From NCBI RefSeq assembly GCF_000313615.1, contig NZ_AMZQ01000001.1, positions 310,001-374,000 of the forward strand: a stretch of DNA of 64,000 bases. Reading direction: 5' to 3'. Below the pieces are notes generated by a model. It saw only the letters and a program-made list of their open reading frames with translations. It was not told the origin of the DNA and ran no database searches. A program made the translations under genes and the position numbers. Every line of letters starts with the position of its first letter. Position 1 is the stretch's first letter. Below, piece after piece: positions 1-64,000 of this stretch. Source of the stretch: Campylobacter showae CSUNSWCD (GTDB lineage Bacteria; Campylobacterota; Campylobacteria; Campylobacterales; Campylobacteraceae).

Positions 1-331
1 TGACGTTAGCAACCGTGCGAGTTGGGTTATCGGTAGCGCACTCGACGATGATCTGCACGCCGTGAGCGCCCTTGCCGTCGTAAAAGATGGTCTTGATATC
101 CGCGCTATCCTTGCCGCTAGCGCGTTTTATCGCTGCATCGATGTTGTCTTTTGGCATATTTTGCGCCTTGGCCGCTGCTATTGCGGCGCGGAGTTTTGGG
201 TTCATATCAGGCTCCGTGCCGCCCTCTTTAGCCGCTACGGTTATGGCTTTTGCGAGTTTTGGAAAAACTTTGCTCATCTTGTCCCAGCGCGCTTCTTTCG
301 CGGCGCGCCTATATTCAAACGCTCGTCCCAT
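1..331 (-). CDS. yebC: YebC/PmpR-family regulator, N-terminal part (runs off the window)
   Basis: The minus strand reads [20 protein letters not shown] and continues through a stretch rich in [14 protein letters not shown] and [20 protein letters not shown], the conserved N-terminal domain of the YebC/TACO1 family. These proteins act in the cytoplasm as DNA-binding regulators or translation factors for polyproline stretches. The ATG at 331 has an AAAGGA ribosome site just upstream. About 110 residues are visible and the remaining part lies beyond the left edge. The gene is divergent from the acetyltransferase that follows. Family assignment is firm; the exact cellular role here is not. Confidence 0.9.
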
Positions 332-448
332 TTCATTCCTTTAAAAATTTTTGCCCAATTATATCTAAAAAAATTTTGCATTTTTTTAAAAACGCGAGGT
401 TTTGAGCGTATTAGTAAAAAATTTAGCTTTAAGTCCTATAATCCGAAT

Positions 449-1003
449 ATGATTTTAAATGCCCGAAAAGACGACGCCGCGCGCTGCATAGAGTTGTTAA
501 ATTTAGCCATGGAGGACATCGCATTTACGCTTAGCGGCGTGAGCGATCCCGCTAAGAGCGATGAAATTTTGCATAAATTTTTTAGAAGCGAGATAAACCG
601 CCTAAGCTACAACAATGTTTTTGTTTTCAAATTTGACGGCGAGATCGCGGGAGCGATTTGCGCTTACGACGGAGGAGAGATCGAGGTATTGGATGAGCCT
701 ATTAGGGCGCATTTGCGTATGCTTGGCTCAAACGAAGTTCCGCAGACGGAGTGCTTTGCAGACGAGCTATATATCGATAGTCTTGCCGTGGACGAGAGGT
801 TTCGCGGACGAGGCATCGCAAAAGAGCTGATCAAATTTATCTTTACCCTCGCGCCAAAACGAAATATCAAAAAAGTAGCCCTCATCGTCGATGAAAAAAA
901 GCCAAAAACTATGGCTTTTTACGAGCGTTTAGGTTTTAAAACCGACTGCGAAATGATCATAAATTCTCACAAATACTACCATATGATAAAGGAGATAAAA
1001 TGA
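449..1003 (+). CDS. GNAT-family N-acetyltransferase
   Basis: The 184-residue product starts MILNARKDDAARCIELLN. It contains the acetyl-CoA-binding motif A around ELYIDSLAVDERFRGRGIAKELI, with the R/Q-x-x-G-x-G/A pattern seen as RFRGRGIA, and a closing motif near PKTMAFYERLGFK. These are standard for the GNAT fold, which transfers acetyl from acetyl-CoA to an amine; the substrate cannot be read from the sequence. The reading frame stays open far upstream, but the domain begins at the ATG at 449, so that start is chosen. Its stop overlaps the start of the copper chaperone gene (ATGA-type overlap), suggesting co-transcription with the copper genes. Confidence 0.85.
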   Translation: MILNARKDDAARCIELLNLAMEDIAFTLSGVSDPAKSDEILHKFFRSEINRLSYNNVFVFKFDGEIAGAICAYDGGEIEVLDEPIRAHLRMLGSNEVPQTECFADELYIDSLAVDERFRGRGIAKELIKFIFTLAPKRNIKKVALIVDEKKPKTMAFYERLGFKTDCEMIINSHKYYHMIKEIK

Positions 1004-1203
1004 CTAAATTTAAGGTTGCTAATATCCACTGCGAAAACTGCGCAAACACCATAAAAAACGCTCTTGGCGATGAATACGGCGAGATAAAAGTAGATATGAG
1101 CGCCGAGCCAAAGATCGTGAGCGTAAATTTAGACGGCAAGGACGAGGCGAAATTTAAAGAGGAGCTGGATGATTTGGGATTTAGCGTCATAGAGAAAATT
1201 TGA
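1000..1203 (+). CDS. heavy-metal-associated (HMA) domain copper chaperone
   Basis: This is a 67-residue single-domain protein. The N-terminus MTKFKVANIHCENCANTIKN carries the metal-binding CxxC (residues 11-14) of the HMA fold, with His in place of the usual M-T before the first Cys. Such proteins carry Cu(I) in the cytoplasm and hand it to a CopA-type ATPase. The next gene is exactly such an ATPase and begins at the last base of this gene's TGA stop, so the pair is translationally coupled. Called CopP or CopZ in related bacteria; the symbol is left blank because the two names are used inconsistently. Confidence 0.88.
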   Translation: MTKFKVANIHCENCANTIKNALGDEYGEIKVDMSAEPKIVSVNLDGKDEAKFKEELDDLGFSVIEKI

Positions 1204-3362
1204 TGCAAAATATCAAACTAAACATCGCAGGCATGACCTGCGTAAACTGTTCAAACGCCATCGAGCGCGTGACGAAAAAGATCGCGGGCGTGCTAGACGC
1301 GAAAGTTAGCTTCGCAAACGGCTCGGGCGAATTTATCATAGAAAGCGCCGAAGTACAAGCCGCGATAGAAGAAAAGATAAAAAAACTAGGCTACGGCGTG
1401 GCAAAGGATTTGGCGGAATTTGAAGCCAAACGCGAGAAGCATATCTTAAATTTACGCCGAAATTTCCTAGCCGCCGCAGCTTTTAGCGCGGTGATTATGG
1501 CGCTTGAGATGAGCGAGCAGCCAAGCGTAGCAAAATCAGCCATCATGCTAGCGCTTGCCTTTATCACGATAGCTACGTGCGGGCGGGACTTTTTCATCCA
1601 CGCTTACGGCGCGCTAAAAAATAAAAATTTCGACATGAACGTACTCGTAGCACTGGGCACTAGCACGGCGTTTGCGTATTCGCTGGGCGTTTTTATCGCG
1701 GGCGAGCGCCTGCCTGAAAATATGCGCCACCTTTACGTTTCAGGCGCAGCCATGATAACGGCTTTCGTGCTGCTGGGTAAATTTTTAGAAGAGCGTTCAA
1801 AAGCCCGCGCTGGCGACTACATAAAATCGCTAATGGATATGTCGCCCAAAACCGCTCTTGTGCTACAAAAAGACGGTAGTGCGCTGGAAGCGGGTGTTGC
1901 GAGCCTAAAAATAGGCGACATCGCGGTCGTAAAGAGCGGCTATGCGGTGCCTTGCGACGGAGTCGTGATAAACGGCGGCGCGGAGATCGACACCTCGATG
2001 CTAACGGGCGAGAGCCTACCAGTCTATAAAAAACAAGGCGACGAGGTCAATGCCGGAACTATAAATTTAAACGGCTACATCAACGTAAAGGTTACTAAAC
2101 TCGCTAATCAAACGCTTTTGTCGCAAATTTTAGAGCTTTTAAGCGATGCGTCGAGCAAAAAGATGCCTATCAGCCGCTTTGCCGACCGCGTGGCAAATAT
2201 CTTCGTGCCTAGCGTGATAGCTATCGCCGTCGTTACGTTTCTTGCGTGGTTTGCACTTACTGGAAATGCGCTACAAGGCGTGCTAAGCGCGGTTTGCGTG
2301 CTTATTATCTCATGTCCTTGCGCGCTGGGGCTAGCTACTCCGATAGCCATCGTCTCCTCGCTATCTCTAGGCGCTAAAAACGGAATCCTCATCAAAAATC
2401 CCGAGGTTTTAGAGGTGCTTGGCGACGTGAAATACGCGATATTTGATAAAACGGGTACGCTAACAAAGGGCGAAATATCCGTAAATTTTACAGATATAAA
2501 CGATGAAAATTTAGCCAAAATCGCCGCACTAGAGGCCAAAAGCTCGCATCCGATATCTGCTGCGATCGTTAGATACGCAAGCGAGCTGGGGCTTAAAATT
2601 TTAGGCGATGAAAAGGGTTTTGAAAATATCGCGGGACGCGGCGTAAAGAGTGAGGACGAGAGCGTGATAGCAGGCAACGAGGCTCTTTTAAGCGAACTTG
2701 GCGTAGAGATAAGCACGCAAGCTAAAGAGCTAATCGCCAAAGCGCAAAATGAAGGAAACGGCGTAGTGCTCGCGGCTTTGAATAAAATTTATGTAGGTTT
2801 TATCGCGCTTAGCGATACGGTAAAAGAGGACGCCGCGCAGGCTATGCAAAGCCTAAAAGATGCTGGTATAACGCCCGTAATGCTAACCGGAGATAACGCC
2901 TTCACCGCAAAAAATGTGGCTGGCAAGCTTGGCGTAGAAAAGGTTTTTGCCGGCATGCTACCTAATGAAAAATTTGAAACGATAAAACGTCTGCAAGAAG
3001 AGGGTGCGGTGCTATTTGTCGGCGACGGTATTAACGACGCCGCACCGTTAAAGCAAGCAAATGTGGGTATCGCGATGAGTAGCGGTGCGGATATCGCAAA
3101 AGAAGCCGGCGACGTAGTGCTGGTAAAAAACGATCTAAAAAGCGCGGTAGCTACGATAAATTTAGCCAACGAGACGATGAAAACGATAAAGCAAAATTTG
3201 TTTTGGGCGTTTGTTTATAACGCCGTTTGTATCCCGGTTGCGGCGGGAGTTTTGGCGCCTTTGGGGCTCATGCTAACGCCCGTTTACGGAGCTGCGGCGA
3301 TGTGTTTTAGCTCGGTCACGGTCGTGTTAAATTCGATCAGATTACGATTTAAGCAAATCTAA
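1203..3362 (+). CDS. copA: Cu(I)-exporting P1B-type ATPase
   Basis: The 719-residue product has an N-terminal HMA domain with GMTCVNC (Cys 13 and 16), an actuator TGES loop, the membrane CPC ion-binding motif at residues 371-373, the phosphorylation motif DKTGT with Asp 415, and the hinge motif GDGIND at 607-612. This is the full set for a class 1B-1 copper pump that moves cytosolic Cu(I) across the inner membrane. A TTG lies in frame one codon earlier, but the ATG at 1203 overlaps the chaperone stop as TGATG and is preferred. No copper-box operator was recognised upstream. Length is normal for the family. Confidence 0.97.
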   Translation: MQNIKLNIAGMTCVNCSNAIERVTKKIAGVLDAKVSFANGSGEFIIESAEVQAAIEEKIKKLGYGVAKDLAEFEAKREKHILNLRRNFLAAAAFSAVIMALEMSEQPSVAKSAIMLALAFITIATCGRDFFIHAYGALKNKNFDMNVLVALGTSTAFAYSLGVFIAGERLPENMRHLYVSGAAMITAFVLLGKFLEERSKARAGDYIKSLMDMSPKTALVLQKDGSALEAGVASLKIGDIAVVKSGYAVPCDGVVINGGAEIDTSMLTGESLPVYKKQGDEVNAGTINLNGYINVKVTKLANQTLLSQILELLSDASSKKMPISRFADRVANIFVPSVIAIAVVTFLAWFALTGNALQGVLSAVCVLIISCPCALGLATPIAIVSSLSLGAKNGILIKNPEVLEVLGDVKYAIFDKTGTLTKGEISVNFTDINDENLAKIAALEAKSSHPISAAIVRYASELGLKILGDEKGFENIAGRGVKSEDESVIAGNEALLSELGVEISTQAKELIAKAQNEGNGVVLAALNKIYVGFIALSDTVKEDAAQAMQSLKDAGITPVMLTGDNAFTAKNVAGKLGVEKVFAGMLPNEKFETIKRLQEEGAVLFVGDGINDAAPLKQANVGIAMSSGADIAKEAGDVVLVKNDLKSAVATINLANETMKTIKQNLFWAFVYNAVCIPVAAGVLAPLGLMLTPVYGAAAMCFSSVTVVLNSIRLRFKQI

Positions 3363-3412
3363 AATTTAGCCTAAATTTTGTAAAATCCCGCAAAAAACAA
3401 AAAAGGAAAAAG

Positions 3413-3970
3413 ATGAATTTAGGTAAATTTTACGCCGTGATCGCAAGGATATTTGCGCTAAATTTCGCTTTGCCGCCAAGCGCGAAGCTTTTTAGCGAGC
3501 TAAATAAAAATCCAAAATGGATAATAACAAACGATAGCGAAGCAAACGCCAAAGGACGCGCGCTATACGAGGAGTCGATAAAAACTGAAAGCACCCTAGA
3601 GATCGCAAAGGACTTTGCAAATTTGAAAAAATATTTTAACGCGGAGTTTTTTTTCGAGGGCGATAAGGCGCGCCTCGAAGGTTTCTATAAAAAGTGCAAA
3701 TTTAGCCCAAATTTAAATGTCAGCGCGCTTGATAGCCTAACAAACGAGCTTTCGTTTTTCTCCTCCGTTGTCGAGCTAAAACAAGACGAGCAAACAAAGG
3801 AAATTTTGGGCGTTTTGTTAAGCTCCTATCTGCTACCGTACGCTAAAAAGCTAGCTCCCGCCCTACAAAACGAAGCAAAAAGTAAATTTTACCGCGCTAT
3901 GGGCTATCTTTTCGAGGATTTTGCGAGCGGCATAGAAAATACGCTAAAAGTCAAAGTCGTACCTAGATGA
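3413..3970 (+). CDS. putative TorD/DmsD-type cytoplasmic chaperone
   Basis: The 185-residue, almost entirely helical and soluble protein starts [21 protein letters not shown]. Its length, its helical pattern and the aromatic-rich segment [17 protein letters not shown] resemble the TorD/NarJ family, which binds Tat signal peptides and helps load molybdopterin into anaerobic reductases. No strict motif proves this. A clear AAGGAAA ribosome site precedes the ATG. The stop overlaps the lgt start (ATGA), so both are probably translated together. The nap operon in this window has a client of the right kind (NapA), but the genes are far apart. Alternative: an unrelated helical protein. Confidence 0.45.
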
Positions 3971-4782
3971 GCTGGTGGAACGACTTTTATATAAATTTCG
4001 ATCCGGTCGCGTTTGAGCTGTTTGGCATTAAGGTGCACTGGTACGGGATAATGTACGTCCTGGCGCTACTAGTGGCGCTAGGAGTGGCTAAATTTATCGT
4101 CAAGCGCGATAATATGCAAATTTCAAATTCGCTGCTTGATAATTATTTCTTTTGGGTGGAAATCGGCGTGATACTGGGCGCGAGGCTCGGCTATATCGTC
4201 ATTTATGATCCAAATACCGCTTATTATCTCACTCATCCTTGGCAGATTTTTAACCCCTTTCACAACGGCGAATTTGTCGGTATTCGCGGTATGAGCTATC
4301 ACGGCGCGGTGGTTGGATTTTTGATAGCGACATGGGCTTTTTGTCGTAAATTTAAGCAAAATTTGTGGCAGCTTTTAGATCTCGTTGCGCTTAGCATTCC
4401 GCTTGGATATTTTTTCGGTCGCATCGGAAATTTTTTAAATCAAGAGCTATTCGGCCGTATCACGGACGTCTCATGGGCGATCAATGTCGCGGGACAGATG
4501 CGTCATCCATCGCAAATTTACGAAGCCGTTTTAGAAGGGCTTGCGGTTTTTGCCATCCTTTTTGTTTATAGAAAATTTAAAAAATTTGACGGCGAACTCA
4601 TCGCTCTTTATGCCGTGCTTTATACCTTTGCCAGATTTATCTGCGAGTTCTTTAGAGAGCCTGATTTTGGGATCGGCTTTGTATTTTTAAATTTATCTAT
4701 GGGGCAGATACTATCCTTTTTAATGTTTGCATGCGGCATTTTCCTTTATATTATCTTAAATAAAAAATATACAAAATTTTAA
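3967..4782 (+). CDS. lgt: prolipoprotein diacylglyceryl transferase
   Basis: The product has 271 residues and about seven membrane spans. The Lgt signature is clear as [14 protein letters not shown], with the conserved R and N of the catalytic region, and YHGAVVGF and REPD segments are also typical. Lgt transfers diacylglycerol from phosphatidylglycerol to the lipobox cysteine of prelipoproteins in the inner membrane. Several lipobox proteins are encoded in this window. The start overlaps the preceding TorD-like gene by four bases. Length fits the family. Confidence 0.97.
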
Positions 4783-4887
4783 AAGGTTTTTAAAGTAATT
4801 TACGATACTATTACGCCGTTTTTATAGTGTCATAATTTAATTTTCTTTTAAGTTATGATAATTTATCTCAATTTTATAGGAGGGCTC

Positions 4888-5586
4888 ATGAGTGGGCTAA
4901 TCGAGGGCTTCTTGGGTAGGCAAGCGGATACGAAAAAAAGTCGTACTCCTGCCGTTTGGGACAGATGGCAAAGTATAACGGGACTGATTTTGGCCTGTTT
5001 TATTTTGTGTCACATGGTATTTACCTCTACCATTTTATTCGGCAAGGGCGCATTTAACGCCGTTGTAGGTTTTGCGGAGGCTAAATTTTTATTCGGCGAG
5101 GCTACATGGTGGATTACTAACGTTATCGCTGCGATAATATTCGTCGTTTTTATCGCTCACGCATTTTTGGCGATGAGAAAATTTCCTGCAAACTACAGAC
5201 AATACATCATGTTTAGAGGCCACAAAGACCGCATGAAACACCTTGACACTACTCTTTGGTGGTTTCAGTTTTTGACAGGTTTTGCTCTATTTTTCGCAGC
5301 CAGTGCGCACTTAGTCGATATAATCTTCGGCGGACACATCACTGCCGACAAATCAGCGGCTGCATTTCATCAACTAGAAATTTTCTACTTCGCTTTACTT
5401 GTATTTATGGTTGTTCACGCTAGCGTGGGAATGTACCGCCTATACGTAAAATGGGTAAGTATCGACGGAGTAAACAAACAAGAGATGTTCGCAAAAAGAA
5501 ATAAAGCCAAAACTGCGATATTTGCGGTTTTTGGAGTGCTCGCGGTCATCGCGCTGATCGCCGATTTCGTGTGGATCAGTCTTTAG
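4888..5586 (+). CDS. frdC: fumarate reductase cytochrome b subunit
   Basis: The 232-residue membrane protein begins MSGLIEGFLGRQADTKKSR and has five predicted spans. Histidines in the spans (HMVFTSTILFG, HAFLAMRK, HLVDIIFGGH and VVHASVGMYR) match the dihaem cytochrome b of epsilonproteobacterial quinol:fumarate reductases. It accepts electrons from menaquinol and passes them to FrdB. The frame is open from 4855, but AGGAGGG at 4878-4884 places the start at 4888. The order frdC-frdA-frdB is that of Wolinella and Campylobacter. The protein is slightly shorter than the Wolinella subunit. Confidence 0.95.
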   Translation: MSGLIEGFLGRQADTKKSRTPAVWDRWQSITGLILACFILCHMVFTSTILFGKGAFNAVVGFAEAKFLFGEATWWITNVIAAIIFVVFIAHAFLAMRKFPANYRQYIMFRGHKDRMKHLDTTLWWFQFLTGFALFFAASAHLVDIIFGGHITADKSAAAFHQLEIFYFALLVFMVVHASVGMYRLYVKWVSIDGVNKQEMFAKRNKAKTAIFAVFGVLAVIALIADFVWISL

Positions 5587-5604
5587 GAAAAGGAGCTTTA
5601 AAAA

Positions 5605-7623
5605 ATGAACGTAAAATATTATGACGCATTAGTTATCGGAGGCGGTCTGGCGGGACTACGAGCTGCCGTTGCCGCCGGAGAAAAAGGGCTAAGTACGGTA
5701 GTTTTAAGCCTAATCCCAGTTAAGCGCTCGCACTCTGCGGCTGCGCAAGGCGGTATGCAAGCCTCTTTAGGAAACTCAAAAATGAGCGAAGGCGACAACG
5801 AGGATGTACACTTTGCAGACACTGTAAAAGGTAGTGACTGGGGCTGCGACCAACAAGTTGCACGTATGTTTTGCCAAACTGCGCCTAAGGCTATCCGCGA
5901 GCTAGCCGCTTGGGGCGTGCCTTGGACTCGTATCACAAAAGGCGAGAGAAGCGCTATCATCAACGCTCAAAAAACAACTATCGTAGAAAAAGAAGAAGTC
6001 CACGGACTCATCCACAGCCGTGACTTTGGCGGAACTAAAAAATGGAGAACCTGCTTTACTGCTGACGCTACGGGTCACACTATGCTTTTTGCCGTAGCAA
6101 ACGAAGCTCTAAAACATAACGTTGAAATCCACGACAGAAAAGAAGCTATCGCGCTAATCCACGCAAACAACCGCTGTTACGGCGCGATAGTTCGTGACCT
6201 TGTAAATGGTGAGATCACAGCTTATGTTTCTAAAGGCACGCTTATAGCAACTGGCGGTTATGGCAGAGTTTATAAACACACCACAAACGCCGTCGTTTGC
6301 GAGGGTATCGGCGCTGCGATCGCACTTGAGACTGGCGTAGCTCAGCTTGGTAACATGGAAGCTGTTCAGTTTCACCCAACTCCGATCGTCCCATCAGGCA
6401 TTCTTCTAACAGAAGGTTGCCGCGGTGATGGCGGAATTTTGCGTGACGTTGATGGATACCGCTTTATGCCTGATTATGAACCAGAGAAAAAAGAACTTGC
6501 TAGCCGTGACGTCGTTAGCCGCCGCATCATGGAGCACATCCGTGCAGGCAAAGGCGTACCTAGTCCTTATGGCTATCACGTTTGGCTTGATATCTCTATC
6601 CTTGGACGTGAACACATCGAGAAAAATTTACGTGACGTTCAAGAAATTTGCGAAATTTTTAACGGCATCGATCCTGCTGACACTGAAGTATATACTGACG
6701 AGACAGGACATCAGCGTGGCAAAGGCTGGGCACCGATCCTACCTATGCAGCACTACTCAATGGGTGGCATCAAGACAAAACCAACTGGTGAGAGCCCAAC
6801 ACTAGCTGGTCTATTTAGCGCTGGCGAAGCTGCTTGCTGGGATATGCACGGCTTTAACCGCCTTGGTGGCAACTCAGTTTCTGAGACAGTCGTCGCTGGT
6901 ATGATCGTTGGTGATTATTTTGCAGATTACTGTGCTAGCCATGAGATCGAGATAAACACAGCTGATATTGAGAAATTTGTTAAAAAACAAGAAGATTATC
7001 TAAATAGCCTCGTTACAAAAGAGGGTAAATTTAACGTCTTTGATATCAAAAACAAGATGAAAGAGGTAATGTGGGAACACGTTGCGATATTTAGAACAGG
7101 CAAAGGTCTAGAGCTTGCTGTTAAAGAGCTTGAAGCACTTTACAAAGAGTCACTTGATGTAAAAGTAAGCAACAAAGCGCTATTTGGCAACCCAGAGCTT
7201 GAAGAGGCTTATCGCGTACCAAAGATGCTAAAACTAGCACTTTGTATCGCAAAAGGTGCGCTTGATAGAACAGAGAGCCGTGGCGCTCACTGCCGTGAAG
7301 ACTATCCAAAAAGAGATGACCTTAACTGGCTAAACAGAACGCTTACAAGCTGGAAAGAAGGCGACACTCTGCCAACCATCACTTATGAGTCACTTGATAT
7401 CATGAAGATGGAGATGCCGCCAGCATTTAGAGGTTATGGTGCAAAAGGAAATATCATCGAGCATCCAAACAGCGCTATCCGCCAAAAAGAGGTCGATGAA
7501 ATTCGCGAGAAAATGCAAGCAGAAGGCAAGAGCAGACAAGAAATTCAAGAGGCTTTGATGCACTATGACCTTCAACCAAAATACAAAGCACCAAATGAAA
7601 GAGCAGGAATAGGATATGAGTAG
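5605..7623 (+). CDS. frdA: fumarate reductase flavoprotein subunit
   Basis: The 672-residue protein has an N-terminal dinucleotide fold ([15 protein letters not shown]) and the covalent FAD site [10 protein letters not shown] with His 43. [21 protein letters not shown] and the QHYSMGGI segment form the dicarboxylate site. It catalyses fumarate to succinate with FrdB and FrdC during anaerobic respiration. A ribosome site (AAAAGGAG) lies at the end of frdC and the stop overlaps the frdB start. Codon choice changes inside the gene: from roughly 6.4 kb to the 3' end it favours CTT, GCT and CGT more than the 5' part and frdB do, which hints at a recombined segment. Confidence 0.97.
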
Positions 7624-8335
7624 AAAAATCACCATAAAAGCATTTAAATATAATCCGTTGAGCAAAATTTCAAAGCCGCATTTCGCGACCTACGAGCTAG
7701 AAGAAACCGACGGCATGACGCTTTTTATAGCGTTAAATCAAATTCGTGAGAAATTTGACCCGGATCTTAGCTTTGACTTTGTTTGCCGTGCCGGTATCTG
7801 CGGTAGTTGCGGTATGTTAGTTAATGGTACGCCAAAGCTTGCTTGCCGTACGCTAACCAAAGACTATTCAGGCGGCGTGATTGAGCTTATGCCTTTGCCG
7901 GTATTTAAGCTGTTAAAAGATCTAAGCGTAGACACGGGCAACTGGATGAACGCGATGAGTAAGCGCGTGGAGAGTTGGATACACACTGACCACAAGACCG
8001 ATATCTCTAAGCTTGAGGAAAAAGTCCAGCCTGAAGTAGCGCAAGAGGTATTTGAGCTTGACCGCTGCATCGAGTGTGGTATTTGTGTAGCTGCGTGCGG
8101 TACGGCTATCATGAGGCCTGATTTTATTGGTGCGGTAGGGCTTAACCGCGTAGCTAGATTTAAAATCGACGCGCTAGATAAACGAACCGACGAGGACTTT
8201 TATGAGCTTATCGGCGATGACGACGGCGTGTTTGGCTGTATGACTTTGCTAGGCTGCGAGGATAACTGCCCTAAACACCTTCCGCTTCAAAGCAGGATCG
8301 CATATATGCGCAGAAAGATGGCTGTAATAAAGTAG
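7616..8335 (+). CDS. frdB: fumarate reductase iron-sulfur subunit
   Basis: The 239-residue protein has a plant-type [2Fe-2S] domain with Cys 57, 62, 65 and 77 ([10 protein letters not shown] then LAC). Further on it has [12 protein letters not shown] and [13 protein letters not shown] clusters for the [4Fe-4S] and [3Fe-4S] centres. It wires electrons from the haems of FrdC to the flavin of FrdA. The start overlaps the frdA stop by eight bases, so translation is coupled. A strong terminator follows directly, which ends the frdCAB operon. Confidence 0.97.
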
Positions 8336-8337
8336 CC

Positions 8338-8360
8338 AAGGGGTCGTGAGACCCCTTTTT
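8338..8360 (+). terminator. Rho-independent terminator of frdCAB
   Basis: Perfect inverted repeat AAGGGGTC / GACCCCTT (8338-8345 with 8350-8357) around a GTGA loop, running into a T tract. It begins two bases after the frdB stop codon. Confidence 0.92.
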
Positions 8361-8605
8361 AAATTTAACTTCAAATTTTACTTCTATTTCTATTTTGCTT
8401 TTTTCTCAAATTTGTTTTTTAATTAGGTTCAATTTGTTCAAATTTGATGATCTATGCTGTATGTATTTTTACAAAAAACAGGCGTACAAAAAACGTCAAA
8501 TTTTGCTTTAATAAAAATAGTAGCATCTTTGGTCTAGTCAGGCTTATTTTTTATTTTTAGAAGTATTACAAGTTAAAAATGTCTTTAAATTTGTGTTTTA
8601 GTAGA

Positions 8606-8645
8606 TTTTGAAATCTTGTAAAAATGATAGATGGTGGAAGCGAGG
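8606..8645. repeat. distal attachment site, copy of the ssrA 3' end
   Basis: Forty bases identical to 19192-19231. The identity ends at 8645, after which the sequence is no longer tmRNA. Only the last 14 nt of the gene plus downstream flank are duplicated, so this copy cannot encode a tmRNA. Confidence 0.93.
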
Positions 8646-8981
8646 TTGTTCGATATTTAGCTTTAAATATCGTATTTATCGCACTTCTATAGAAAATAAA
8701 GCCATTTTTTACACACTTAAAAACACATCCGAACTATTTTACGATGTAATAAAAAATTTAAGATATTCGGAGATAAAAAATTGGTAATGAAAAGTTTGGT
8801 TTTCAATACAAAAACGAGGAAAAGCCCTAAAATAGGCACTTTGCGATTTAAGTATTTGCCGTTTTTAAGTTTCAAACGCTTAAACGGCTAAATTTTCTTA
8901 AGAATTGAGATGTTTCACGGCTTTTTTAGCTCGAAACTTAATTAAGCTTCGTTTGTGAAACAAAAGCCGTTTTTATTTGTT
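8646..8981. other. non-coding left end of the element with a hairpin and an integrase arm-type site
   Basis: No gene is seen in these 336 bases. Five bases inside the att repeat lies a perfect 9-bp hairpin (8651-8659 with 8664-8672, 4-nt loop). At 8711-8722 the sequence ACACACTTAAAA matches 11 of 12 bases of the ACACACTCAAAA boxes found beside the integrase gene at the other end. An imperfect inverted repeat around GCCGTTT/AAACGGC near 8868-8890 and a CGGCTTTT/AAAAGCCG pair further on could end the toxin-antitoxin transcript. Confidence 0.55.
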
Positions 8982-9260
8982 TCACGCCTGCCACTCGTTG
9001 GCTTTGTAAATGCCCAAAACGTAAATAGCCCCGTTCTCTATCGCGTAAGGTATCACATAGCTTTTAAAAATCAAGTCTCTTATGCTCTCATCGTCAAAAT
9101 TAATAGACTTGCGACAAATAAGGGGCGTTTGCGCCGTGCGCTCTATCTTTGCGATAAGCTCGTTTCTAAACTCTCGCGCCCTGCTTAGGCTGTCTTTTGC
9201 TATGAAGTCGAATATCGTCTTTAGCTCGCGCTCGAATTTAGGCTTGTATTTTATTACCAT
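8982..9260 (-). CDS. RelE/ParE-superfamily toxin
   Basis: The 92-residue basic protein starts MVIKYKPKFERELKTIFDFIA and ends with the strand pair YVIPYAIENGAIYVLGIYKAN. This is the usual RelE/ParE layout: two N-terminal helices followed by a beta sheet with conserved Arg and C-terminal aromatics. Such toxins are either mRNA endonucleases or gyrase poisons; the sequence does not decide which. Its start overlaps the antitoxin stop by seven bases, antitoxin first, the standard order. It is the gene nearest the outer end of the element, where such modules often stabilise it. Confidence 0.82.
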   Translation of the reverse strand: MVIKYKPKFERELKTIFDFIAKDSLSRAREFRNELIAKIERTAQTPLICRKSINFDDESIRDLIFKSYVIPYAIENGAIYVLGIYKANEWQA

Positions 9261-9529
9261 TGCATAGCCCGCGCTTTTAGCTCGTCGTGGCTTATTGTTT
9301 CAAACTCTCCACGCCTGATAGCTTCAACGTCGGATAATATCTCGGCTTTGATAGCCTCTAGTTTTTTGCGCGCCTGCGCTTCGTCTATTGGCTCATTGCC
9401 TCTTAGGGCTTCATCGGCGCAACCGTCGTCGATAATCAACTTTTGATTAGTCGTATTAGCTAGCGCTTTACTTATTGCCACTATTTGGCTTATTAGCGTT
9501 TCATCTGCTCGTATGGTTAGAGTTTGCAT
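9254..9529 (-). CDS. antitoxin partner of the RelE/ParE-type toxin
   Basis: The 91-residue acidic protein is directly upstream of the toxin and overlaps it. The N-terminal part MQTLTIRADETLISQIVAISKAL looks like a short beta strand and helix for DNA-binding dimerisation. The C-terminal half (EAQARKKLEAIKAEILSDVEAIRRGEFETISHDEL) is a charged helix of the kind that wraps the toxin. Such antitoxins usually repress their own promoter. No family name can be assigned from sequence alone; the pairing and order carry the call. Confidence 0.72.
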   Translation of the reverse strand: MQTLTIRADETLISQIVAISKALANTTNQKLIIDDGCADEALRGNEPIDEAQARKKLEAIKAEILSDVEAIRRGEFETISHDELKARAMQW

Positions 9530-9685
9530 ATCCTGGCCTTTGTTTTAAAATCCTATGAGCCATTTTAACTGCTCGGGGCTTAGGGTTTTATTAGTGTTCG
9601 GTTTTTCGTTCGTCCATATTCGCGAAATAGGGCTTAATTACGCTAAATTTAAGCGTTTTTACTGTGTTGTAGCGTTCGGTTTTTA

Positions 9686-9991
9686 CTACTTCTTTTTGTA
9701 TTCCCTATTAAACACGCTGTAGGCTTCTGCGTTTGCGAAGTCGTCGCGGTCGAATATCGGGCTTTTATCTCTAAACCTCATCAGTAAATTTAAATAAGCC
9801 TCTTTGGGGTTATCGCTCACATCTAACAAAGCCTTTAAATACTCGTCTTTGTATCGCCCGAATGAAAAATCTTTGTAAATCGTTTTAGGGGCTAAATTTA
9901 GCTTGTAGGCTACGGCGTGAGCCATTAGGCGTAAGTCGTCTTTGAAAAATCGCGATAACTCATAAAATAGGGCTATGTCGTATGTTTTCAA
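9686..9991 (-). CDS. hypothetical protein of the element (101 aa)
   Basis: A 101-residue soluble protein, MKTYDIALFYELSRFFKDDL and onward, mostly helical with many Lys/Arg and Asp and no recognisable motif. The start is a TTG at 9991 inside the TTGA that also contains the stop of the upstream TerS-like gene, so it depends on translational coupling. If that gene is a small terminase, this one could be a packaging or head-redirecting factor, but nothing in the sequence shows it. Confidence 0.6.
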   Translation of the reverse strand: MKTYDIALFYELSRFFKDDLRLMAHAVAYKLNLAPKTIYKDFSFGRYKDEYLKALLDVSDNPKEAYLNLLMRFRDKSPIFDRDDFANAEAYSVFNREYKKK

Positions 9992-10434
9992 TCGTCGCGC
10001 TTTATTATGATTTGAGTAGGGGCAAATAGCGCGCCTTGCTCTTGTAGCTCGTAATTTTTACCCAGTATCGTCTCTTTGTTTCTAGCCGTTATCCTGCTGT
10101 GTAGTTCAATGTCGCCCAGGTCGCCCGCTTCTTGCAGTAGCCTATTGGCCATTATTTGGTTTTTAATCGCCGTTTGCTTGAAAAAAGTTACCGCCCTTGC
10201 GTTGTCGCTTACTACCTGCGTCACGGCTTCGCGTTCGTATTCGTTTAGATCGGATAGTTCGGTTAGGTACTGCGTGCCTTTAGCTATCGTGCTTTTTAGA
10301 TTTTGGCTTATGCCCTTAGTGATGTTATTTATCGCGCCTGCGCTGAGGTTAAAAAGCTTTTGTAGTGCTCTTTGGCTCATTCCTGCTTTATGCTTGGCTA
10401 ATATCTGCGCTCTTACTTCGGGCGTTATTTTCAT
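9988..10434 (-). CDS. HTH protein, possible small terminase (TerS-like)
   Basis: The 148-residue product starts with a helix-turn-helix (MKITPEVRAQILAKHKAGMS, then QRALQKLFNLSAGAINNITKG). A long helical middle follows, and it ends in a short beta segment (APTQIIIKRDD). This three-part plan, DNA-binding head, oligomerising helices and C-terminal strand, is that of small terminase subunits, and the IELHSRITARNKETILGK stretch resembles phage TerS proteins. A transposon or regulatory HTH protein is the alternative. The start overlaps the upstream AlpA-like gene (ATGA). A TerS without a large terminase is what many phage satellites carry. Confidence 0.45.
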   Translation of the reverse strand: MKITPEVRAQILAKHKAGMSQRALQKLFNLSAGAINNITKGISQNLKSTIAKGTQYLTELSDLNEYEREAVTQVVSDNARAVTFFKQTAIKNQIMANRLLQEAGDLGDIELHSRITARNKETILGKNYELQEQGALFAPTQIIIKRDD

Positions 10435-10622
10435 TTTACCGCCTTTAGCTCGCTTACGGCTTGATTTACCGCTTCGCGTTCGTATCTTACGGCGCGCCCT
10501 ATCTTGACAAAGGGTAATACGAAGTTAAAGCGGTCTTTGTATTTGTCGCTTCTCATCTTAGTAAGCGTGCTTTGCGATAAGTTTAAAATTTGCCCTACCT
10601 GCTTTGGCGTTAATAGCTCCAT
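10431..10622 (-). CDS. AlpA/excisionase-type small DNA-binding protein
   Basis: The 63-residue product, starting MELLTPKQVGQILNLSQSTL, is a MerR-like winged helix of the HTH_17 type. It has the usual LTPKQVGQILNLS helix pair and the closing GRAVRYEREAVNQAV wing. The frame is open upstream to 10784, but that part is unlike a protein and includes a palindrome, while the ATG at 10622 has an AAAGG site in front. Such proteins act as excisionases or activators. It is a second copy of this class in the element (see 16604-16795). Confidence 0.75.
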   Translation of the reverse strand: MELLTPKQVGQILNLSQSTLTKMRSDKYKDRFNFVLPFVKIGRAVRYEREAVNQAVSELKAVK

Positions 10623-10701
10623 TGTTTGCCTTTGTGACGTTTTGAGGTATTTTAACGCGTATTGGGGTGTTTGTTGGTTTGTGGTGGGGTCTTGGTTGCG
10701 C

Positions 10702-10798
10702 TTCCATAAAAAAATGGAGGCGAAATAATTGCACTGTGACAAGTCGTTACGGTGCGTTCTGGTTGTATGACGGGCTACGGACAAATAGGGCGGGGTGT
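10702..10798. repeat. palindrome and G-rich box shared with the iteron region
   Basis: At 10702-10719 a palindrome with arms TCCAT/ATGGA around an A tract matches the reverse complement of 12246-12263 in 17 of 18 bases. At 10781-10798 the box ACAAATAGGGCGGGGTGT matches 12132-12149 in 16 of 18 bases. Both shared boxes sit upstream of the small HTH gene and again next to the iterons. They are probably binding sites for an element protein. Confidence 0.55.
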
Positions 10799-10850
10799 TC
10801 GATAAAATAGACTTATGGAGGAGGGCTATTTAAAGCCCCCTTTGATAAGC

Positions 10851-11228
10851 CTACGCGCCCTTTAGGTCTTTGTGCCACGTGTAGCTACCTTTTGGCGTGA
10901 TTTGCTCTTGTAGCTTGTCGTTTAGCTCGCTTAGGTGCTTTATTTGCTCTTCTAGCCTTTCGCACTCGCTAGCATAATAATTAAAAAGGCGGTATGCTTG
11001 TAAACCGGTTTCAAATAAGGCGTCCGCCATTCCCTTTGCTTCTCTCTTTGCTATCTCGGCTTTAAACGCTTCGCGCGCCTTGTCGCCTCCTGCTCGCTCT
11101 AGCTCAATACCTCGCTTATGCAAGCTAGTCCATAACCTAAAAGCGAAATCTTTTAACTGAGAATAGCTGGGCGCGTCTGCGCCCTTAGCTAAATATCTCA
11201 AAGCTTGGTTAAAGTCTCTTTTGTTCAT
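10851..11228 (-). CDS. hypothetical protein of the element (125 aa)
   Basis: A 125-residue soluble helical protein. Its C-terminal half (ASECERLEEQIKHLSELNDK) has a heptad-like pattern consistent with a short coiled coil. No known domain is recognised. The start overlaps the stop of the upstream 84-residue gene (11225-11228), so the two form a coupled pair driven from the array of boxes at 11509-11613. Confidence 0.65.
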   Translation of the reverse strand: MNKRDFNQALRYLAKGADAPSYSQLKDFAFRLWTSLHKRGIELERAGGDKAREAFKAEIAKREAKGMADALFETGLQAYRLFNYYASECERLEEQIKHLSELNDKLQEQITPKGSYTWHKDLKGA

Positions 11229-11479
11229 TGTTCGCTCCTTTGGGTTAGTTCCTCTTTTTGCTCGGATATTTTCTTATCTGCGTAATCTCGCACCGCTTGG
11301 GCTACGTCGTCAATCGCCACGCTTAGGAAATAAGAGGCGTTTGCCATTGCGGTGGCGTTGGTTCCTACGCCTTTTTGCAGATAGGGCAAAGCATACACTA
11401 GCGTGCTTATTGCATTTAGCGCGCTTGGTATCTCGTTTGTTAAGTCTAGCTCGTCGGCTATGTCGAATGTTAATTGCAT
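11225..11479 (-). CDS. hypothetical protein of the element (84 aa), first gene of the leftward operon
   Basis: An 84-residue acidic protein beginning MQLTFDIADELDLTNEIPSA and ending in a charged helix. No family recognised. GGAGACCC lies just upstream of the ATG. It is the first gene leftwards of the divergent control region and so is the likely first target of the repressor encoded at 11650. AMANASYFLSVAIDDVAQAV suggests a helical core. Confidence 0.65.
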   Translation of the reverse strand: MQLTFDIADELDLTNEIPSALNAISTLVYALPYLQKGVGTNATAMANASYFLSVAIDDVAQAVRDYADKKISEQKEELTQRSEQ

Positions 11480-11508
11480 TGGGTCTCCTTTGTGGTAAGT
11501 TTTTCATC

Positions 11509-11613
11509 GTTGATTAAATATTTGATGAAATAATATCATCTTTGATTTAATAAGTCAAGTGTTTTTACAATCTTTGATGAAGTATTTTAATAATATTTTA
11601 CATTTTTGATTAA
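11509..11613. promoter_or_regulatory. array of TTTGATKAA boxes at exact 32-bp steps in the divergent control region
   Basis: Copies of TTTGATKAA begin at 11509 (first base G), 11541 (ending TTA instead of TAA), 11573 and 11605: steps of 32, 32 and 32 bp, about three helical turns. An extra copy starts at 11521. The region lies between the leftward operon and the rightward repressor gene. The last box is directly upstream of a TACAAT -10 element at 11620-11625 in front of the repressor, so a protein bound there would block that promoter. The boxes and spacing are seen; their role as operators is inferred. Confidence 0.65.
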
Positions 11614-11649
11614 AAATGATACAATTAGCTAAAATTTAAAAGGGCAAAA

Positions 11650-11856
11650 ATGCTAAAAAGTGATTTTTTAAAGAGGTTGAGCGATTTGGGCTTATCGGTC
11701 AATGACTTCGCAAATTTAACAAAACTAAACGCAGGCAGTATTTACAACTGGAATGACGAAAAAAAGCCTATTCCGTCTTGGGTTGAGCCGTTTTTGGTAT
11801 GCTACGAAAAATCCACACGCTACGAAAAAATCAAAGAATTAACTAAAGACCTTTAG
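11650..11856 (+). CDS. small HTH repressor-like protein
   Basis: The 68-residue product is the only plus-strand gene of the element. It contains an HTH reading LKRLSDLGLSVNDFANLTKL, then NAGSIYNWNDE, the recognition-helix pattern of Cro/CI-type regulators that use a Trp-Asn turn. It stands divergent from the leftward operon with the 32-bp box array between. A TACAAT -10 and an AAAGGG ribosome site precede it. It is the best candidate to bind the boxes and keep the element silent, with the KilAC protein as possible counteractor. Confidence 0.75.
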   Translation: MLKSDFLKRLSDLGLSVNDFANLTKLNAGSIYNWNDEKKPIPSWVEPFLVCYEKSTRYEKIKELTKDL

Positions 11857-11933
11857 CCTCATCGCTCCTAAACTCCTTTTAAATCCCACCGCTTTAAATC
11901 TCTCTGCGATAGCTATCGGTATTTAATTCCCCT

Positions 11934-12023
11934 AGCTACCTAAATTAAACTTACCTAGCTTTTAGCTACCTACGTTAAACGTACCTAGCTTTTAGCTCTA
12001 TGAATTAAACTCACCCAGCTTTT
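11934..12023. repeat. three tandem 30-bp iterons
   Basis: Units at 11934-11963, 11964-11993 and 11994-12023 have identical length and no spacers. Each begins AGCT, has TTAAAC at its centre and ends CAGCTTTT or TAGCTTTT. The second unit contains a near-perfect dyad ACGTT/AACGT, and the other two have weaker versions at the same place. The lack of spacers rules out a CRISPR array. Confidence 0.85.
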
Positions 12024-12040
12024 AGGGTTTTCCTCTTTTT

Positions 12041-12049
12041 TGTGGATAA
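12041..12049 (-). promoter_or_regulatory. DnaA box
   Basis: The sequence TGTGGATAA is the exact complement of the TTATCCACA DnaA consensus and lies 18 bp after the last iteron. A single box could be chance, but its position beside iterons makes it notable. Confidence 0.55.
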
Positions 12050-12119
12050 CCCCTTTTTCAGATTTTCTTGAATAAATGCGTTTCTCTTTTTTGAGAAATC
12101 CAAAAAGGGCTGGTTGAAT

Positions 12120-12149
12120 ACCCCGCCCGTTACAAATCAGGCGGGGTGT
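12120..12149. repeat. GC-rich hairpin overlapping the shared GGCGGGGTGT box
   Basis: ACCCCGCC (12120-12127) pairs with GGCGGGGT (12140-12147) across a 12-nt loop. The right arm is part of the 18-bp box also found at 10781-10798. It is not followed by a T tract, so it is unlikely to be a plain terminator. Confidence 0.55.
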
Positions 12150-12245
12150 CGGTAGTGGCTTACTTTGCACCTATGGGCTAAATTTGACTTAGGGCATAAC
12201 GCGCCTATGGGCTAGATTAAATCTACCTCATCGCTTGGCTGTGCG

Positions 12246-12263
12246 TTCCATTTTTTTATGGAA
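12246..12263. repeat. palindrome TTCCAT-T6-ATGGAA, inverted copy of the 10702 box
   Basis: Six-base arms around a T tract. Its reverse complement equals 10702-10719 in 17 of 18 bases. The two copies lie about 1.5 kb apart. Confidence 0.6.
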
Positions 12264-12351
12264 TGACGATTTTTGGGCTACTCGCTCGTCGCCTGAAAAC
12301 TAAGGCAACGGCACAGGGCTAAAAAGCTTTTGGTTGCGTATGCTACCGCCT

Positions 12352-12368
12352 CCGCCCTTTGAGGGCGG
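12352..12368. repeat. strong GC hairpin, possible nick or regulatory site
   Basis: CCGCCCT and AGGGCGG form a perfect 7-bp stem with a 3-nt loop. It has no T tract on either side. In rolling-circle replicons such hairpins present the nick site to Rep; here that is speculation based on the Rep-like gene at 14043-14789. Confidence 0.45.
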
Positions 12369-12995
12369 GGCGTATTCATCTAAAGGGTTAAAATTCTCTC
12401 TTTTTTTAACATATCGCCTTTTATTTGTTAGAAAATACGCCAAAAATTAACAATACGCATTTAAACGCAAAATAAAGCCTTCTGTTTGATTTTAACTCTT
12501 TTTGATGTCTTTGTATGTTCTGGAGGCTCTTTTTAAAACGTAGCCCAGTTATTTTTATTCTATGGGCTATTATGTTAATTTACTCTCTTTGCTATTAGAT
12601 TAACGCTCGCTTGTTTCACTCGCTCGCTACTTTAAGGAAAATAGGCAAGGTTTATCAAAAAGGCGGGATTTTTGAGGGATGAAAAGTAAATGCTACCCTA
12701 CCTACTAAGGGGGTCTGAAACTTAAATTGCGTTTTTTCTCCGCCTGCACGAGTGCGAGCTAGCCCCGTGTGCGTGCTAGTTTGCGCTTTATCGAGGTGTC
12801 AAAATCCGTTTATTTTTCGTTATTGGAGTTGATAACGAGTGACAACGAAAAGCGATACACGTTTTAGAGTTTCTTAAAGTAAATGAAACTGGCAAAAAAC
12901 GGCTTAAGGATTTTTGGCAATTTGGGGTAAATTTGGCAATAAATATGCGATGAGGTTACGGGCGTTACAATGTAGCGTTGTGGTGATTTTTGTCT

Positions 12996-13610
12996 TTAGA
13001 CTCTTTGATATTCTGCGGGTATTTTGACAATCTCGCCGTTTAAATTTACCTCGTTCGGGAGTAATGCGCGCCTTATGTGTTTAGCTTTTATTTCTAGGCT
13101 CGCGGTCGCATTTTGCTTTAGCTCGTGGGAGTATTTGGCTCTATTTGGCGGTGTTAATAAGATTATGCTTTTGTGTGGGTATGTTTGGCGTATGGTTTTA
13201 ATTGTGGATACTAGGTCGGTATCCGCAGTTACTAAAAAGGCTTTGTCGAAATCGTCATTAAAGGCGTCTTGTAAAAGCCTAATGGCTATGTTAATGTCTG
13301 TCTGTTTTTCCTCGTGTGTAGCATATCGTGCTCCACATATGTGGCATTTAGCAAATTTCTTTTTAAAGCTTCCAAATATCGCTTTAACACCTGCGCCTTG
13401 CAATGCCTTAGTGTAAGCTTCGTATCTTTGCATTTTGGTTGGCAAATGTGTTGGAGGGGCTGAAAAATAATAAACCTCATTTAGTTCGTCACCCTCTTTT
13501 AAAAATAACTCACAAAGCTTGCGCAAATTTAGCCATTTAAGCGTATTATCTTTTAAGGCATCGATTGAGTGATAAAGATTAAAGCCGTCTATGTAAGCGT
13601 TGATTTTCAA
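12996..13610 (-). CDS. NYN-domain (PIN-like) ribonuclease family protein
   Basis: From the TTG at 13610 the 204-residue product reads (M)KINAYIDGFNLYHSI, the usual N-terminus of NYN/LabA-type proteins. Acidic residues expected for metal-dependent nuclease activity are present in AYIDGFN, EEKQTDINIAI and VTADTDLV. A CHICGARY zinc-ribbon-like insert lies in the middle. The frame is open to an ATG at 13727, but that would add 39 atypical residues, whereas AGGGAGG lies nine bases before the TTG. The family acts on RNA; the target here is unknown, and defence or toxin-like roles are possible for an island-borne copy. Confidence 0.8.
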   Translation of the reverse strand: MKINAYIDGFNLYHSIDALKDNTLKWLNLRKLCELFLKEGDELNEVYYFSAPPTHLPTKMQRYEAYTKALQGAGVKAIFGSFKKKFAKCHICGARYATHEEKQTDINIAIRLLQDAFNDDFDKAFLVTADTDLVSTIKTIRQTYPHKSIILLTPPNRAKYSHELKQNATASLEIKAKHIRRALLPNEVNLNGEIVKIPAEYQRV

Positions 13611-13620
13611 AGTCCGAGAC

Positions 13621-13639
13621 CTCCCTAAAAAATAGGGAG
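13621..13639 (-). promoter_or_regulatory. hairpin that hides the ribosome site of the NYN gene
   Basis: CTCCCTA and TAGGGAG form a perfect 7-bp stem with a 5-nt loop. The 3' arm in the transcript is the AGGGAG of the only good Shine-Dalgarno sequence for the TTG start at 13610. Folded RNA would block initiation. The complementarity is seen; a regulatory role is inferred. Confidence 0.5.
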
Positions 13640-13792
13640 CTCGGTTAGGGTGTTCCCTAAGTGGATAAACGTATTTTATCCATTTTGTGTTTAAATCTCG
13701 CTTTATTTGATACCTACTCGCTATCATAAGCTATCAGATAGATTTATTTTGCTTGACTTGTTTAAAAATGGACCGTATAATACGTCTTACAT

Positions 13793-14029
13793 TCAAGGGG
13801 CTCCTTGTGCCCCACTTTCTAAGTATTCAATCAAGCCTTCATCAAAACATTTTAAAATATCGTTTAAAAATATTTCTATCTTTGACGGTTCTATGCCGAT
13901 TATTATCTCTTTCAGCTTAGTTGATAGCCTAGGTGTGCCGTTTACGTTGAGTTTGTAAAGGTTTTCAAAATGAAAGGCGCGGTTTCTTATCGTGAGTATG
14001 AGCGAATAGCAAATTTTAACCTTTTTAAG
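13793..14029 (-). pseudogene. 3' remnant of an Abi-like (abortive-infection family) gene
   Basis: On the minus strand a 78-codon frame follows a TAG (14030-14032) but has no ATG, GTG or TTG start. It reads LKKVKICYSLILTIRNRAFH, then FENLYKLNVNG, and ends GLIEYLESGAQGAP before TGA at 13793-13795. The IRNRAFHFENL segment resembles the C-terminal R-N-x-x-x-H motif of Abi-type HEPN proteins. The missing 5' part suggests deletion between the Rep-like and NYN genes. It is too short for certain naming. Confidence 0.45.
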
Positions 14030-14042
14030 CTATCAGCGGTTA

Positions 14043-14789
14043 TCACGCCCTTAGCTCTCTTTTGTTATTCTTTGCCTTGTATGCGAGCTTTGCCGGCTGC
14101 GCTTTGGTCGCAATGTCGATTATTTGCGAGAAATCGCGTACGGCTTGGCGCAGTTGTAGCTCCAGGCGTTCGGCTCTAGGCAATAACGCGGGTTTATTTA
14201 AATCGATTATCGGGGCGGTTGCCTCTGCGCGATACAATGGCAAATTTAGATTATTCTTTTTGGCTTTGTCGTAAAAATAGACGCGCTCTAACGCCGTAAG
14301 CTCGGTTTTTAAATACGTCGTATCGCCTATTTGAGCTTTGTCGAATGCGTCCAGACAAAATGGTTCGGGGCGGTCGAAACATAAATCAACGCTCGAGACG
14401 TTATTAACCGCGCCTAAAAGCTCCGCTACGAGGTCAAAGGGCGGGGCGGGCTTGTGATATTGCTTTAGCCCGTAAAACTCAATCACGGCGCGCTGCCGGC
14501 ACTCGCTCGGGGCTTTTGTCGTGGCGTAAAATATGCTTAAATTTTCGAGTTCGTAAAGCTCGGTTATTTTTAGCCCTCGAAATTCATAACGATTGGATAT
14601 TTTTATCTCTTTCGTATCTTGCATTTTTCGCCACTTCAAGCCGTGATTTTTGGCTATGCTTTTAAGTAGCTCTATTTTGGTGTAGTGCTTGCGCGTTACT
14701 CTGTTTTTTAGGAAACTCGCACGTATGGTGTCTATGGCTATGCTAGGCGTTTCAGCTAGTATTTGGGTAATTTGAGGTAATATTTCCAC
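14043..14789 (-). CDS. putative replication initiator (Rep-like) protein
   Basis: The 248-residue protein has an N-terminal part with helices suited to DNA binding (TRKHYTKIELLKSIAKNHGL). The core, NVSSVDLCFDRPEPF, then TYLKT, VYFYDKAKK and LPLYRAEATA, has a D-x-x-x-D, a Y-x-K and an R-x-E in the order seen in Rep_trans and filamentous-phage type initiators. The similarity is by pattern only. It lies upstream of the iteron core on the same strand and is not overlapped with the KilAC gene, with a hairpin (14805-14836) between them. A phage protein of another function remains possible. Confidence 0.45.
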   Translation of the reverse strand: MEILPQITQILAETPSIAIDTIRASFLKNRVTRKHYTKIELLKSIAKNHGLKWRKMQDTKEIKISNRYEFRGLKITELYELENLSIFYATTKAPSECRQRAVIEFYGLKQYHKPAPPFDLVAELLGAVNNVSSVDLCFDRPEPFCLDAFDKAQIGDTTYLKTELTALERVYFYDKAKKNNLNLPLYRAEATAPIIDLNKPALLPRAERLELQLRQAVRDFSQIIDIATKAQPAKLAYKAKNNKRELRA

Positions 14790-14804
14790 GTTTTACAATC
14801 CAAA

Positions 14805-14836
14805 GGGCGGTTAAACTTCGCTTGGCTTGACCGCCC
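14805..14836 (-). terminator. hairpin between the KilAC and Rep-like genes
   Basis: GGGCGGT (14805-14811) pairs with ACCGCCC (14830-14836) over an 18-nt loop. On the minus strand it is followed by only three T residues, so it may attenuate rather than end transcription. The 16-base sequence ATCCAAAGGGCGGTTA around it recurs at 15308-15323 inside the KilAC gene. Confidence 0.4.
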
Positions 14837-14854
14837 CCCTAGAAATCTTTAAAA

Positions 14855-15688
14855 TTAACCCTCTGCTAATTGAGGCGCATTTTTTGCTTTTATCGCCTCG
14901 ATTAGCTTTTTAGCTAACTTTACTTGACCCTTTGGCGTTATTAGAGTGATGAGGTTTAGCCCGCGCTCTCCGTTTGGCTTTGTAAACGTCTGCGGTTTGC
15001 GTCTAAAATAGCCCATATTTAGATACTTTTGCAAAGGCTCGTTATTGAGCATTAAAATCCCCAACTCGCGCATTAGAGCAAATAATCGTATCTCGCCCGT
15101 GTCTATGCCCTTATCTTTATCGCAAAGGATTTTCGCATATTCGCCTATTTTAATATCGCCCTTGCTAACCTCAACGGCTCGTGCGAAATCTACGTAAGGC
15201 TCATCGGCTTTTACTTTGCACTCTAGGCGTTTTACTTCGTCTTGCGTGTCTGCTAGCCTCAAAAGAATATCGGCAGCCGCTCGCGGGTCTGCTAATACGT
15301 CGTGAATATCCAAAGGGCGGTTACCGCCGTTTAGGATAAAATCGCTAGCCCAATCCCTGAATAAAATCGTCTGCGGCGTCTCCTCCAATTTAAAGCCTAG
15401 TGTAATAATGCCCTTTTTAGTCCAAAAGACCATTTTTTGAGGCTTTACTCCCTCCCTTCTATTAGAAGGGGGTGTATCTGTTAAGTTTCCTTTGCCGTCG
15501 TTATACATATCTTTGTAATAATAATGCACGCCCTCGCGGTATTCGGTCGCGCCTTTTATTCTTTGTAAGCTTACCGCGTTTTGCGTTACGCCGAAACCCT
15601 GCGCTACTTGCTTGTCCGACAAGCTCCAGGTGTCTTGATACTCCGAAATCTCTAAATTTAGATCGTTAAATGTTACTATTGCGCTCAT
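14855..15688 (-). CDS. phage-type antirepressor with C-terminal KilAC domain
   Basis: The 277-residue protein has an N-terminal DNA-interacting part (residues ~1-130; SLSDKQVAQGFGVTQNAVS and GIITLGFKL). The KilAC domain is at roughly 150-270 and includes DEPYVDFARAVEVSKGDIKI, LFALMRELGIL and PLQKYLNMGYFRR. Such proteins relieve CI-type repression or act as regulators in phages and islands. It overlaps the preceding small gene by four bases (ATGA). In this element its obvious partner is the repressor at 11650. Family call is firm, biochemical role inferred. Confidence 0.82.
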   Translation of the reverse strand: MSAIVTFNDLNLEISEYQDTWSLSDKQVAQGFGVTQNAVSLQRIKGATEYREGVHYYYKDMYNDGKGNLTDTPPSNRREGVKPQKMVFWTKKGIITLGFKLEETPQTILFRDWASDFILNGGNRPLDIHDVLADPRAAADILLRLADTQDEVKRLECKVKADEPYVDFARAVEVSKGDIKIGEYAKILCDKDKGIDTGEIRLFALMRELGILMLNNEPLQKYLNMGYFRRKPQTFTKPNGERGLNLITLITPKGQVKLAKKLIEAIKAKNAPQLAEG

Positions 15689-15921
15689 ATTTTGCCCCCT
15701 AAGTATCTTTTAGCCTTTTGGAAATCGTCGATACGCCATAATTTAAACCGCCTTTTAGGGTTATTTGCGTCAGTGCACCATCTAAATTTAACGATTTTTT
15801 CCCTAAAAAGCTCTACTAAATACTGATTTGCGTTACTTATGCCAAACACTCGCCCCGCGGTTATTTCCGTTCCGTCCCACATCATTTTTATTAATGCCGT
15901 TTTATGTTTGCTTTGTATCAT
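15685..15921 (-). CDS. hypothetical small basic protein (78 aa)
   Basis: A 78-residue basic protein, MIQSKHKTALIKMMWDGTEI and onward, with a probable winged-helix layout (strand WCTDANNPKRRFKLWRI). Overlaps its neighbours by four bases on both sides. A DNA-binding role is likely from charge and position, but no family is recognised. Confidence 0.65.
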   Translation of the reverse strand: MIQSKHKTALIKMMWDGTEITAGRVFGISNANQYLVELFREKIVKFRWCTDANNPKRRFKLWRIDDFQKAKRYLGGKI

Positions 15922-16148
15922 CGGTTATTCTCCTCTCTTATGCCTGCTTTTATTTCCAGCTCTTTTATGCTCTTACTCTGCGTCTGCACGATATGAAACA
16001 AATCGTAAGCGCAATCAAGCAAAGGTTGAGCTACGCCGTCTAAGCTCGCCACCTTGTAAGCGTGCAAATGCTTTTTAAAAGCCTTTAGCATAACCTCATC
16101 GTCCGCGCTAAAGCAAAGTTTGCTAGGCGTAAATACTAGCTTATTCAT
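15918..16148 (-). CDS. hypothetical protein (76 aa)
   Basis: A 76-residue helical protein starting MNKLVFTPSKLCFSADDEVM, with no recognised domain. A good AGGAG site precedes the ATG and the start overlaps the upstream stop. It is part of the tight early-type operon between alpA and the KilAC gene. Confidence 0.65.
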   Translation of the reverse strand: MNKLVFTPSKLCFSADDEVMLKAFKKHLHAYKVASLDGVAQPLLDCAYDLFHIVQTQSKSIKELEIKAGIREENNR

Positions 16149-16602
16149 TGTTCGCGCTCCTTTGAAAAAATCGCTCTCTTAGCCGTTGATTTTCGGCGTG
16201 GAGTGCGTTTAGCTCTCTCGCCTGCTCGGTCAAGGCGCAAAACAAATCAAAGGCTACGGGCTTAAAATTTGCCGTATCGTCTCCGCTTTGCTCGTCTTGT
16301 AAATGTTTGAGATAAATATCGGGGTAGCACTCTTTTAGCATTTTTACGTAAAGTTCGGGCGCGCTTTTTATCTCTTTGCACTCTCGCGCTATTTCGCCGA
16401 TACTCTTTTGATTTAGCTCCGTTTCGCGCTCCTCGAATAAATCAAAGGCTACGCAAAGAGCTTTAATCACGCCTTTTTGTAGGTCGCTTTGCTCCTGCTC
16501 GTCCGTCTGCGCGTAAATCGCCTTAATCTCGGGGTATTTGGATAAACGGGCATAAAAACGCCCGTATAGCCTCGCTTCGTTATCGTCTTTAAATGCTTTC
16601 AT
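16141..16602 (-). CDS. hypothetical protein (153 aa) with C-terminal coiled coil
   Basis: A 153-residue acidic protein, mostly helical. The last 30 residues (ALTEQARELNALHAENQRLR) form a likely coiled coil. An in-frame GTG at 16611 is possible, but the ATG at 16602 has AGGAG eight bases upstream and is preferred. Located directly downstream of the AlpA-like gene. No function can be assigned. Confidence 0.65.
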   Translation of the reverse strand: MKAFKDDNEARLYGRFYARLSKYPEIKAIYAQTDEQEQSDLQKGVIKALCVAFDLFEERETELNQKSIGEIARECKEIKSAPELYVKMLKECYPDIYLKHLQDEQSGDDTANFKPVAFDLFCALTEQARELNALHAENQRLRERFFQRSANNE

Positions 16603-16603
16603 C

Positions 16604-16795
16604 TTACGCACTCCTATCTTGTAAATAGGCGTCTAGCTCGCTCTTTAAAAAGCGGATAGTGCGCTCTGTTAAGCGTTTTGGCTTCGGGAAATCGTCGCGT
16701 TTCATAAAACGCCATAACGTAGCGGTCGAAATACCTAAATACTGCGCCGTCTCTTTCGGGCTTAGCGTGGCGTTCTTTACGATTAATGGGTTCAT
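16604..16795 (-). CDS. AlpA-family regulator
   Basis: The 63-residue product reads LSPKETAQYLGISTATLWRF, then MKRDDFPKPKRLTERTIRF and ELDAYLQ, the standard AlpA/HTH_17 pattern: recognition helix, FPKP turn and R-x-x-R wing. AlpA proteins activate excision or integrase genes in P4-like elements and Gram-negative phage satellites. It heads the leftward operon that ends with the KilAC gene, and lies just downstream of the 32-bp box array at 16909-17068. Confidence 0.85.
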   Translation of the reverse strand: MNPLIVKNATLSPKETAQYLGISTATLWRFMKRDDFPKPKRLTERTIRFLKSELDAYLQDRSA

Positions 16796-16908
16796 AATAA
16801 AAACTCCTTACGAGTGATATTATTTATCCGCGTGCGCACTTGAATAAATATGGGTGAATGTTAGCAAATAATACAGTGTGAGTCTAGTGCGAAAATAGCG
16901 TTAAAATC

Positions 16909-17068
16909 GATGTTAGAAATAAATTTTTAGCGTGAAAAATGATGTAAAAAATAAAAAAGTTTCACGGGTTTTGATGTAGATTTTTAAAAACTTGCATTGG
17001 TTGAGATGTAAAAAATAAATTTCTTACATCGATTTTAATGTAAGAAATTTTAAAAGTCCTTAAAATAG
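16909..17068. promoter_or_regulatory. five GATGT boxes at exact 32-bp steps
   Basis: Units start at 16909, 16941, 16973, 17005 and 17037, always 32 bp apart. Each begins GATGT (the last AATGT) followed by an A/T-rich stretch. The 16941 and 17005 units share 15 identical starting bases and the 16909 unit differs from them at two. The array is in the space between the 207-residue gene and the AlpA-like gene, where the alpA promoter should be. Spacing is seen directly; a regulatory role is inferred. The motif differs from that of the 11509 array but the step is the same. Confidence 0.65.
17017..17050 (-). terminator. AT-rich perfect 13-bp hairpin
   Basis: AAATTTCTTACAT and its complement ATGTAAGAAATTT flank an 8-nt loop. 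On the minus strand it is followed by ATTTTTTAC and lies 24 bases past the stop of the 207-residue gene, so it may end the integrase transcript. The stem is AT-rich, and it overlaps two boxes of the array, so it may also be an operator. Confidence 0.5.
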
Positions 17069-17074
17069 GGCGTT

Positions 17075-17698
17075 TTATTTTGGATTTTGCTTTTTTCGTA
17101 TCTTTTTAAAAGTAGGATTGTGCAGGGTTCTGATTGTTACTTTTAGGGCTTGTATCTCTTTTAAAAGGTCTGTTTTGCTTATTGTGTTTTGCTTGTTTTG
17201 CGGTGCGCTTACTAATAAGCCAAAAAGTGTATCTACAAAGTTTTTCCCCGCCTGCGCTATCGTTGGTATTTTGTATTCGTCGGCTACTCTGCTAAAAAAC
17301 GTTTGTAAATCTTTTATGGCTTGTGGTATCGTTTCGCTCATTGGTCTGCCTGCGCCATTTAGCCATTTATCCATATTTTTCAAAGTATCTAAAAAACTTT
17401 TTATCTCATCTAGCTCATAATCCATATCCGTTTTTTTTCTTGATGTATTGGGCATTGAGAAAAAAGCATAATCGGTAATAGTTTGAAGTATGCTTTGCAT
17501 AAGGTCGTAATCTTGGTCGTGATTAGTAATAAAGGCGTCTAAAAAATTTATTTTATTAAAAAGGTCGTCTCGCTGGCTTTCCGTGATTTGTTTTTTCTTA
17601 ATCAAAAATGGATAGATACTCGCCGCCTGAATGACATTGTTTTTAAATGCGGTCTGCACTTCTATTATTTTTTGTTGGTCTTTTTGCTCTTTGGTCAT
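17075..17698 (-). CDS. hypothetical protein coupled to the integrase (207 aa)
   Basis: A 207-residue soluble, helical, Lys-rich protein starting MTKEQKDQQKIIEVQTAFKN, without a known domain. Its ATG follows the integrase stop with no gap and a GGGGAG site lies at the end of the integrase gene, so the two are co-expressed. Lower GC than neighbouring element genes. A helper in integration or an immunity/cargo protein are both possible; nothing decides. Confidence 0.65.
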   Translation of the reverse strand: MTKEQKDQQKIIEVQTAFKNNVIQAASIYPFLIKKKQITESQRDDLFNKINFLDAFITNHDQDYDLMQSILQTITDYAFFSMPNTSRKKTDMDYELDEIKSFLDTLKNMDKWLNGAGRPMSETIPQAIKDLQTFFSRVADEYKIPTIAQAGKNFVDTLFGLLVSAPQNKQNTISKTDLLKEIQALKVTIRTLHNPTFKKIRKKQNPK

Positions 17699-18916
17699 TT
17701 ACTCCCCTTTCACTTCGTCTAAATAGTCGCTCCACCACTGCATAAGCTCGGCGCGCTCCTCTAGTCTTTGGCTTCTGTCGTATATTGATTTTATTTTGTT
17801 TCGCTCTCTGTGGTCTAAACAAAGCTCGATTATTTCCGCGCCTTTGCCGTGTCGTTTGATATTCTCGTTTAGTAGTGTTGAGGCGGTCGCCCTCAGTCCG
17901 TGAAATACCGTTTCACCGCCAAAGCCTAACCGCTTAAGCGCGTAGTTGAGCGTGTTCTCGCTTAGCGGTTTTAGGCTCGTTATGTCACTAGGAAATACGA
18001 AATCGCCCCGCCTTATCTCGTATTGAGCTTTTAAAAGCTCTTTTACTTGCCTGCTAATCGGCACGGCGAAGTCTGCGCCCATTTTCATATCGCTAGCGGG
18101 AAATACGATGAGGTTTTTATCAAAGCTAACATATTGCCATTTTAGCCCTCTGACGTTCGCGCTACGTAAAAAGGTATGCGCGCCGAATACTAACGCCTGC
18201 TTGGTGCTGTTTGAGCCTCTAAAGCCGTCAATCGCCCTTAAAAGCTCGCCTAGCCTTTCGGGGTCTGTTATCGCTCTAAAGTTCTCGCATTTTGAGATTT
18301 TAAAAGTATCGGCAAAAATAATATCCCTCGTCGGGTTATGTTCGATGTAGCCTTTATTGACGGCTAAGTCTAAAATCTTACGAAGTAGTCTAAACGTGCG
18401 TTTGCTCGTGTCGTGGCTTATGCCTTTTTTGGTCTCGGCTTCTTGTATGCGCTCTATCGTCTGCGCGTAATCCCTGCGCGCTAGCGTGCGAATATCGCCG
18501 TTTTTGAGATAGGGCATAAGGTAGTTATTTATCCGCCCCGCCTCTCTGCTAAGCGATGAGGTATTTTTAGCCCGCTCTTTTTCTATCCACTCGCGCGCCG
18601 CGTCCTCAAATTTAACCGCCTTTTGAGCTATCACGGCTTTTTTGATGTCCTCGCCCCTCTCTTTTAGCCGTTTTAGCTCTGTTGCTTTGGCTCTTGCTTC
18701 GGCTAGCGTGATACTTGGATACTTGCCTATGATGATTTGATTAGTTTTGCGCTCCTCGTCGGCATATCTAAAGACAAACGTTTTGCTTACGCCGTTTTTA
18801 GTCTGCGTCGCATAAATGTAAAGGTATGGAGTGGAAATATCTTTAATCCACTCTCTAGTCTTGCCGTCTTTTAGTGCGTAATTTTTTAGTTGGCTATCTT
18901 TCGCAAATGTCGCCAT
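17699..18916 (-). CDS. int: P4-type tyrosine integrase
   Basis: The 405-residue protein has the N-terminal DUF4102-like arm-binding domain (YLYIYATQTKNGVSKTFVFR then IIIGKYPSITLAEARAKA), a SAM-like core-binding domain, and a catalytic domain. Its active-site residues are Arg 251, His 339 with Arg 342 (HGLR), His 369 and Tyr 379. It recombines attP with the 3' end of ssrA. It points away from ssrA and lies about 280 bp from the attachment repeat. Arm-type boxes upstream of it overlap its promoter region, so Int may control its own expression. Confidence 0.95.
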   Translation of the reverse strand: MATFAKDSQLKNYALKDGKTREWIKDISTPYLYIYATQTKNGVSKTFVFRYADEERKTNQIIIGKYPSITLAEARAKATELKRLKERGEDIKKAVIAQKAVKFEDAAREWIEKERAKNTSSLSREAGRINNYLMPYLKNGDIRTLARRDYAQTIERIQEAETKKGISHDTSKRTFRLLRKILDLAVNKGYIEHNPTRDIIFADTFKISKCENFRAITDPERLGELLRAIDGFRGSNSTKQALVFGAHTFLRSANVRGLKWQYVSFDKNLIVFPASDMKMGADFAVPISRQVKELLKAQYEIRRGDFVFPSDITSLKPLSENTLNYALKRLGFGGETVFHGLRATASTLLNENIKRHGKGAEIIELCLDHRERNKIKSIYDRSQRLEERAELMQWWSDYLDEVKGE

Positions 18917-18948
18917 TTTCTCGCCTTTTTGTATGTGCGTAAGTGTGC

Positions 18949-19104
18949 TTTTGGGTGTGTTATTTTAATTTGCTTGTTTTTGGACACACTCAAAATCTAG
19001 TTTTTGCGCTTATGATTTTGCGCAAAGCCCGTTCTTGTCGGTTATCCTATTTTTGAGTGTGTAAAAATCTCGGTTTTTAGTCGCCCACACTCAAAAACAC
19101 ACTT
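18949..19104. promoter_or_regulatory. cluster of four integrase arm-type sites
   Basis: ACACACTCAAAA occurs exactly at 18984-18995 (plus) and 19051-19062 (minus), and with one mismatch at 18949-18960 (minus) and 19085-19096 (plus). A fifth copy with one mismatch lies near the other end of the element at 8711-8722. Placement between int and the att repeat, in both orientations, fits arm-type sites for the N-terminal domain of Int. No other feature is seen in 18917-19191. Confidence 0.65.
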
Positions 19105-19191
19105 ATTTTCTTAAAAATGTATGATATTCAATGAAATCTTACGAAATGCTAAAAGCGGTTTAAAGCTCGTATTTTAGGGGATTTTGAAGGC

Positions 19192-19231
19192 TTTTGAAAT
19201 CTTGTAAAAATGATAGATGGTGGAAGCGAGG
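19192..19231. repeat. proximal attachment site within and beyond the ssrA 3' end
   Basis: Forty bases identical to 8606-8645. The site includes the last 14 nt of tmRNA (19218-19231) and 26 nt of flanking DNA, so the gene is restored to full length after integration. Confidence 0.93.
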
Positions 19232-19575
19232 GGGATCGAACCCCTGTCCAAAAACAAACCGATTACAGCCTCTACACGCTTAGCAAAAGTGAAATTTTCA
19301 TCTAAAAGGGCTCACTTTCCAAAACCTTATTTTAGACTAAGACAAGATTTCGGTTAATAGCTCGTCAGGCTACCAACCTACGCTAGCTGGGGTTACTCGC
19401 CGTTATCTTAGCTAGTATCAGACTAGGCGAGGCTCAACTGAACTTACGCAGCTTTAGCGTAAGCAGGAGCGTAGTTAACGTTGTTTGCGTTTAAATTTAT
19501 TTGAGCTTTTTACGCTTTGCTCAAAGCGACGTGCCACCGTGACCGCTCTGCTCCTGTCGAAGCCAAGTCGCTCCC
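19218..19575 (-). ncRNA. ssrA: transfer-messenger RNA (tmRNA)
   Basis: The RNA begins GGGAGCGACTTGGCTTCGAC at 19575 and ends GCTTCCACCA at 19218, which form the tRNA-like domain with the T-loop GGTTCGAT. The reading frame for the tag runs from 19488 to 19447 and encodes ANNVNYAPAYAKAA followed by TAA (19444-19446). tmRNA rescues stalled ribosomes together with SmpB. A -10-like TATTCT lies at 19579-19584, six bases before the 5' end. The total is 358 nt. Its 3' end is the integration target of the adjacent element. Confidence 0.97.
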
Positions 19576-19641
19576 GTAAGAATAGGCTAAATTTAGCCTT
19601 GTTTTAAAGATTATGGATTATATTATTTTTTGTTTTTTTTG

Positions 19642-20049
19642 TCAAACGTCTAGTTTTTGCGGTATTTTTACGATATTTGCATCTAAGGGGCTGAAAAACT
19701 CGGCATCGTTTTCTATGTCGTTTTTGTATCTGTTAAACTGGTCGCTCAATAAAAGTAACCAGTCCACAAAATCTTCATTTGCCGGCCCTTGTAAATCCCT
19801 TGCTTCGCCGCAAATTTCCTCTGCTAACGTAGTTAACTTAATTATAGGATCAAGCCTCATAAAGCCTGCTGCGGATTTAATATTATGAAAAATTCTAAAA
19901 AGTTCACTAATATTGCTACCGTATCTATCGTGCCTGGCAAGGTTTATGATTAGCGGCTCCATTAAATCGCACATCAAAGTATAGTGCGATAAAAACTCCT
20001 CTACTATGTCGTATGAGTAGTCTATTTCAAGGCTTTTCAGTATTCCCAT
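19642..20049 (-). CDS. HPt-domain histidine phosphotransfer protein
   Basis: The 135-residue cytoplasmic protein is a single four-helix HPt domain. The phosphorylation site reads FRIFHNIKSAAGFM, with His 55 and the following K-S/G-A-A-G pattern. It would relay phosphoryl groups in a signalling cascade, possibly chemotaxis-related, but no partner kinase or regulator is encoded nearby. The gene is divergent from panB. The start at 20049 is the only sensible one. Confidence 0.82.
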   Translation of the reverse strand: MGILKSLEIDYSYDIVEEFLSHYTLMCDLMEPLIINLARHDRYGSNISELFRIFHNIKSAAGFMRLDPIIKLTTLAEEICGEARDLQGPANEDFVDWLLLLSDQFNRYKNDIENDAEFFSPLDANIVKIPQKLDV

Positions 20050-20133
20050 TGAGTTTCCTTAAATTTGTTGTCAGGATTGTAACATTTTTTTGATAAAATT
20101 AAAAATAAAATACCTAAATTTAAGGAAAAATTT

Positions 20134-20937
20134 ATGCTAGAAAATAATAAAAAAGTTACAATTTATGATATAATTAACAAAAAGGGTTTAGAGCCCATCG
20201 TTATGATCACGGCTTATGACGCTCTTTTTGCGCGGCTTTTTGACGATTACGTCGATATTATCTTGGTCGGCGACAGTCTAAACATGAGTTTTAACGGCAA
20301 AAAAGACACCCTTAGCTTAAAAATGGACGACGCGCTTTATCACGTTAAGGCTGTTTTGCAGGGTGCAAAGCATGCTTTTGTCGTTGCCGATATGCCCTTT
20401 GGTAGCTATCAGGACGAAAAATCCGCGCTAAAAAACGCGACCAAATTTATCAAAGCAGGCGCGGACGCCGTCAAATTTGAAGGCGGTCTAAAAGCCGCTC
20501 CTATCGTAAAAAGGCTCGTGGGCGAAGGTATAAACGTGATGGCTCACATCGGGCTCATGCCTCAGTTTGTGCGAAACGAGGGCGGCTACAAGATAAAAGG
20601 ACGCAGCGAGGCCGACGAAGCGCGCTTGATCGATGAGGCGAAGGCGCTCGAGTGCGCTGGAGCGTTTTCTGCCGTGGTCGAGGGCACACTAAGCCCGGTT
20701 GCGGCAAAGGTCGCAAAAAGCGTGCAGATGCCTATCATCGGTATCGGCGCGGGTGCCGACGTGGACGGACAGGTACTCGTGTGGAGCGATATGCTCGGGT
20801 TTTTCGATGAGTTTAAGCCGAAATTCGTCAAGCGCTATCTTGACGGAGCAAATTTGGTGCGAACGGCCGTCGAAACCTATGCTCGTGAGGTTAGAGAAAA
20901 GACCTTTCCGAGCGAGGAGTTTGAGTATAAAATTTAG
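20134..20937 (+). CDS. panB: 3-methyl-2-oxobutanoate hydroxymethyltransferase
   Basis: The 267-residue product has the PanB hallmarks: MITAYDALFARLFDDYVDII, VGDSLNMSF, VVADMPFGSY, VKFEGG, MAHIGLMPQ and IGIGAG. It adds a hydroxymethyl group from 5,10-methylene-THF to 2-oxoisovalerate, the first step of pantothenate synthesis. It appears as a single gene; panC and panD are not in the window. Length fits the family. Confidence 0.97.
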   Translation: MLENNKKVTIYDIINKKGLEPIVMITAYDALFARLFDDYVDIILVGDSLNMSFNGKKDTLSLKMDDALYHVKAVLQGAKHAFVVADMPFGSYQDEKSALKNATKFIKAGADAVKFEGGLKAAPIVKRLVGEGINVMAHIGLMPQFVRNEGGYKIKGRSEADEARLIDEAKALECAGAFSAVVEGTLSPVAAKVAKSVQMPIIGIGAGADVDGQVLVWSDMLGFFDEFKPKFVKRYLDGANLVRTAVETYAREVREKTFPSEEFEYKI

Positions 20938-21133
20938 CTTGTTTTAGCTAAATCTAGTCTGCACAGCAAATTTGATCATCCTGCAAACGACGGCAAATTT
21001 GAGCCTTAGGCGTTAAATTTGACGAACAGAGTTTGGTTTAAATTTGAACGCTTGCATTTACCCGCCCCTCGTCAAATTTGACGGGCAAATTTGGCTATCA
21101 AAACAAGACTAGATTAAAAACAAGGAGCGAGTT

Positions 21134-22021
21134 TTGAAAATTTTATTGATTTTAGCGACGCTTTTGGGCTCGCTAATGGCCTCAAATCCGAATTTTGGGC
21201 TAGGCATCGATAGCCTAGGCGAACAAAGCGAGCAAGCGCAGAACGAGAAGCGATTTTCTAAGCGCGAGGAGGCCGCGAGGCAGGCGATCGAAAATGCCGA
21301 CTATGACGCTGCTTTTAAGATTTTATCGCCGCTTTGCGAGGAGGGCGATGCGATGAGCTGCGCGGCGCTGGGCAGTATGCATTTTAGTGGGCTTGGGGCC
21401 GAAAAAAGCAACGAAAAAGCCGAGCTTTTCTTTGAAAAATCTTGCGAGCTAGGAAACGGCACGGGCTGCTTTGATCTGGCGCTTTTAAACGTCAAGGAAA
21501 TTTTCGGCCCTAAAGATGAAAATAAAATATTCCGCCTCTACGAAAAAGGCTGCGAATTAGGCTCTGAAGCGGCTTGCAACAACCTCGGTCTCATCTACGA
21601 ATCGCAAAACGATCTCAAAAAATCCATAAATTTATATGCCAAAGCGTGCAGGAAATTTGACGGTGCTGGCTGCTACAACTACGGCAGGATGATGCATGAG
21701 GGGCTGGGCGCAGAGCGCGATCTAACAAGCGCGCACAAGGCTTTTGACACCTCGTGCTATATGAAAAATGCGCTTGGCTGCTATGCTCTTGGCTACGTTT
21801 ACGAGCATGCGCAGGGCGTGGAGTTCGCCGTTTACGACGCGTACGACGGATATTCGCGCGCTTGCAAGCTCGGCAACGACGACGGCTGCAGGGCTCTGGG
21901 CTTTGAAAACTACGAAAAAAATATAGAAATTTACGAAAAATTCGAGTCCATCGCGGAGGGGTGTAAATTTGGCAACGATAGCGACTGCAAGCTTTTAAAG
22001 GCAAGAATAGCGGAGTTTTAA
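21134..22021 (+). CDS. secreted Sel1-like repeat protein (HcpA-type)
   Basis: The start is a TTG with AAGGAG seven bases upstream. The product of about 295 residues begins with a signal peptide (MKILLILATLLGSLMA). Several Sel1-like repeats follow, with Cys pairs spaced as in Helicobacter cysteine-rich proteins (LCEEGDAMSCAALGSMHFSG, CELGNGTGCFDLALL, CELGSEAACNNLGLIYE). Disulfide-bridged repeats of this kind form periplasmic or secreted solenoids for protein contacts. A few of the last repeats are irregular. The specific role is unknown. Confidence 0.85.
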   Translation: MKILLILATLLGSLMASNPNFGLGIDSLGEQSEQAQNEKRFSKREEAARQAIENADYDAAFKILSPLCEEGDAMSCAALGSMHFSGLGAEKSNEKAELFFEKSCELGNGTGCFDLALLNVKEIFGPKDENKIFRLYEKGCELGSEAACNNLGLIYESQNDLKKSINLYAKACRKFDGAGCYNYGRMMHEGLGAERDLTSAHKAFDTSCYMKNALGCYALGYVYEHAQGVEFAVYDAYDGYSRACKLGNDDGCRALGFENYEKNIEIYEKFESIAEGCKFGNDSDCKLLKARIAEF

Positions 22022-22257
22022 GCTCGAGCTGATTTTTCCGTCAAATTTAAGCTGATTTTTGAGATTTATCCGCTTCGGCGAGGCGGATAAATTTTATCTT
22101 TTATTTGAAAGCAAATTTTACTTTATACGATTTTAAAATCATTTACGGCGTCAAATTTGGCGCCTAAATCGAAGCCTGGTTTCAAGCAAGCCCAAAGCCA
22201 AAACTTACCCAAAATTTTGTAAAATGCGGCAAATTTACGAAACATAGAGCCGAAAAA

Positions 22258-23271
22258 ATGGATAGAATAGTCGAAATAGAAAAAATAAGCTTCGAGAACG
22301 ATTTTGAGGTGTCGCTGCGCCCAACGCGCTTTGAAGACTACATCGGGCAGGAAAAGATCAAGCAAAATTTAGGCGTATTTATAAAGGCTGCCAAAAAGCG
22401 CGGCGAGTGCCTAGACCACGTGCTTTTCTACGGGCCGCCGGGCCTTGGCAAGACGACGCTGGCGCACATCATCGCAAACGAAATGGGCGTGAGTATCAAG
22501 ATGACGGCCGCTCCGATGATAGAAAAAAGCGGCGATCTGGCGGCGGTGCTGACAAATTTGCAAGAGGGCGACGTGCTATTTATCGACGAGATACATCGCC
22601 TAAGCCCCGCGATCGAGGAGGTGCTTTATCCTGCGATGGAGGACTTTCGCCTAGATATCATTATAGGCTCGGGGCCTGCGGCGCAGACCATCAAGATCGA
22701 CCTGCCTAAATTTACGCTCATCGGCGCTACGACGCGCGCGGGCATGATTTCAGCACCCCTGCGAGATAGATTTGGCATGGATTTTAGGTTGCAGTTTTAT
22801 ACCAGAGAGGAGCTGGCTCGTATCGTGCAGATCGCCTCGGTGAAGCTTGGCAAAGAGTGCGAAAAAGCCGCCGCTCTCGAGGTCGCCGCTCGCTCACGCG
22901 CTACGCCTAGGATCGCGCTACGGCTGCTAAAGCGCATACGAGACTTTGCCGAGGTAAACGACGAAGCCATCATCTCGCAACCCCGCGCCAAAGAGGCTCT
23001 GGACGCGCTTGGCGTAAACGACATAGGCTTTGACGAGATGGATATCAAGTATCTAGAGATCCTGCTCGCCGCCAAACGCCGTCCGATGGGTCTAAGCACG
23101 ATCGCGGCGGCTCTAAGCGAGGACGAGGGCACGGTCGAGGATGTGATCGAGCCCTATCTGCTCGCTAACGGCTACATCGAGCGCACCGCCAAAGGCAGGC
23201 TAGCAAGCGCCAAAGCCTACGAGGTGTTTAAGCTTAAATTTGACGGTCCAAAGGAAGGAAATCTATTTTAA
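22258..23271 (+). CDS. ruvB: Holliday junction branch-migration helicase RuvB
   Basis: The 337-residue AAA+ ATPase has [15 protein letters not shown], Walker [10 protein letters not shown], Walker B FIDEIHRL, the sensor segment LIGATTRAG and the C-terminal winged helix ending RTAKGRLAS. It drives branch migration with RuvA in recombination and repair. Length and motifs are complete. The neighbouring genes are unrelated. Confidence 0.97.
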
Positions 23272-23320
23272 TGAAAATTTATTGCAAGACAAAACCGGAA
23301 TTACAAATAAAAGGATAAAA

Positions 23321-23824
23321 ATGAAGAAATTTTATTTTGTGTTCGCGCTTTTACTATGTTTTGATTTGGTATTTGCCGGAAACGAAACGGCTGGATTTAG
23401 TAGAGATGACGGTCTGGAGGTCGTTAGAGACGATATTTATAAGCTAATGTGGCAGGACGGCAAAGATGTGTTTGAAGGCGACTGGAAAGAAGCTAAACGC
23501 TATTGCGAAAATTTAAAATTCGCAGGTTATTCCGACTGGCGACTGCCCACTAGAAAAGAGCTTTTAAGCATCACTGACGATAGCAAGTCAGACTGGCAGC
23601 GCGTCTCTGATCCAAAGAAGTGCTCAAAAGCTGCATATGACGGAGCATGCCGTTTGGCTATAAATTCGGCTTTTAAAAATGTTAAACTTTATTACTACTA
23701 TCAAAGTTCAACAAAGAACGTGGACCCGTCGTATGGAGTGAGAATAGTATATTTCGGGGACGGTAGTGATACCTGGAGTGGTCTATCTAAGCGTCACAGA
23801 GTGAGATGCGTTAGACAGTATTGA
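23321..23824 (+). CDS. secreted DUF1566 (Lcl C-terminal-like) domain protein, copy 1
   Basis: The 167-residue product has a signal peptide (MKKFYFVFALLLCFDLVFAG). A DUF1566 domain follows with YKLMWQDG, AKRYCENLKFAGYSDWRLPT, KELLSI and a closing VRCVRQY. The ATG at 23321 has an AAAGGA site; the longer upstream frame overlaps ruvB and is not used. A 14-residue insertion with a Cys pair near the middle distinguishes it from copy 2. The domain is common in adhesion or lectin-like secreted proteins; the role here is unknown. Confidence 0.82.
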   Translation: MKKFYFVFALLLCFDLVFAGNETAGFSRDDGLEVVRDDIYKLMWQDGKDVFEGDWKEAKRYCENLKFAGYSDWRLPTRKELLSITDDSKSDWQRVSDPKKCSKAAYDGACRLAINSAFKNVKLYYYYQSSTKNVDPSYGVRIVYFGDGSDTWSGLSKRHRVRCVRQY

Positions 23825-23849
23825 TTTAAATTTAAATAAAGAGGAAAAT

Positions 23850-24293
23850 ATGAAAATATATATGACGGTTTCTTTGCTACTTTGCGGACTGCTCAATGCC
23901 GACGTACTAATCCCCGCTTGCCAAAGAGATAACGATAAAAATGTAGTTGTATGTAGTGAAACTAAGCTTGGTAAACTTATGTGGCAAGACGACCCAAAGA
24001 TATTTAACGGCGATTGGGATAAAGCTAAAAGTTACTGTGAAAATTTAAATTTTGCCGGCTATTCAGACTGGCGGCTGCCTACTAGAATTGAGCTTTTAAG
24101 TATCACAGACGATAGTAAATTTAATCCATCTATAAATTCCGCTTTTAAAAACGTGAAATCACGGCTGTACTGGACTTCCACGATGCATGCCGACGATTTG
24201 TCTATTGCATGGATTGTGTCTTTTACGGACGGTAGCAATGTTTGGGACGAAAGGCCGTTTAGTCCTTGCGTACGGTGTGTTAGGCAATATTAA
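23850..24293 (+). CDS. secreted DUF1566 domain protein, copy 2
   Basis: The 147-residue paralog of the previous gene has a signal peptide (MKIYMTVSLLLCGLLNA), then GKLMWQDDPK, ENLNFAGYSDWRLPTRIELL, YWTSTMHADD and the final CVRCVRQY. It lacks the Cys-containing insertion of copy 1. The two stand in tandem 25 bp apart with their own ribosome sites and probably arose by duplication. Confidence 0.82.
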   Translation: MKIYMTVSLLLCGLLNADVLIPACQRDNDKNVVVCSETKLGKLMWQDDPKIFNGDWDKAKSYCENLNFAGYSDWRLPTRIELLSITDDSKFNPSINSAFKNVKSRLYWTSTMHADDLSIAWIVSFTDGSNVWDERPFSPCVRCVRQY

Positions 24294-24355
24294 AATCAAT
24301 AAACTATTAAATTTCGGCGCAAAAGCAAAAAACCAAAGCACCGAAATTTGAAATT

Positions 24356-24799
24356 TTATCTAAAACTAAAAGTCCAAGAGCCTTTATTGGTTTCAATTCC
24401 TGCTTCTAGGGGATCACAGTTTACGCTAATTCCGCTTTTATCTCCAAAATTAAGCTCAAGCGCATTGTCCTTGCCGTATTTATCGTAAAAATCCGGTATA
24501 GCTAGAGTTTCGATCTTTTCGTATTTTTCATTGTCAATTACAGCCACGCTGTATTCATCCTTCCTAGCAATAAACCTAAAATAATATTTCTTATCTTTAG
24601 ATGGTTTACCCCAAAATGCAGGACAGTTTCCCCTGTTTACAATCAGGCCATATATTCTAAGTCCGTCTTCTAGCGAGGTTATGATAACCGCTCCTCCTCT
24701 AACCTGCACCTCAAGAGGCGCCTTATCTGCCGCCTTTGCTCCATCACTGCCGCAGCCTATGAGTATCGCCGCAGCTAACGCTAAACTTAGCTTCGTCAT
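24356..24799 (-). CDS. putative lipoprotein
   Basis: The 147-residue product has a lipoprotein signal (MTKLSLALAAAILIGC) with the lipobox ILIGC, so it should be lipidated by Lgt. The mature part is mainly beta and has two Cys (GNCPAFW and VNCDP). No known family. The start overlaps the stop of a 55-codon frame upstream (ATGA), which points to an operon of three small genes with 24796-24963 and 24973-25089. Confidence 0.75.
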   Translation of the reverse strand: MTKLSLALAAAILIGCGSDGAKAADKAPLEVQVRGGAVIITSLEDGLRIYGLIVNRGNCPAFWGKPSKDKKYYFRFIARKDEYSVAVIDNEKYEKIETLAIPDFYDKYGKDNALELNFGDKSGISVNCDPLEAGIETNKGSWTFSFR

Positions 24800-24963
24800 T
24801 TGTCTTCTCCTTTTAGTTTTTTGATAGCTTCTTTTCTTTGCCTGTCTTTGGGCTCACCAAGGCTAGGTAAAGTTTCTAAAAGCCCTGCAGCAAGCTCCTC
24901 GGAAATCAAAAAATAGCAAGGATCGCCGTTTCTAGTAACGGGATAGCCGTTTTTGCCCTCCAT
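24796..24963 (-). CDS. small protein, possible Phd-like fragment (55 aa)
   Basis: The 55-residue frame reads MEGKNGYPVTRNGDPCYFLI, then SEELAAGLLETLPSLGEP and a basic tail KDRQRKEAIKKLKGEDK. The PVTRNGDP...LISEEL pattern resembles the middle of Phd/YefM antitoxins. No toxin gene is adjacent, so it may be a relic or have another role. The ribosome site is weak. Its stop overlaps the lipoprotein start. Confidence 0.45.
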   Translation of the reverse strand: MEGKNGYPVTRNGDPCYFLISEELAAGLLETLPSLGEPKDRQRKEAIKKLKGEDK

Positions 24964-24972
24964 GGAGCTTTT

Positions 24973-25089
24973 TCACCTCATGCCTACGCGCCAACCGCCC
25001 ATACTACCGCTAAAACCATAAATGACCTCAAAGTCGCCCTTTTCGTAAAACGTTTCGGGCTTAACGTCAAACGGATAAAAACCGCTCAT
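24973..25089 (-). CDS. small protein of unknown function (38 aa)
   Basis: A 38-residue frame, MSGFYPFDVKPETFYEKGDF and onward, with a strong AAAGGAG site at the proper distance and nine bases before the next gene. Rich in Gly and aromatic residues. No family recognised. Called because of its ribosome site and tight position at the head of the lipoprotein operon. Confidence 0.45.
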   Translation of the reverse strand: MSGFYPFDVKPETFYEKGDFEVIYGFSGSMGGWRVGMR

Positions 25090-25371
25090 AAATCTCCTTT
25101 AAATGAAATACAAAGGCATTCTATCCCCCCCTTTTTTTTTAAAAATCAATTAATCTTTCATTCAAATTTGCCTCCTAATTTTTCCCTTAAGCTTGCCAGA
25201 TCTGCCCAAAAATAGCGTTAAATTTGCCGTATGCGCTTAGATGTCCGCCGCTCGTCTGCGAGCATCTAAATTTACGCCTGATTTACCAGGTCGCGCTAAA
25301 GCCGCCGACACCGCCTGCCTGTCCGCAAAACCCCGCAAAATCTGATATAATAGGCTCCTCAAAGGAAAAAA

Positions 25372-26412
25372 ATGAATAATCGAGTGTTTTTTGGCATCTT
25401 CGCTCTTTGTGCGTTGGCGCTAGTCGTGTACCTTTTTAAGCCATTTTTGCTAAATATCTTTATCGCCGCCTTGCTAGCGGTTGCCACCTCAAACGTCAAC
25501 GTCAAATTTTTGCAACTAACGAAGGGCAAAAGGACGCTCTCGGCGGCTCTTACGACGCTTGCGCTGTTTTCGCTGTTCATCGCGCCGCTTTTGTACGCCG
25601 TGATCGAGATCGCCAAACACGCCGCAAACTTTAACACCGGCTACATAACAAACACGCTAAATTATTTTCAAAGCGGGAATTTTCAGCTACCAGAGCCGAT
25701 CAAATTTCTAGAGCCCAAGATCAAAGAGATTATCGCCGATATCGATGTTAAAGCTATTTCCACCAACGTGCTTTCTAGTCTTGGCGGTATCGGCAAATCA
25801 AGCGTGAACTTTCTTTTCGACATGATTTTTATCCTCGTGTTTTTCTTTTTTGCGGTGCTTTACGGTAGCGAGCTTGTTGGCTACCTAAAAAGCGCACTTC
25901 CGATGAAGGAGAGCGAGAGCGAGTTTATACTTAGCGAAGTGGCTAACGTCATGAGCGTCGTACTTTACTCTATCGTTTTAAATGCGATTTTGCAGGGTTG
26001 CCTTTTTGCTATCATCACGATTTCGTACGGCTACAACGGCTTTTTGATGGGCATACTCTTTGCCTTCACCTCGCTTGTCCCGGTCGTTGGCGGGTTGCTC
26101 GCGTGGGGGCCTATTAGCCTTTATGAGTTTGCTAACGGCAACACCGCGGCCGCGATCGTTATCGCCGTCTATACTATCGTAGTGATCTCTATCGTCGCAG
26201 ATACGTTTTTAAAGCCGATCGTGATTAAATTTATCAACGACAGGCTCGTAAAAATCCCGACCAAGATCAACGAGCTGCTGCTATTTTTCTCGATGATAGC
26301 GGGTATCTCGACGTTTGGCTTTTGGGGACTTATCTTAGGTCCTGCGATCGTGACGTTTTTTATCTCGACGATCAAGCTTTATACATTGCTTAAAGAACAC
26401 TCGGTCGTGTAA
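25372..26412 (+). CDS. AI-2E/PerM-family membrane transporter
   Basis: The 346-residue protein has about eight membrane spans with the family segments FTSLVPVVGGLLAWGP and FGFWGLILGPAIV near the C-terminus and an extended soluble part between the early spans. Members export small molecules or ions (AI-2, Na+ or others) and the substrate cannot be inferred here. AAAGGAAA precedes the ATG. It stands alone between unrelated genes. Confidence 0.85.
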   Translation: MNNRVFFGIFALCALALVVYLFKPFLLNIFIAALLAVATSNVNVKFLQLTKGKRTLSAALTTLALFSLFIAPLLYAVIEIAKHAANFNTGYITNTLNYFQSGNFQLPEPIKFLEPKIKEIIADIDVKAISTNVLSSLGGIGKSSVNFLFDMIFILVFFFFAVLYGSELVGYLKSALPMKESESEFILSEVANVMSVVLYSIVLNAILQGCLFAIITISYGYNGFLMGILFAFTSLVPVVGGLLAWGPISLYEFANGNTAAAIVIAVYTIVVISIVADTFLKPIVIKFINDRLVKIPTKINELLLFFSMIAGISTFGFWGLILGPAIVTFFISTIKLYTLLKEHSVV

Positions 26413-26563
26413 ATTTGCCTAAAATCGGCGATATTTTTAGCAAATATCACAAATCTAACACGAATTTTATTATTTTCTGTGCTATAATCCTTAAATATAA
26501 AGATTAATGTTCTGCATTAAATTTGCGGGACGTAAATTTGCTAAATTTAACCAAGGAGTTTTT

Positions 26564-27898
26564 ATGAAACTAGCAAAACTAAGTTTAGCCGCCGTTTTGG
26601 CGCTTGGCTTTTTGGGCGCCGCAAACGCAGCCGACACCTTTGGGGAGGCATTTACCAAAGGAAAACTAGCAGGTAAGATCCAAGCTACCTATGTAGATCA
26701 AAAAGACGAGCGCGCGCCGATACACGACGAGCAGCTGACGTCTATACAGCTTGAGCTTGGATACGTGACCGATCCGTTTTATGGCTTTAGGCTCGGCGTT
26801 ACGGGGCAGGGCAACTTCTTACCGTTTAACAGCATGAGAAAAAGCGGCACCTTGTACGATAAAGAGTGGAGAACGCAGGGCGCGGTAATGTCTGAGGTAT
26901 ATCTGGGCTACGGCATAGGGCAGACTGATATAAAATTCGGCCGTCAATACGTAAATACTCCGCTAGTAGCGGGCAATCCGACGCGCGCGTTTAAAGAGGC
27001 GTTTGAGGGTCTAACGATCGTAAATAAAGACATACCAAACACCGCATTGATCGGCGGCTGGTATTATAAATTCCAAGGCAGAAGCGCCGTCGTAGCTGGC
27101 GGCAAAGAGGGACGCGCTCCGCATTTTAAAGATAGAGTTATAGTAGGCGGCATGGGGCCTGTGGCGTATGAGTTTGATAATATCTTTACCGGCGCGGTCA
27201 TAAATCAAAGCATCCCGAATCTAAAACTAACCGGCGCATACGCTAGAGTGACCGATCTTAGGCGCGGCACGCTGCAAGGCGACATCAACTTCTACCTAGC
27301 CGAGGCTAACTATAAAGTACCCGTCGGCGACTTTAATCTCGGTTTTGACGCGATGTACAAGGGTTCTCGCACTACAAGAGGCTTAGAAGACCTAAACTAC
27401 GACGGAAATATGATCGGCCTAAGGGCGGGGATTTATGATTTTGTTGGCTTTAGCGCCTCTTACGCCTATACGACCGTCGGCGACAACGACGCTTTGGCGT
27501 TTGGTCTAGGTAACGGTCCCGGCTCATACACGCTGCTTCCTATCCGCGGGCCTTTCGTATTTACGGGCTATGCCGGTATGAATACGCATAAGCTTTTGTT
27601 TGAGTACGACTTTAAAGAAGTGGGCGCCGAGGGCTTAAAAGCAAAACTACATCTAGTAAAAGGCAGACAAGACGCCCCGCATCGCAACGCCGGCCCGACC
27701 GCGGCTAACACGCACATGAACGTCCAAGGCTGGGCGGCGCAGGCTAGCTACGATATGCCGTGGGTCAAAGGGCTAAGCGCAAGCGTCACCTATACGGCTC
27801 TTGAGAGAAAGAACTTTGATACCAGAGGAGCCGTTAGAAAGACCGATAACAACGAGCTTTGGCTGCAAGTCGGATATAAATTTAACCTTCTAAACTAG
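26564..27898 (+). CDS. OprD-family-like outer-membrane porin
   Basis: From the ATG at 26564 (AAGGAG upstream) the product is 444 residues with a signal peptide (MKLAKLSLAAVLALGFLGAANA). Repeated amphipathic beta strands follow, and it ends with VGYKFNLLN, a C-terminal strand suited to Bam assembly. Segments such as SEVYLGYGIGQTDIKFGRQYVNTPL match the OprD-like porin family found in epsilonproteobacteria. Substrates may be small organic acids or peptides. A terminator follows. Confidence 0.83.
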   Translation: MKLAKLSLAAVLALGFLGAANAADTFGEAFTKGKLAGKIQATYVDQKDERAPIHDEQLTSIQLELGYVTDPFYGFRLGVTGQGNFLPFNSMRKSGTLYDKEWRTQGAVMSEVYLGYGIGQTDIKFGRQYVNTPLVAGNPTRAFKEAFEGLTIVNKDIPNTALIGGWYYKFQGRSAVVAGGKEGRAPHFKDRVIVGGMGPVAYEFDNIFTGAVINQSIPNLKLTGAYARVTDLRRGTLQGDINFYLAEANYKVPVGDFNLGFDAMYKGSRTTRGLEDLNYDGNMIGLRAGIYDFVGFSASYAYTTVGDNDALAFGLGNGPGSYTLLPIRGPFVFTGYAGMNTHKLLFEYDFKEVGAEGLKAKLHLVKGRQDAPHRNAGPTAANTHMNVQGWAAQASYDMPWVKGLSASVTYTALERKNFDTRGAVRKTDNNELWLQVGYKFNLLN

Positions 27899-27908
27899 CT
27901 ACTTTAAT

Positions 27909-27946
27909 GCGGACGCAAATTTGACGCGTCCGCTGCTTCTTTTTTG
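27909..27946 (+). terminator. terminator of the OprD-like porin gene
   Basis: GCGGACGC (27909-27916) pairs with GCGTCCGC (27926-27933), followed by TGCTTCTTTTTTG. The 288 bases that follow, up to the pseudogene at 28235, hold only AAATTTG-rich DNA with no gene seen. Confidence 0.85.
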
Positions 27947-28234
27947 TTTTTCTTGCGTTTTATGCGCAAATTTGACCTAGTAAAACCTGCATAAATTTGA
28001 TCTTTTTGGGTAAATTTGTACCTAAATTTAAAAGATAAAAATCAAGAACAGTTAAATTTGATAAAACGAGATTTGAAAAAATAGCGTGGATTTAAAGGCT
28101 GAAATTTGTCCGTAGCGATCTAAATTTACTTTCGCGCTTTGTATGGATCTGCTGGAAATAAAAGCAAATTTAAGCTTGCAAGAGCAAATCGTTCGCCCGT
28201 GCAAGCTATAATAAAGGCCTATCTTTCGTAAAAT

Positions 28235-28975
28235 TTACCCGAGTACGCCGCTGCCGATCTCTTTACGTTCGCCGTCCTCTATCATCACGGCTTTGCGGTC
28301 GATATCGACGGTTTTATCGGTGTTGATGATAAATTTGAGCTCGTACGAGCGCGAGTTTATCTGCTTTGGCATATCTCCGAAAAATATCGGTTTTGGCGGG
28401 CGTTGCGAATCAAACGCGGCCCATTGAAACTGGCTTATGAAGATGCTAAATAAAAAGGCATTGCCGTTTAGCTTGTTTTTGTTTGCGAGCTCGTTCGCTA
28501 TCGCGTCGTTATCGCAGTTTACGGGCGCGCTAAAGCTACTTTTCTTTGCTTTCTCTTCGTCGTATTTACAAAATTTATTCGCCAGTGCCAGCATCTCCTC
28601 TTTGTTTGCGTCGCTGCTGCCTTCGGTTTTTAGTTCGTTGCAGTTGTTTATTATCCGCTCTAGCGTCTTTTCTAGACTTTTTTGCGCGTCGTCTTTGGCT
28701 TTTTGCACGGCCTCTTCGTAGCGAGCGTTTTGTTTGTCAAATTCCGCCTTAAGCACGTCGCTACTAACCTCGCAAGTTACCTTGACTAGTTTTAGATTGT
28801 TTCCACTAACATCTTCCCATTTTACCTTTTGGCAGCCCTTGTACCCGTCTACGGCGGCGCCTATCGTCATTGATTTTTTTATCGGTAGCGTGTAGTTTTA
28901 GACGATATCGATGTTGTTATCGCCGCATCCTGTTAGCGCTAAAACGGCAGCTATGAGAGAAAATTTTATTTTTAT
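28235..28975 (-). pseudogene. decayed lipoprotein gene (lost start codon and in-frame stop)
   Basis: Downstream of a GGAG site the minus strand has ATA where a start is expected (28973-28975), then KIKFSLIAAVLALTGCGDNN, a lipoprotein signal with lipobox LTGC. A TAA stop follows at 28898-28900. The same frame continues as NYTLPIKKSMTIGAAVDGYK through a 211-codon body with a coiled-coil middle (NARYEEAVQKAKDDAQKSLE). A downstream ATG at 28870 could give a cytoplasmic remnant. Two lesions in one frame suggest a recent pseudogene; a sequencing error is possible but would have to hit twice. Confidence 0.75.
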
Positions 28976-29126
28976 TCGTTCTCCTGAAATTTAAAAGTCT
29001 AAATCTAGCTTAATGTTAAGACGCATTTAAAGTGATGGGCGACCGAATTTGGCGAATTTGCCTGCCTAAATTTGACTAGTAAAGCGGCAGATCACAAGCT
29101 AGTTTTTAGACATCCTTTGTGTTTTC

Positions 29127-29555
29127 TTATCTTTTTATCGCCCAGTCGTAGTGTGATGAGGCGCTGCTGGTGATGTAGGAGGCGAGATTTAGGTCGCCCG
29201 TGAAATCAAAATGCCCACGAGCAAAGAGCTCCTCATCGCTAAAATATGCCGTAAGCTGCATCACTTTTTCGTGTGTTTGCGCTAGCAAAGCTTTTGCCTC
29301 GCAAAGCGGCGTATCTTGGTGGTTTCGTCAAATTTGCACATTCATCTGCGAGTATGTTTTCCGGTTGTACGGTTGCGGCAAAAACGAAGCCCGCTCACCG
29401 CTTAGGTTCTTTTGGATAAAATTTATCAAAAGCAAATGCCACTCGTAAAGGTGCGCGAGCGCGTCTCGTACGCATTTGTCCCTATCCTAGAAGTCAAATT
29501 TGGCCTCTTGCTCTGCCTCATTCATGCTTTCAATTAGCGATAAAAGCTTTTAAAA
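29127..29555 (-). pseudogene. decayed ClbS/DfsB-family gene
   Basis: The minus strand encodes MNEAEQEAKFDF then a TAG stop (29487-29489), then DRDKCVRDALAHLYEWHLLL and NFIQKNLSGERA. After a TGA stop at 29328-29330 come QDTPLCEAKALLAQTHEKVM and FARGHFDFTGDLNLASYITS, with a final SSHYDWAIKR. This is the ClbS/DfsB (DUF1706) plan, including DRDKxVRDxLxHLYEWH. The N-terminal part is also shifted near 29540. The family includes colibactin-resistance protein ClbS. Two stops and a shift make the copy non-functional as a full protein. Confidence 0.75.
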
Positions 29556-30203
29556 TCTGTCTCTGAGGCGCTTAGTAAGTCTATTTTATTCGTCGGTCGC
29601 GGTATTTTTATCCTTGGCTAAATTTGAGCAATTTTTACAGCATGCTTTTAAATTTGCACTTTAAAGATACGGGTATTGCCAAAAAACAAAGGGTAAAATT
29701 TAATTTATATTTATATTTTAAAAATTAAAAATAAAATTTAAATATAGCTCGCAAATTTGATTAAATTTTTAATTTATGAGCTATATGGTTTTGAATTTTA
29801 ATCAATTTTATACCTATGATAATTTAGCCTAAAATTAGCGTTTTTAAAAGGCTAAATTTAAAAATAGACCACTGTTTTTCTACTTGATATATAGCTTTAT
29901 ATTTACAATGAAAAAATGTTACGATTTTACACGTTAAATTTATATTTTAAAAAAAGTTTCTGGGATATTATGGGTTTTGCTATCAAAAAGCATATCAGAT
30001 TTAGTAAATATAAAGTTTTATATTTATTCGTACTTTTAAGCTTTACCCCTAAAATAGGCGAAATAAAGATAATTTTGGTCTTAATTTGAATGCCAAATAT
30101 TGCTAAAGAACTAATTGTTTTTAATCAACTTAAATTTAGGTTGTAATGGTTAATATCCGCCTGATTTTTAAGAACTATCTTAAAAAATAAACGAGGAGAT
30201 AAA
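29556..30203. other. AT-rich region upstream of napA
   Basis: No gene is seen. A degenerate copy of one end of the dispersed inverted-repeat element is recognisable near 29652-29703 (AAATTTGCAC, AAGATACGGGT, GGTAAAATTT). The rest is very AT-rich and must contain the nap promoter; no confident FNR-type or NarP-type box was found. A GAGGAG ribosome site precedes napA. Confidence 0.6.
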
Positions 30204-32990
30204 ATGGATCGACGAGATTTTATAAAAAGCGCCGCCGCTTCAGCCGCGTGCGCGAGTGCGGGCATAGCACTGCCTAGTTCTATGGCAGCTGCGCAAAACA
30301 CAGCTGAAAAGGGCTGGCGCTGGGATAAAGCGGCATGTAGGTTCTGCGGAACGGGCTGCGGCGTAATGATCGCAACCAAAGAGGGCAAAATCGTAGCCGT
30401 CAAGGGCGACCCTGAAGCACCAGTAAACCGCGGCCTAAACTGCATCAAAGGCTACTTTAACGCCAAAATCATGTACGGCGCAGACCGCATCACTCAGCCG
30501 CTTTTACGCGTAAACGAAAAGGGCGAATTTGACAAAAAGGGCAAATTTAAGCCTATTAGCTGGGAAAAAGCCTTTGATATCATGGCGGAAAAATATAAAG
30601 AGACCATGAAGAAAAACGGCGTACACTCAGCATGCGTTTTTGGCTCGGGTCAATACACTATTTTAGAGGGTTATGCAGCCGTCAAACTATGGAAAGCGGG
30701 TATTAGAAGCAACTCTATTGACCCGAATGCTCGCCACTGTATGGCGTCCGCGGTCGCCGGATTTATGCAGACTTTCGGTATCGACGAGCCTGCGGGATGC
30801 TACGACGATATCGAGCTAACGGACACTATCATAACCTGGGGTGCTAATATGGCGGAGATGCACCCGATACTTTGGGCGCGCGTCAGCGATAAGAAGCTAA
30901 GCGATCCTGAGCGCGTAAAAGTTATAAACTTAAGTACATATTCCACTAGAACGTCAAATATTGCTGATACGGAGATTATCTTTGCTCCGTCAAGCGACGT
31001 AGCTATCTGGAACTATATCGCTCACGAGATCGTTTATAATCATCCTGAAGCTATCGACTGGGACTACGTAAATAGCCACTGCGTTTTCACTACGGGACCG
31101 GTAGATATCGGTTACGGACTTAGAAATAATCCAAATCATCCTAACTACAATGCCGAAAAAGACGTCATCGAGACCGAACTTAAAAAGACTTTAAGCAAAA
31201 ACGAGGGCACGACTCTTGGATACCTAGGCTACAAAGCCGGCGATGTGATGGAAAATAAAAATACGGCTACTGCGGGTAAACACTGGCAAATAACTTTCGA
31301 GGAATTTAAAGAAGCGCTTAAGCCTTATACGCTTGATTTCTGCGCACCTCTAATCAAAGGCGATCCAAACGAGGATTTGGAAGAATTTAAGAAAAAGCTA
31401 AAACAACTCGCCGACCTATATATAGAAAAAGGCAGAAAAGTAGTTAGCTTTTGGACGATGGGCTTTAACCAGCATCAGCGCGGCACGTGGGTAAATGAGC
31501 AAGCATATATGGTGCATATGCTTCTTGGTAAGCAAGCGAAACCTGGCGACGGAGCGTTCTCTCTAACTGGACAACCAAGCGCATGCGGTACGGCTCGCGA
31601 GGTCGGCACGTTTTGTAATCGCTTGCCAGCTGATATGGTCGTGGATAATCCAGAACACCGCGAGATAAGTGAGAAAATTTGGAAACTGCCAAAAGACACG
31701 ATAAATCCAAAACCGGCAGCTCACTATGTCAAAATGATGCGCGAGATGGAAGATGGAAAGATGAAATGGGCGTGGGTGCAGGTAAATAACCCGTGGCAAA
31801 ATACCGCAAACGCAAACCACTGGATAAAAGCCGCTCGCGAGATGGATAACTTTATCATCGTCTCAGACCCGTATCCGGGCATCTCGGCTAAGGTTGCCGA
31901 TCTAATCTTGCCTACTGCGATGATTTACGAAAAATGGGGCGCGTACGGTAATGCCGAGCGCCGAACGCAGCACTGGCGTCAGCAAGTCCTTCCGGTAGGC
32001 GAAGCGATGAGCGACACGTGGCAAATGCTGGAATTTGCTAAACGCTTTAAACTAAAAGAGGTTTGGGGCAAACAAAAAGTGGACGATAAGCTAACGCTTC
32101 CAAGCGTGCTAGACGAGGCAAAAGCCATGGGTTATAGCGAAGAAGATACGCTATTTGACGTGCTTTTCGCAAACGAAGAGGCTAAGAGCTATCCTGCAAA
32201 AGACGCGATAATGGAAGATTTCGATAACTCTGAAGTTTTCGGCGACAGCAGAAAAGTAGTCGGCTCAGACGGCAAGGTATTTGAGGGCTACGGATTTTTC
32301 GTTCAAAAATATCTTTGGGAAGACTACCGCAAATTTGGCTCTGGCCATGGACACGATCTAGCCGACTTTGATACTTATCACAAAGTGCGCGGTCTAAGAT
32401 GGCCTGTAGTAGACGGCAAAGAAACTCAGTGGAGATTTAACTCCAAATACGATCCGTACGCGAAGAAATTTGCCGAAGACGGCAAGCAGTTTGCATTCTA
32501 CGGTAACAAAAAAGGCAAGCTTCCAAAAGGCGATCTAGCAAAAGTAACTAGCGGCGACGAGAAATTTTCTATCGCTAATAGAGCTAAAATTTTCTTCCGC
32601 CCTTATATGGATCCGTGCGAGATGCCTGATACTACGTATCCTTTCTGGCTATGCACGGGCCGCGTCTTGGAGCACTGGCACACCGGCACTATGACTATGC
32701 GTGTTCCTGAGCTTTACCGTGCGGTTCCAGAGGCTCTTTGCTATATGAGTGAGCACGACGCGACTAAGCTAAATTTACAGCATAACGACGTAGTTTGGGT
32801 CGAATCTCGCCGCGGTAAGGTAAAAGCAAGAATCGATCTGCGCGGACGAAATAAACCGCCGATGGGTCTAGTTTACGTGCCGTTTTTTGATGAAAACGTG
32901 TATATCAACAAAGTCTGCCTAGATGCGACTTGCCCGATCTCAAAAGAGACCGACTATAAAAAATGCGCGGTTAAAATTTACAAGGCTTAA
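30204..32990 (+). CDS. napA: periplasmic nitrate reductase, catalytic subunit
   Basis: The 928-residue protein starts with a Tat signal ([18 protein letters not shown]). An N-terminal [4Fe-4S] site follows at Cys 45, 48, 52 and 80, and the molybdenum-ligand region reads [11 protein letters not shown] (Cys near 181). It reduces nitrate to nitrite in the periplasm using a bis-MGD cofactor and receives electrons through NapB. It heads the operon napA-G-H-B-F-L-D typical of Campylobacter and Wolinella. The stop is two bases before napG. Confidence 0.98.
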
Positions 32991-32992
32991 TA

Positions 32993-33757
32993 ATGCAAAA
33001 TAGAAGAGAGGCTTTAAAATTTGGGTTAAAGGCGATTAGTTTGGTTCTCGCGGGCGGCTTTGCCTGGAGTACGCAAACGACAGCTAAAGCCCAAACTCTA
33101 CTCATCAGGCCGCCAGGTGCTTTGAAGGAGAAAAATTTCCTTAGCGAGTGCATACGCTGCGGGCTTTGCGTAGAAGCCTGTCCTTGGGATACGCTTAAGC
33201 TCGCGGATCTAGACGACGGATTGCCTTACGGCACTCCGTTTTTTACCCCGCGAAATATCCCTTGCTATATGTGTACGGATATCCCGTGCACGGTCGCCTG
33301 TCCGACCGGAGCGCTAGATACGAAGCTAGTGAGCGAGGATAATGGAAAGCTAAATATAAACAAAGCGCAAATGGGTATCGCGGTGCTGGATCCAAATTTC
33401 TGCATCGCTTACGAGGGACTTCGCTGTGACGCTTGCTACCGCGCCTGTCCTTTGATAGATAAAGCGTTAAGGCTTGAATATGTCCGCAACGAACGCACAC
33501 AAAAGCACGCGTTTTTTAAACCGGTCGTGGACGCCGACTACTGCACGGGCTGCGGCATGTGCGAGCAAGTTTGCGTGACGCCAAAGGCCTCTATCTTCGT
33601 GCTTCCGCGCGAGATCGGACTGGGCTCTAGCAACGAACAGTACGTAAAAGGCTGGGTTGAGGGCGCGGATAAAAAGCTAAAAGATGCTGAACCAAAAGAG
33701 TTTAAAACCGACGAGAAAAAGCTAAACGACTATCTAAATAGCGGAGATTTGCTATGA
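32993..33757 (+). CDS. napG: NapG ferredoxin-type quinol dehydrogenase subunit
   Basis: The 254-residue product has a Tat-like N-terminus (MQNRREALKFGLKAISLVLA) and four [4Fe-4S] motifs (CIRCGLCVEACPW, CYMCTDIPCTVACP, CDACYRACP and CTGCGMCEQVCVTP). NapG works with NapH to pass electrons from menaquinol to the periplasmic NapAB, standing in for NapC, which this operon lacks. It overlaps the napH start by four bases. Confidence 0.96.
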   Translation: MQNRREALKFGLKAISLVLAGGFAWSTQTTAKAQTLLIRPPGALKEKNFLSECIRCGLCVEACPWDTLKLADLDDGLPYGTPFFTPRNIPCYMCTDIPCTVACPTGALDTKLVSEDNGKLNINKAQMGIAVLDPNFCIAYEGLRCDACYRACPLIDKALRLEYVRNERTQKHAFFKPVVDADYCTGCGMCEQVCVTPKASIFVLPREIGLGSSNEQYVKGWVEGADKKLKDAEPKEFKTDEKKLNDYLNSGDLL

Positions 33758-34554
33758 AATATTTGATTTTAAGAAGGATAAGTCAAATTTTGATCCTAGG
33801 GTTATTTTTTGCGAGCAACTACTACGGAATTAAAATTTTACAAGGCAATCTCAGCTCGTCTTTGCTTTTCGGAGTCGTTCCTCTTAGCGATCCGTTTGCC
33901 GTTTTGCAGTTATATTTAGCTAGTTTTAGTATCGCTTCGGGTGCGCTTGTGGGAGCTGCTATCGTGTTTGCTTTTTACGCGATCGTCGCTCCGCGCGCCT
34001 TTTGCAGCTGGGTTTGCCCGGTAAATATCATCACCGAAACCGCTCGCTGGGTCAGAGTAAAGCTTGGCTACGATAAAGATAAAAAATTCGTAAATTTCAC
34101 GCGAAGTGCGAGATATTACGTTTTGGGATTTACGCTTTTTATCTCGTTAGTCACTTCGGCTCCGGCGTTTGAGGGCGTTAGCTTTATCGGCATTATTCAG
34201 CGCGGCGTCATATACGGCGGTACGCTGTGGCTGTTTGTGGCGTTTGGGGTGTTTGCGATAGACGCGTTTATCGGCGATAGATTAGTCTGCTCAAAGCTTT
34301 GCCCGCTGGGCGCTTTTTATGCCATAGCTGGCAAATTTGCCCTTATCAGAGTAAAACACGATGCGGCTAGCTGTACTAACTGCATGAAGTGTAAGCTAAT
34401 CTGCCCGGAAAACCAAGTGCTTGGCATCATCGGCAAGCAAAGCGGGTTTATAACCTCAAGCGAGTGCATCAGCTGCGGACGCTGTATAGACGTCTGCGAT
34501 GACGACGCGCTCAAATTTAACATTAGAAATTTACTAAAGGAGAAAAATCAATGA
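33754..34554 (+). CDS. napH: NapH membrane quinol dehydrogenase subunit
   Basis: The 266-residue protein has four membrane spans, the cytoplasmic CxxxCP motifs (CSWVCPVN and CSKLCPLG) and two C-terminal [4Fe-4S] sites (CTNCMKCKLICP, CISCGRCIDVCDD). It is the menaquinol-oxidising partner of NapG. Start and stop overlap both neighbours by four bases, so the operon is tightly coupled. Confidence 0.96.
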   Translation: MKYLILRRISQILILGLFFASNYYGIKILQGNLSSSLLFGVVPLSDPFAVLQLYLASFSIASGALVGAAIVFAFYAIVAPRAFCSWVCPVNIITETARWVRVKLGYDKDKKFVNFTRSARYYVLGFTLFISLVTSAPAFEGVSFIGIIQRGVIYGGTLWLFVAFGVFAIDAFIGDRLVCSKLCPLGAFYAIAGKFALIRVKHDAASCTNCMKCKLICPENQVLGIIGKQSGFITSSECISCGRCIDVCDDDALKFNIRNLLKEKNQ

Positions 34555-35150
34555 AAGCGAGAATTTTGGCGGGACTGGCGTGTGCCGTCCTCGTATTTTC
34601 GGGATACGTCGAAGCTAAAGAAGAACAAAAATCATCTAGCTCCGTACAAACTCAAAAAGTAGAGCAAAAAAATAAATCAAAATCATCCGATAGCAAAGAA
34701 GCAAAGGATCTAAATATCTTGCGTTCGGCTAACGACGTTATGGACGAAGAGGAGGTAAAGCTAGCCGATATCAACTGGACGAAACCTGCCGCAGGCGAAG
34801 CGCAAAGATATGAGCGCTCTTTTGAAAACGCACCGCCGATGATACCTCATGATTTAGAGGGTTTGGTACCGATAACTGCGGATAATAATATGTGCGTTAC
34901 ATGTCATATGCCCGAAGTCGCAAAAGACGTCGGCGCGACTCCGATCCCTAAATCGCACCTTTATAGCATAAGGAACAAAAAAGACCTTGAGGGCAAGCTT
35001 AGCGACGACCGCTTTAACTGCACTACGTGCCACGTACCGCAGGCTAACGTAGAGACTAAGTTTAAAAATAACTTTAAGCCGGAGTACCGCGATGCTAACT
35101 CATCTCAGCATTCCAATCTATTAGACGTACTAAACGAAGGCGTTAGGTGA
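34551..35150 (+). CDS. napB: NapB dihaem cytochrome c subunit
   Basis: The 199-residue product has a signal peptide (MKARILAGLACAVLVFSGYVEA). A charged, low-complexity linker rich in Lys, Ser and Glu follows (residues ~24-55), then two haem sites, CVTCH and CTTCH. It is the electron-transfer partner of NapA. The linker is longer than in enteric NapB. The gene stop overlaps the GTG start of napF. Confidence 0.96.
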   Translation: MKARILAGLACAVLVFSGYVEAKEEQKSSSSVQTQKVEQKNKSKSSDSKEAKDLNILRSANDVMDEEEVKLADINWTKPAAGEAQRYERSFENAPPMIPHDLEGLVPITADNNMCVTCHMPEVAKDVGATPIPKSHLYSIRNKKDLEGKLSDDRFNCTTCHVPQANVETKFKNNFKPEYRDANSSQHSNLLDVLNEGVR

Positions 35151-35617
35151 GCGTATCCAGACGCGAACTATTTACTAAATTTTTGGGCGGCAAAACCGCT
35201 CAAAAATTTATCGCTCCGCCTTATTTTTGCGGCGAATTTAATTGTGTGGATTGCGAAGCGCCTTGCGTTAGCGCTTGCGACAGAGAGCTTTTGAATTTTG
35301 AAAACGAGAGAGTAAATTTTAAATTTAAGTCCTTGGGGTGCAACTTTTGTAAAGAGTGTGCGCTCGCTTGCGAAGAGGCGGGACGAGAGGTTTTAAATTT
35401 AAAATTCGCGACTAAAATCGAAGCTAAAATTTTTATCGACGTGCATAGTTGTCTTGCATGGAACGGCACGATTTGCTGTAGTTGCCAGGACGTTTGCAAA
35501 TTTAGAGCGATCGATTTTTTAGGCGTTTTTCGTCCGAGTATAAATCAAAAATGCGTCGGCTGCGCGCAGTGTATGGAAGTTTGCTTCGCAAATAGTATCA
35601 AAATGGAGGCGTTATGA
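35147..35617 (+). CDS. napF: NapF ferredoxin-type maturation protein
   Basis: The 156-residue cytoplasmic protein begins at a GTG that overlaps the napB stop. It has Cys clusters CVDCEAPCVSACD, CNFCKECALACEE, CCSCQDVCK and CVGCAQCMEVCF for [4Fe-4S] centres. NapF is thought to help assemble the Fe-S cluster of NapA before export. It ends overlapping napL. Confidence 0.93.
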   Translation: MSVSRRELFTKFLGGKTAQKFIAPPYFCGEFNCVDCEAPCVSACDRELLNFENERVNFKFKSLGCNFCKECALACEEAGREVLNLKFATKIEAKIFIDVHSCLAWNGTICCSCQDVCKFRAIDFLGVFRPSINQKCVGCAQCMEVCFANSIKMEAL

Positions 35618-36585
35618 GAAAATTTATTTTATTTTTTACGGCGATTTTTTGCTTAAATTTGACCGTAAATTTGACGGCGGCACCGCTTGAGATATCACAA
35701 CCTGATAAGGTCATAAAAGCCGGCGCAAACGTGATAAGCTCAAATTTGATAGATGAAATTTTATATCTGGGCACGGACGGTAGCGAGCTTGATATCTACG
35801 ACATAAAGGCAGATAAATTTTTGGAACCGATCAAATTTCGCACGGTCAAAACGCACTTTAGCGACGAAGAGCCAGCAAAAATTTTTAGCATCGACCGGCT
35901 GGGCGACATGCTTTTGGTTTTAACTGAGATGGATTACAACGAGCGCTATTTGTATGTTTTTAAAAAAGAAAACGATAGCTGGAACGAGGTTAGCAATATG
36001 CACCTAGCCAACAAATCCGCTAAAAAAGCCTTTTTCATAGATGAAAAAACGGCGGTAGTATCGGACTTTGGCAATGAAATTTACTATATCGACCTAGAGA
36101 GTAAGAAAGCGGTCTTTAAACATAAATTTTCCATCGCGCTTTATGTGGATTTTGAGATCAACAAAACCCGCGACAAAATCGCTATCGGAGCCGAAAGCGG
36201 CGTAATTTATGTCTATAATCTAAAAACTCGCCAAACCGAGCAGACTCTAAATTTCTTTAAAGACAACATGTATGACATCGACTATAAAAATGACGTCGTA
36301 GCCGTTGGTAGCATCGACAAACAAGCGGGTGTTTTTAACGGCTCGATGAGTTATTTTAAGGCCGATTTTATTGTTTATGCGACGGGGCTTAGCGATGACG
36401 CCAAAACGCTAGCGTATATGAACGGCGAAGAGAGCGATATCCTGGTCTACGACATCGCAAGCAAAACAAAACTCGCGACCATAAAAACCGGACAGCAAAT
36501 TTTAAATGAAATTTACCTCTCCGATAACGGTAGGCTAATCAGCGTCGCGTACGAAAAAGAGGTTAAATTTTGGAGCGTAAAATGA
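35614..36585 (+). CDS. napL: NapL, periplasmic beta-propeller-like protein
   Basis: The 323-residue product has a signal peptide (MRKFILFFTAIFCLNLTVNL). The body has WD-like repeats rich in D-x-x-x-x and IYVYNLKTRQTEQTL patterns. NapL is specific to epsilonproteobacterial nap operons and its role is not established. Position and overlaps (four bases on each side) support the assignment. Confidence 0.88.
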   Translation: MRKFILFFTAIFCLNLTVNLTAAPLEISQPDKVIKAGANVISSNLIDEILYLGTDGSELDIYDIKADKFLEPIKFRTVKTHFSDEEPAKIFSIDRLGDMLLVLTEMDYNERYLYVFKKENDSWNEVSNMHLANKSAKKAFFIDEKTAVVSDFGNEIYYIDLESKKAVFKHKFSIALYVDFEINKTRDKIAIGAESGVIYVYNLKTRQTEQTLNFFKDNMYDIDYKNDVVAVGSIDKQAGVFNGSMSYFKADFIVYATGLSDDAKTLAYMNGEESDILVYDIASKTKLATIKTGQQILNEIYLSDNGRLISVAYEKEVKFWSVK

Positions 36586-36929
36586 ATATATCAAGTGCGA
36601 TAGTATATACCAAAGACGGAAACGAAGCTGCCGAAGTAGCTAAAAGAATCGATCAAGTAAAAGGCTGTGAGGTCATCGCCGCGCAAGATGGCAAGATTGT
36701 AGTCGTGATGAGCGCGGAAAATTTAGACGGCGAGATAGAGCTCTTTAAGGCGCTAGAAGGCGTCGAGGGCGTCGCAGGAGCCGCGATGATATACAGCTAT
36801 CAAGAGGATTTGCAACAAGATATCGAAAGCATCAAAAAAAGCGGCAAGATAAGCGAAATTTTACTTGACGAAAATATCGACGCTAAGGATATCGTATATA
36901 ACGGCCACGTCGGCGATAGGGTAAAATAA
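36582..36929 (+). CDS. napD: NapD chaperone for NapA
   Basis: The 115-residue cytoplasmic protein starts MNISSAIVYTKDGNEAAEVA at an ATG overlapping the napL stop. It has the small ferredoxin-like fold of NapD, which binds the Tat signal of NapA. It is the last gene of the operon. A slightly longer frame (four residues) is open but unneeded. Confidence 0.93.
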   Translation: MNISSAIVYTKDGNEAAEVAKRIDQVKGCEVIAAQDGKIVVVMSAENLDGEIELFKALEGVEGVAGAAMIYSYQEDLQQDIESIKKSGKISEILLDENIDAKDIVYNGHVGDRVK

Positions 36930-36998
36930 TTTTTTACCCGTTAACTTTATCCTAAATTTGACGATATATAATATAGAATAAAATCTAAAGGATAAAAA

Positions 36999-37634
36999 AT
37001 GCAAAGCATGAACGGCTTACCCCAAAATCTATACATCCCGCAACCTCGCTACGACGTACAGAACGTCCAAAACTCGGCAAGCGTAGATCAAAACGAAAAT
37101 ATCAAAAGAATGCAAGAAGCCTATGCAAATATCGACGTAAAGCAGCTAACAAATAGCTATTTGTCGCATTTTCAGGCTAGGGCTGATTCAAATGCGAGCT
37201 CAAATTTCTTGTCTCAAGTTTCGGCCTTTAACGGCTCTGCAAAATTTAGCGACATTTTCGGCGCTCAAAACAAAAGTATAAATTCTCTAAACGATATCTT
37301 GTCCGGCGTCGATTTTAAATCTATCGGCTACGAGGGCAAACCTATAACACAACTAAGCCAAAGCGAAGCCAGCGATCTAGTGAGCGAGAATGGATTTTTC
37401 GGTATCACAAATACTGCGGATAGGATTTCAAATTTTATCATTAGCGCCGCAGGAGACGACTTGCAAAAGCTAGAAGCTGGAAAAGAAGGCATGCTAAGGG
37501 GCTTTAAAGAGGCTGAGAAAATTTGGGGCAGCGAGTTGCCTGAAATTTCGCAAAAGACGATAGAAAAAGCAACGCAAGCCGTAGATAAAAGAATAGCCGA
37601 ACTTGGCGGGAATGTCCTTAGTGTTCAGGCTTAA
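36999..37634 (+). CDS. hypothetical protein (211 aa)
   Basis: A 211-residue soluble protein with a disordered, Asn/Gln-rich N-terminus and a C-terminal conserved-looking block (GKPITQLSQSEASDLVSENG, GITNTADRISNFI and EGMLRGFKEAEKIWG). Databases sometimes give similar Campylobacter proteins unsupported hydrogenase names; nothing here supports such a role. No signal peptide. AAAGGA precedes the ATG. The next gene overlaps its 3' end by 23 bases. Confidence 0.75.
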   Translation: MQSMNGLPQNLYIPQPRYDVQNVQNSASVDQNENIKRMQEAYANIDVKQLTNSYLSHFQARADSNASSNFLSQVSAFNGSAKFSDIFGAQNKSINSLNDILSGVDFKSIGYEGKPITQLSQSEASDLVSENGFFGITNTADRISNFIISAAGDDLQKLEAGKEGMLRGFKEAEKIWGSELPEISQKTIEKATQAVDKRIAELGGNVLSVQA

Positions 37635-38088
37635 GTTTTTAAATTTAGCCACCGTTTTGCTGGTTTTTAGTGGTTGCGCTTTTTTTGAGCAAAAATCGCC
37701 ACCAAAAGTCGTCCAAAAACCAGTCGTCCAAAAACCTGCGCCGGTTAAAGGTTCTTTACGCGGCGTGATATCAAGCGTAACCTACGACGGCGGCAAATAC
37801 TGCTATGATATAAAATCAATCGACGTATCAAACGGCAAGCTACCTAGCGGCAAGTACTGTGCGGATAAATTTTACTTTTCCGGCGGAGATACCGTCTATG
37901 CAAGCGTTTCGGGCGGACTCATCACTGAAATGCTGCTCATAAAAAGCGGAACGCACTACGTTACGCATAAAGTAAATAAAACGCCGAAATTTAAAAGTAC
38001 AAGTCCTGCAAAAAGCCCACAACAGCAAGAAAGTAATAAAAAAATTCTAATCGAAGTTCCAAAAAGTGAAAATATCAGCTTTGATTAG
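37612..38088 (+). CDS. putative lipoprotein (158 aa)
   Basis: From the ATG at 37612 the product starts MSLVFRLKFLNLATVLLVFS, followed by the lipobox FSGC and a short PVVQKP repeat. A compact beta domain with one Cys pair (YCYDIKSID and KYCADKFY) comes next, then a basic C-terminus. A later GTG at 37621 is also possible. It overlaps the previous gene in another frame. Probably anchored to the inner or outer membrane; function unknown. Confidence 0.75.
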   Translation: MSLVFRLKFLNLATVLLVFSGCAFFEQKSPPKVVQKPVVQKPAPVKGSLRGVISSVTYDGGKYCYDIKSIDVSNGKLPSGKYCADKFYFSGGDTVYASVSGGLITEMLLIKSGTHYVTHKVNKTPKFKSTSPAKSPQQQESNKKILIEVPKSENISFD

Positions 38089-38151
38089 CCGTTGATTTAC
38101 CGAAATATTTTATAATTCTCACAAGCAATCAAAGTTAGAACTCCTTTTAAG

Positions 38152-38176
38152 AAGGGGATGTGCGTCCCCTTTTTTA
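38152..38176 (+). terminator. terminator after the lipoprotein gene
   Basis: AAGGGGA (38152-38158) pairs with TCCCCTT (38165-38171) and a T tract follows. Confidence 0.88.
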
Positions 38177-38391
38177 TCTTTTTATTTCGCAAAAATCCTT
38201 GAAATTAAGCTTTCATATTTAAGCTTTGTTGGTAGTATTCTTATTTTAATAATATTAAGTATCAAAAACAGCCTTATAACAGCTTGATATATTCGTGTTT
38301 TATGATTATTTATGTTAAATTTTTGCATTAAGCTTACCACGACCGATTTTGTGCTAGAATTACGCTAATCAACTTTTATAAAGGAGAACTT

Positions 38392-39579
38392 ATGAAACTC
38401 GCTAAAATTTCTTTAGCTGCTTTGGTTGCGCTAGGCGCTTTCTCTACTTTAAATGCTACTCCGCTTGAAGAAGCTATTAAAGATGTAGATTTTTCTGGAT
38501 TTGCAAGATATAGATATACTCACAATAAAGCCCACTGGAATGGTATGCCAGGCGCATTCAACAAAAATAATGCAAATCATAACTTCAGATTTGTAGGTAC
38601 TTTTAAGGCTGCTCTTGACGACAATTTCTTTGGTGTTTTGGGTCTAAGATACGCAGCAAGTGACGGCTCTGGATTTAATGGCGATACCACCAATACTACA
38701 AGCTCATTTGGTGTAAGAGAATTTTATCTTGGCTACAACATAAACAATACTACAATAACAGCTGGTAAGCAATTTGTTAAAACATATTTTGACGATGATT
38801 TGGTAGGAACTGGCTTAAGAGTACAAAACACTGATATATCAGGTCTTACTTTGGTTGGTGTTGCTTTTGACGCACTTGAAACCGATAGCATTGACTATGA
38901 CGGTCGACTACTATCAGGCTTAGCAGGATCAAAAAGCCTTAACTACTATGGCGTGGGTGCAATGGGAAGCTATGATCCTGTAAACTTTAAAGCTTGGTGG
39001 GCATATCTTGAGGATACCGCAAATTTATTTGCAGCTGATGCGGCTTTGAAATTTGACCTAGATGCAGTAAAACTAGGCTTACAAGCACAATATGTTCACA
39101 ATGAGTCGGACGACAATAACTTTGGCGATGCAAATTTCTTTGCAGCTAAAGGTGATGTAGGATTTGCCGGAGTCGGTTTAAATGCTGGTTATATCTACTA
39201 TAAGGCCAAAGACGATAAAAAATCTTTCGTAACTGTTGAAGATAACGGCAAATTAATCAATCCGGGCAAATTACTTAACTCTGTAATGAACGGTAGCGCT
39301 CAATACTACAACAATATCAAAGACAAAAACGACTATTGGTTTGTCGGAGCGTCATATAAATTTAACGAGTTTGGCTTGTATGCTAACTATATAGACGGTA
39401 AGGGCTATAGCTATAGATACAATAAGAGAGTTGATAGAGACGAGTGGAACGTCGGCGGTAGCTATGCTTACAGCAAAAAGCTTAATTTCTCTACATTCTA
39501 TGCAGCGGCTAAAGAAAAAGACGGAGACAGTAAAAATAAACACGATCGTATAAGATTTGAGGCTAAATACAGCTTCTAA
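38392..39579 (+). CDS. major outer-membrane porin (Campylobacter MOMP type), copy 1
   Basis: The 395-residue product has a signal peptide (MKLAKISLAALVALGAFSTL) and then TPLEEAIKDVDFSGFARYRY, the N-terminus of Campylobacter MOMP/PorA porins. Alternating beta strands follow, and the C-terminus is RFEAKYSF, ending in the Phe recognised by the Bam machinery. Codons are of the highly expressed type with low GC. AAGGAGA precedes the ATG. A paralog lies 0.8 kb downstream. The loops differ strongly, as expected of exposed regions. Confidence 0.92.
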   Translation: MKLAKISLAALVALGAFSTLNATPLEEAIKDVDFSGFARYRYTHNKAHWNGMPGAFNKNNANHNFRFVGTFKAALDDNFFGVLGLRYAASDGSGFNGDTTNTTSSFGVREFYLGYNINNTTITAGKQFVKTYFDDDLVGTGLRVQNTDISGLTLVGVAFDALETDSIDYDGRLLSGLAGSKSLNYYGVGAMGSYDPVNFKAWWAYLEDTANLFAADAALKFDLDAVKLGLQAQYVHNESDDNNFGDANFFAAKGDVGFAGVGLNAGYIYYKAKDDKKSFVTVEDNGKLINPGKLLNSVMNGSAQYYNNIKDKNDYWFVGASYKFNEFGLYANYIDGKGYSYRYNKRVDRDEWNVGGSYAYSKKLNFSTFYAAAKEKDGDSKNKHDRIRFEAKYSF

Positions 39580-39603
39580 TCAAAAAAGCTTGTTTTATGC
39601 TAT

Positions 39604-39638
39604 AATCCCAAGCAAAATTTCCCTTGCTTGGGATTTTT
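39604..39638 (+). terminator. terminator of porin copy 1
   Basis: Perfect 12-bp stem AATCCCAAGCAA / TTGCTTGGGATT (39604-39615 with 39624-39635) followed by T residues. A TATAAT at 39601-39606 overlaps the left arm and could serve as a -10 box for the cytochrome gene. Confidence 0.88.
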
Positions 39639-39660
39639 AAATTTATCAAAAAGGTTTTTC

Positions 39661-40224
39661 ATGAAATTTATGCATTTTTCGCTTTTAGCATGTCTTTTGA
39701 CTTTTTCTTTAAATGCTGCAGACGAGCCGAGTTATATATTCGAGGCAAAGGGTGAATTTGCAAAAGAGCTAAAAAGTTTGGTAGAAAAATATTCTAAAGA
39801 CGAAAATATAAGTATAAATGTCTATGAAAAAGCTCCTGAGACTGATAGTGGCGGCAAGTTTTTAAATATCGGCGTAGATAGCAAAAGAAGATATAGTGTA
39901 GAAAAAGGTCGCGAACTGTATGCTAAAAATTGCGCTTCTTGTCACGGCGAAGATGGAAACAAAAGAGCTTATGGCACATCCAAAAAGTTAACTGAAGTAA
40001 GTGCAGAGGAGATAGAGGCTGCTTTTTCCGGCTATTTAAATGATTCTGATTATGGTGGAAATATGAGAAATCTAATGAAAACAGTTGCCGCCAAAACAAA
40101 ATATAGCGACCTAGGAGCGATTATTGCCTTTTTAAAGGGTAAGGATGCTTTGCAATACAAAGGAAGCGAACAAGAAAACTCTGATGTCTCCACTACTCCT
40201 ACACAAGGAAGTTACCTAAAATAA
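39661..40224 (+). CDS. c-type cytochrome (single haem)
   Basis: The 187-residue product has a signal peptide (MKFMHFSLLACLLTFSLNAA), a long N-terminal extension, and one haem site CASCHGEDG with a downstream Met (GGNMRNLMK) as probable sixth ligand. This is a class I periplasmic cytochrome c of unknown partner. It lies between two porin paralogs, each with its own terminator, so it is probably transcribed alone. Confidence 0.88.
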   Translation: MKFMHFSLLACLLTFSLNAADEPSYIFEAKGEFAKELKSLVEKYSKDENISINVYEKAPETDSGGKFLNIGVDSKRRYSVEKGRELYAKNCASCHGEDGNKRAYGTSKKLTEVSAEEIEAAFSGYLNDSDYGGNMRNLMKTVAAKTKYSDLGAIIAFLKGKDALQYKGSEQENSDVSTTPTQGSYLK

Positions 40225-40404
40225 CCAAATTTGCCGAGTTGTCTCGCTCGGCATCTTAAAAAATCACTACAAATTTTAATCCTACTAATATATTTTGGTA
40301 AACACTCGGTAATATCTCTAAAAAATATAAAAATTTTTAAGCTTGTTAAAGGTTATTTTATGCTAATATTCCAAAATATTTGATTTTATTTGAGGAGAAT
40401 ACAA

Positions 40405-41595
40405 ATGAAGATTGCTAAAATTTCATTGGCAGCTTTGGTTGCACTAGGTGCTTTTTCAACCGTAGCGAGTGCTACACCTCTTGAGGAAGCTATTAAAAAC
40501 GTAGACCTTTCAGGATATGCTAGATATAGATATAACAACGTAGCAGTCAAAAATGCTAATGGCGTGAAAGATAATACTATTGCACATCATCAGTTTAAGT
40601 CAGAATTTTCTTTTAAAGCCGCGCTTGATGATAATTTCTTTGGTGTTTTAACGCTTAGATATAATTCCAACGACAGCTCAGCTTATAATGCGGATGGACG
40701 CAGTGATACGACTGATACGACAAGTCCATTTAACGTAAAAGAATTTTATCTTGGATATAACGTAGGTAACACTACAATAACTGCAGGTAAACAAACCATA
40801 GGTTCATTCTTTACCGATGATGCTGTAGGTACTGGCGTTAGGGTTGAAAACAGAGATATCACAGGCTTGACTCTAACTGCATTTGCATTTGATGCACTAG
40901 AGAATAACGGCGAGAGCGATGGTGCTATTTATAATAACGTTCCTGGTATATTCAATAACAACCTTTATGCGGTAGCAGCTATCGGCTCTTACGATCCAGT
41001 AAGCTTCCAGCTATGGTATGCGTCTTTGATTGACTCTGTTAACCTTATCATAGGCGACGTAAACTTTAGCCTTAACATCACTGATGATGTGAATATTGGC
41101 GCCCAAGTTCAATATGCACACGCTGATATAGATAATAATGTTGGCGTAAACTACAAAGATACAGATTTTTATGCAACAGAGTTAGGTACTAAAGTTTTTG
41201 GTGCTGACGTAGCTGCTGGTTATATCGGATATAAAGTTCATGACAAAGAAAAAGGTTTTGTAAGCCTAGAGGATCAAGGTTCATTTATAGATGTGGGTGA
41301 GATAAAATCTGCTCTTGACTATACTGCTCTTGAAGGTAAAGCTAACTTCTGGTTCTTGAAAGCAGGATACACTTTTGCTGATAAATTTAGAGTCGGTGGC
41401 GATTATTCTAATGGTAAAGTTAAACTTGCTTCAGGCGATAAAGAGAAATATCAAGAGTATGTAGCAAGACTAACTTATGACTATAGTGCTAAACTTCAGT
41501 TCTCAAGCTTCTATGCGTATGAGATTAACAAGCACCAAGATGACTCAAAAGATAAAACTAAACAGCTAAGATTCCAAGCTAAATACACATTCTGA
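40405..41595 (+). CDS. major outer-membrane porin (Campylobacter MOMP type), copy 2
   Basis: The 396-residue paralog of copy 1 starts MKIAKISLAALVALGAFSTV and then TPLEEAIKNVDLSGYARYRY. It ends RFQAKYTF. Signal peptide, strand pattern and terminal Phe agree with a trimeric porin. The ATG at 40405 follows GAGGAG. Homology with copy 1 is strong in the strands and the signal and poor in loops. A terminator follows at once. Confidence 0.92.
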   Translation: MKIAKISLAALVALGAFSTVASATPLEEAIKNVDLSGYARYRYNNVAVKNANGVKDNTIAHHQFKSEFSFKAALDDNFFGVLTLRYNSNDSSAYNADGRSDTTDTTSPFNVKEFYLGYNVGNTTITAGKQTIGSFFTDDAVGTGVRVENRDITGLTLTAFAFDALENNGESDGAIYNNVPGIFNNNLYAVAAIGSYDPVSFQLWYASLIDSVNLIIGDVNFSLNITDDVNIGAQVQYAHADIDNNVGVNYKDTDFYATELGTKVFGADVAAGYIGYKVHDKEKGFVSLEDQGSFIDVGEIKSALDYTALEGKANFWFLKAGYTFADKFRVGGDYSNGKVKLASGDKEKYQEYVARLTYDYSAKLQFSSFYAYEINKHQDDSKDKTKQLRFQAKYTF

Positions 41596-41601
41596 TTTTA
41601 A

Positions 41602-41634
41602 ATATCTCGGGTTTATCCCGAGATATCTCCTTTC
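41602..41634 (+). terminator. terminator of porin copy 2
   Basis: ATATCTCGGG (41602-41611) pairs with CCCGAGATAT (41617-41626), followed by a T/C-rich stretch. Confidence 0.82.
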
Positions 41635-42685
41635 TATAGGTCTTTATGTTATACTTTTCAAAAAATAAGGCACAAATCCTTACTTGACTTTTAAAGTTAT
41701 CTAAAAAGTATTTGATAAAATTTGCAATTCTAAACACCCAAATAAAACATCCAAATCACTACATTATATGATAAACTAATTTTAGGCTCAACATAAGGAG
41801 GATTCTCTCTTGTCATCTTTGGTAAAATAAGATAGAAAGTTTTTGTATTTTTACTGTTATTGAGCCCAAATTCACGCTCTTTTAATGAAGCAAAAACTCT
41901 CTTTCTCTTAGACTTCCTGTAGTAACTACGGTGTTGCTACGCTTTAGAGAAGATTCTTTTAAATTTAGACAATCCTAACATAATCCCAAAAATTTTCTCG
42001 ACCTTTTATGTGGTTTTACTGTTGGCTTCTTGCAAAATAGCAAACTAGTTCATTCTTTGAATATTTTACTCTACAACGAGTCTTTGCTCGCTAGTCAACC
42101 TAACCATCATAGGCGTTTCCAACGGTCTCAATAAATTATAGTATCGGTATTAGTCCATTTGTAGAGTAGTTTTTAATTATTTGGGTATAGATCTTGCCGT
42201 CATGCTTTCGCATTCCAAATACATGTGTTTTATTTGCTACTACCTTTCTTGCTTTTAAAAATCTCTATCTTGTCGCTAAAATTACTTATTTTAGCTTCAC
42301 TACGCTCGTTACTCTTTAAGAGCTCGCACTTTTTTGATACTAAAATTCTGATGTTTTTAGTTGTTTTGTTGATTCTTTTTTCTAAGATTTTAGTAAATTC
42401 TGCTATTTTAGTATATTCTATACTAAATGAAAAATATTATAAAATTCTCTAAATTTCGTCTCTGAAATTCTGAAACGAACTATATGCTTATTTTTTAACT
42501 TCACTTGGCTCGTTACTTTTTAAAAATCTAGTTCTCATTGCAACTCAATACTATTTATGTTTGTATTAAGCTCCGTTGAGCTTAAGTTAATTTTTTGGAG
42601 TATTAAGTTTCTGCTTGTTTTGAAAATGTTAAAGACAACTAAGTTGATATTTTGTAGAAATTAAAATTTGAAAGAAAAAGAATAG
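41635..42685. other. 1 kb without intact genes; decayed reading frames
   Basis: Six-frame reading gives only broken pieces. On the minus strand, from about 42210 leftward, one frame reads MRKHDGKIYTQIIKNYSTNG before stops, and another reads RPLETPMMVRLTSEQRLVVE. These look like protein but are interrupted, as in a decayed transposase or other mobile gene. The plus-strand frame at 42225-42452 is very Leu/Ile-rich and is judged spurious. No terminal repeats were recognised. Confidence 0.4.
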
Positions 42686-42709
42686 AAAAGGGGCTTACGC
42701 CCCAAAAAT
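42686..42709 (-). terminator. terminator of dps
   Basis: GGGGC/GCCCC (42690-42694 with 42699-42703) around a 4-nt loop, with TTTT following on the minus strand. It begins three bases past the dps stop. Confidence 0.88.
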
Positions 42710-42711
42710 TA

Positions 42712-43149
42712 TTAAGCCAAAGTAGCTTTTAGCATCCAAATAGCTTTTTCATATTTTGCGATTTTGTCTTGCGCCATAGCTACGGTTGTGCTGTCTTTTG
42801 CCTCCTCGGCCACTTCTTCGAGCTTTTTAAATTCGCCCAACAGGTGTTCATACTCGGCCAAAACGCCTTTTAAAACCTCTGTTGGAGTGTAGCTATCTTT
42901 ATTGTCAGTTTTTGGATGCGCTAGTTTGTTTAGCTCTTCCATCTTTGTTATAGCTCTACCACCTAGCTGTATAGCACGCTCAGCGACGTCATCGAATATC
43001 TCTGCCATATCCTCATAAGCTTTCTCGGTGTACTCGTGTACGCTAAAGAACTGAATACCTTTTACATACCAGTGGTAGTCGTGAAATTTAACGAATAACG
43101 CATGAGCGTCGGCCTGGATTTGATTTAATTGAGTAACAACTTTTGACAT
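42712..43149 (-). CDS. dps: Dps-family ferritin-like protein
   Basis: The 145-residue product has the Dps ferroxidase motif FHDYHWYVKG near the N-terminus and the second helix pair with EIFDDVAERAIQLGG. Twelve subunits form a shell that stores iron and protects DNA from peroxide. Length matches the Helicobacter NapA/Campylobacter Dps group. GGAGACA precedes the ATG; a strong terminator follows. Confidence 0.95.
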   Translation of the reverse strand: MSKVVTQLNQIQADAHALFVKFHDYHWYVKGIQFFSVHEYTEKAYEDMAEIFDDVAERAIQLGGRAITKMEELNKLAHPKTDNKDSYTPTEVLKGVLAEYEHLLGEFKKLEEVAEEAKDSTTVAMAQDKIAKYEKAIWMLKATLA

Positions 43150-43833
43150 TTTGTCTCCTTTGATTTGATTTATGGTGAAATTATAGCATATAAAACTTAA
43201 AGAAAAATAATTTGCAAATAATAAAAATTATTGTTTGTGAAGACTTTTTGAGAATTTAGAATATATTACTTTGTCAAGTGTTGATAAAGATTGCTACGGG
43301 GTATAAAATTTTTTTGGATCGACTAGTGGCACGTTCTTTAGTGGGTTTTTAAATTTCACTAAATATGCCAAAAATACCCAAAAAGAAAGTTTTGGTAAAG
43401 TTTAGAAATTTATGTTGCAAATTATAGGATGATATATGGTGGAAGCTGTTAAATTCGTCTATAAACGCGTTTGCCAAATAATATTTATGATCAAACCAGC
43501 GGTATCAAAAAGTAAAATCTAGCAAATTTGCCGATAAATTTTACTGGTACGATTTTAGTAAAGGCTAAAGATTGCGCAATGTCGCACCAAATTTACGCCT
43601 CAAGTTATCAACGCTACTAAAATGAAAAAAGTCGCGTCACAAAGAAGTAGCTTGTTGTATATTTGCCAACATTCGACAAATGCGCATTAAATTTCCGCCT
43701 TAAATATACCAAAAACAAAGCCACGACAAATTTAAACTCAAATTTACCGACGATACCGCAAATTTGAGCCGTCAACTCAAAAAATTACTAGACTAACGGG
43801 GCTTTGTTTGTATACATCTTCGCAAAGCAAAAT
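43150..43833. other. intergenic stretch with a partial ssrA-att-like sequence
   Basis: No gene is seen. At 43429-43446 the 18 bases ATGATATATGGTGGAAGC match the att repeat (ATGATAGATGGTGGAAGC) with one mismatch, including the last ten bases of tmRNA. The rest is AAATTTG-rich DNA without open frames. Confidence 0.5.
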
Positions 43834-43851
43834 CAGCGTAAATTTACGCTG
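43834..43851 (-). terminator. 18-bp perfect palindrome after pgi
   Basis: CAGCGTAAATTTACGCTG is self-complementary over its full length and lies six bases past the pgi stop. ATTTTG follows on the minus strand. Probably the terminator of galU-pgi. Confidence 0.65.
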
Positions 43852-43857
43852 CAGCCT

Positions 43858-45087
43858 TTACTTGCCCGCCGTTAGCATCGTCTTTAGTATGCGTTTGCCG
43901 ACCTCGACGCCCGGCTGATCGTAGGTGTTTATGCCTAGCATTATGCCTGTAGCGGACGTGAGAAGTTCGAAATAATAAATCAAAAATCCCGCGCTCGCCT
44001 CGTCTAGTCGCTCAAGCTCGATAACGTCTACACTGATGCCTTCTTGCACGAGCGCATGCATGGTGGCGCCACACTGGGCGTTGATTAGTTCGCCTAAATT
44101 TAGCCCGTTTACGAAATCACAGCCCTCAAGGCCGTTTAGGCTAATGCTCGGTATCGCAGTGTTTACGTCTGCGGCGGTTACCTTGATGAAGCTTACCGTT
44201 TTGTCCTTCACACCGTCCATGATGAGCTGCAAAAAGCTGTGTTGATCACGCGAGCCGATGAGTCCGACGGGCGTGAGGCCGTAGCGCTTGTAGCCCTTTT
44301 TCTTGCCCAGACTCTCCGCCCACAGCTGCACGTACCAGTCGTTAAACTCCAAAAATCTATCGCCGTAGCTAAATATCACGTTGATTTTGGCGTTTTTGTG
44401 CGTCGCGTAGTGATAGGCTTTTTGCAGTAGCGTATCGTCGCCGTCTTCTAAAAAGCGCCTTTTGCACGCCCTGGCGCCCTCGAGCAATGCCGCTGCATCG
44501 TATCCGCATAGCATCAGCGGTACGAGCCCGATCGCGCTAAGCACGCTAAATCTGCCGCCGACGTTTTTGGGGATATTAAAAAATTTGACGCCGTTTTGCT
44601 TGGCGTAGGCTTCTAGCGGTGAGGCTGGATCGGTGATGACGATGAAATTTGCGCTCAAATTTGAGGGCTTAAAGCGCTCCAAGATGCATTTAAATAGCGT
44701 GATCGTCTCGATCGTGGTGCCTGATTTTGACGAGATGATAAAAAGCGTTTCGTCAAATTTGATGCTCTCGCAAACGCTCTCAAAGCTAAAGGCGTCCACG
44801 TTATCAAGAAAATAGAGCTCTCGCTCGCGGCTCCTTTTAGCGCCTGATAGCATCGTTTTTAGCGCCTTGACGCCCAGGCTGCTGCCGCCGATGCCTACCA
44901 GTACGACGCTTTTTATGTGCGCGAGCGTCGCCTCATACTCGGCTATTTCGCTTAGTAAATTTGCGCCGATTTCCGGTAGGTGATAGTAGCCGATCTCGCC
45001 GCCTTTTAGCTCGTCGTTCATGCGCTTGGCGTAGGAGCTGATCGCGCTTAGCGGCGTTTTTTCAAAAAATAGCTCATTTTTTAGCAT
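43858..45087 (-). CDS. pgi: glucose-6-phosphate isomerase
   Basis: The 409-residue product has PGI motifs VGIGGSSLGVKALK, IISSKSGTTIET, VGGRFSVLSAIGLVP and a late QHSFLQLIMDG segment. It interconverts glucose-6-P and fructose-6-P. It is shorter than enteric Pgi, as in other epsilonproteobacteria. Since these bacteria rarely use sugars, it probably works in gluconeogenesis for surface polysaccharide. It overlaps galU by 14 bases. Confidence 0.96.
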   Translation of the reverse strand: MLKNELFFEKTPLSAISSYAKRMNDELKGGEIGYYHLPEIGANLLSEIAEYEATLAHIKSVVLVGIGGSSLGVKALKTMLSGAKRSRERELYFLDNVDAFSFESVCESIKFDETLFIISSKSGTTIETITLFKCILERFKPSNLSANFIVITDPASPLEAYAKQNGVKFFNIPKNVGGRFSVLSAIGLVPLMLCGYDAAALLEGARACKRRFLEDGDDTLLQKAYHYATHKNAKINVIFSYGDRFLEFNDWYVQLWAESLGKKKGYKRYGLTPVGLIGSRDQHSFLQLIMDGVKDKTVSFIKVTAADVNTAIPSISLNGLEGCDFVNGLNLGELINAQCGATMHALVQEGISVDVIELERLDEASAGFLIYYFELLTSATGIMLGINTYDQPGVEVGKRILKTMLTAGK

Positions 45088-45907
45088 TTTTGCCTAGCTC
45101 GTAGAAGAAATTAGTCGCCTGCACGAAGCCCTCGACGCTGCCGCAGTCAAAGCGCTTACCCTTAAATTTATACGCTAGCACCATGCCGTCTTTGGCTTGT
45201 TCTTTTAGCGCGTCGGTGATTTGCACTTCGCCGTTTTTGCCGGGCTTGGTGCGCTCTAGGATCGTGAAGATGTCAGGCGTGAGGATATAGCGACCGATGA
45301 CAGCGAGGTTGCTCGGAGCTTCTTTAGGGTCTGGTTTTTCGACCATGTCGCTAACCATGAGCAGATCGTCCTCGATCGCGCGGCCCGTGACGATGCCGTA
45401 GTTTTTGCTCTGTTCGATCGGCACTTCCATCACTGCGACGATGCTGCAGCGGTACTTCTCGTAGATTTTTACCATTTGAGATAGCACGCCTTCGCCCTCT
45501 TCGTTGATACATAGGTCATCAGCTAACACCACGCCAAAGGGCTCGTCGCGTACGAGGACTTTGCCCGTGTGGATAGCGTTACCTAGGCCTCTCATGCTCT
45601 CTTGGCGCGTGAATGAAAACGTGCAGCGCGCCATTAGCTCTCTGATCTCGGTTAGCAGGTGCTCTTTGTTTGTGCCTGAGATCTGATGCTCTAGCTCGTA
45701 GCTGATATCAAAATAATCCTCCAGTGCGCGTTTGCCGCGGCCTGTGATGAAGGCCATGTTTTTCATGCCGGCCTCCAGCGCTTCGTCCACGCCGTAGTGA
45801 ATGAGCGGCTTGGTCAGGATCGGCAACATCTCTTTTGGTAGCGATTTAGTCGCAGGCAAAAATCTCGTGCCGTAGCCCGCAGCCGGAAATAAACAAGTCT
45901 GTATCAT
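45074..45907 (-). CDS. galU: UTP-glucose-1-phosphate uridylyltransferase
   Basis: The 277-residue nucleotidyltransferase begins MIQTCLFPAAGYGTRFLPAT, with the KSLPKEMLPI signature, VVLADDLCIN and EKPDPKEAPSNLAVIGRYIL. It makes UDP-glucose for surface glycans. It is transcribed ahead of pgi in one unit with overlapping frames. Confidence 0.97.
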   Translation of the reverse strand: MIQTCLFPAAGYGTRFLPATKSLPKEMLPILTKPLIHYGVDEALEAGMKNMAFITGRGKRALEDYFDISYELEHQISGTNKEHLLTEIRELMARCTFSFTRQESMRGLGNAIHTGKVLVRDEPFGVVLADDLCINEEGEGVLSQMVKIYEKYRCSIVAVMEVPIEQSKNYGIVTGRAIEDDLLMVSDMVEKPDPKEAPSNLAVIGRYILTPDIFTILERTKPGKNGEVQITDALKEQAKDGMVLAYKFKGKRFDCGSVEGFVQATNFFYELGKNAKK

Positions 45908-45998
45908 AATCTTCCTTTTGATTTTTTAGGAGATTATAGCGAGTTTTGGCTAATTTGGAGTATTAAGGCAGAAATTTGCAGCTTGTCTTGATAGCTTT

Positions 45999-46281
45999 TT
46001 TTACTCGCCGAGACCCGCACCTTGAAAGCGGTAAATTTAATTAAATTAAATTTGATCTTTCTTGTTAAGGGGAGGGTTTAAATCACGCTCTATTTTGAAG
46101 TTGCTGGGCAAAACTGAAGCAAAAGAGCTCCATTGCCCCTTAACAAATTCCCCAGGCCCTACGACGTGAGAGGTTGCTGAACTACGTGCAGATTTATTTG
46201 GCGCTATCGCGCCGTAAATTTTGAAATTAGCGACATCTCAAATTTAGCACTTTCAAGATACGGGTCTGGGTGAGTAAAATT
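45999..46281. repeat. MITE-like inverted-repeat element, copy A
   Basis: The left end reads TTTTACTCGCCGAGACCCGC and continues to GTAAATTT; the right end is its imperfect reverse complement, closing with GGTGAGTAAAATTT. The ends are about 40 bp long and the copy 283 bp. The interior shares CCTACGAC, TGAGAGGTTGCTG and GAAGCAAAAGAGC with copy C in reverse orientation. No coding capacity. Confidence 0.7.
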
Positions 46282-46370
46282 TAAAATAAAGATAAAAATA
46301 GGACGCAAATTTACAAATTTAAAATGCGCCAAATTTAACTAGCAAATTTGACCGCCAAGCGGTGGCAAAT

Positions 46371-46880
46371 TTATATCCCTTTAAACGCTGCTTTTGCGTT
46401 TTCTAGGTCGTTTGCGTCGGGGTGGGTTGCAGCTCTTGCCCATCTGGCTTCGCGCTCAGGAGTTACGGCATAGCGCGGGTCGTTAGGAGCAGCTTCGCCC
46501 ATTTTGCGTAGCTGCTCGATGACTTTTGGATCGATCGCGCCTTGACAGTAAAACTCGCGTAAAATTTCATTTTCGCCCTCGCGTAGCACGACTTTTGCCT
46601 TTTCTAGGCAGTTCATCGCGTGCTCGTGCTCGGGATCCATGCCTAGCGTCATAAATACACCCACTTTTTTGCCCTTTATCTCGCGCAAAAAGTGTTTAAA
46701 TTTAGGCTCTGCGTCGCCCTTATCGACGTAAAATCCAAGCGCGATAAAGTCGTAGTCGTCCAAATTTAGGTGCAGATCCTCGCTAAATTTGACCGCTTCG
46801 CAGCCAAGCTCGTTTGCGATAGCAAGACCGACTTTCTTGGTATTTCCAGTCGCGCTCGTGTAGATAACTATTTTTTTCAT
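46371..46880 (-). CDS. flavodoxin-family protein (HmuF-like candidate)
   Basis: The 169-residue protein starts MKKIVIYTSATGNTKKVGLA, with the FMN phosphate loop SATGNTKK, and has GFYVDKGDAEPKF and FMTLGMDPEHEHA loops suited to FMN. The C-terminus is atypically extended. It overlaps the preceding radical SAM gene by four bases. In Fusobacterium a flavodoxin (HmuF) gives electrons to the radical SAM haem-opening enzyme HmuW; the same pair is seen here. The link to haem is inferred from neighbours. Confidence 0.75.
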   Translation of the reverse strand: MKKIVIYTSATGNTKKVGLAIANELGCEAVKFSEDLHLNLDDYDFIALGFYVDKGDAEPKFKHFLREIKGKKVGVFMTLGMDPEHEHAMNCLEKAKVVLREGENEILREFYCQGAIDPKVIEQLRKMGEAAPNDPRYAVTPEREARWARAATHPDANDLENAKAAFKGI

Positions 46881-48100
46881 TCAAAGTCCTTTTGTGAGAT
46901 ATTTGCTACTTCGGTGCCGATCGACATACCCCAAAATATGCCGCCCATCGTGTAGTTTAAAAAGCCGTTTTCTATGTGCATATAGCCTTTGCTTTCGCAT
47001 TTTTTGAAAAACTCCATTAGCGCACTAAAGGTCTCATCGCTAACTAGGCTTTTTACCTGCGCGAGGTTGATTTTTGGGTACATAAAGAGGTTTTTTAGCC
47101 GCGCTTCGGCACGCTGTTTGTCGTCTACTTTATTTATCATACGCATTTTTTCTTTTGCGTTATAGATGTCGTAGTAGCCTAGCTTTCCGCCAGAGCCTCT
47201 TCCAAGGGGCAGGATATCGGCGCCCTCGTGGCTTAGGCGTATGTACTGATAGCGGTCGCGGCCGATGCGGTTAAATTTAGTATGCTCTAGCACCTCGTAG
47301 TTGCCCGTACCTAGCAGCTTTTCTACAAACGCATTATGCAGCTCGCGCTCGTAATTTACGTCGTAATAATCCTGCGACACGGTCTTTGCGAGCTGCGATT
47401 TTTCAAAAAGCTGAAGCGAATAAAAGCTCGTGCTATCGATGTTTAGCTCATCGACTAGGCGCGCATCCTCTAGCACCTCGTCTATCGTTTGCTCGGGGTA
47501 GTTAAATATAATATCCGTGCAAACCATGCCGCTAAAATTTTGCTTGATCATTTTTAGGTGCTCTATCGCGCCTTTTTTGTCGTGGACGCGGTTTAGCAGC
47601 TTGCGGCCTTTGTCCGAAAAGGTCTGCACGCCGATGCTAAAGCGGTTTACGCCTAGGCTTTCTAACAGGCGCACTTTGCTTAAATTTAGATTGTGTAGCG
47701 TGGTTTCTAGGCTAAATTCGCAGTCGTCCGAGATATTAAAATTTGAGCGCAGAGCCGTGATGATCGGTTCTAGGTGTTTTTCTTTTAGTATCGTAGGAGT
47801 TCCGCCGCCAAAATAGACGCTGCGGATATTTTTAGCTTGTAGATACGGGAATTTACCGTATTTCCTGGTCTCGCCCAGTAGATACTGCGTGTAGCTATCT
47901 AGCTCGTCTTCTAGCTTCGTGCGGTTCATTGAGCAAAACGAGCAGATATTGTCACAAAAAGGCACGTGGATATAGATCACGCCGTCCTTTTGCGCGGGCA
48001 GCTCCTCGGTTAAAAATTTCTCCACCTCGGCGTTAGTCGCCATCTTTATTTTTTTGGGACGCGTAGGTCCGGCGTGCCCTTTTTGCCTGGTTTCAAACAT
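46877..48100 (-). CDS. HemN/HmuW/ChuW-like radical SAM enzyme
   Basis: The 407-residue protein has the CX3CX2C site at Cys 49, 53 and 56 (FCDNICSFC), then YFGGGTPTIL, SIGVQTFSDKGRKLLNRVH and IIFNYPEQT as in the HemN group. It lacks a clear copy of the HemN C-terminal domain and resembles the HutW/ChuW/HmuW branch that opens haem without oxygen. It could also be a coproporphyrinogen oxidase paralog. Flanked by a flavodoxin and a DUF2470 protein in one operon, which favours haem use. Confidence 0.78.
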   Translation of the reverse strand: MFETRQKGHAGPTRPKKIKMATNAEVEKFLTEELPAQKDGVIYIHVPFCDNICSFCSMNRTKLEDELDSYTQYLLGETRKYGKFPYLQAKNIRSVYFGGGTPTILKEKHLEPIITALRSNFNISDDCEFSLETTLHNLNLSKVRLLESLGVNRFSIGVQTFSDKGRKLLNRVHDKKGAIEHLKMIKQNFSGMVCTDIIFNYPEQTIDEVLEDARLVDELNIDSTSFYSLQLFEKSQLAKTVSQDYYDVNYERELHNAFVEKLLGTGNYEVLEHTKFNRIGRDRYQYIRLSHEGADILPLGRGSGGKLGYYDIYNAKEKMRMINKVDDKQRAEARLKNLFMYPKINLAQVKSLVSDETFSALMEFFKKCESKGYMHIENGFLNYTMGGIFWGMSIGTEVANISQKDFE

Positions 48101-48112
48101 TTCGCGCCGCCG

Positions 48113-48382
48113 CTAATTTTCCATACTATTTACTATATTTATGACTTCGTCACGTAGGCTCTCGACCGTTAGCTCGGCCTTTTTCTCAAACGGCACGAAG
48201 ACTTCGCCCTCGTCGCAGGCGATGTGCATGCCGTCCTCGGTGATATCGGTCATTTTGACGTTTTGCGGGTTCGTAAAGCCGCCAAATTTTGCGCACATAT
48301 CCTCTGTAAGGCCGATGAAGTTATCGTTCATCATTCCTAGCGCCATCTCTTTGGCTTCTCTTGCTTCCTCGCTTAGCTGCAT
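48113..48382 (-). CDS. stand-alone DUF2470-like protein, probable haem-related
   Basis: The 89-residue product contains VKMTDITEDGMHIACDEGEV then FVPFEKKAELTVESLRDEVI. This resembles the DUF2470 domain found at the C-terminus of HugZ/HutZ haem-oxygenase-like proteins (M-T-x-I-x-x-x-G then V-x-F and a closing helix). Here it is separate. GGAGAC lies before the ATG; 12 bases separate it from the radical SAM gene. It may bind or deliver haem; that is inference. Confidence 0.65.
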   Translation of the reverse strand: MQLSEEAREAKEMALGMMNDNFIGLTEDMCAKFGGFTNPQNVKMTDITEDGMHIACDEGEVFVPFEKKAELTVESLRDEVINIVNSMEN

Positions 48383-48436
48383 TATGTCTCCTTGTTTAAA
48401 ATGATATCCGTTATTTTAACCATTTTTAGCTGAATT

Positions 48437-50026
48437 TTAGCCCTTAACGAGCGCGATCTGCCCGTTTCGTATCTCGTAAATTTTATCCGCCGCGTCAAAA
48501 TACGCATCGTCGTGACTGATCGCAAAAACAGTGTAGCCTTGCGCCTTTAGCTCAGGCAAAAACTCCGTGTAAAAATGCCGCCTAAACTCGGGGTCTTGAT
48601 CGGCCGCCCACTCGTCAAGGATCAAAAATTTGCGTTTTTCAAGCAGCGCCGCGACCATAGCGAGACGTTTTTTCTGGCCTTGGGAGAGATTTAGCGTGCT
48701 GAAATTTCCCTCTTTGACGCTTACTTTATTTTCTATCGACATCTTTTTTAGTAGCTCATCTATCAGCGCCCCATCGTCGCTCATAACCTCGTCAAAGAGA
48801 TAAAAGTCGCTAAACACCGCGCTGATCGTGTTTGCGTAGCTTTTTAAATTTGACTCGGTGATCCTGACGTCATCTGCGAACATCTCGCCGCTTTTTGGCG
48901 CCAGAAGCCCGGCTAGGATCATAAATAGCGTGCTTTTGCCGCTACCGTTTTTGCCGATCAAAAACACCGTCTCGCCGCGTCTGATCTCTAAATTTATATC
49001 CTTTAGCGCAAATTCGCTCCCCTCGTCGTAGGCGAAATTTATATCTTTTAGGCGCAGTTTTTGCCAAATTTGCGGAGCCGTCTCGCCTAGCTCAAATTCA
49101 GGCTCAAAGGGCGCTAGGTCAAGCTTTTTTAGCCGCTCGTAGGCGATGCGCGCGCGAAATACGCTAGGCACGGAGTAAAGCAGCATCATAAGAGGCGCTC
49201 GTAAAAAAAGTATCGCCAAGGCCACCGTGATCGCGTCTTGCAGGCTCGCAGCGTCGTAGGCTAGGCAAAAATATATCTCGATGCCCACGGCGCCCAGCAT
49301 CACGGTGTTTAGCCAGTTGCTCATAAAGGATTGATGGATCTCGGCTTTTACGATATTTTCGCGCAGGCTTTTTGCGTTTGGGATAAAGCGGTCCCAAAAA
49401 AGCCGCTTCGCGCGGGCTAAATTTAAGCTAAGCTCCCTATGTCCCTCGATGCAGGTCTGATAGTCGCGGTATAGCGCGTCCTCGCCGTTACGGCATTGTT
49501 CGTAGTATTTGTGGATATTTTTGATGAAGTATCGGCAAATCCATGTCGCCGCGCTCATCCAAAGCACCAAAAACACGAAAATCTCGGCCGAGATATAAAG
49601 CACGTAAGCGCCCGTCGCGCCGATGATAAGCACGCCTTGGATGATGCTTGGCACCTGCATAAAGCCGTCGGTTAGGCTGCGCACGTCGCTTGAGAGCGAG
49701 GCGATCAAATTTGACTTGCCCGCGGCTACGATTTTTTGATTTGCGGTATCTAGGATCCTTTTTATCGTTTTGGCTCGCAGCTCGTAGACAAAGTCGTTGC
49801 CAATCACGCTAAGAGCGATGCGCGAGAGCACCGAAAAGCCCAGAAATAAAATCAAGAGCGCGAAAAATGCGAGCAAAATTTGAGCGTCTTGTTCTTTTAA
49901 ATTTAAGAGGTATTTGTTGATAAAGGCTAGGATGAGGATACCCGAACCGCTAAAAACGGCGCTAGATACGATCATGGTGATGATTTGCCAAAGCGTTTTT
50001 TTTGAGATTTTTTTAAACATTTTCAT
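48437..50026 (-). CDS. SyrD/PvdE-type ABC exporter (fused membrane and ATPase domains)
   Basis: The 529-residue protein has six membrane spans in residues ~1-300. Its C-terminal ATPase has Walker A GKNGSGKST, signature NLSQGQKKRLAM and Walker B FLILDEWAADQDPEFR. The DEWAADQDP motif is that of the cyclic-peptide/siderophore-type exporter family. It heads the operon with the DUF2470, radical SAM and flavodoxin genes. It might export a haem-breakdown product or a peptide/siderophore; the cargo is unknown. Confidence 0.8.
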   Translation of the reverse strand: MKMFKKISKKTLWQIITMIVSSAVFSGSGILILAFINKYLLNLKEQDAQILLAFFALLILFLGFSVLSRIALSVIGNDFVYELRAKTIKRILDTANQKIVAAGKSNLIASLSSDVRSLTDGFMQVPSIIQGVLIIGATGAYVLYISAEIFVFLVLWMSAATWICRYFIKNIHKYYEQCRNGEDALYRDYQTCIEGHRELSLNLARAKRLFWDRFIPNAKSLRENIVKAEIHQSFMSNWLNTVMLGAVGIEIYFCLAYDAASLQDAITVALAILFLRAPLMMLLYSVPSVFRARIAYERLKKLDLAPFEPEFELGETAPQIWQKLRLKDINFAYDEGSEFALKDINLEIRRGETVFLIGKNGSGKSTLFMILAGLLAPKSGEMFADDVRITESNLKSYANTISAVFSDFYLFDEVMSDDGALIDELLKKMSIENKVSVKEGNFSTLNLSQGQKKRLAMVAALLEKRKFLILDEWAADQDPEFRRHFYTEFLPELKAQGYTVFAISHDDAYFDAADKIYEIRNGQIALVKG

Positions 50027-50116
50027 TCTTTTTGAGAGCTTATTTCATTTTAGCCGCCATTTTATAAGAATATTTTTAAAATTTCGCTAAAATCGGGCTT
50101 TATTTAAAGGAGAAAA

Positions 50117-50737
50117 TTGCAAACGGTTTTGCGGGTCGTATCGACCAAAACTGAAGCCAAAAAATCGACGTTTTTATGCTTTTTGTGCCCGATTTGCGAG
50201 TTTAAAGCCCTTCACGAGCGGCTAAAGGCGGAGCATCCAAAGGCCGCGCACGTCGTGTGGGCGCTGCGCGAGCGAAACGGCTACGGCCAGATAGTGGAAA
50301 ATCAAAGCGACGACGGAGAGCCGAAGGGTACTAGCGGGCAACCCTCGCTAAATGCGCTTAGAGGCGCCCAGCTCGTAAACGCGAGCGCGCTAATAGTTCG
50401 GTATTTCGGCGGGATAAAGCTAGGCACGGGCGGACTCGTGCGAGCTTATGGCGCAGCGGTAAATGCGGCGATAGAGGAGGCTGAGGGCTGCGGGGCGCTA
50501 GTTAAATTTGAGATAAAATCGCTTTGCGTGTTTTTTACGCTATACGCGCTTGGTTCGCGATTTGAGCACTATTTTGAAAAGAGAAATTTGAGCTTTGAGC
50601 GAGAATTTAACGAGGAGGGCGCGATCTGGCGAGTGGAGTTTAACAGCGCCGAATTTGAGGAATTTCAGGCATTTGCGAGCGGGTTTGAGCAGGAGGGGTT
50701 TAAATTTTACGCCTTGCCGTTAGCTGCGAAAGGGTAG
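50117..50737 (+). CDS. IMPACT/YigZ-family protein
   Basis: The 206-residue product starts at a TTG with AAAGGAG eight bases before. It contains the family signature SDDGEPKGTSGQP and VRYFGGIKLGTGGLVRAYG. The C-terminal part is the ferredoxin-like DUF1949 domain. Members are linked to translation regulation; the bacterial function is not established. It is divergent from the ABC exporter. Confidence 0.9.
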   Translation: MQTVLRVVSTKTEAKKSTFLCFLCPICEFKALHERLKAEHPKAAHVVWALRERNGYGQIVENQSDDGEPKGTSGQPSLNALRGAQLVNASALIVRYFGGIKLGTGGLVRAYGAAVNAAIEEAEGCGALVKFEIKSLCVFFTLYALGSRFEHYFEKRNLSFEREFNEEGAIWRVEFNSAEFEEFQAFASGFEQEGFKFYALPLAAKG

Positions 50738-50800
50738 GTTAGGAGGCGAAATTCACGTTGGGTTTATACTGGACGGTTATAATTTCGCTGATTTTGGCTA

Positions 50801-51225
50801 AGGCTCGTCTCGCGAGCGCTTTTGAGAGAGATTTTTGCTTCGCTTTGCTCGCAACTGCAAGCAGAAGAAAATTTTAAGTCTGTGGCAGACTACTTGTTTA
50901 AAATTTCTACACAACTCTCAAAATCATCTCACGATACTTCGCCTTATCGTTTTATGTTCAAATTTGAAGTCAAATATTTTACTCGCCGAGACTCGCACCG
51001 CGAAAATGCTAAACTAAAAAAACGTGCAGCGCGGCAGCGCGGTCGCACCCCTTGAACGTGCAGTGGGGTTGGTGGGGGTTTGGGGGCGGAAGGGGCGACG
51101 CTTCGTAAGTAGAAACCCCTTCCGCCTCCCAAGAAAAAAGAAAAACTAAAAATTTTCAGAGAATATTAAATTTGATAAAACCAAATTTAGCGTTTTCGCG
51201 GTGCGGCTTTCGGTGTGTAAAATTT
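50801..51225. repeat. MITE-like inverted-repeat element, copy B, with shared leader
   Basis: The inverted ends span 50977-51225. In front of the left end, 50801-50976 shares blocks with the region before copy C: GGCTCGTCT, GAGCGCTTTT, AAAATCATCTC, CTTATCGTTTTA and CAAATTTGAAGTCAAAT. The interior differs from A and C and has a GC-rich stretch, with CCCCTTCCGCC facing GGCGGAAGGGG. No gene is seen in 50738-51297. Confidence 0.65.
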
Positions 51226-51297
51226 AAAACCGTCAAATTTGAAGTCAAATTTGCCTGAATCAAATTTAGTCTAAAATTTAAGCCATAAGGAGCGAAA

Positions 51298-52416
51298 ATG
51301 CTTGGCAAAACGTTAAAAACAGCAGGAATAGTCGGCGCTTTAGCGCTATTTTTAGGTATATTTTTAAATTTACAAGGAGAACAGATGAATCATGAGAATG
51401 AGACGAAGGAGCCTGTGGCCGCGAATAAAACGATCGTGCTGGCGGGTGGGTGCTTTTGGGGTACGGAGGCCTATCTAAAGCAGCTTCCTGGCGTGGTGAG
51501 TACCTACACCGCCTACGCAAACTCAAAGGTGCCAAACCCTAGCTACGAACAGGTCTGCACGGGCGATACGAACGCCGCCGAAGCCGTCTGGGTCGAATAC
51601 GACGAGTACGTGATCGACCTGCCGCATTTGCTCAAATTTTACTTTAACACCATAGATCCGACCAGCCTAAACAAGCAAGGCGGCGACCGCGGCACGCAGT
51701 ACCGTACGGGCATTTACTACACCGATGCGGCGGATGAGCCGGCGATCAGAGCCTTTATCTCCCAGCAACAAAAAAACTACAAAGCGCCCATCGTAACCGA
51801 GGTCGCGCCGCTAGAAAATATCTACAAAGCCGAAGAGTATCATCAGGACTATCTGGACAAAAACCCGCACGGCTACTGCCACGTGACCTTTGAGAGTCTG
51901 CCTAAAAAGGGCGAAATTTTAAGCGACAAAAAGCGCGATATGAAGCAAAATCTGCAAAACTACAAAAACAAAGACGACGCGGCGCTAAAAAATGAGCTCA
52001 GCGCCATCTCATACGAGGTCGTAAAGCACGCAGCGACCGAGCGTCCGCACAGCAGCGAGCTAAACGCCGAGGAGCGCATCGGCATCTACGTCGATATCAC
52101 CAACGGTCAGCCGCTTTTTAGCTCGTATGATAAATTTGACGCTGGCTGCGGGTGGCCGAGCTTTACGAAGCCGATAGATGCTAGCCTGATCGCCGAAAAG
52201 TCCGATCTATCGCACGGCATGGTACGCACCGAGGTCAAAACCGCGATGTCGGACTCGCACCTGGGGCATGTATTTGACGACGGTCCGCGCGACAAAGGAG
52301 GGCTAAGATACTGCATAAACGGCGCTGCGCTGAGATTTGTGCCAAAGGAGGAAATGGAGAAGGAGGGGTATGGGTATTTGATACCGTATCTCGACGCGCA
52401 GTATTCTAAAAAATAA
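51298..52416 (+). CDS. msrAB: peptide methionine sulfoxide reductase MsrA-MsrB fusion
   Basis: The 372-residue protein has an N-terminal membrane anchor or signal (LKTAGIVGALALFLGIFLNL). The MsrA domain has the catalytic GGCFWGTEAYL (Cys 52), and after a linker the MsrB domain has AGCGWPSFTKPI and the catalytic RYCINGAALRF. It repairs both stereoisomers of methionine sulfoxide, probably in the periplasm. The MsrB part lacks the usual zinc Cys pairs. A good AAGGAG precedes the ATG. Confidence 0.95.
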   Translation: MLGKTLKTAGIVGALALFLGIFLNLQGEQMNHENETKEPVAANKTIVLAGGCFWGTEAYLKQLPGVVSTYTAYANSKVPNPSYEQVCTGDTNAAEAVWVEYDEYVIDLPHLLKFYFNTIDPTSLNKQGGDRGTQYRTGIYYTDAADEPAIRAFISQQQKNYKAPIVTEVAPLENIYKAEEYHQDYLDKNPHGYCHVTFESLPKKGEILSDKKRDMKQNLQNYKNKDDAALKNELSAISYEVVKHAATERPHSSELNAEERIGIYVDITNGQPLFSSYDKFDAGCGWPSFTKPIDASLIAEKSDLSHGMVRTEVKTAMSDSHLGHVFDDGPRDKGGLRYCINGAALRFVPKEEMEKEGYGYLIPYLDAQYSKK

Positions 52417-52419
52417 CGG

Positions 52420-52869
52420 CTCGTCTTTTGAGCGCTTTTTGTGGATTTTGTTAAAATTTGACTCGATAGGCTACATGCCTTATCTTCGTCAAATTTTAAC
52501 TTCAAAACCCCAAAAATCATCTCAAAATACTTCACCTTATCGTTTTACGCTCAAATTTGAAGTCAAATTTGCAAATTTAACTTCAAATTTTACTCACCGA
52601 GACCCATATCTTGAAAATGTAAATTTAAAACACGCGACGCGATAGCGTCAAATTTAACCTGCACGCAGTGCAGCAACTTCTCATGTCGTAGGGGGAGGGG
52701 GCTCTTTTGCTTCGGCGTTGCCTTGCCTTGTGCTTGCACTCTCTTTGAGAGCTGCTAGCAGAGCGTAATTCAAGCCCTCACCCCTTTTGTATAAAGTAAA
52801 TTCGCAACGCTAAATTTAACCAAACCAAATTTAGCATTTTCAAGATGCAGGTCTGCGCGAGTAAAATTT
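52420..52869. repeat. MITE-like inverted-repeat element, copy C, with shared leader
   Basis: The inverted ends span 52588-52869, about 282 bp. The leader 52420-52587 matches that of copy B. The interior, read on the minus strand, shares CCTACGACATGAGAAGTTGC and an AAGGGGTGAGGGCTT block with copy A. It lies in the 540-bp space between msrAB and the ABC-F gene, which holds no gene. Confidence 0.7.
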
Positions 52870-52958
52870 AACTCCAAGCGGCAAAACCGAGTTAAATTTA
52901 CCGCATAAATTCGGCGGGCGTCAAATTTGCCCGCCAAATCAAAAGCCAAAATCAAAAT

Positions 52959-54548
52959 TTAAGCCGTCGCTCCCTCGTTCATCGCGGCGTATTCTTCAAA
53001 AGTTCCCTTAAAATCGACGACCTCGCCGTTTCCTTTGAGGTGGATGATGCGGTTAGCAAAGGCGTCGATGAGCTCTCTGTCGTGGCTCACGCAGATGACG
53101 TTGCCGACGAATTTATACAGCGCCTCGCCAAGAGCGATGATGGCCTCGAGGTCGAGGTGGTTGTTTGGCTCGTCTAGCACGAGCAGGTTGCCGCGCTCTA
53201 GCATCAGGCGGCTTAGCATCAGGCGGTGTTTCTCGCCTCCGCTTAGGCTGCCGACCGATTTTTCCTGCTCGGCGCCGCTAAACAGCATCCTGCCTAGGCA
53301 CTTGCGGATCTCGTCTAGGTCCTTGTTGTTTTCGTCTTGCAGCCACTCGTAGAGCTTTAGCTCGCCGGTGATTTTATTCGTCGTATCCTGCGCAAAATAG
53401 CTAGGCTCTATCGTCGCGCCCACGTGCACGTCGCCGCTATCTGTAGCCACCTCGCCGATGATGATTTTAGCCAGCGTGCTTTTGCCTACGCCGTTTGCGC
53501 CGATGATAGCGACTTTGTCGTTTTTTTCGAGCTTGAAGCTAAAATTTTCAAACAAAACCTTGTCGTATTTTTTGCTAATGCCGCGCACCTCTAGGATCTC
53601 GTTGCCGATGTCGCGCTTGGTGCGGAAAAGTATGCTGGGATCGCGTCTGCTTGATACCTTGATCTCCTCGATGTCGAGTTTGTTTAGCTGCTTTTGGCGG
53701 CTCGTGGCTTGGCGGGCCTTGCTCGCGTTTGCCGAGAATCGCGCGATAAATTTCTCCAGCTCCTCTTTTTCTTTTAGCTTTTTGTCGCGTTCCATCTCGT
53801 GCTGTTTGGCAACCAGCGTCGAGGCGATGTACCAGTCGTCGTAGTTGCCCGAAAACTGCCTGATTTTCTTAAAATCCACATCTAGGATGTGCGTGCAAAC
53901 CGCGTTTAAGAAGTGGCGGTCGTGGCTGATTAGCACCATCGTGCCTTCGTGGCGGTTTAGCTCGTTTTCTAGCCACTTTATACTATCGATATCAAGGTTG
54001 TTGGTGGGCTCGTCGAGGAAAAGAATGTCCGGCTTTGGAAATAGCACTTGAGCGAGCAGGACTTTAAATTTATCCGAGTTTTCGACCTCGCTCATCGGCT
54101 TTTCAAAGTCGCTAAAGCCAAGCGAGCTTAGGATTTTTTCTATACGCACTTCGTACTCGTAGCTAGGATCCTCCTCGGCGCTTATCATCTCAAGCTGTGC
54201 CAGGCGGTCGTTTATAGCGTCAGTAAACTCTTCGCTCATGTAGAGCTGTTCTTTTTCTTTTACTGCGTCGTAGAGGCGTTTGTTGCCGTATAGCACGGCG
54301 TCCTTGACGCTAAAGTTTTCAAACGCGAACTGATCTTGACCCAGCACGCCTACTTTTAGTCCGTTTTCGATGACGATCTCGCCGCTGTTTGCCTCGATCT
54401 CGCCTGAGAGGATTTTTAAAAACGTCGATTTTCCAGCGCCGTTTGCGCCGATGAGTCCGTAGCGGTTGCCGCGAGCGAGTTTTAGATTTACATCCTCAAA
54501 TAGCAACTGCGCGTTAAATCTCATTAATAAATTTTTGACTTCAAGCAT
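52959..54548 (-). CDS. ABC-F family ATPase
   Basis: The 529-residue soluble protein has two ATPase domains with Walker A GANGAGKST and GANGVGKST, Walker B FLDEPTNNLD and VLDEPNNHLD, and signature LSGGEKHRLML. The linker between them is rich in Lys/Glu (HEMERDKKLKEKEELEKFIA). It has no membrane part. ABC-F proteins act on the ribosome; this one resembles the YbiT branch. A role in resistance cannot be claimed. Confidence 0.93.
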   Translation of the reverse strand: MLEVKNLLMRFNAQLLFEDVNLKLARGNRYGLIGANGAGKSTFLKILSGEIEANSGEIVIENGLKVGVLGQDQFAFENFSVKDAVLYGNKRLYDAVKEKEQLYMSEEFTDAINDRLAQLEMISAEEDPSYEYEVRIEKILSSLGFSDFEKPMSEVENSDKFKVLLAQVLFPKPDILFLDEPTNNLDIDSIKWLENELNRHEGTMVLISHDRHFLNAVCTHILDVDFKKIRQFSGNYDDWYIASTLVAKQHEMERDKKLKEKEELEKFIARFSANASKARQATSRQKQLNKLDIEEIKVSSRRDPSILFRTKRDIGNEILEVRGISKKYDKVLFENFSFKLEKNDKVAIIGANGVGKSTLAKIIIGEVATDSGDVHVGATIEPSYFAQDTTNKITGELKLYEWLQDENNKDLDEIRKCLGRMLFSGAEQEKSVGSLSGGEKHRLMLSRLMLERGNLLVLDEPNNHLDLEAIIALGEALYKFVGNVICVSHDRELIDAFANRIIHLKGNGEVVDFKGTFEEYAAMNEGATA

Positions 54549-54779
54549 ATTTACCCTTAAATTTTACTTTTAAAATTCTAGATTGTGCCAAAAAATCGTT
54601 TAAAATTAGTATAAACTTCGGCAAAACGGAGTAATGCGCCGCTTGTGTCGACGATAAGGCGAAGTTCGGGTTTGGTAAATTTAGCTTTTTGCCGACAAAA
54701 CCGCGCTTCTTTTAACTCAAAGTCTAAAATTTCGCTAAAATCCTACATAAAATCCACGCAATCAAAGGCTGAAACAAAA

Positions 54780-55631
54780 ATGCGCATCGCAAAAACCCGC
54801 GCCAAAAATATCCTCTCGCGCTCCAAAATCGGAAGCGGAGGCTACGCGATCAATCCGTACGTAGGCTGCCCTCACGGCTGCATCTACTGCTACGCCGAGT
54901 TTATGCGCGGCGTCACCGGGCACGAGGAGGCGTGGGGCGAGTTTTTGGACGTGAAGGAATTTGATACGGCGAGCTTAGTTAAATTTGCCGCCTCGCACGG
55001 CGGCGAGCGCGTATTTATGAGCTCGGTCACCGACTGCTATAATCCGTACGAGGCGCAGTTTGGAGCTACGCGAAAAGTCCTTGAAACGCTGGCGGGCTCG
55101 GATGCGAATCTGCAAATTTTAACTAAATCAAGCCTCGTGACGCGCGACATAGACCTGCTGCAAACCACGCCAAACGTCCGCGTAGGCGTGAGTTTGAGTG
55201 TGGTAGACGAAAACCTGCGCCGCATGCTCGAGCCTCGCGCAAGTCCCGTCGCTACAAGGATCGCAGCGATAAAAAAGCTACGCGCCGCGGGAGTAAAAAC
55301 TTATATCTTCGTCGCGCCGATTTTCCCGCAGATCACGCCGGTTTTTGACATCATATCCCGCTACGGCGACGCAGCGGATGAAATTTGGTTCGATAGGCTA
55401 AATCTCTATCCAAATTTTAGGGATAAAATTTTAGCTTTCATCGGGCGAAATTTCCCCGCGCTTTTGCCGCTTTATAAGCAAATTTATCTATTTGGAGATG
55501 ATGGCTATTTTGAGCGGCTAGCGGGCGAGATCAGGCTTGCGGCGCAGGAGAAATTTGGAAGCGAGAGCGGCGAGAGGGTTAGGATATTTTTTGAGCGGAG
55601 AAAATCCGGCGCAGGTAAATTTGAAAGGTAA
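54780..55631 (+). CDS. SPL-like radical SAM protein
   Basis: From the ATG at 54780 the product is 283 residues. The motif GCPHGCIYCYAE (Cys 30, 34, 37) is the CX3CX2C site of radical SAM enzymes of the spore-photoproduct-lyase-like group found in non-sporing bacteria. RVFMSSVTDCYNPYEAQF and ILTKSSLVTRDIDLL are also typical. The substrate is unknown. The frame is open from 54645 but that part is not protein-like. It is two bases before the hydrolase gene. Confidence 0.85.
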   Translation: MRIAKTRAKNILSRSKIGSGGYAINPYVGCPHGCIYCYAEFMRGVTGHEEAWGEFLDVKEFDTASLVKFAASHGGERVFMSSVTDCYNPYEAQFGATRKVLETLAGSDANLQILTKSSLVTRDIDLLQTTPNVRVGVSLSVVDENLRRMLEPRASPVATRIAAIKKLRAAGVKTYIFVAPIFPQITPVFDIISRYGDAADEIWFDRLNLYPNFRDKILAFIGRNFPALLPLYKQIYLFGDDGYFERLAGEIRLAAQEKFGSESGERVRIFFERRKSGAGKFER

Positions 55632-55633
55632 AA

Positions 55634-56473
55634 ATGAACGTAATTTTACGGCTTTGCATCGCGCTTTGCGTGTTATATGTCGCGGTTTTAGCGCTGCTTT
55701 ATTTTTTTCAAGAGCGGCTGATATTTTTCCCGAGCAAGCTTGAGCCAAACCATGAGTTTAGCTTTGACCAGCCATTTGAGGAGATAAGACTAGACGCAAA
55801 CGGCACGTGGATAAGCGGGCTAAAATTTTTAGCGCAGAGTAGAGACGGCGGGCAAATTTATAGCGACGCGAACGGTAAACGTAAGGCAAAAAACGGTGCG
55901 GTGATATTTTTCCATGGCAATGCGGGCAATCTGCAAGGCTGGGGCAAGTACGCGCAGCATTTTACGGATTTGGGCTATGATTTTTACCTGTTTGACTACC
56001 GAGGCTACGGCAAGAGCGGCGGCAAGATAAGCTCGCAGGAGCAGCTTTATGCGGATGCGGACTTGATGATGGAGCCGGTTTTGCGGGAGTATTATGCGGG
56101 CGAGATTGCTGTGATCGGCTACTCGGTGGGTAGCGGGCTAGCGGCTCGCACGGCGCAAAAATACGGCGCCAAGCGGCTAGTTTTGATCGCGCCTTATTTT
56201 AGCCTAGAGGATTTGGCGCGCGAGAAAATGCCCTTTGTACCGAAGTTTTTAATCAAATATAAAATCCCTACGTTTGAGTTCGTCGGCGATTTTGGCGGGC
56301 CGGTGACGATATTTCACGGCGAGCATGACGAGCTAATCGGCGTGGATAACTCGCGCAGGCTGCTTAAATTTCTAAAGCTCGGAGATAAAATTTACGAACT
56401 AAACGCCGGGCACAACGATATCCTAGCCCTAGGCGAGCTTTGGGGAAAATTAGGAGAGAAGCTGTGTGAGTAG
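55634..56473 (+). CDS. alpha/beta hydrolase (BEM46/YfhR-like)
   Basis: The 279-residue protein has an N-terminal membrane anchor (LRLCIALCVLYVAVLALLYF). Its hydrolase core has the oxyanion region FFHGNAGNLQGW, nucleophile elbow GYSVGSG (Ser), an Asp in HGEHDELIG and the final His in NAGHND. Probable esterase or lipase at the inner membrane facing the periplasm. It shares an operon with the SPL-like gene. Confidence 0.88.
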   Translation: MNVILRLCIALCVLYVAVLALLYFFQERLIFFPSKLEPNHEFSFDQPFEEIRLDANGTWISGLKFLAQSRDGGQIYSDANGKRKAKNGAVIFFHGNAGNLQGWGKYAQHFTDLGYDFYLFDYRGYGKSGGKISSQEQLYADADLMMEPVLREYYAGEIAVIGYSVGSGLAARTAQKYGAKRLVLIAPYFSLEDLAREKMPFVPKFLIKYKIPTFEFVGDFGGPVTIFHGEHDELIGVDNSRRLLKFLKLGDKIYELNAGHNDILALGELWGKLGEKLCE

Positions 56474-56728
56474 GGCGGGCTGCTGCGGTAAATTTGACTC
56501 TGACGGCTTGTTTAAATTTAACAAAAAGAGGCTAAAGTTGCCGTTTTCTCCACTGTTTGCTTACTTATAATCACAAATTTGATTACCTTGCGAGCGTGAA
56601 ATTTTGACGCAGAGTAATAAATCCGAATTATGCGGCTTAAAATACAAATTTAATGCAAATCTTGATAATTAATATTCATCAAAGCAAAAAAGAATGCTAC
56701 GCGCCTTATTTTTTAGAAAGGTGGAATC

Positions 56729-57276
56729 ACGAGTTTACAAACCAAAGAGCGCTTCGGTTTAGCCGCACTAATCGGCCTAATCGCAGGCGAGTTTTTGGCT
56801 TTTGTTAAATGGGGCGGGGAATTTCCGTTGCCGTCGCGCAATCCTAAAGATATGTTTGACGCCGCTTGCGGTCCGGAAAGTCTTATTAGGGCGGCGGATC
56901 AAACCAAATTGCTCGTGTAATTTTCTAAACCCGCCGTGTGTATTTTTACGCGATTATTTGGGTATTACCGACCCGTATGCCGCGATTTACGAGTTTGCAG
57001 GGCATGCTTTTAACTACGTGAATTTTACGCATATTTTGTTTTAGATCGTTTTTTGCAGTAGCTTACTGCGTTGTTTCGGAGAGATTTCCGAAAATCACGC
57101 TTTGGCAAGGCGTTGCCGCCAGTATTTTAGCCAATATCGCCGTTTACGTTATTACTTTGCCTATTCTTGGACTTACGCCGCCTCTTTGGACGCTGCTTTG
57201 GTACGAGCACGTTTCCGAGTTTGTCGGACACGCGCCATGGTTTTGGTCTATCGAGCTTATGAGGCGAGATTTGTGA
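56729..57276 (+). pseudogene. yagU: frameshifted yagU (DUF1440) gene
   Basis: Three frames in turn spell a YagU-type inner-membrane protein. The first (to TAA at 56918) reads [20 protein letters not shown] and [20 protein letters not shown]. The second, to TAG at about 57042, reads [20 protein letters not shown] and [11 protein letters not shown]. The third, to TGA at 57274, reads [20 protein letters not shown] and [13 protein letters not shown]. Two shifts and two early stops are needed to explain this. No ATG precedes the first part. The E. coli homologue is an inner-membrane protein linked to acid resistance. Confidence 0.82.
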
Positions 57277-57438
57277 AACAGGATCACAAAAGAAAAAAGA
57301 TCCAAGCGACTATCGTAACGCATAGTCTGCAAATTTTAAATCCTCCAACGCTTCTAAACTCACAGCCAAAAGGCTTATAAACTTCAAATTTATCTAGCTC
57401 TTTACATATAAATTCAAGCTACCTTCAAATTTAAACGT

Positions 57439-57891
57439 TTAGCGCTCCTCGCTAAGCTCTAAATTTTCCAAACGCAGCGGCTTTTCGCCCTCAAAGATCA
57501 CCCCAATACCAAATGGCTCGCAAATATCTAGCGCACCCTCGGCAAATCTCATCAACCACTGCTTATCACGCGCATAAAAGGTGCATTGCGGCGAGCTAAA
57601 TGGCAGCTCGCAAACTGGTACGTCAAGCAATTTAAGCTCATCATCACTCAAACAATGTTCTCGCCTAAGCTCATCTTTTAAAAAGACAAGCGCCTCTTTT
57701 ATGTATTGGTCGATATCCTTGGCAATTCGCTCTACTAATAAAATAGCCTCATCGTCCACGCCAGTCTCGTCTTTACAGACGAGGCAAAATGGCACTTCTG
57801 TAAAGCTCTCGCTTTTTAGCTCCAGCTGCGCATACCAAATAAAACCATCATCTACCGCGACTTTTTCAAGTTCGCCAAATTTTAAAGTCAT
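57439..57891 (-). CDS. hypothetical protein (150 aa)
   Basis: A 150-residue acidic soluble protein starting MTLKFGELEKVAVDDGFIWY, with alternating strands and a helical middle. The layout is like small immunity-type (SUKH or DUF) proteins, but no family can be named. Codon choice belongs to the same style as the genes to its right and differs from the genes to its left. Confidence 0.7.
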   Translation of the reverse strand: MTLKFGELEKVAVDDGFIWYAQLELKSESFTEVPFCLVCKDETGVDDEAILLVERIAKDIDQYIKEALVFLKDELRREHCLSDDELKLLDVPVCELPFSSPQCTFYARDKQWLMRFAEGALDICEPFGIGVIFEGEKPLRLENLELSEER

Positions 57892-58077
57892 TTTTTATTC
57901 TCATTTTGTATTTTGTGATCTTGCTAGCCTCTTATGCAAAAGGCGAAATTTTAAGTAGATTTATCGTAGGCAAAAGGGCTCAAGCATCCAACACATGCGA
58001 GTTAGAGCCAAATACCGCCTTTAAATTTGCTGTCTTAGGCGCAAAACCTAAAACAGCAACTAAATTTAGCCCGCCAC

Positions 58078-58767
58078 TTAAAAGCAAAATTTCTCATCAG
58101 TGCCATTTTGCTTGCGCATAGCTTTAAAGTTAGCAAGATTGTCTTTGTCTAAAAAGTAATCTTTCTCTTTTTTATTGCGACTTTCTAGCTTTTCTATACC
58201 TTTTGCAAGGGCTGCTTTTCTATCTTCGTGAGGTGAGTTAAATTCTGGAGAAAACATCGCTTCATAGGCATTTTTCTTAGTCCATTCAAGCGCTTTATCA
58301 GAGATCTCTTGTTGTTTTTTGATATCGCAAAATGCATAAGGATTGACCACGTCGCCAACAAGCTTCATAAATGCTCCTATCGCAGCCACCATGTCAGTAA
58401 ATTTCTCGCCCTCCATGTCTATGACGCCTCTTAGCAATATCGCACGGTTTTTTGCCACGTAAAACCAAAATACCGCATCATCGCGAAGTCCGAGGTCATA
58501 AGCGCGAGCCGAGAGAACAAAAAGAGTTATCGGAGAGACCATTTGCGGAGCGTCCTGCACGATCTTTTTTGCCTTTTTGAAGTCCTCTACTTTGCCACTT
58601 TTTAGCAAGTCGTCGATCTTATCGTCAACCTTCACAAACTCAGCCTTGCCAGCATTTGCTGAGTAGTATGGTGTCACGTAGATATCGACACTTCTTACCT
58701 TGCCGTCGTTTGCTGCTGCGCTTCCTATACCAAGGCAAAGTGCCGCTAAAAATCCCAAAATTTTCAT
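58078..58767 (-). CDS. exported hypothetical protein (229 aa)
   Basis: The 229-residue product has a clear signal peptide (MKILGFLAALCLGIGSAAAN). The helical body contains a segment MVSPITLFVLSARAYDLGLR that looks like a TPR-type helix pair. No known domain. AAGGAGC precedes the ATG. Probably periplasmic; function unknown. Confidence 0.75.
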   Translation of the reverse strand: MKILGFLAALCLGIGSAAANDGKVRSVDIYVTPYYSANAGKAEFVKVDDKIDDLLKSGKVEDFKKAKKIVQDAPQMVSPITLFVLSARAYDLGLRDDAVFWFYVAKNRAILLRGVIDMEGEKFTDMVAAIGAFMKLVGDVVNPYAFCDIKKQQEISDKALEWTKKNAYEAMFSPEFNSPHEDRKAALAKGIEKLESRNKKEKDYFLDKDNLANFKAMRKQNGTDEKFCF

Positions 58768-58871
58768 ATAAGCTCCTTAATGTGTAAAATTTGGTGTTAT
58801 TTTAGCTAAAAGCAGTTGAAAAGTTGGGGTAAATTTAAGAGAAAGTCCGCAAATTTAAAGCGGACTTTGAA

Positions 58872-60209
58872 TTAATTTTTAAAACTATGTATAGGCGCTG
58901 GAATTTGGCCGCCACGAGCGATGAAGTCTGCGCTTGAAGCCTTGTTTATCTTCATCACAGGCGCTCTTCCTAAAAGGCCGCCAAACTCGATCATATCGCC
59001 CTCTTTACCTAAAGGTATGATACGAACGGCAGTTGTTTTTTGATTTATAACGCCGATAGCCGCCTCATCAGCGATCATCGCAGCTATACTCTGGCTTGGC
59101 GTATCCGCAGGTATGGCGATCATATCAAGCCCCACCGAGCATATCGCTGTCATCGCTTCAAGTTTTTCTAAATTTAGTGATCCTGCGCGCACCGCAGCTA
59201 TCATGCCCTCATCTTCTGAAACCGGGATAAATGCACCACTTAGGCCGCCAACTTGGTTGCACGCCATGACGCCGCCTTTTTTGACCGCATCATTAAGCAG
59301 AGCAAGCGCAGCAGTCGTGCCGTGCGTACCAACAGCCTCTAGCCCCATCTCCTCAAGCACACGAGCCACCGAGTCGCCCACGGCTGGCGTTGGAGCAAGA
59401 GAGAGATCGACGATACCAAATTTAACCCCAAGTCGCTCACTAGCCATTTGACCGACTAGCTGACCGATACGAGTGATCTTAAATGCCGTCTTTTTCACAG
59501 TCTCAGCCACCACGTCAAAGCTCTCGCCACGCACCTTTTCAAGCGCTCTTTTTACGACGCCTGGGCCTGAAACGCCGACGTTTATCACCACATCAGCCTC
59601 GCCCACGCCATGAAATGCTCCTGCCATGAAAGGGTTGTCCTCGACTGCGTTTGCGAAAACCACGAGCTTCGCACAGCCCATCTCTGATGCTGCTGCCGTC
59701 TCTTTTATGATGCGCCCCATGTCACGCACTGCGCTCATATTTATGCCTGTTTTTGTTGAGCCGACATTGACGCTTGAGCAAACTTTTGCAGTTTGAGCGA
59801 GTGCTTGCGGGATAGAATTTATCAAAATTTCATCGCCTTTTTGATAGCCCTTTTGAACTAAAGCCGAAAAACCACCTATAAAATCAATACCAACTTCAAT
59901 AGCCGCCCTATCAAGCGTTTTTGCGATCATCACGTAGTCTTTTGCGTCCGTTGCAGCGCCGATTATCGAGATAGGTGTCACGCTCACTCTTTTATTGACG
60001 ATTGGTATGCCTAGTTCAGCGGAAATTTCGTTACCTACACGAACTAGGTCTTTGGCTTTAGTGGTGATTTTCGCGTAAATTTTGTCGCAGGCTTTGTTGA
60101 TGTCAGAGTCGATACAGTCAAGCAAACTAATGCCCATCGTGATCGTTCTGATGTCAAAATTTTGCTCCTCGATCATCGAGATCGTTTCAGTTACGTTTTT
60201 GATATCCAT
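58872..60209 (-). CDS. UPF0210 (PFL-family, DUF711) protein
   Basis: The 445-residue protein matches the conserved UPF0210 family: N-terminal [20 protein letters not shown], middle [20 protein letters not shown], and [20 protein letters not shown]. The fold resembles glycyl-radical enzymes but the radical site is missing. The function is unknown. It is ten bases from the ACT-domain gene, a pairing conserved in many bacteria. Confidence 0.92.
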
Positions 60210-60218
60210 CTTTTGTCC

Positions 60219-60485
60219 TTAAATTTTGTGCATAGCATCAAAAATGGCTGAGCTTTGGATGTTTATCTTTACTTTTAGGCTCTCTCCAAGCTTGTTTAGC
60301 TCTTCTCTAAGCACCGTAAAGTCCTTATTTTCATCGCTAGAAACCACCGCCATCATCGTGAAAAAGTCGCTCAAAATAGTCTGTGAGATGTCATCTATGT
60401 TTAGCCCTAGCTCGCTAAGTTTTGCTGAGACGCCAGCAACGATACCAACTCTATCTTTTCCCACTACAGTTACGATCGCTTTCAT
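60219..60485 (-). CDS. ACT-domain protein (UPF0237)
   Basis: The 88-residue protein is one ACT domain: MKAIVTVVGKDRVGIVAGVS with the GKDRVGIV loop, then GLNIDDISQTILSDFFTM. ACT domains bind small ligands such as amino acids. It lies directly upstream of the UPF0210 gene and is likely its regulator or partner. Confidence 0.93.
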   Translation of the reverse strand: MKAIVTVVGKDRVGIVAGVSAKLSELGLNIDDISQTILSDFFTMMAVVSSDENKDFTVLREELNKLGESLKVKINIQSSAIFDAMHKI

Positions 60486-60581
60486 CTTTTCTCCTGTTAA
60501 ATTTTCTTTTAAAAGCTAAATTTGCACGTTTTTTAAATTTCAAACGTGCAAATTTATAGGTCAAATCCCCTATTTTAGAGA

Positions 60582-61682
60582 TTACTTCGAGCAAGCACTC
60601 TTGCCGTCATTTACTGGCTGGATCGCTGAGTTATCAGCCCCACCGCCGTTATTTATATTTTCTATTATCTCCCAAAGCCTTGCAGCTGCGCTCTCATAGC
60701 GTTTTGCAGTGACTGAGTTTGGCTCGTAAAAGCTCACTGGCTTGCCGCTATCACCACCCACACGAACCGCTGGCTCGATAGGAATTTCGGCTAAAATTTG
60801 AGTGTTATAAGCCTTTGCTACCTCTTCAGTCGTGCCTTTGCCAAAGATATCATACTCTTTGCCGTTATCTGGGCAGATAAAGCCACTCATGTTCTCTATG
60901 ACACCAGCGATTGGGATGTGAAGCTTCTCAAACATATCTAGCGCACGTTTGCTATCATCAAGGGCTACAACTTGAGGTGTTGTGACGCAGACACCTGCCG
61001 TTACTGGCACACTTTGAGCTAGAGTTAGCTGCGCATCGCCCGTTCCCGGAGGCATGTCGAGGAACAAGACATCAAGCTCGCTCCAAAGCACATCTCTTAG
61101 CAGCTGCTCGATCGCTTTCATGATCATCGAGCCACGCCAGATAAGGCTCATGCCCTCTTCCATCAAGACGCCCATACTCATCATCTCCACGCCGTGGCTA
61201 AGTATCGGCTTTAGCTTGTTGCCAACGACTTGTGGCTGGGTATTTACCTCACCTAGCATTCTTGGGATATTTGGTCCGTAGATATCAGCGTCTAAAATTC
61301 CCACTTTTTTGCCAAGTTTTGCCATTGAGATGGCTAAATTTAGAGTTGTGGTTGATTTGCCAACGCCGCCTTTACCAGAGCTTACCATTACGAAATTTTT
61401 AACTTGAGGTGCTATATTTTTGCCACTTTGGCTGTTACTTTTCTCCTCAGGCATCTTTGGCTGGATCAAATTTAGCACGTACTCGTTTGAGCCCATGACA
61501 CGTTTGATGTCCGCTTTTAGCTCATTTGCCACATCAGGGCTTGAGCTAACGATCTCGACCTCGATTAAAATTTTATCGCCAATCTCAACATTTTTTACAA
61601 ACCCAAAACTAACTATATCCTTTTCAAAGCCCGGATATATGACACCTTTTAGTCTATTTAAGACCTCTTCTTTATTTAACAT
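60582..61682 (-). CDS. apbC: Mrp/ApbC-family Fe-S cluster carrier ATPase
   Basis: The 366-residue protein has an N-terminal MIP18/DUF59 domain ([20 protein letters not shown]). The P-loop ATPase has [51 protein letters not shown] and [12 protein letters not shown]. The usual CxxC is reduced to a single Cys in the last motif. It carries Fe-S clusters to targets. It overlaps thiC by seven bases; ThiC is a [4Fe-4S] enzyme, which suits the pairing. Confidence 0.93.
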
Positions 61683-63007
61683 TTTTCTCCTTTTTCTAGA
61701 TCTTTTGAAATTTTATATGCACAAAATTTTGGTCCGCACATCGAACAAAAATGAGCGCTCTTAAACGCATCTTCTGGCAAGCTCTCATCGTGAAGTTCTC
61801 TTGCTTTTTTTGGATCAAAGCTAAGCTCAAACTGCTTGTTCCAGTCAAATGCGTATCTCGCATCGCTCATCGCATGGTCTTTTTCGATAGCTCCAGCTTT
61901 GCCAAGCGCGACGTCTGCGGCATGAGCTGCTATCTTGTGAGCTACGATGCCCTCTCTTACGTCATTTTCATTTGGTAGTCCTAGGTGCTCTTTTTGCGTC
62001 ACATAACAAAGCATGCTAGCACCGTGATATGCTGCCATCGTACCACCTATCGCTGAAGTGATATGATCATACCCCGCGCCGATATCACTAACAAGCGGCC
62101 CAAGCACATAAAATGGGGCGTCATGGCAGAGCTCTTGTTCGATTTTCATATTATACTCAATTTGATTTAATGGCACATGGCCAGGGCCCTCTATCATCAC
62201 CTGCACATCTTTCTGCCACGCACGAAGTGTTAGCTCTCCAAGCACCTTTAGCTCGCTAAGTTGTGCCTCGTCTGTTGCGTCGTAAAGACATCCTGGGCGA
62301 AGTCCGTCGCCAAGCGAGAGCGAGACGTCGTGAGCGGCGCAAATTTCTAAAATTTGATCAAAAATTTCATAAAATGGATTTTGCCTATTTAGCTTTGACA
62401 TGTAGCTTGCACTTAGGCTGCCGCCCCTGCTTACTATGCCCATTTTACGCTTTTTAACAAGCGGCAAAAACTCACGTAAAAAGCCAGCGTGTATCGTAAA
62501 GTAACTCACCCCTTGCTTTGCTTGCTTCTCTAGCACGCTCAAAATTAGCTCATTTGTGATATTTGTAACCTCTTTTGCCTCTTTTAAAATTTCATACATC
62601 GGCACCGTGCCAACTGGCACGCTTGAATGCTCTATGATTGCACTTCTAATAGCATCCAAATCGCCGCCCGTGCTTAGATCCATGACCGTGTCAGCGCCGT
62701 ATTTTAGGCAAATTTGCAGCTTTTCAAGCTCGGCGTCTATATCGCTGCTTAGGCTTGAGTTGCCGATATTTGCGTTGATTTTGGTTTTGGCCTCCCTGCC
62801 GATCGCCATCGGGAGCAAATTTTCGTGATGGATATTGGCTGGGATTATCATCTTGCCTGCGGCGACCTCGCTCCTAACGAGCTCGGGATCTAACATTTCA
62901 ACCTGCGCTACGTAGTTCATCTCGGGCGTTATGACGCCTTTTTTAGCGTAGTACATCTGCGTCGGAGTTTTGTCGGCGGAGTCAAATTTGACCCGAAATT
63001 CTTTCAT
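61676..63007 (-). CDS. thiC: phosphomethylpyrimidine synthase
   Basis: The 443-residue product has [57 protein letters not shown] and the C-terminal cluster site [12 protein letters not shown]. ThiC converts AIR to HMP-P for thiamin synthesis through a radical SAM reaction. The ATG at 63007 (AAGGAG upstream) is preferred to the ORF start at 63097. No TPP riboswitch is seen in the 100 bp before it. Codon style changes near 62.65 kb inside the gene. Confidence 0.96.
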
Positions 63008-63107
63008 GTTTTTCTCCTTAAAAATTTTGGTTCTAATCTTACTCAAAAAAGATAAAAACAAGCTTTTGGGATGTATAATATCGTAACACTTCGCCAAAGG
63101 AGAAATT

Positions 63108-64000
63108 TTGCTAGACGTTACGCTGGTAATGCTCGGAGCCGGAAGCTCCAGCCGTTTTGAAATGCCCGTTAAAAAGCAGTGGCTGCGCGTCGGAGGCGAT
63201 CCGCTATGGCTCTTTGCGGCTAAAAATTTAAGCTCGCACTATGCTTTTAAAGAGATAATCATCGCCTCAAACGAGGAAAAATATATGAGCAAATTTGCCC
63301 CAACGTATCGCTTCATAAAAGGCGGCGCGACGCGTCAAGAGAGCCTAAAAAACGCGCTTAAACTCGTTCAAAGCGAATACGTTTTGGTTAGCGACATCGC
63401 TCGTCCGATGATTAGCGCCGAGCTTTTCTCGCGCATCATAGGCGGCATCCAAAACGCCGACTGCGTCATACCTGCGCTAAAAGTGCCAGATACCGTTTAT
63501 CTGGGCTCCCAGGCCGTCGATAGAGAGCAAATCAAACTCATCCAGACTCCGCAGCTCTCGCGCACGGCAATGCTAAAAAGTGCGCTTGAATCGGGTCAAA
63601 TTTACACCGACGATAGCTCGGCGATAGCGGCTGCGGGCGGTAAAATTTGGTACGTGCAGGGCGATGAAAACGCTAGAAAAATCACATTTAAAGACGATCT
63701 TTCTAAAATTTGCGGGCTTGGCGCGCCGTTAAGCGAAATTTACGTGGGCAACGGCTTTGACGTGCATGCCTTTGAAGAAGAGAAAAAAGAGGGAAGTTTC
63801 GTAACAATCGGTGGCGAGAAAATCCCTTTTGAACGGAATTTAAAGGCCCACTCCGACGGCGACGTAGCTATCCACGCGCTCATCGACGCGATACTGGGAG
63901 CAGCCGGGCTGGGTGATATAGGCGAGCATTTCCCAGATACCGACGATAAATTTAAGGGCGCTGACTCTGCTATGTTACTAAAAGAAGCATATAGGCTCGT
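63108..64000 (+). CDS. ispDF: bifunctional IspD-IspF (partial, runs off the window)
   Basis: The TTG at 63108 follows AAAGGAG. The IspD part has [20 protein letters not shown] and [15 protein letters not shown]; the IspF part starts at [12 protein letters not shown] and continues [20 protein letters not shown], with [12 protein letters not shown]. The fusion makes MEP-pathway intermediates CDP-ME and MEcPP and is usual in epsilonproteobacteria. A TATAAT at 63074-63079 is a likely -10 box. The 3' end lies beyond the window. Confidence 0.95.

Follow-up and report, generated by a model that had tools for sequence, protein, structure and literature searches.

What is the 10.6-kb stretch that sits at the 3' end of ssrA in Campylobacter showae CSUNSWCD (contig NZ_AMZQ01000001.1)? 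It occupies positions 8606-19231 of the window, which is the whole stretch of 64 kb that was analysed, and by its gene content it could be a phage satellite, an integrated plasmid, the remnant of a prophage or a mobilizable element. The sequence-only reading had proposed a satellite or an integrated plasmid-like replicon. Both fit, and the gene order, the TerS family and the Xer site described below join them in one element.

The element is bordered by the 40-bp direct repeats of that reading, which are exact copies at 8606-8645 (outer) and 19192-19231 (inner); extended to 48 bp they show 94% identity. It is the sole exact repeat of at least 16 bp with 4-17 kb spacing in the scanned positions 6001-22000. 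The tmRNA gene was located at 19218-19575 on the minus strand by ARAGORN and Rfam (RF00023), so the inner repeat covers the ssrA 3' end and the target gene stays intact; the Rfam scan gave tmRNA models and no other RNA family. Two relatives have the unoccupied ssrA site, where the tmRNA gene adjoins frdB with no insert. The gene adjoining ssrA, int (17699-18916), encodes the expected integrase, a tyrosine integrase of 405 aa with an arm-binding domain (PF00589, 4.3e-17; PF13356, 4.2e-12).

Except for one, all genes of the element are on the minus strand. Beside int is a 207-aa ORF (17075-17698) without Pfam, PHROGs or PADLOC family, and in relatives this position is mostly taken by proteins whose divergence prevents a good alignment. 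The AlpA-like and KilAC genes of the sequence-only reading were both confirmed: a 63-aa regulator/excisionase (16604-16795; PF05930, 2.1e-8; PF12728, 1.4e-11) and an antirepressor-type protein (14855-15688; PF03374, 1.1e-21; phrog_63, 1.1e-27). Between them lie the conserved small ORFs u156 (16141-16611) and u76 (15918-16148), which have homologues in relatives, and u78 (15685-15921), with a homologue at 12 of the 20 relative loci, among them two elements of only 5.3-5.4 kb. Farther from int, we identified an NYN-domain protein (12996-13727; PF01936, 1.9e-10) as candidate anti-phage cargo by its PADLOC match (HEC-09, 1.7e-56), a small HTH regulator which is the only plus-strand gene (11650-11856; phrog_8898, 7.1e-16), and the conserved ORFs u84 (11225-11479) and u125 (10851-11228), also with homologues in relatives. 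A small HTH_17 protein follows (10431-10622; PF12728, 2.8e-6); its start was placed from relatives, in which the nearest homologues have 63 aa, giving the same length here. The toxin-antitoxin pair is present as had been read, with a ParE-family toxin (8982-9260; PF05016, 4.2e-13) and, assigned by position, an antitoxin-sized ORF ahead of parE (9254-9529). RhuM was found in four elements, and a D5 primase was recorded at one scanned locus. The earlier reading lacked u101, the NYN protein with its PADLOC match and the difH-like Xer site, along with the accessory block of that site.

Structural, large-terminase and conjugation genes had been described as absent, and none was recognised when the 19 element ORFs were scanned with Pfam and PHROGs; capsid, tail and lysis genes were likewise not recognised in the element. 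The nearest to a virion match was TerS with the virion-protein family phrog_684, at an insignificant E of 0.03. Rep, the replication gene discussed below, was found in 23 of 150 genomes, and elements resembling this one, 5.3-11.5 kb in size, are found again in Campylobacter and related genera with the same gene order, 15 of 19 elements examined having tRNA or tmRNA 3' repeats (at least 14 nt) at both ends. Megablast of the whole element against plasmids and phages gave no useful match. Loss of the structural genes from a prophage, with int, the regulators and terS left behind, might give a similar picture, and in several copies genes are indeed broken: this concerns int in L031, L038 and L041, and rep in L032 and L033. 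We regard such decay as highly improbable, because size and order are alike at different tRNA sites and selection on the genes is strong. Rep was also found neither in viral contigs by peptide-pattern search nor in the examined portions of 17 prophage loci with TerS, and the comparison with phage records was made with the DNA of the whole element.

The packaging genes are central to the question. By itself, the TerS-like protein (small terminase subunit, 9988-10434) had matches only at the helix-turn-helix level, gave no useful match with phage records and was not among the three of eight TerS members that match phrog_1206. Its assignment comes from synteny and homology. It matches at 37% the TerS genes directly 5' of TerL in three related elements, where TerL is confirmed by Pfam (PF03237, 4.9e-27; PF17289, 5e-18), and one of these TerL-bearing elements, L039, is a C. 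concisus contig. In 17 further TerS loci the next gene is an ORF of 406-441 aa in 16 and a split one in L091; four of these ORFs were compared with the Pfam terminase cut-offs, which L085, L090 and L095 pass and L083 slightly misses. Portal or capsid families adjoin these prophage TerS-terminase genes. The TerS call of the sequence-only reading is supported by a family which precedes TerL in elements and terminase, portal and capsid genes in tailed prophages. A second packaging-module protein, u101 (9686-9991), has homologues just ahead of TerS in three prophage loci (L089, L090 and L095; 43-48% over residues 4-100). The two layouts, TerS with u101 and TerS with TerL, occupy the same position in the elements. 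TerS, u101 and TerL are intact and, as judged by dN/dS (TerS 0.02-0.21; u101 0.05-0.17; TerL 0.07 in one pair), under purifying selection.

TerS is present in nine of 21 loci (the window and L029-L048). There was no second TerS in the genome of the window, and TerS was not found in viral contigs. Among the genus genomes, TerS outside the satellite occurred in 6 of 14 with a Rep match (one being a Rep fragment) and in 11 of 34 others, which is no association (Fisher p 0.52) for TerS loci that are only partly shown as prophages. Two further ideas were rejected. A TerS with swapped DNA-binding end was seen in a single pair only. As for a packaging site common to prophages, comparison of the element ends with the 17 prophage loci gave only matches of 20-48 nt; the strongest was with L089 (E down to 3e-8), inside the parE end and outside the conserved block described below, while the L082 match (25 nt, E 6e-4) was inside that block.

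The Rep-like gene (14043-14789, GTG start) of the sequence-only reading was supported in part: it has a fold match of middling to weak strength with rolling-circle initiators, near RepDE/RepSTK1, and no family match in the Pfam and PHROGs scans. A rolling-circle fold was first expected from Rep_trans motifs. PF02486 (Rep_trans) had no match in 16 Rep members or in five genomes, and the Rep profile had none among PDB sequences. Rep is weakly predicted to be a rolling-circle-type initiator. The iteron core was also half sustained, since two repeat tracts are present (16941-17042 and 11933-12022) and an origin role for it was unsupported. The second tract, three 30-bp repeats, is within a region without supported ORF (11857-12995) between the cargo slot and the small HTH regulator, and this region is a possible origin. 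If the Rep_trans-like protein were instead a MobT-like relaxase, the element would be an integrative mobilizable element using conjugative transfer. A passage in PMC11389934 relates MOBT relaxases to Rep_trans proteins, and the Rep fold is near these initiators. This explanation is hardly probable, as no relaxase or coupling gene was recognised in the ORF family scans of the element, PF02486 was without match as stated, and TerS would be left unexplained.

At the other end of the element, near the outer repeat, we identified a difH-like XerH core (8788-8809, minus strand), GTATTGAAAA-CCAAAC-TTTTCA. As in difH, for which half-site tables are given in PMC2731167 and PMC3325230, two inverted half-sites (TGAAAA/TTTTCA) flank 6 bp. 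The arms are those of chromosomal difH; the centre is CCAAAC, whereas that of the chromosomal difH in this genome is CTATAA. The Xer pattern matched once in the 64 kb and never in 100 shuffles; it was found in 46 of 48 genus genomes (chiefly as chromosomal difH), and the reversed control in 0 of 48. Exactly one such site is present in every one of 13 long elements, and a further one is on a contig which presumably represents the far end of the element in G035. Sites of this kind are also on three contigs of 7.8-36.9 kb and on C. fetus plasmids, one of which was compared base by base and has a similar block arrangement.

The core belongs to a conserved block (8787-8985, minus strand) which begins at the parE stop and contains accessory inverted repeats. 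In 12 aligned elements it is 197-200 bp long, with 81% mean column identity. Ten phage records matched the block, none of them from Campylobacter. In Candidatus Stammera, a plasmid has a match (E 1e-3) that is confined to the accessory part. We rejected the block as an RNA because its pairs are nearly invariant and covariation is about zero (2 of 24 pairs covary), and disfavoured integrase arm sites because conservation of the block extends to elements with integrases only about 27-38% alike. The XerH of the host probably uses the site to split multimers into single copies, and the distinct central hexamer should keep it from recombining with chromosomal difH.

As an integrated plasmid, the element would be a rolling-circle replicon stabilised by a toxin-antitoxin pair and a cer-like site, with Int for residence in the chromosome and TerS as a passenger. 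The Rep fold near RepDE/RepSTK1, the toxin-antitoxin pair, the cer-like block of the C. fetus plasmid and the fact that TerS was not recognised at 12 of 21 loci would all agree with it. A passenger role is not matched with intact TerS, u101 and TerL under purifying selection, or with two packaging layouts in one and the same place; KilAC and AlpA are proteins typically found in phages and satellites, and 72,556 plasmid records contained no Rep homologue. So we consider a plasmid of this kind unlikely.

Taken together, the evidence makes the element a likely phage satellite that would have a free, plasmid-like stage, and it belongs to a family across Campylobacter and related genera. The plasmid-like side is supported by the weak rolling-circle fold of Rep, the toxin-antitoxin pair and the Xer site of Campylobacter plasmids. 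Since it has part of a packaging machine and no recognised virus shell genes, it probably travels in the particles of other viruses, and from the genes present we infer dependence on a helper phage. In the cycle that we propose, growth of the helper would release the element through the KilAC and AlpA switches, Int would excise it and Rep would start rolling-circle-type replication. TerS with u101, or in three relatives TerS together with an element-encoded TerL, would then steer element DNA into helper capsids. Because one particle may hold several 10.6-kb copies, host XerH would act at the difH-like site to reduce multimers to monomers, and then Int would re-integrate one copy. That this is a new satellite type, in which TerS or TerS-TerL loads multimers into unmodified capsids and the XerH site restores monomers in the recipient, is a more tentative suggestion.

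Among the papers that it covered, our literature search found no description of a phage satellite in Campylobacter. The family makes two ideas testable: a satellite that encodes TerS and TerL itself and lacks a shell, and Xer multimer resolution serving satellites that travel as multimers. If the latter is true, a satellite of 5-12 kb could fill full-size capsids without a capsid-shrinking gene. The data also suggest that XerH/difH extends beyond the chromosome for which it is known: Campylobacter plasmids, prophage-like elements and satellites would carry a cer-like branch of the system, recognisable from the central hexamer.

Among known systems, Gram-negative PICIs are alike in size (about 10 kb), tRNA-type attachment site, int adjacent to it, AlpA, an own replication gene (putative in the element), sometimes TerS, and lack of structural genes. 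Such PICIs typically feature Rpp or a primase-helicase and an attachment site that prophages are not known to use; neither Rpp nor primase-helicase was seen for the element in the general Pfam and PHROGs scans. Unlike them, the element has a Rep with a weak rolling-circle-like fold match, a conserved KilAC and an Xer site, and in some relatives TerL occurs with no capsid gene recognised. The three relatives with TerS and TerL resemble cfPICIs, which according to PMC10690885 have genes for capsid, protease, portal and connectors in addition. No such genes were recognised in the window element or in 10 further ORFs of the L039 element, so neither of the two shows the cfPICI combination of own capsid, portal and connector with TerS and TerL. 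The same paper mentions that P4 can exist as a plasmid, and PMC11389934 mentions, beside PICMI, a satellite type packaging several copies per particle. The likeness of PICMI and P4 to the element is in lifestyle only.

The Xer site can be compared with cer and psi, multimer-resolution sites of plasmids, which have recombinase half-sites around a short centre and conserved accessory DNA on one side. In the element too, accessory DNA of near-constant length is found on one side of the core. A cer site uses XerC/XerD and an 8-bp centre (a passage in PMC5357621), whereas the element has XerH-type arms, a 6-bp centre and a location on an integrated satellite. It shares its arms with chromosomal difH and differs in the central hexamer. 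The IMEX elements CTXphi, RS1 (a satellite) and TLC are tied to the Xer system in part of PMC7567579. They integrate at dif through Xer, while our element, which has no recognised virion genes of its own and has the TerS family and u101 in common with prophages, is integrated at ssrA, and its relatives at tRNA genes, beside its own int.

The 10.6-kb element is bounded by exact 40-bp repeats in the window (8606 to 19231), and the inner repeat overlaps the predicted ssrA (tmRNA gene) 3' end, which matches the sequence-only reading of an element between 40-bp repeats in ssrA. The start of int (17699..18916, minus strand) lies about 280 bp inward of this repeat. An empty ssrA site in relatives, proposed there as a check, was found in genomes G023 and G005, where the tmRNA gene adjoins frdB and the element is absent. 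The joined window flanks aligned closely to these sites on the ssrA side, and because the frdB-ssrA spacer was diverged, the attB word is well defined only across the tmRNA end. On this sequence evidence the element is integrated at ssrA.

Homologues of Rep (14043..14789, minus strand) were present in 23 of 150 genomes, counting the window's own. Loci of up to 20 kb were fetched around Rep in 20 of the 22 other genomes (weak G004 and G137 were omitted) and compared through the top hits of the 17 window proteins. The common order was int, an int-adjacent ORF, AlpA, small ORFs, KilAC, Rep, cargo, an opposing HTH gene, small ORFs, HTH, TerS, u101 or TerL, and toxin-antitoxin. The same gene order, also proposed as a check in related Campylobacter, was observed, with scattered absences that are most frequent in loci L042-L048. 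Nineteen elements adjoin a tRNA or tmRNA gene (L030 and L034, having no tRNA call, are outside this count); 15 of them had a repeat of that gene's 3' end of at least 14 nt at the far side, with sizes of 5.3-11.5 kb, and no such repeat was found for L031, L037 (cut by a contig end), L045 and L046. Integration targets were ssrA, tRNA-Ala, tRNA-Phe, tRNA-Val and tRNA-Met, and the named carriers are C. showae CC57C and two C. concisus strains. By gene content and order, the window element is a member of this family. The smallest members seen, L047 and L048 at tRNA-Met (5.3-5.4 kb, repeats of 30 and 22 bp), contain an integrase-size ORF, u78 and Rep.

The window TerS (9988..10434, minus strand) by itself gave only helix-turn-helix-level matches. 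In three elements (L038, L039 and L041, of which L039 is from C. concisus), homologues sharing 37% identity overlap a TerL ORF of 484-485 aa at its start, and the L038 TerL matched PF03237 (4.9e-27) and PF17289 (5e-18). Three of eight TerS members, the window's not among them, matched phrog_1206 (small terminase subunit; best E 1.8e-4). The TerS profile matched in 26 of 150 genomes. At 16 of 17 further TerS loci, in prophages, TerS is followed by a 406-441 aa ORF, which is split at the remaining one, L091; Pfam confirmed terminase in L085, L090 and L095 (L083 below cut-off), portal in L083 and L085, and a Gp13-like major capsid in L095. A homologue of the packaging-module protein u101 (9686..9991, minus strand) directly precedes TerS in L089, L090 and L095. 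Because of the TerL-adjacent homologues, phrog_1206 members and prophage loci, the earlier TerS-like call stands, and kinship to phage small terminases is supported. By dN/dS (TerS 0.02-0.21; u101 0.05-0.17; TerL 0.07, one pair), the packaging genes are under purifying selection.

Compared with L090 TerS, the window TerS had 7 of 59 identical in residues 1-60 and 28 of 70 in residues 61-130. A swapped DNA-binding end was rejected as a general picture, since it holds for this pair only: most other prophage TerS resemble the window protein to about the same degree in both parts or slightly more in the second, and in L092-L095 the resemblance is lower in the second part than in the first. Among 48 genus genomes, satellite TerL occurred only in the three elements and as a 58-residue fragment in G019, and neither a capsid nor a portal family was recognised in ten further ORFs scanned in L039. 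Aggregatibacter phages S1249 and Aaphi23 have a TerL that shares 64% identity with the satellite one; this match, with the near absence of the satellite TerL from the genus, suggests passage between distant hosts.

Comparison of non-coding stretches between elements revealed a block of 197-200 bp (window 8787-8985) directly after parE, or, in L029, L032, L034 and L038, after a RhuM-family gene following parE. This gene overlaps the parE end (L029 copy, PF13310, 4.9e-102). An alignment of twelve copies has a mean column identity of 81%; L034 also has the block, outside the pattern that gave these copies. Its last 26 bases have one further match in many Campylobacter chromosomes, at the XerH site difH, which in the window's genome equals that tabulated for C. 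showae RM3277 in PMC3325230. The element sites (window core 8788-8809) share the chromosomal arms and differ in the centre: CCAAAC in the window, CTAAAC, GTAAAC, GTAAAG or TTGGAG in others, against chromosomal CTATAA, CTGTAA, CTGCAA or CTACAA. The pattern RTATTGAAAA-N6-TTTTCA occurred in 46 of 48 genus genomes (reversed control, 0 of 48). Each of 13 long elements had exactly one site in its fetched locus, and G035 contig C10, the presumed far end of the L037 element, had one; the pattern scan found none in the seven more distant loci L042-L048 or the sampled stretches of the 17 TerS prophages. The inverted repeats GTGAAAC/GTTTCAC and TTAAGTTTC/GAAACTTAA show almost no variation, which fits DNA-binding sites and not a covarying RNA. 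An Xer site is read in the element, and block and core have the appearance expected of a cer-like multimer-resolution site.

A related block with centre GTATAA, in G046 with mismatches, was found in prophage-like loci of G002, G035, G036, G041 and G046. These loci are L168 (G002:C7), L167 (G046:C39), L169, L170 and L171, with similar accessory DNA. The G002 locus encodes a D5-type primase-helicase and also a 1620-aa polyvalent protein, and the G002 and G046 integrases are 35% like a satellite integrase. L167-L171 may be phages that have a plasmid stage. Contigs of 36.9, 7.8 and 28.1 kb have sites with other centres; plasmid-size contigs with such sites are L177, L178 and L179 (small contigs of G003, G019 and G024). 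PLSDB matches comprised 16 records, 13 of them Campylobacter plasmids, just one of those 13 with E < 0.01. On that one, the C. fetus plasmid pCFViADRI1362_P3 (L184), there is accessory sequence and the core GTATTGAAAAGTAAGATTTTCA in a gap without listed genes. The centre hexamer may be an identity tag separating replicons. Another element spans about 5.9-13.2 kb of locus L172 (G019:C1); it has the Xer block, a toxin-antitoxin pair and a RhuM gene and gave no match in the genome-wide Rep search; the 58-residue TerL fragment lies in this stretch, about 6 kb off the block.

The NYN gene, matched by PADLOC HEC-09 (1.7e-56), lies in a slot of varying content and is candidate anti-phage cargo. In L036, L037, L040 and L041 the corresponding region has an unusual cargo, a 293-aa NAD-dependent epimerase-family gene (PF01370). 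The int-adjacent ORF (17075-17698) follows int in most elements, diverged beyond good alignment; it matched no family, and its dN/dS was 0.43 in one close pair.

As judged from its genes and sites, the element would probably be released under the control of KilAC and AlpA, replicate in a rolling-circle-type manner, enter helper capsids through TerS, be resolved by XerH and re-integrate. Several points count against this reading. TerS was recognised in 9 of 21 loci and not in the other 12; satellites showed no association with TerS loci outside them (6/14 versus 11/34 genus genomes; counts 6, 8, 11, 23; p 0.52); and a search of the window's own genome found no second TerS and no L090-type TerL. 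PMC11389934 describes a satellite-bearing strain in which not one of the 17 prophages moved the satellite detectably, so a helper need not be resident.

In the full-text literature, where most subscription papers and all preprints were outside the scope so that a negative is not proof of absence, we found no Campylobacter phage satellite and no Xer resolution site in a satellite. The element would work like a PICI, and the sequence-level PICI marks that were tested are present, the replication module as a putative one. It differs from PICIs in its Rep, in KilAC, in the TerL of its relatives without recognised capsid genes, and in its Xer site.
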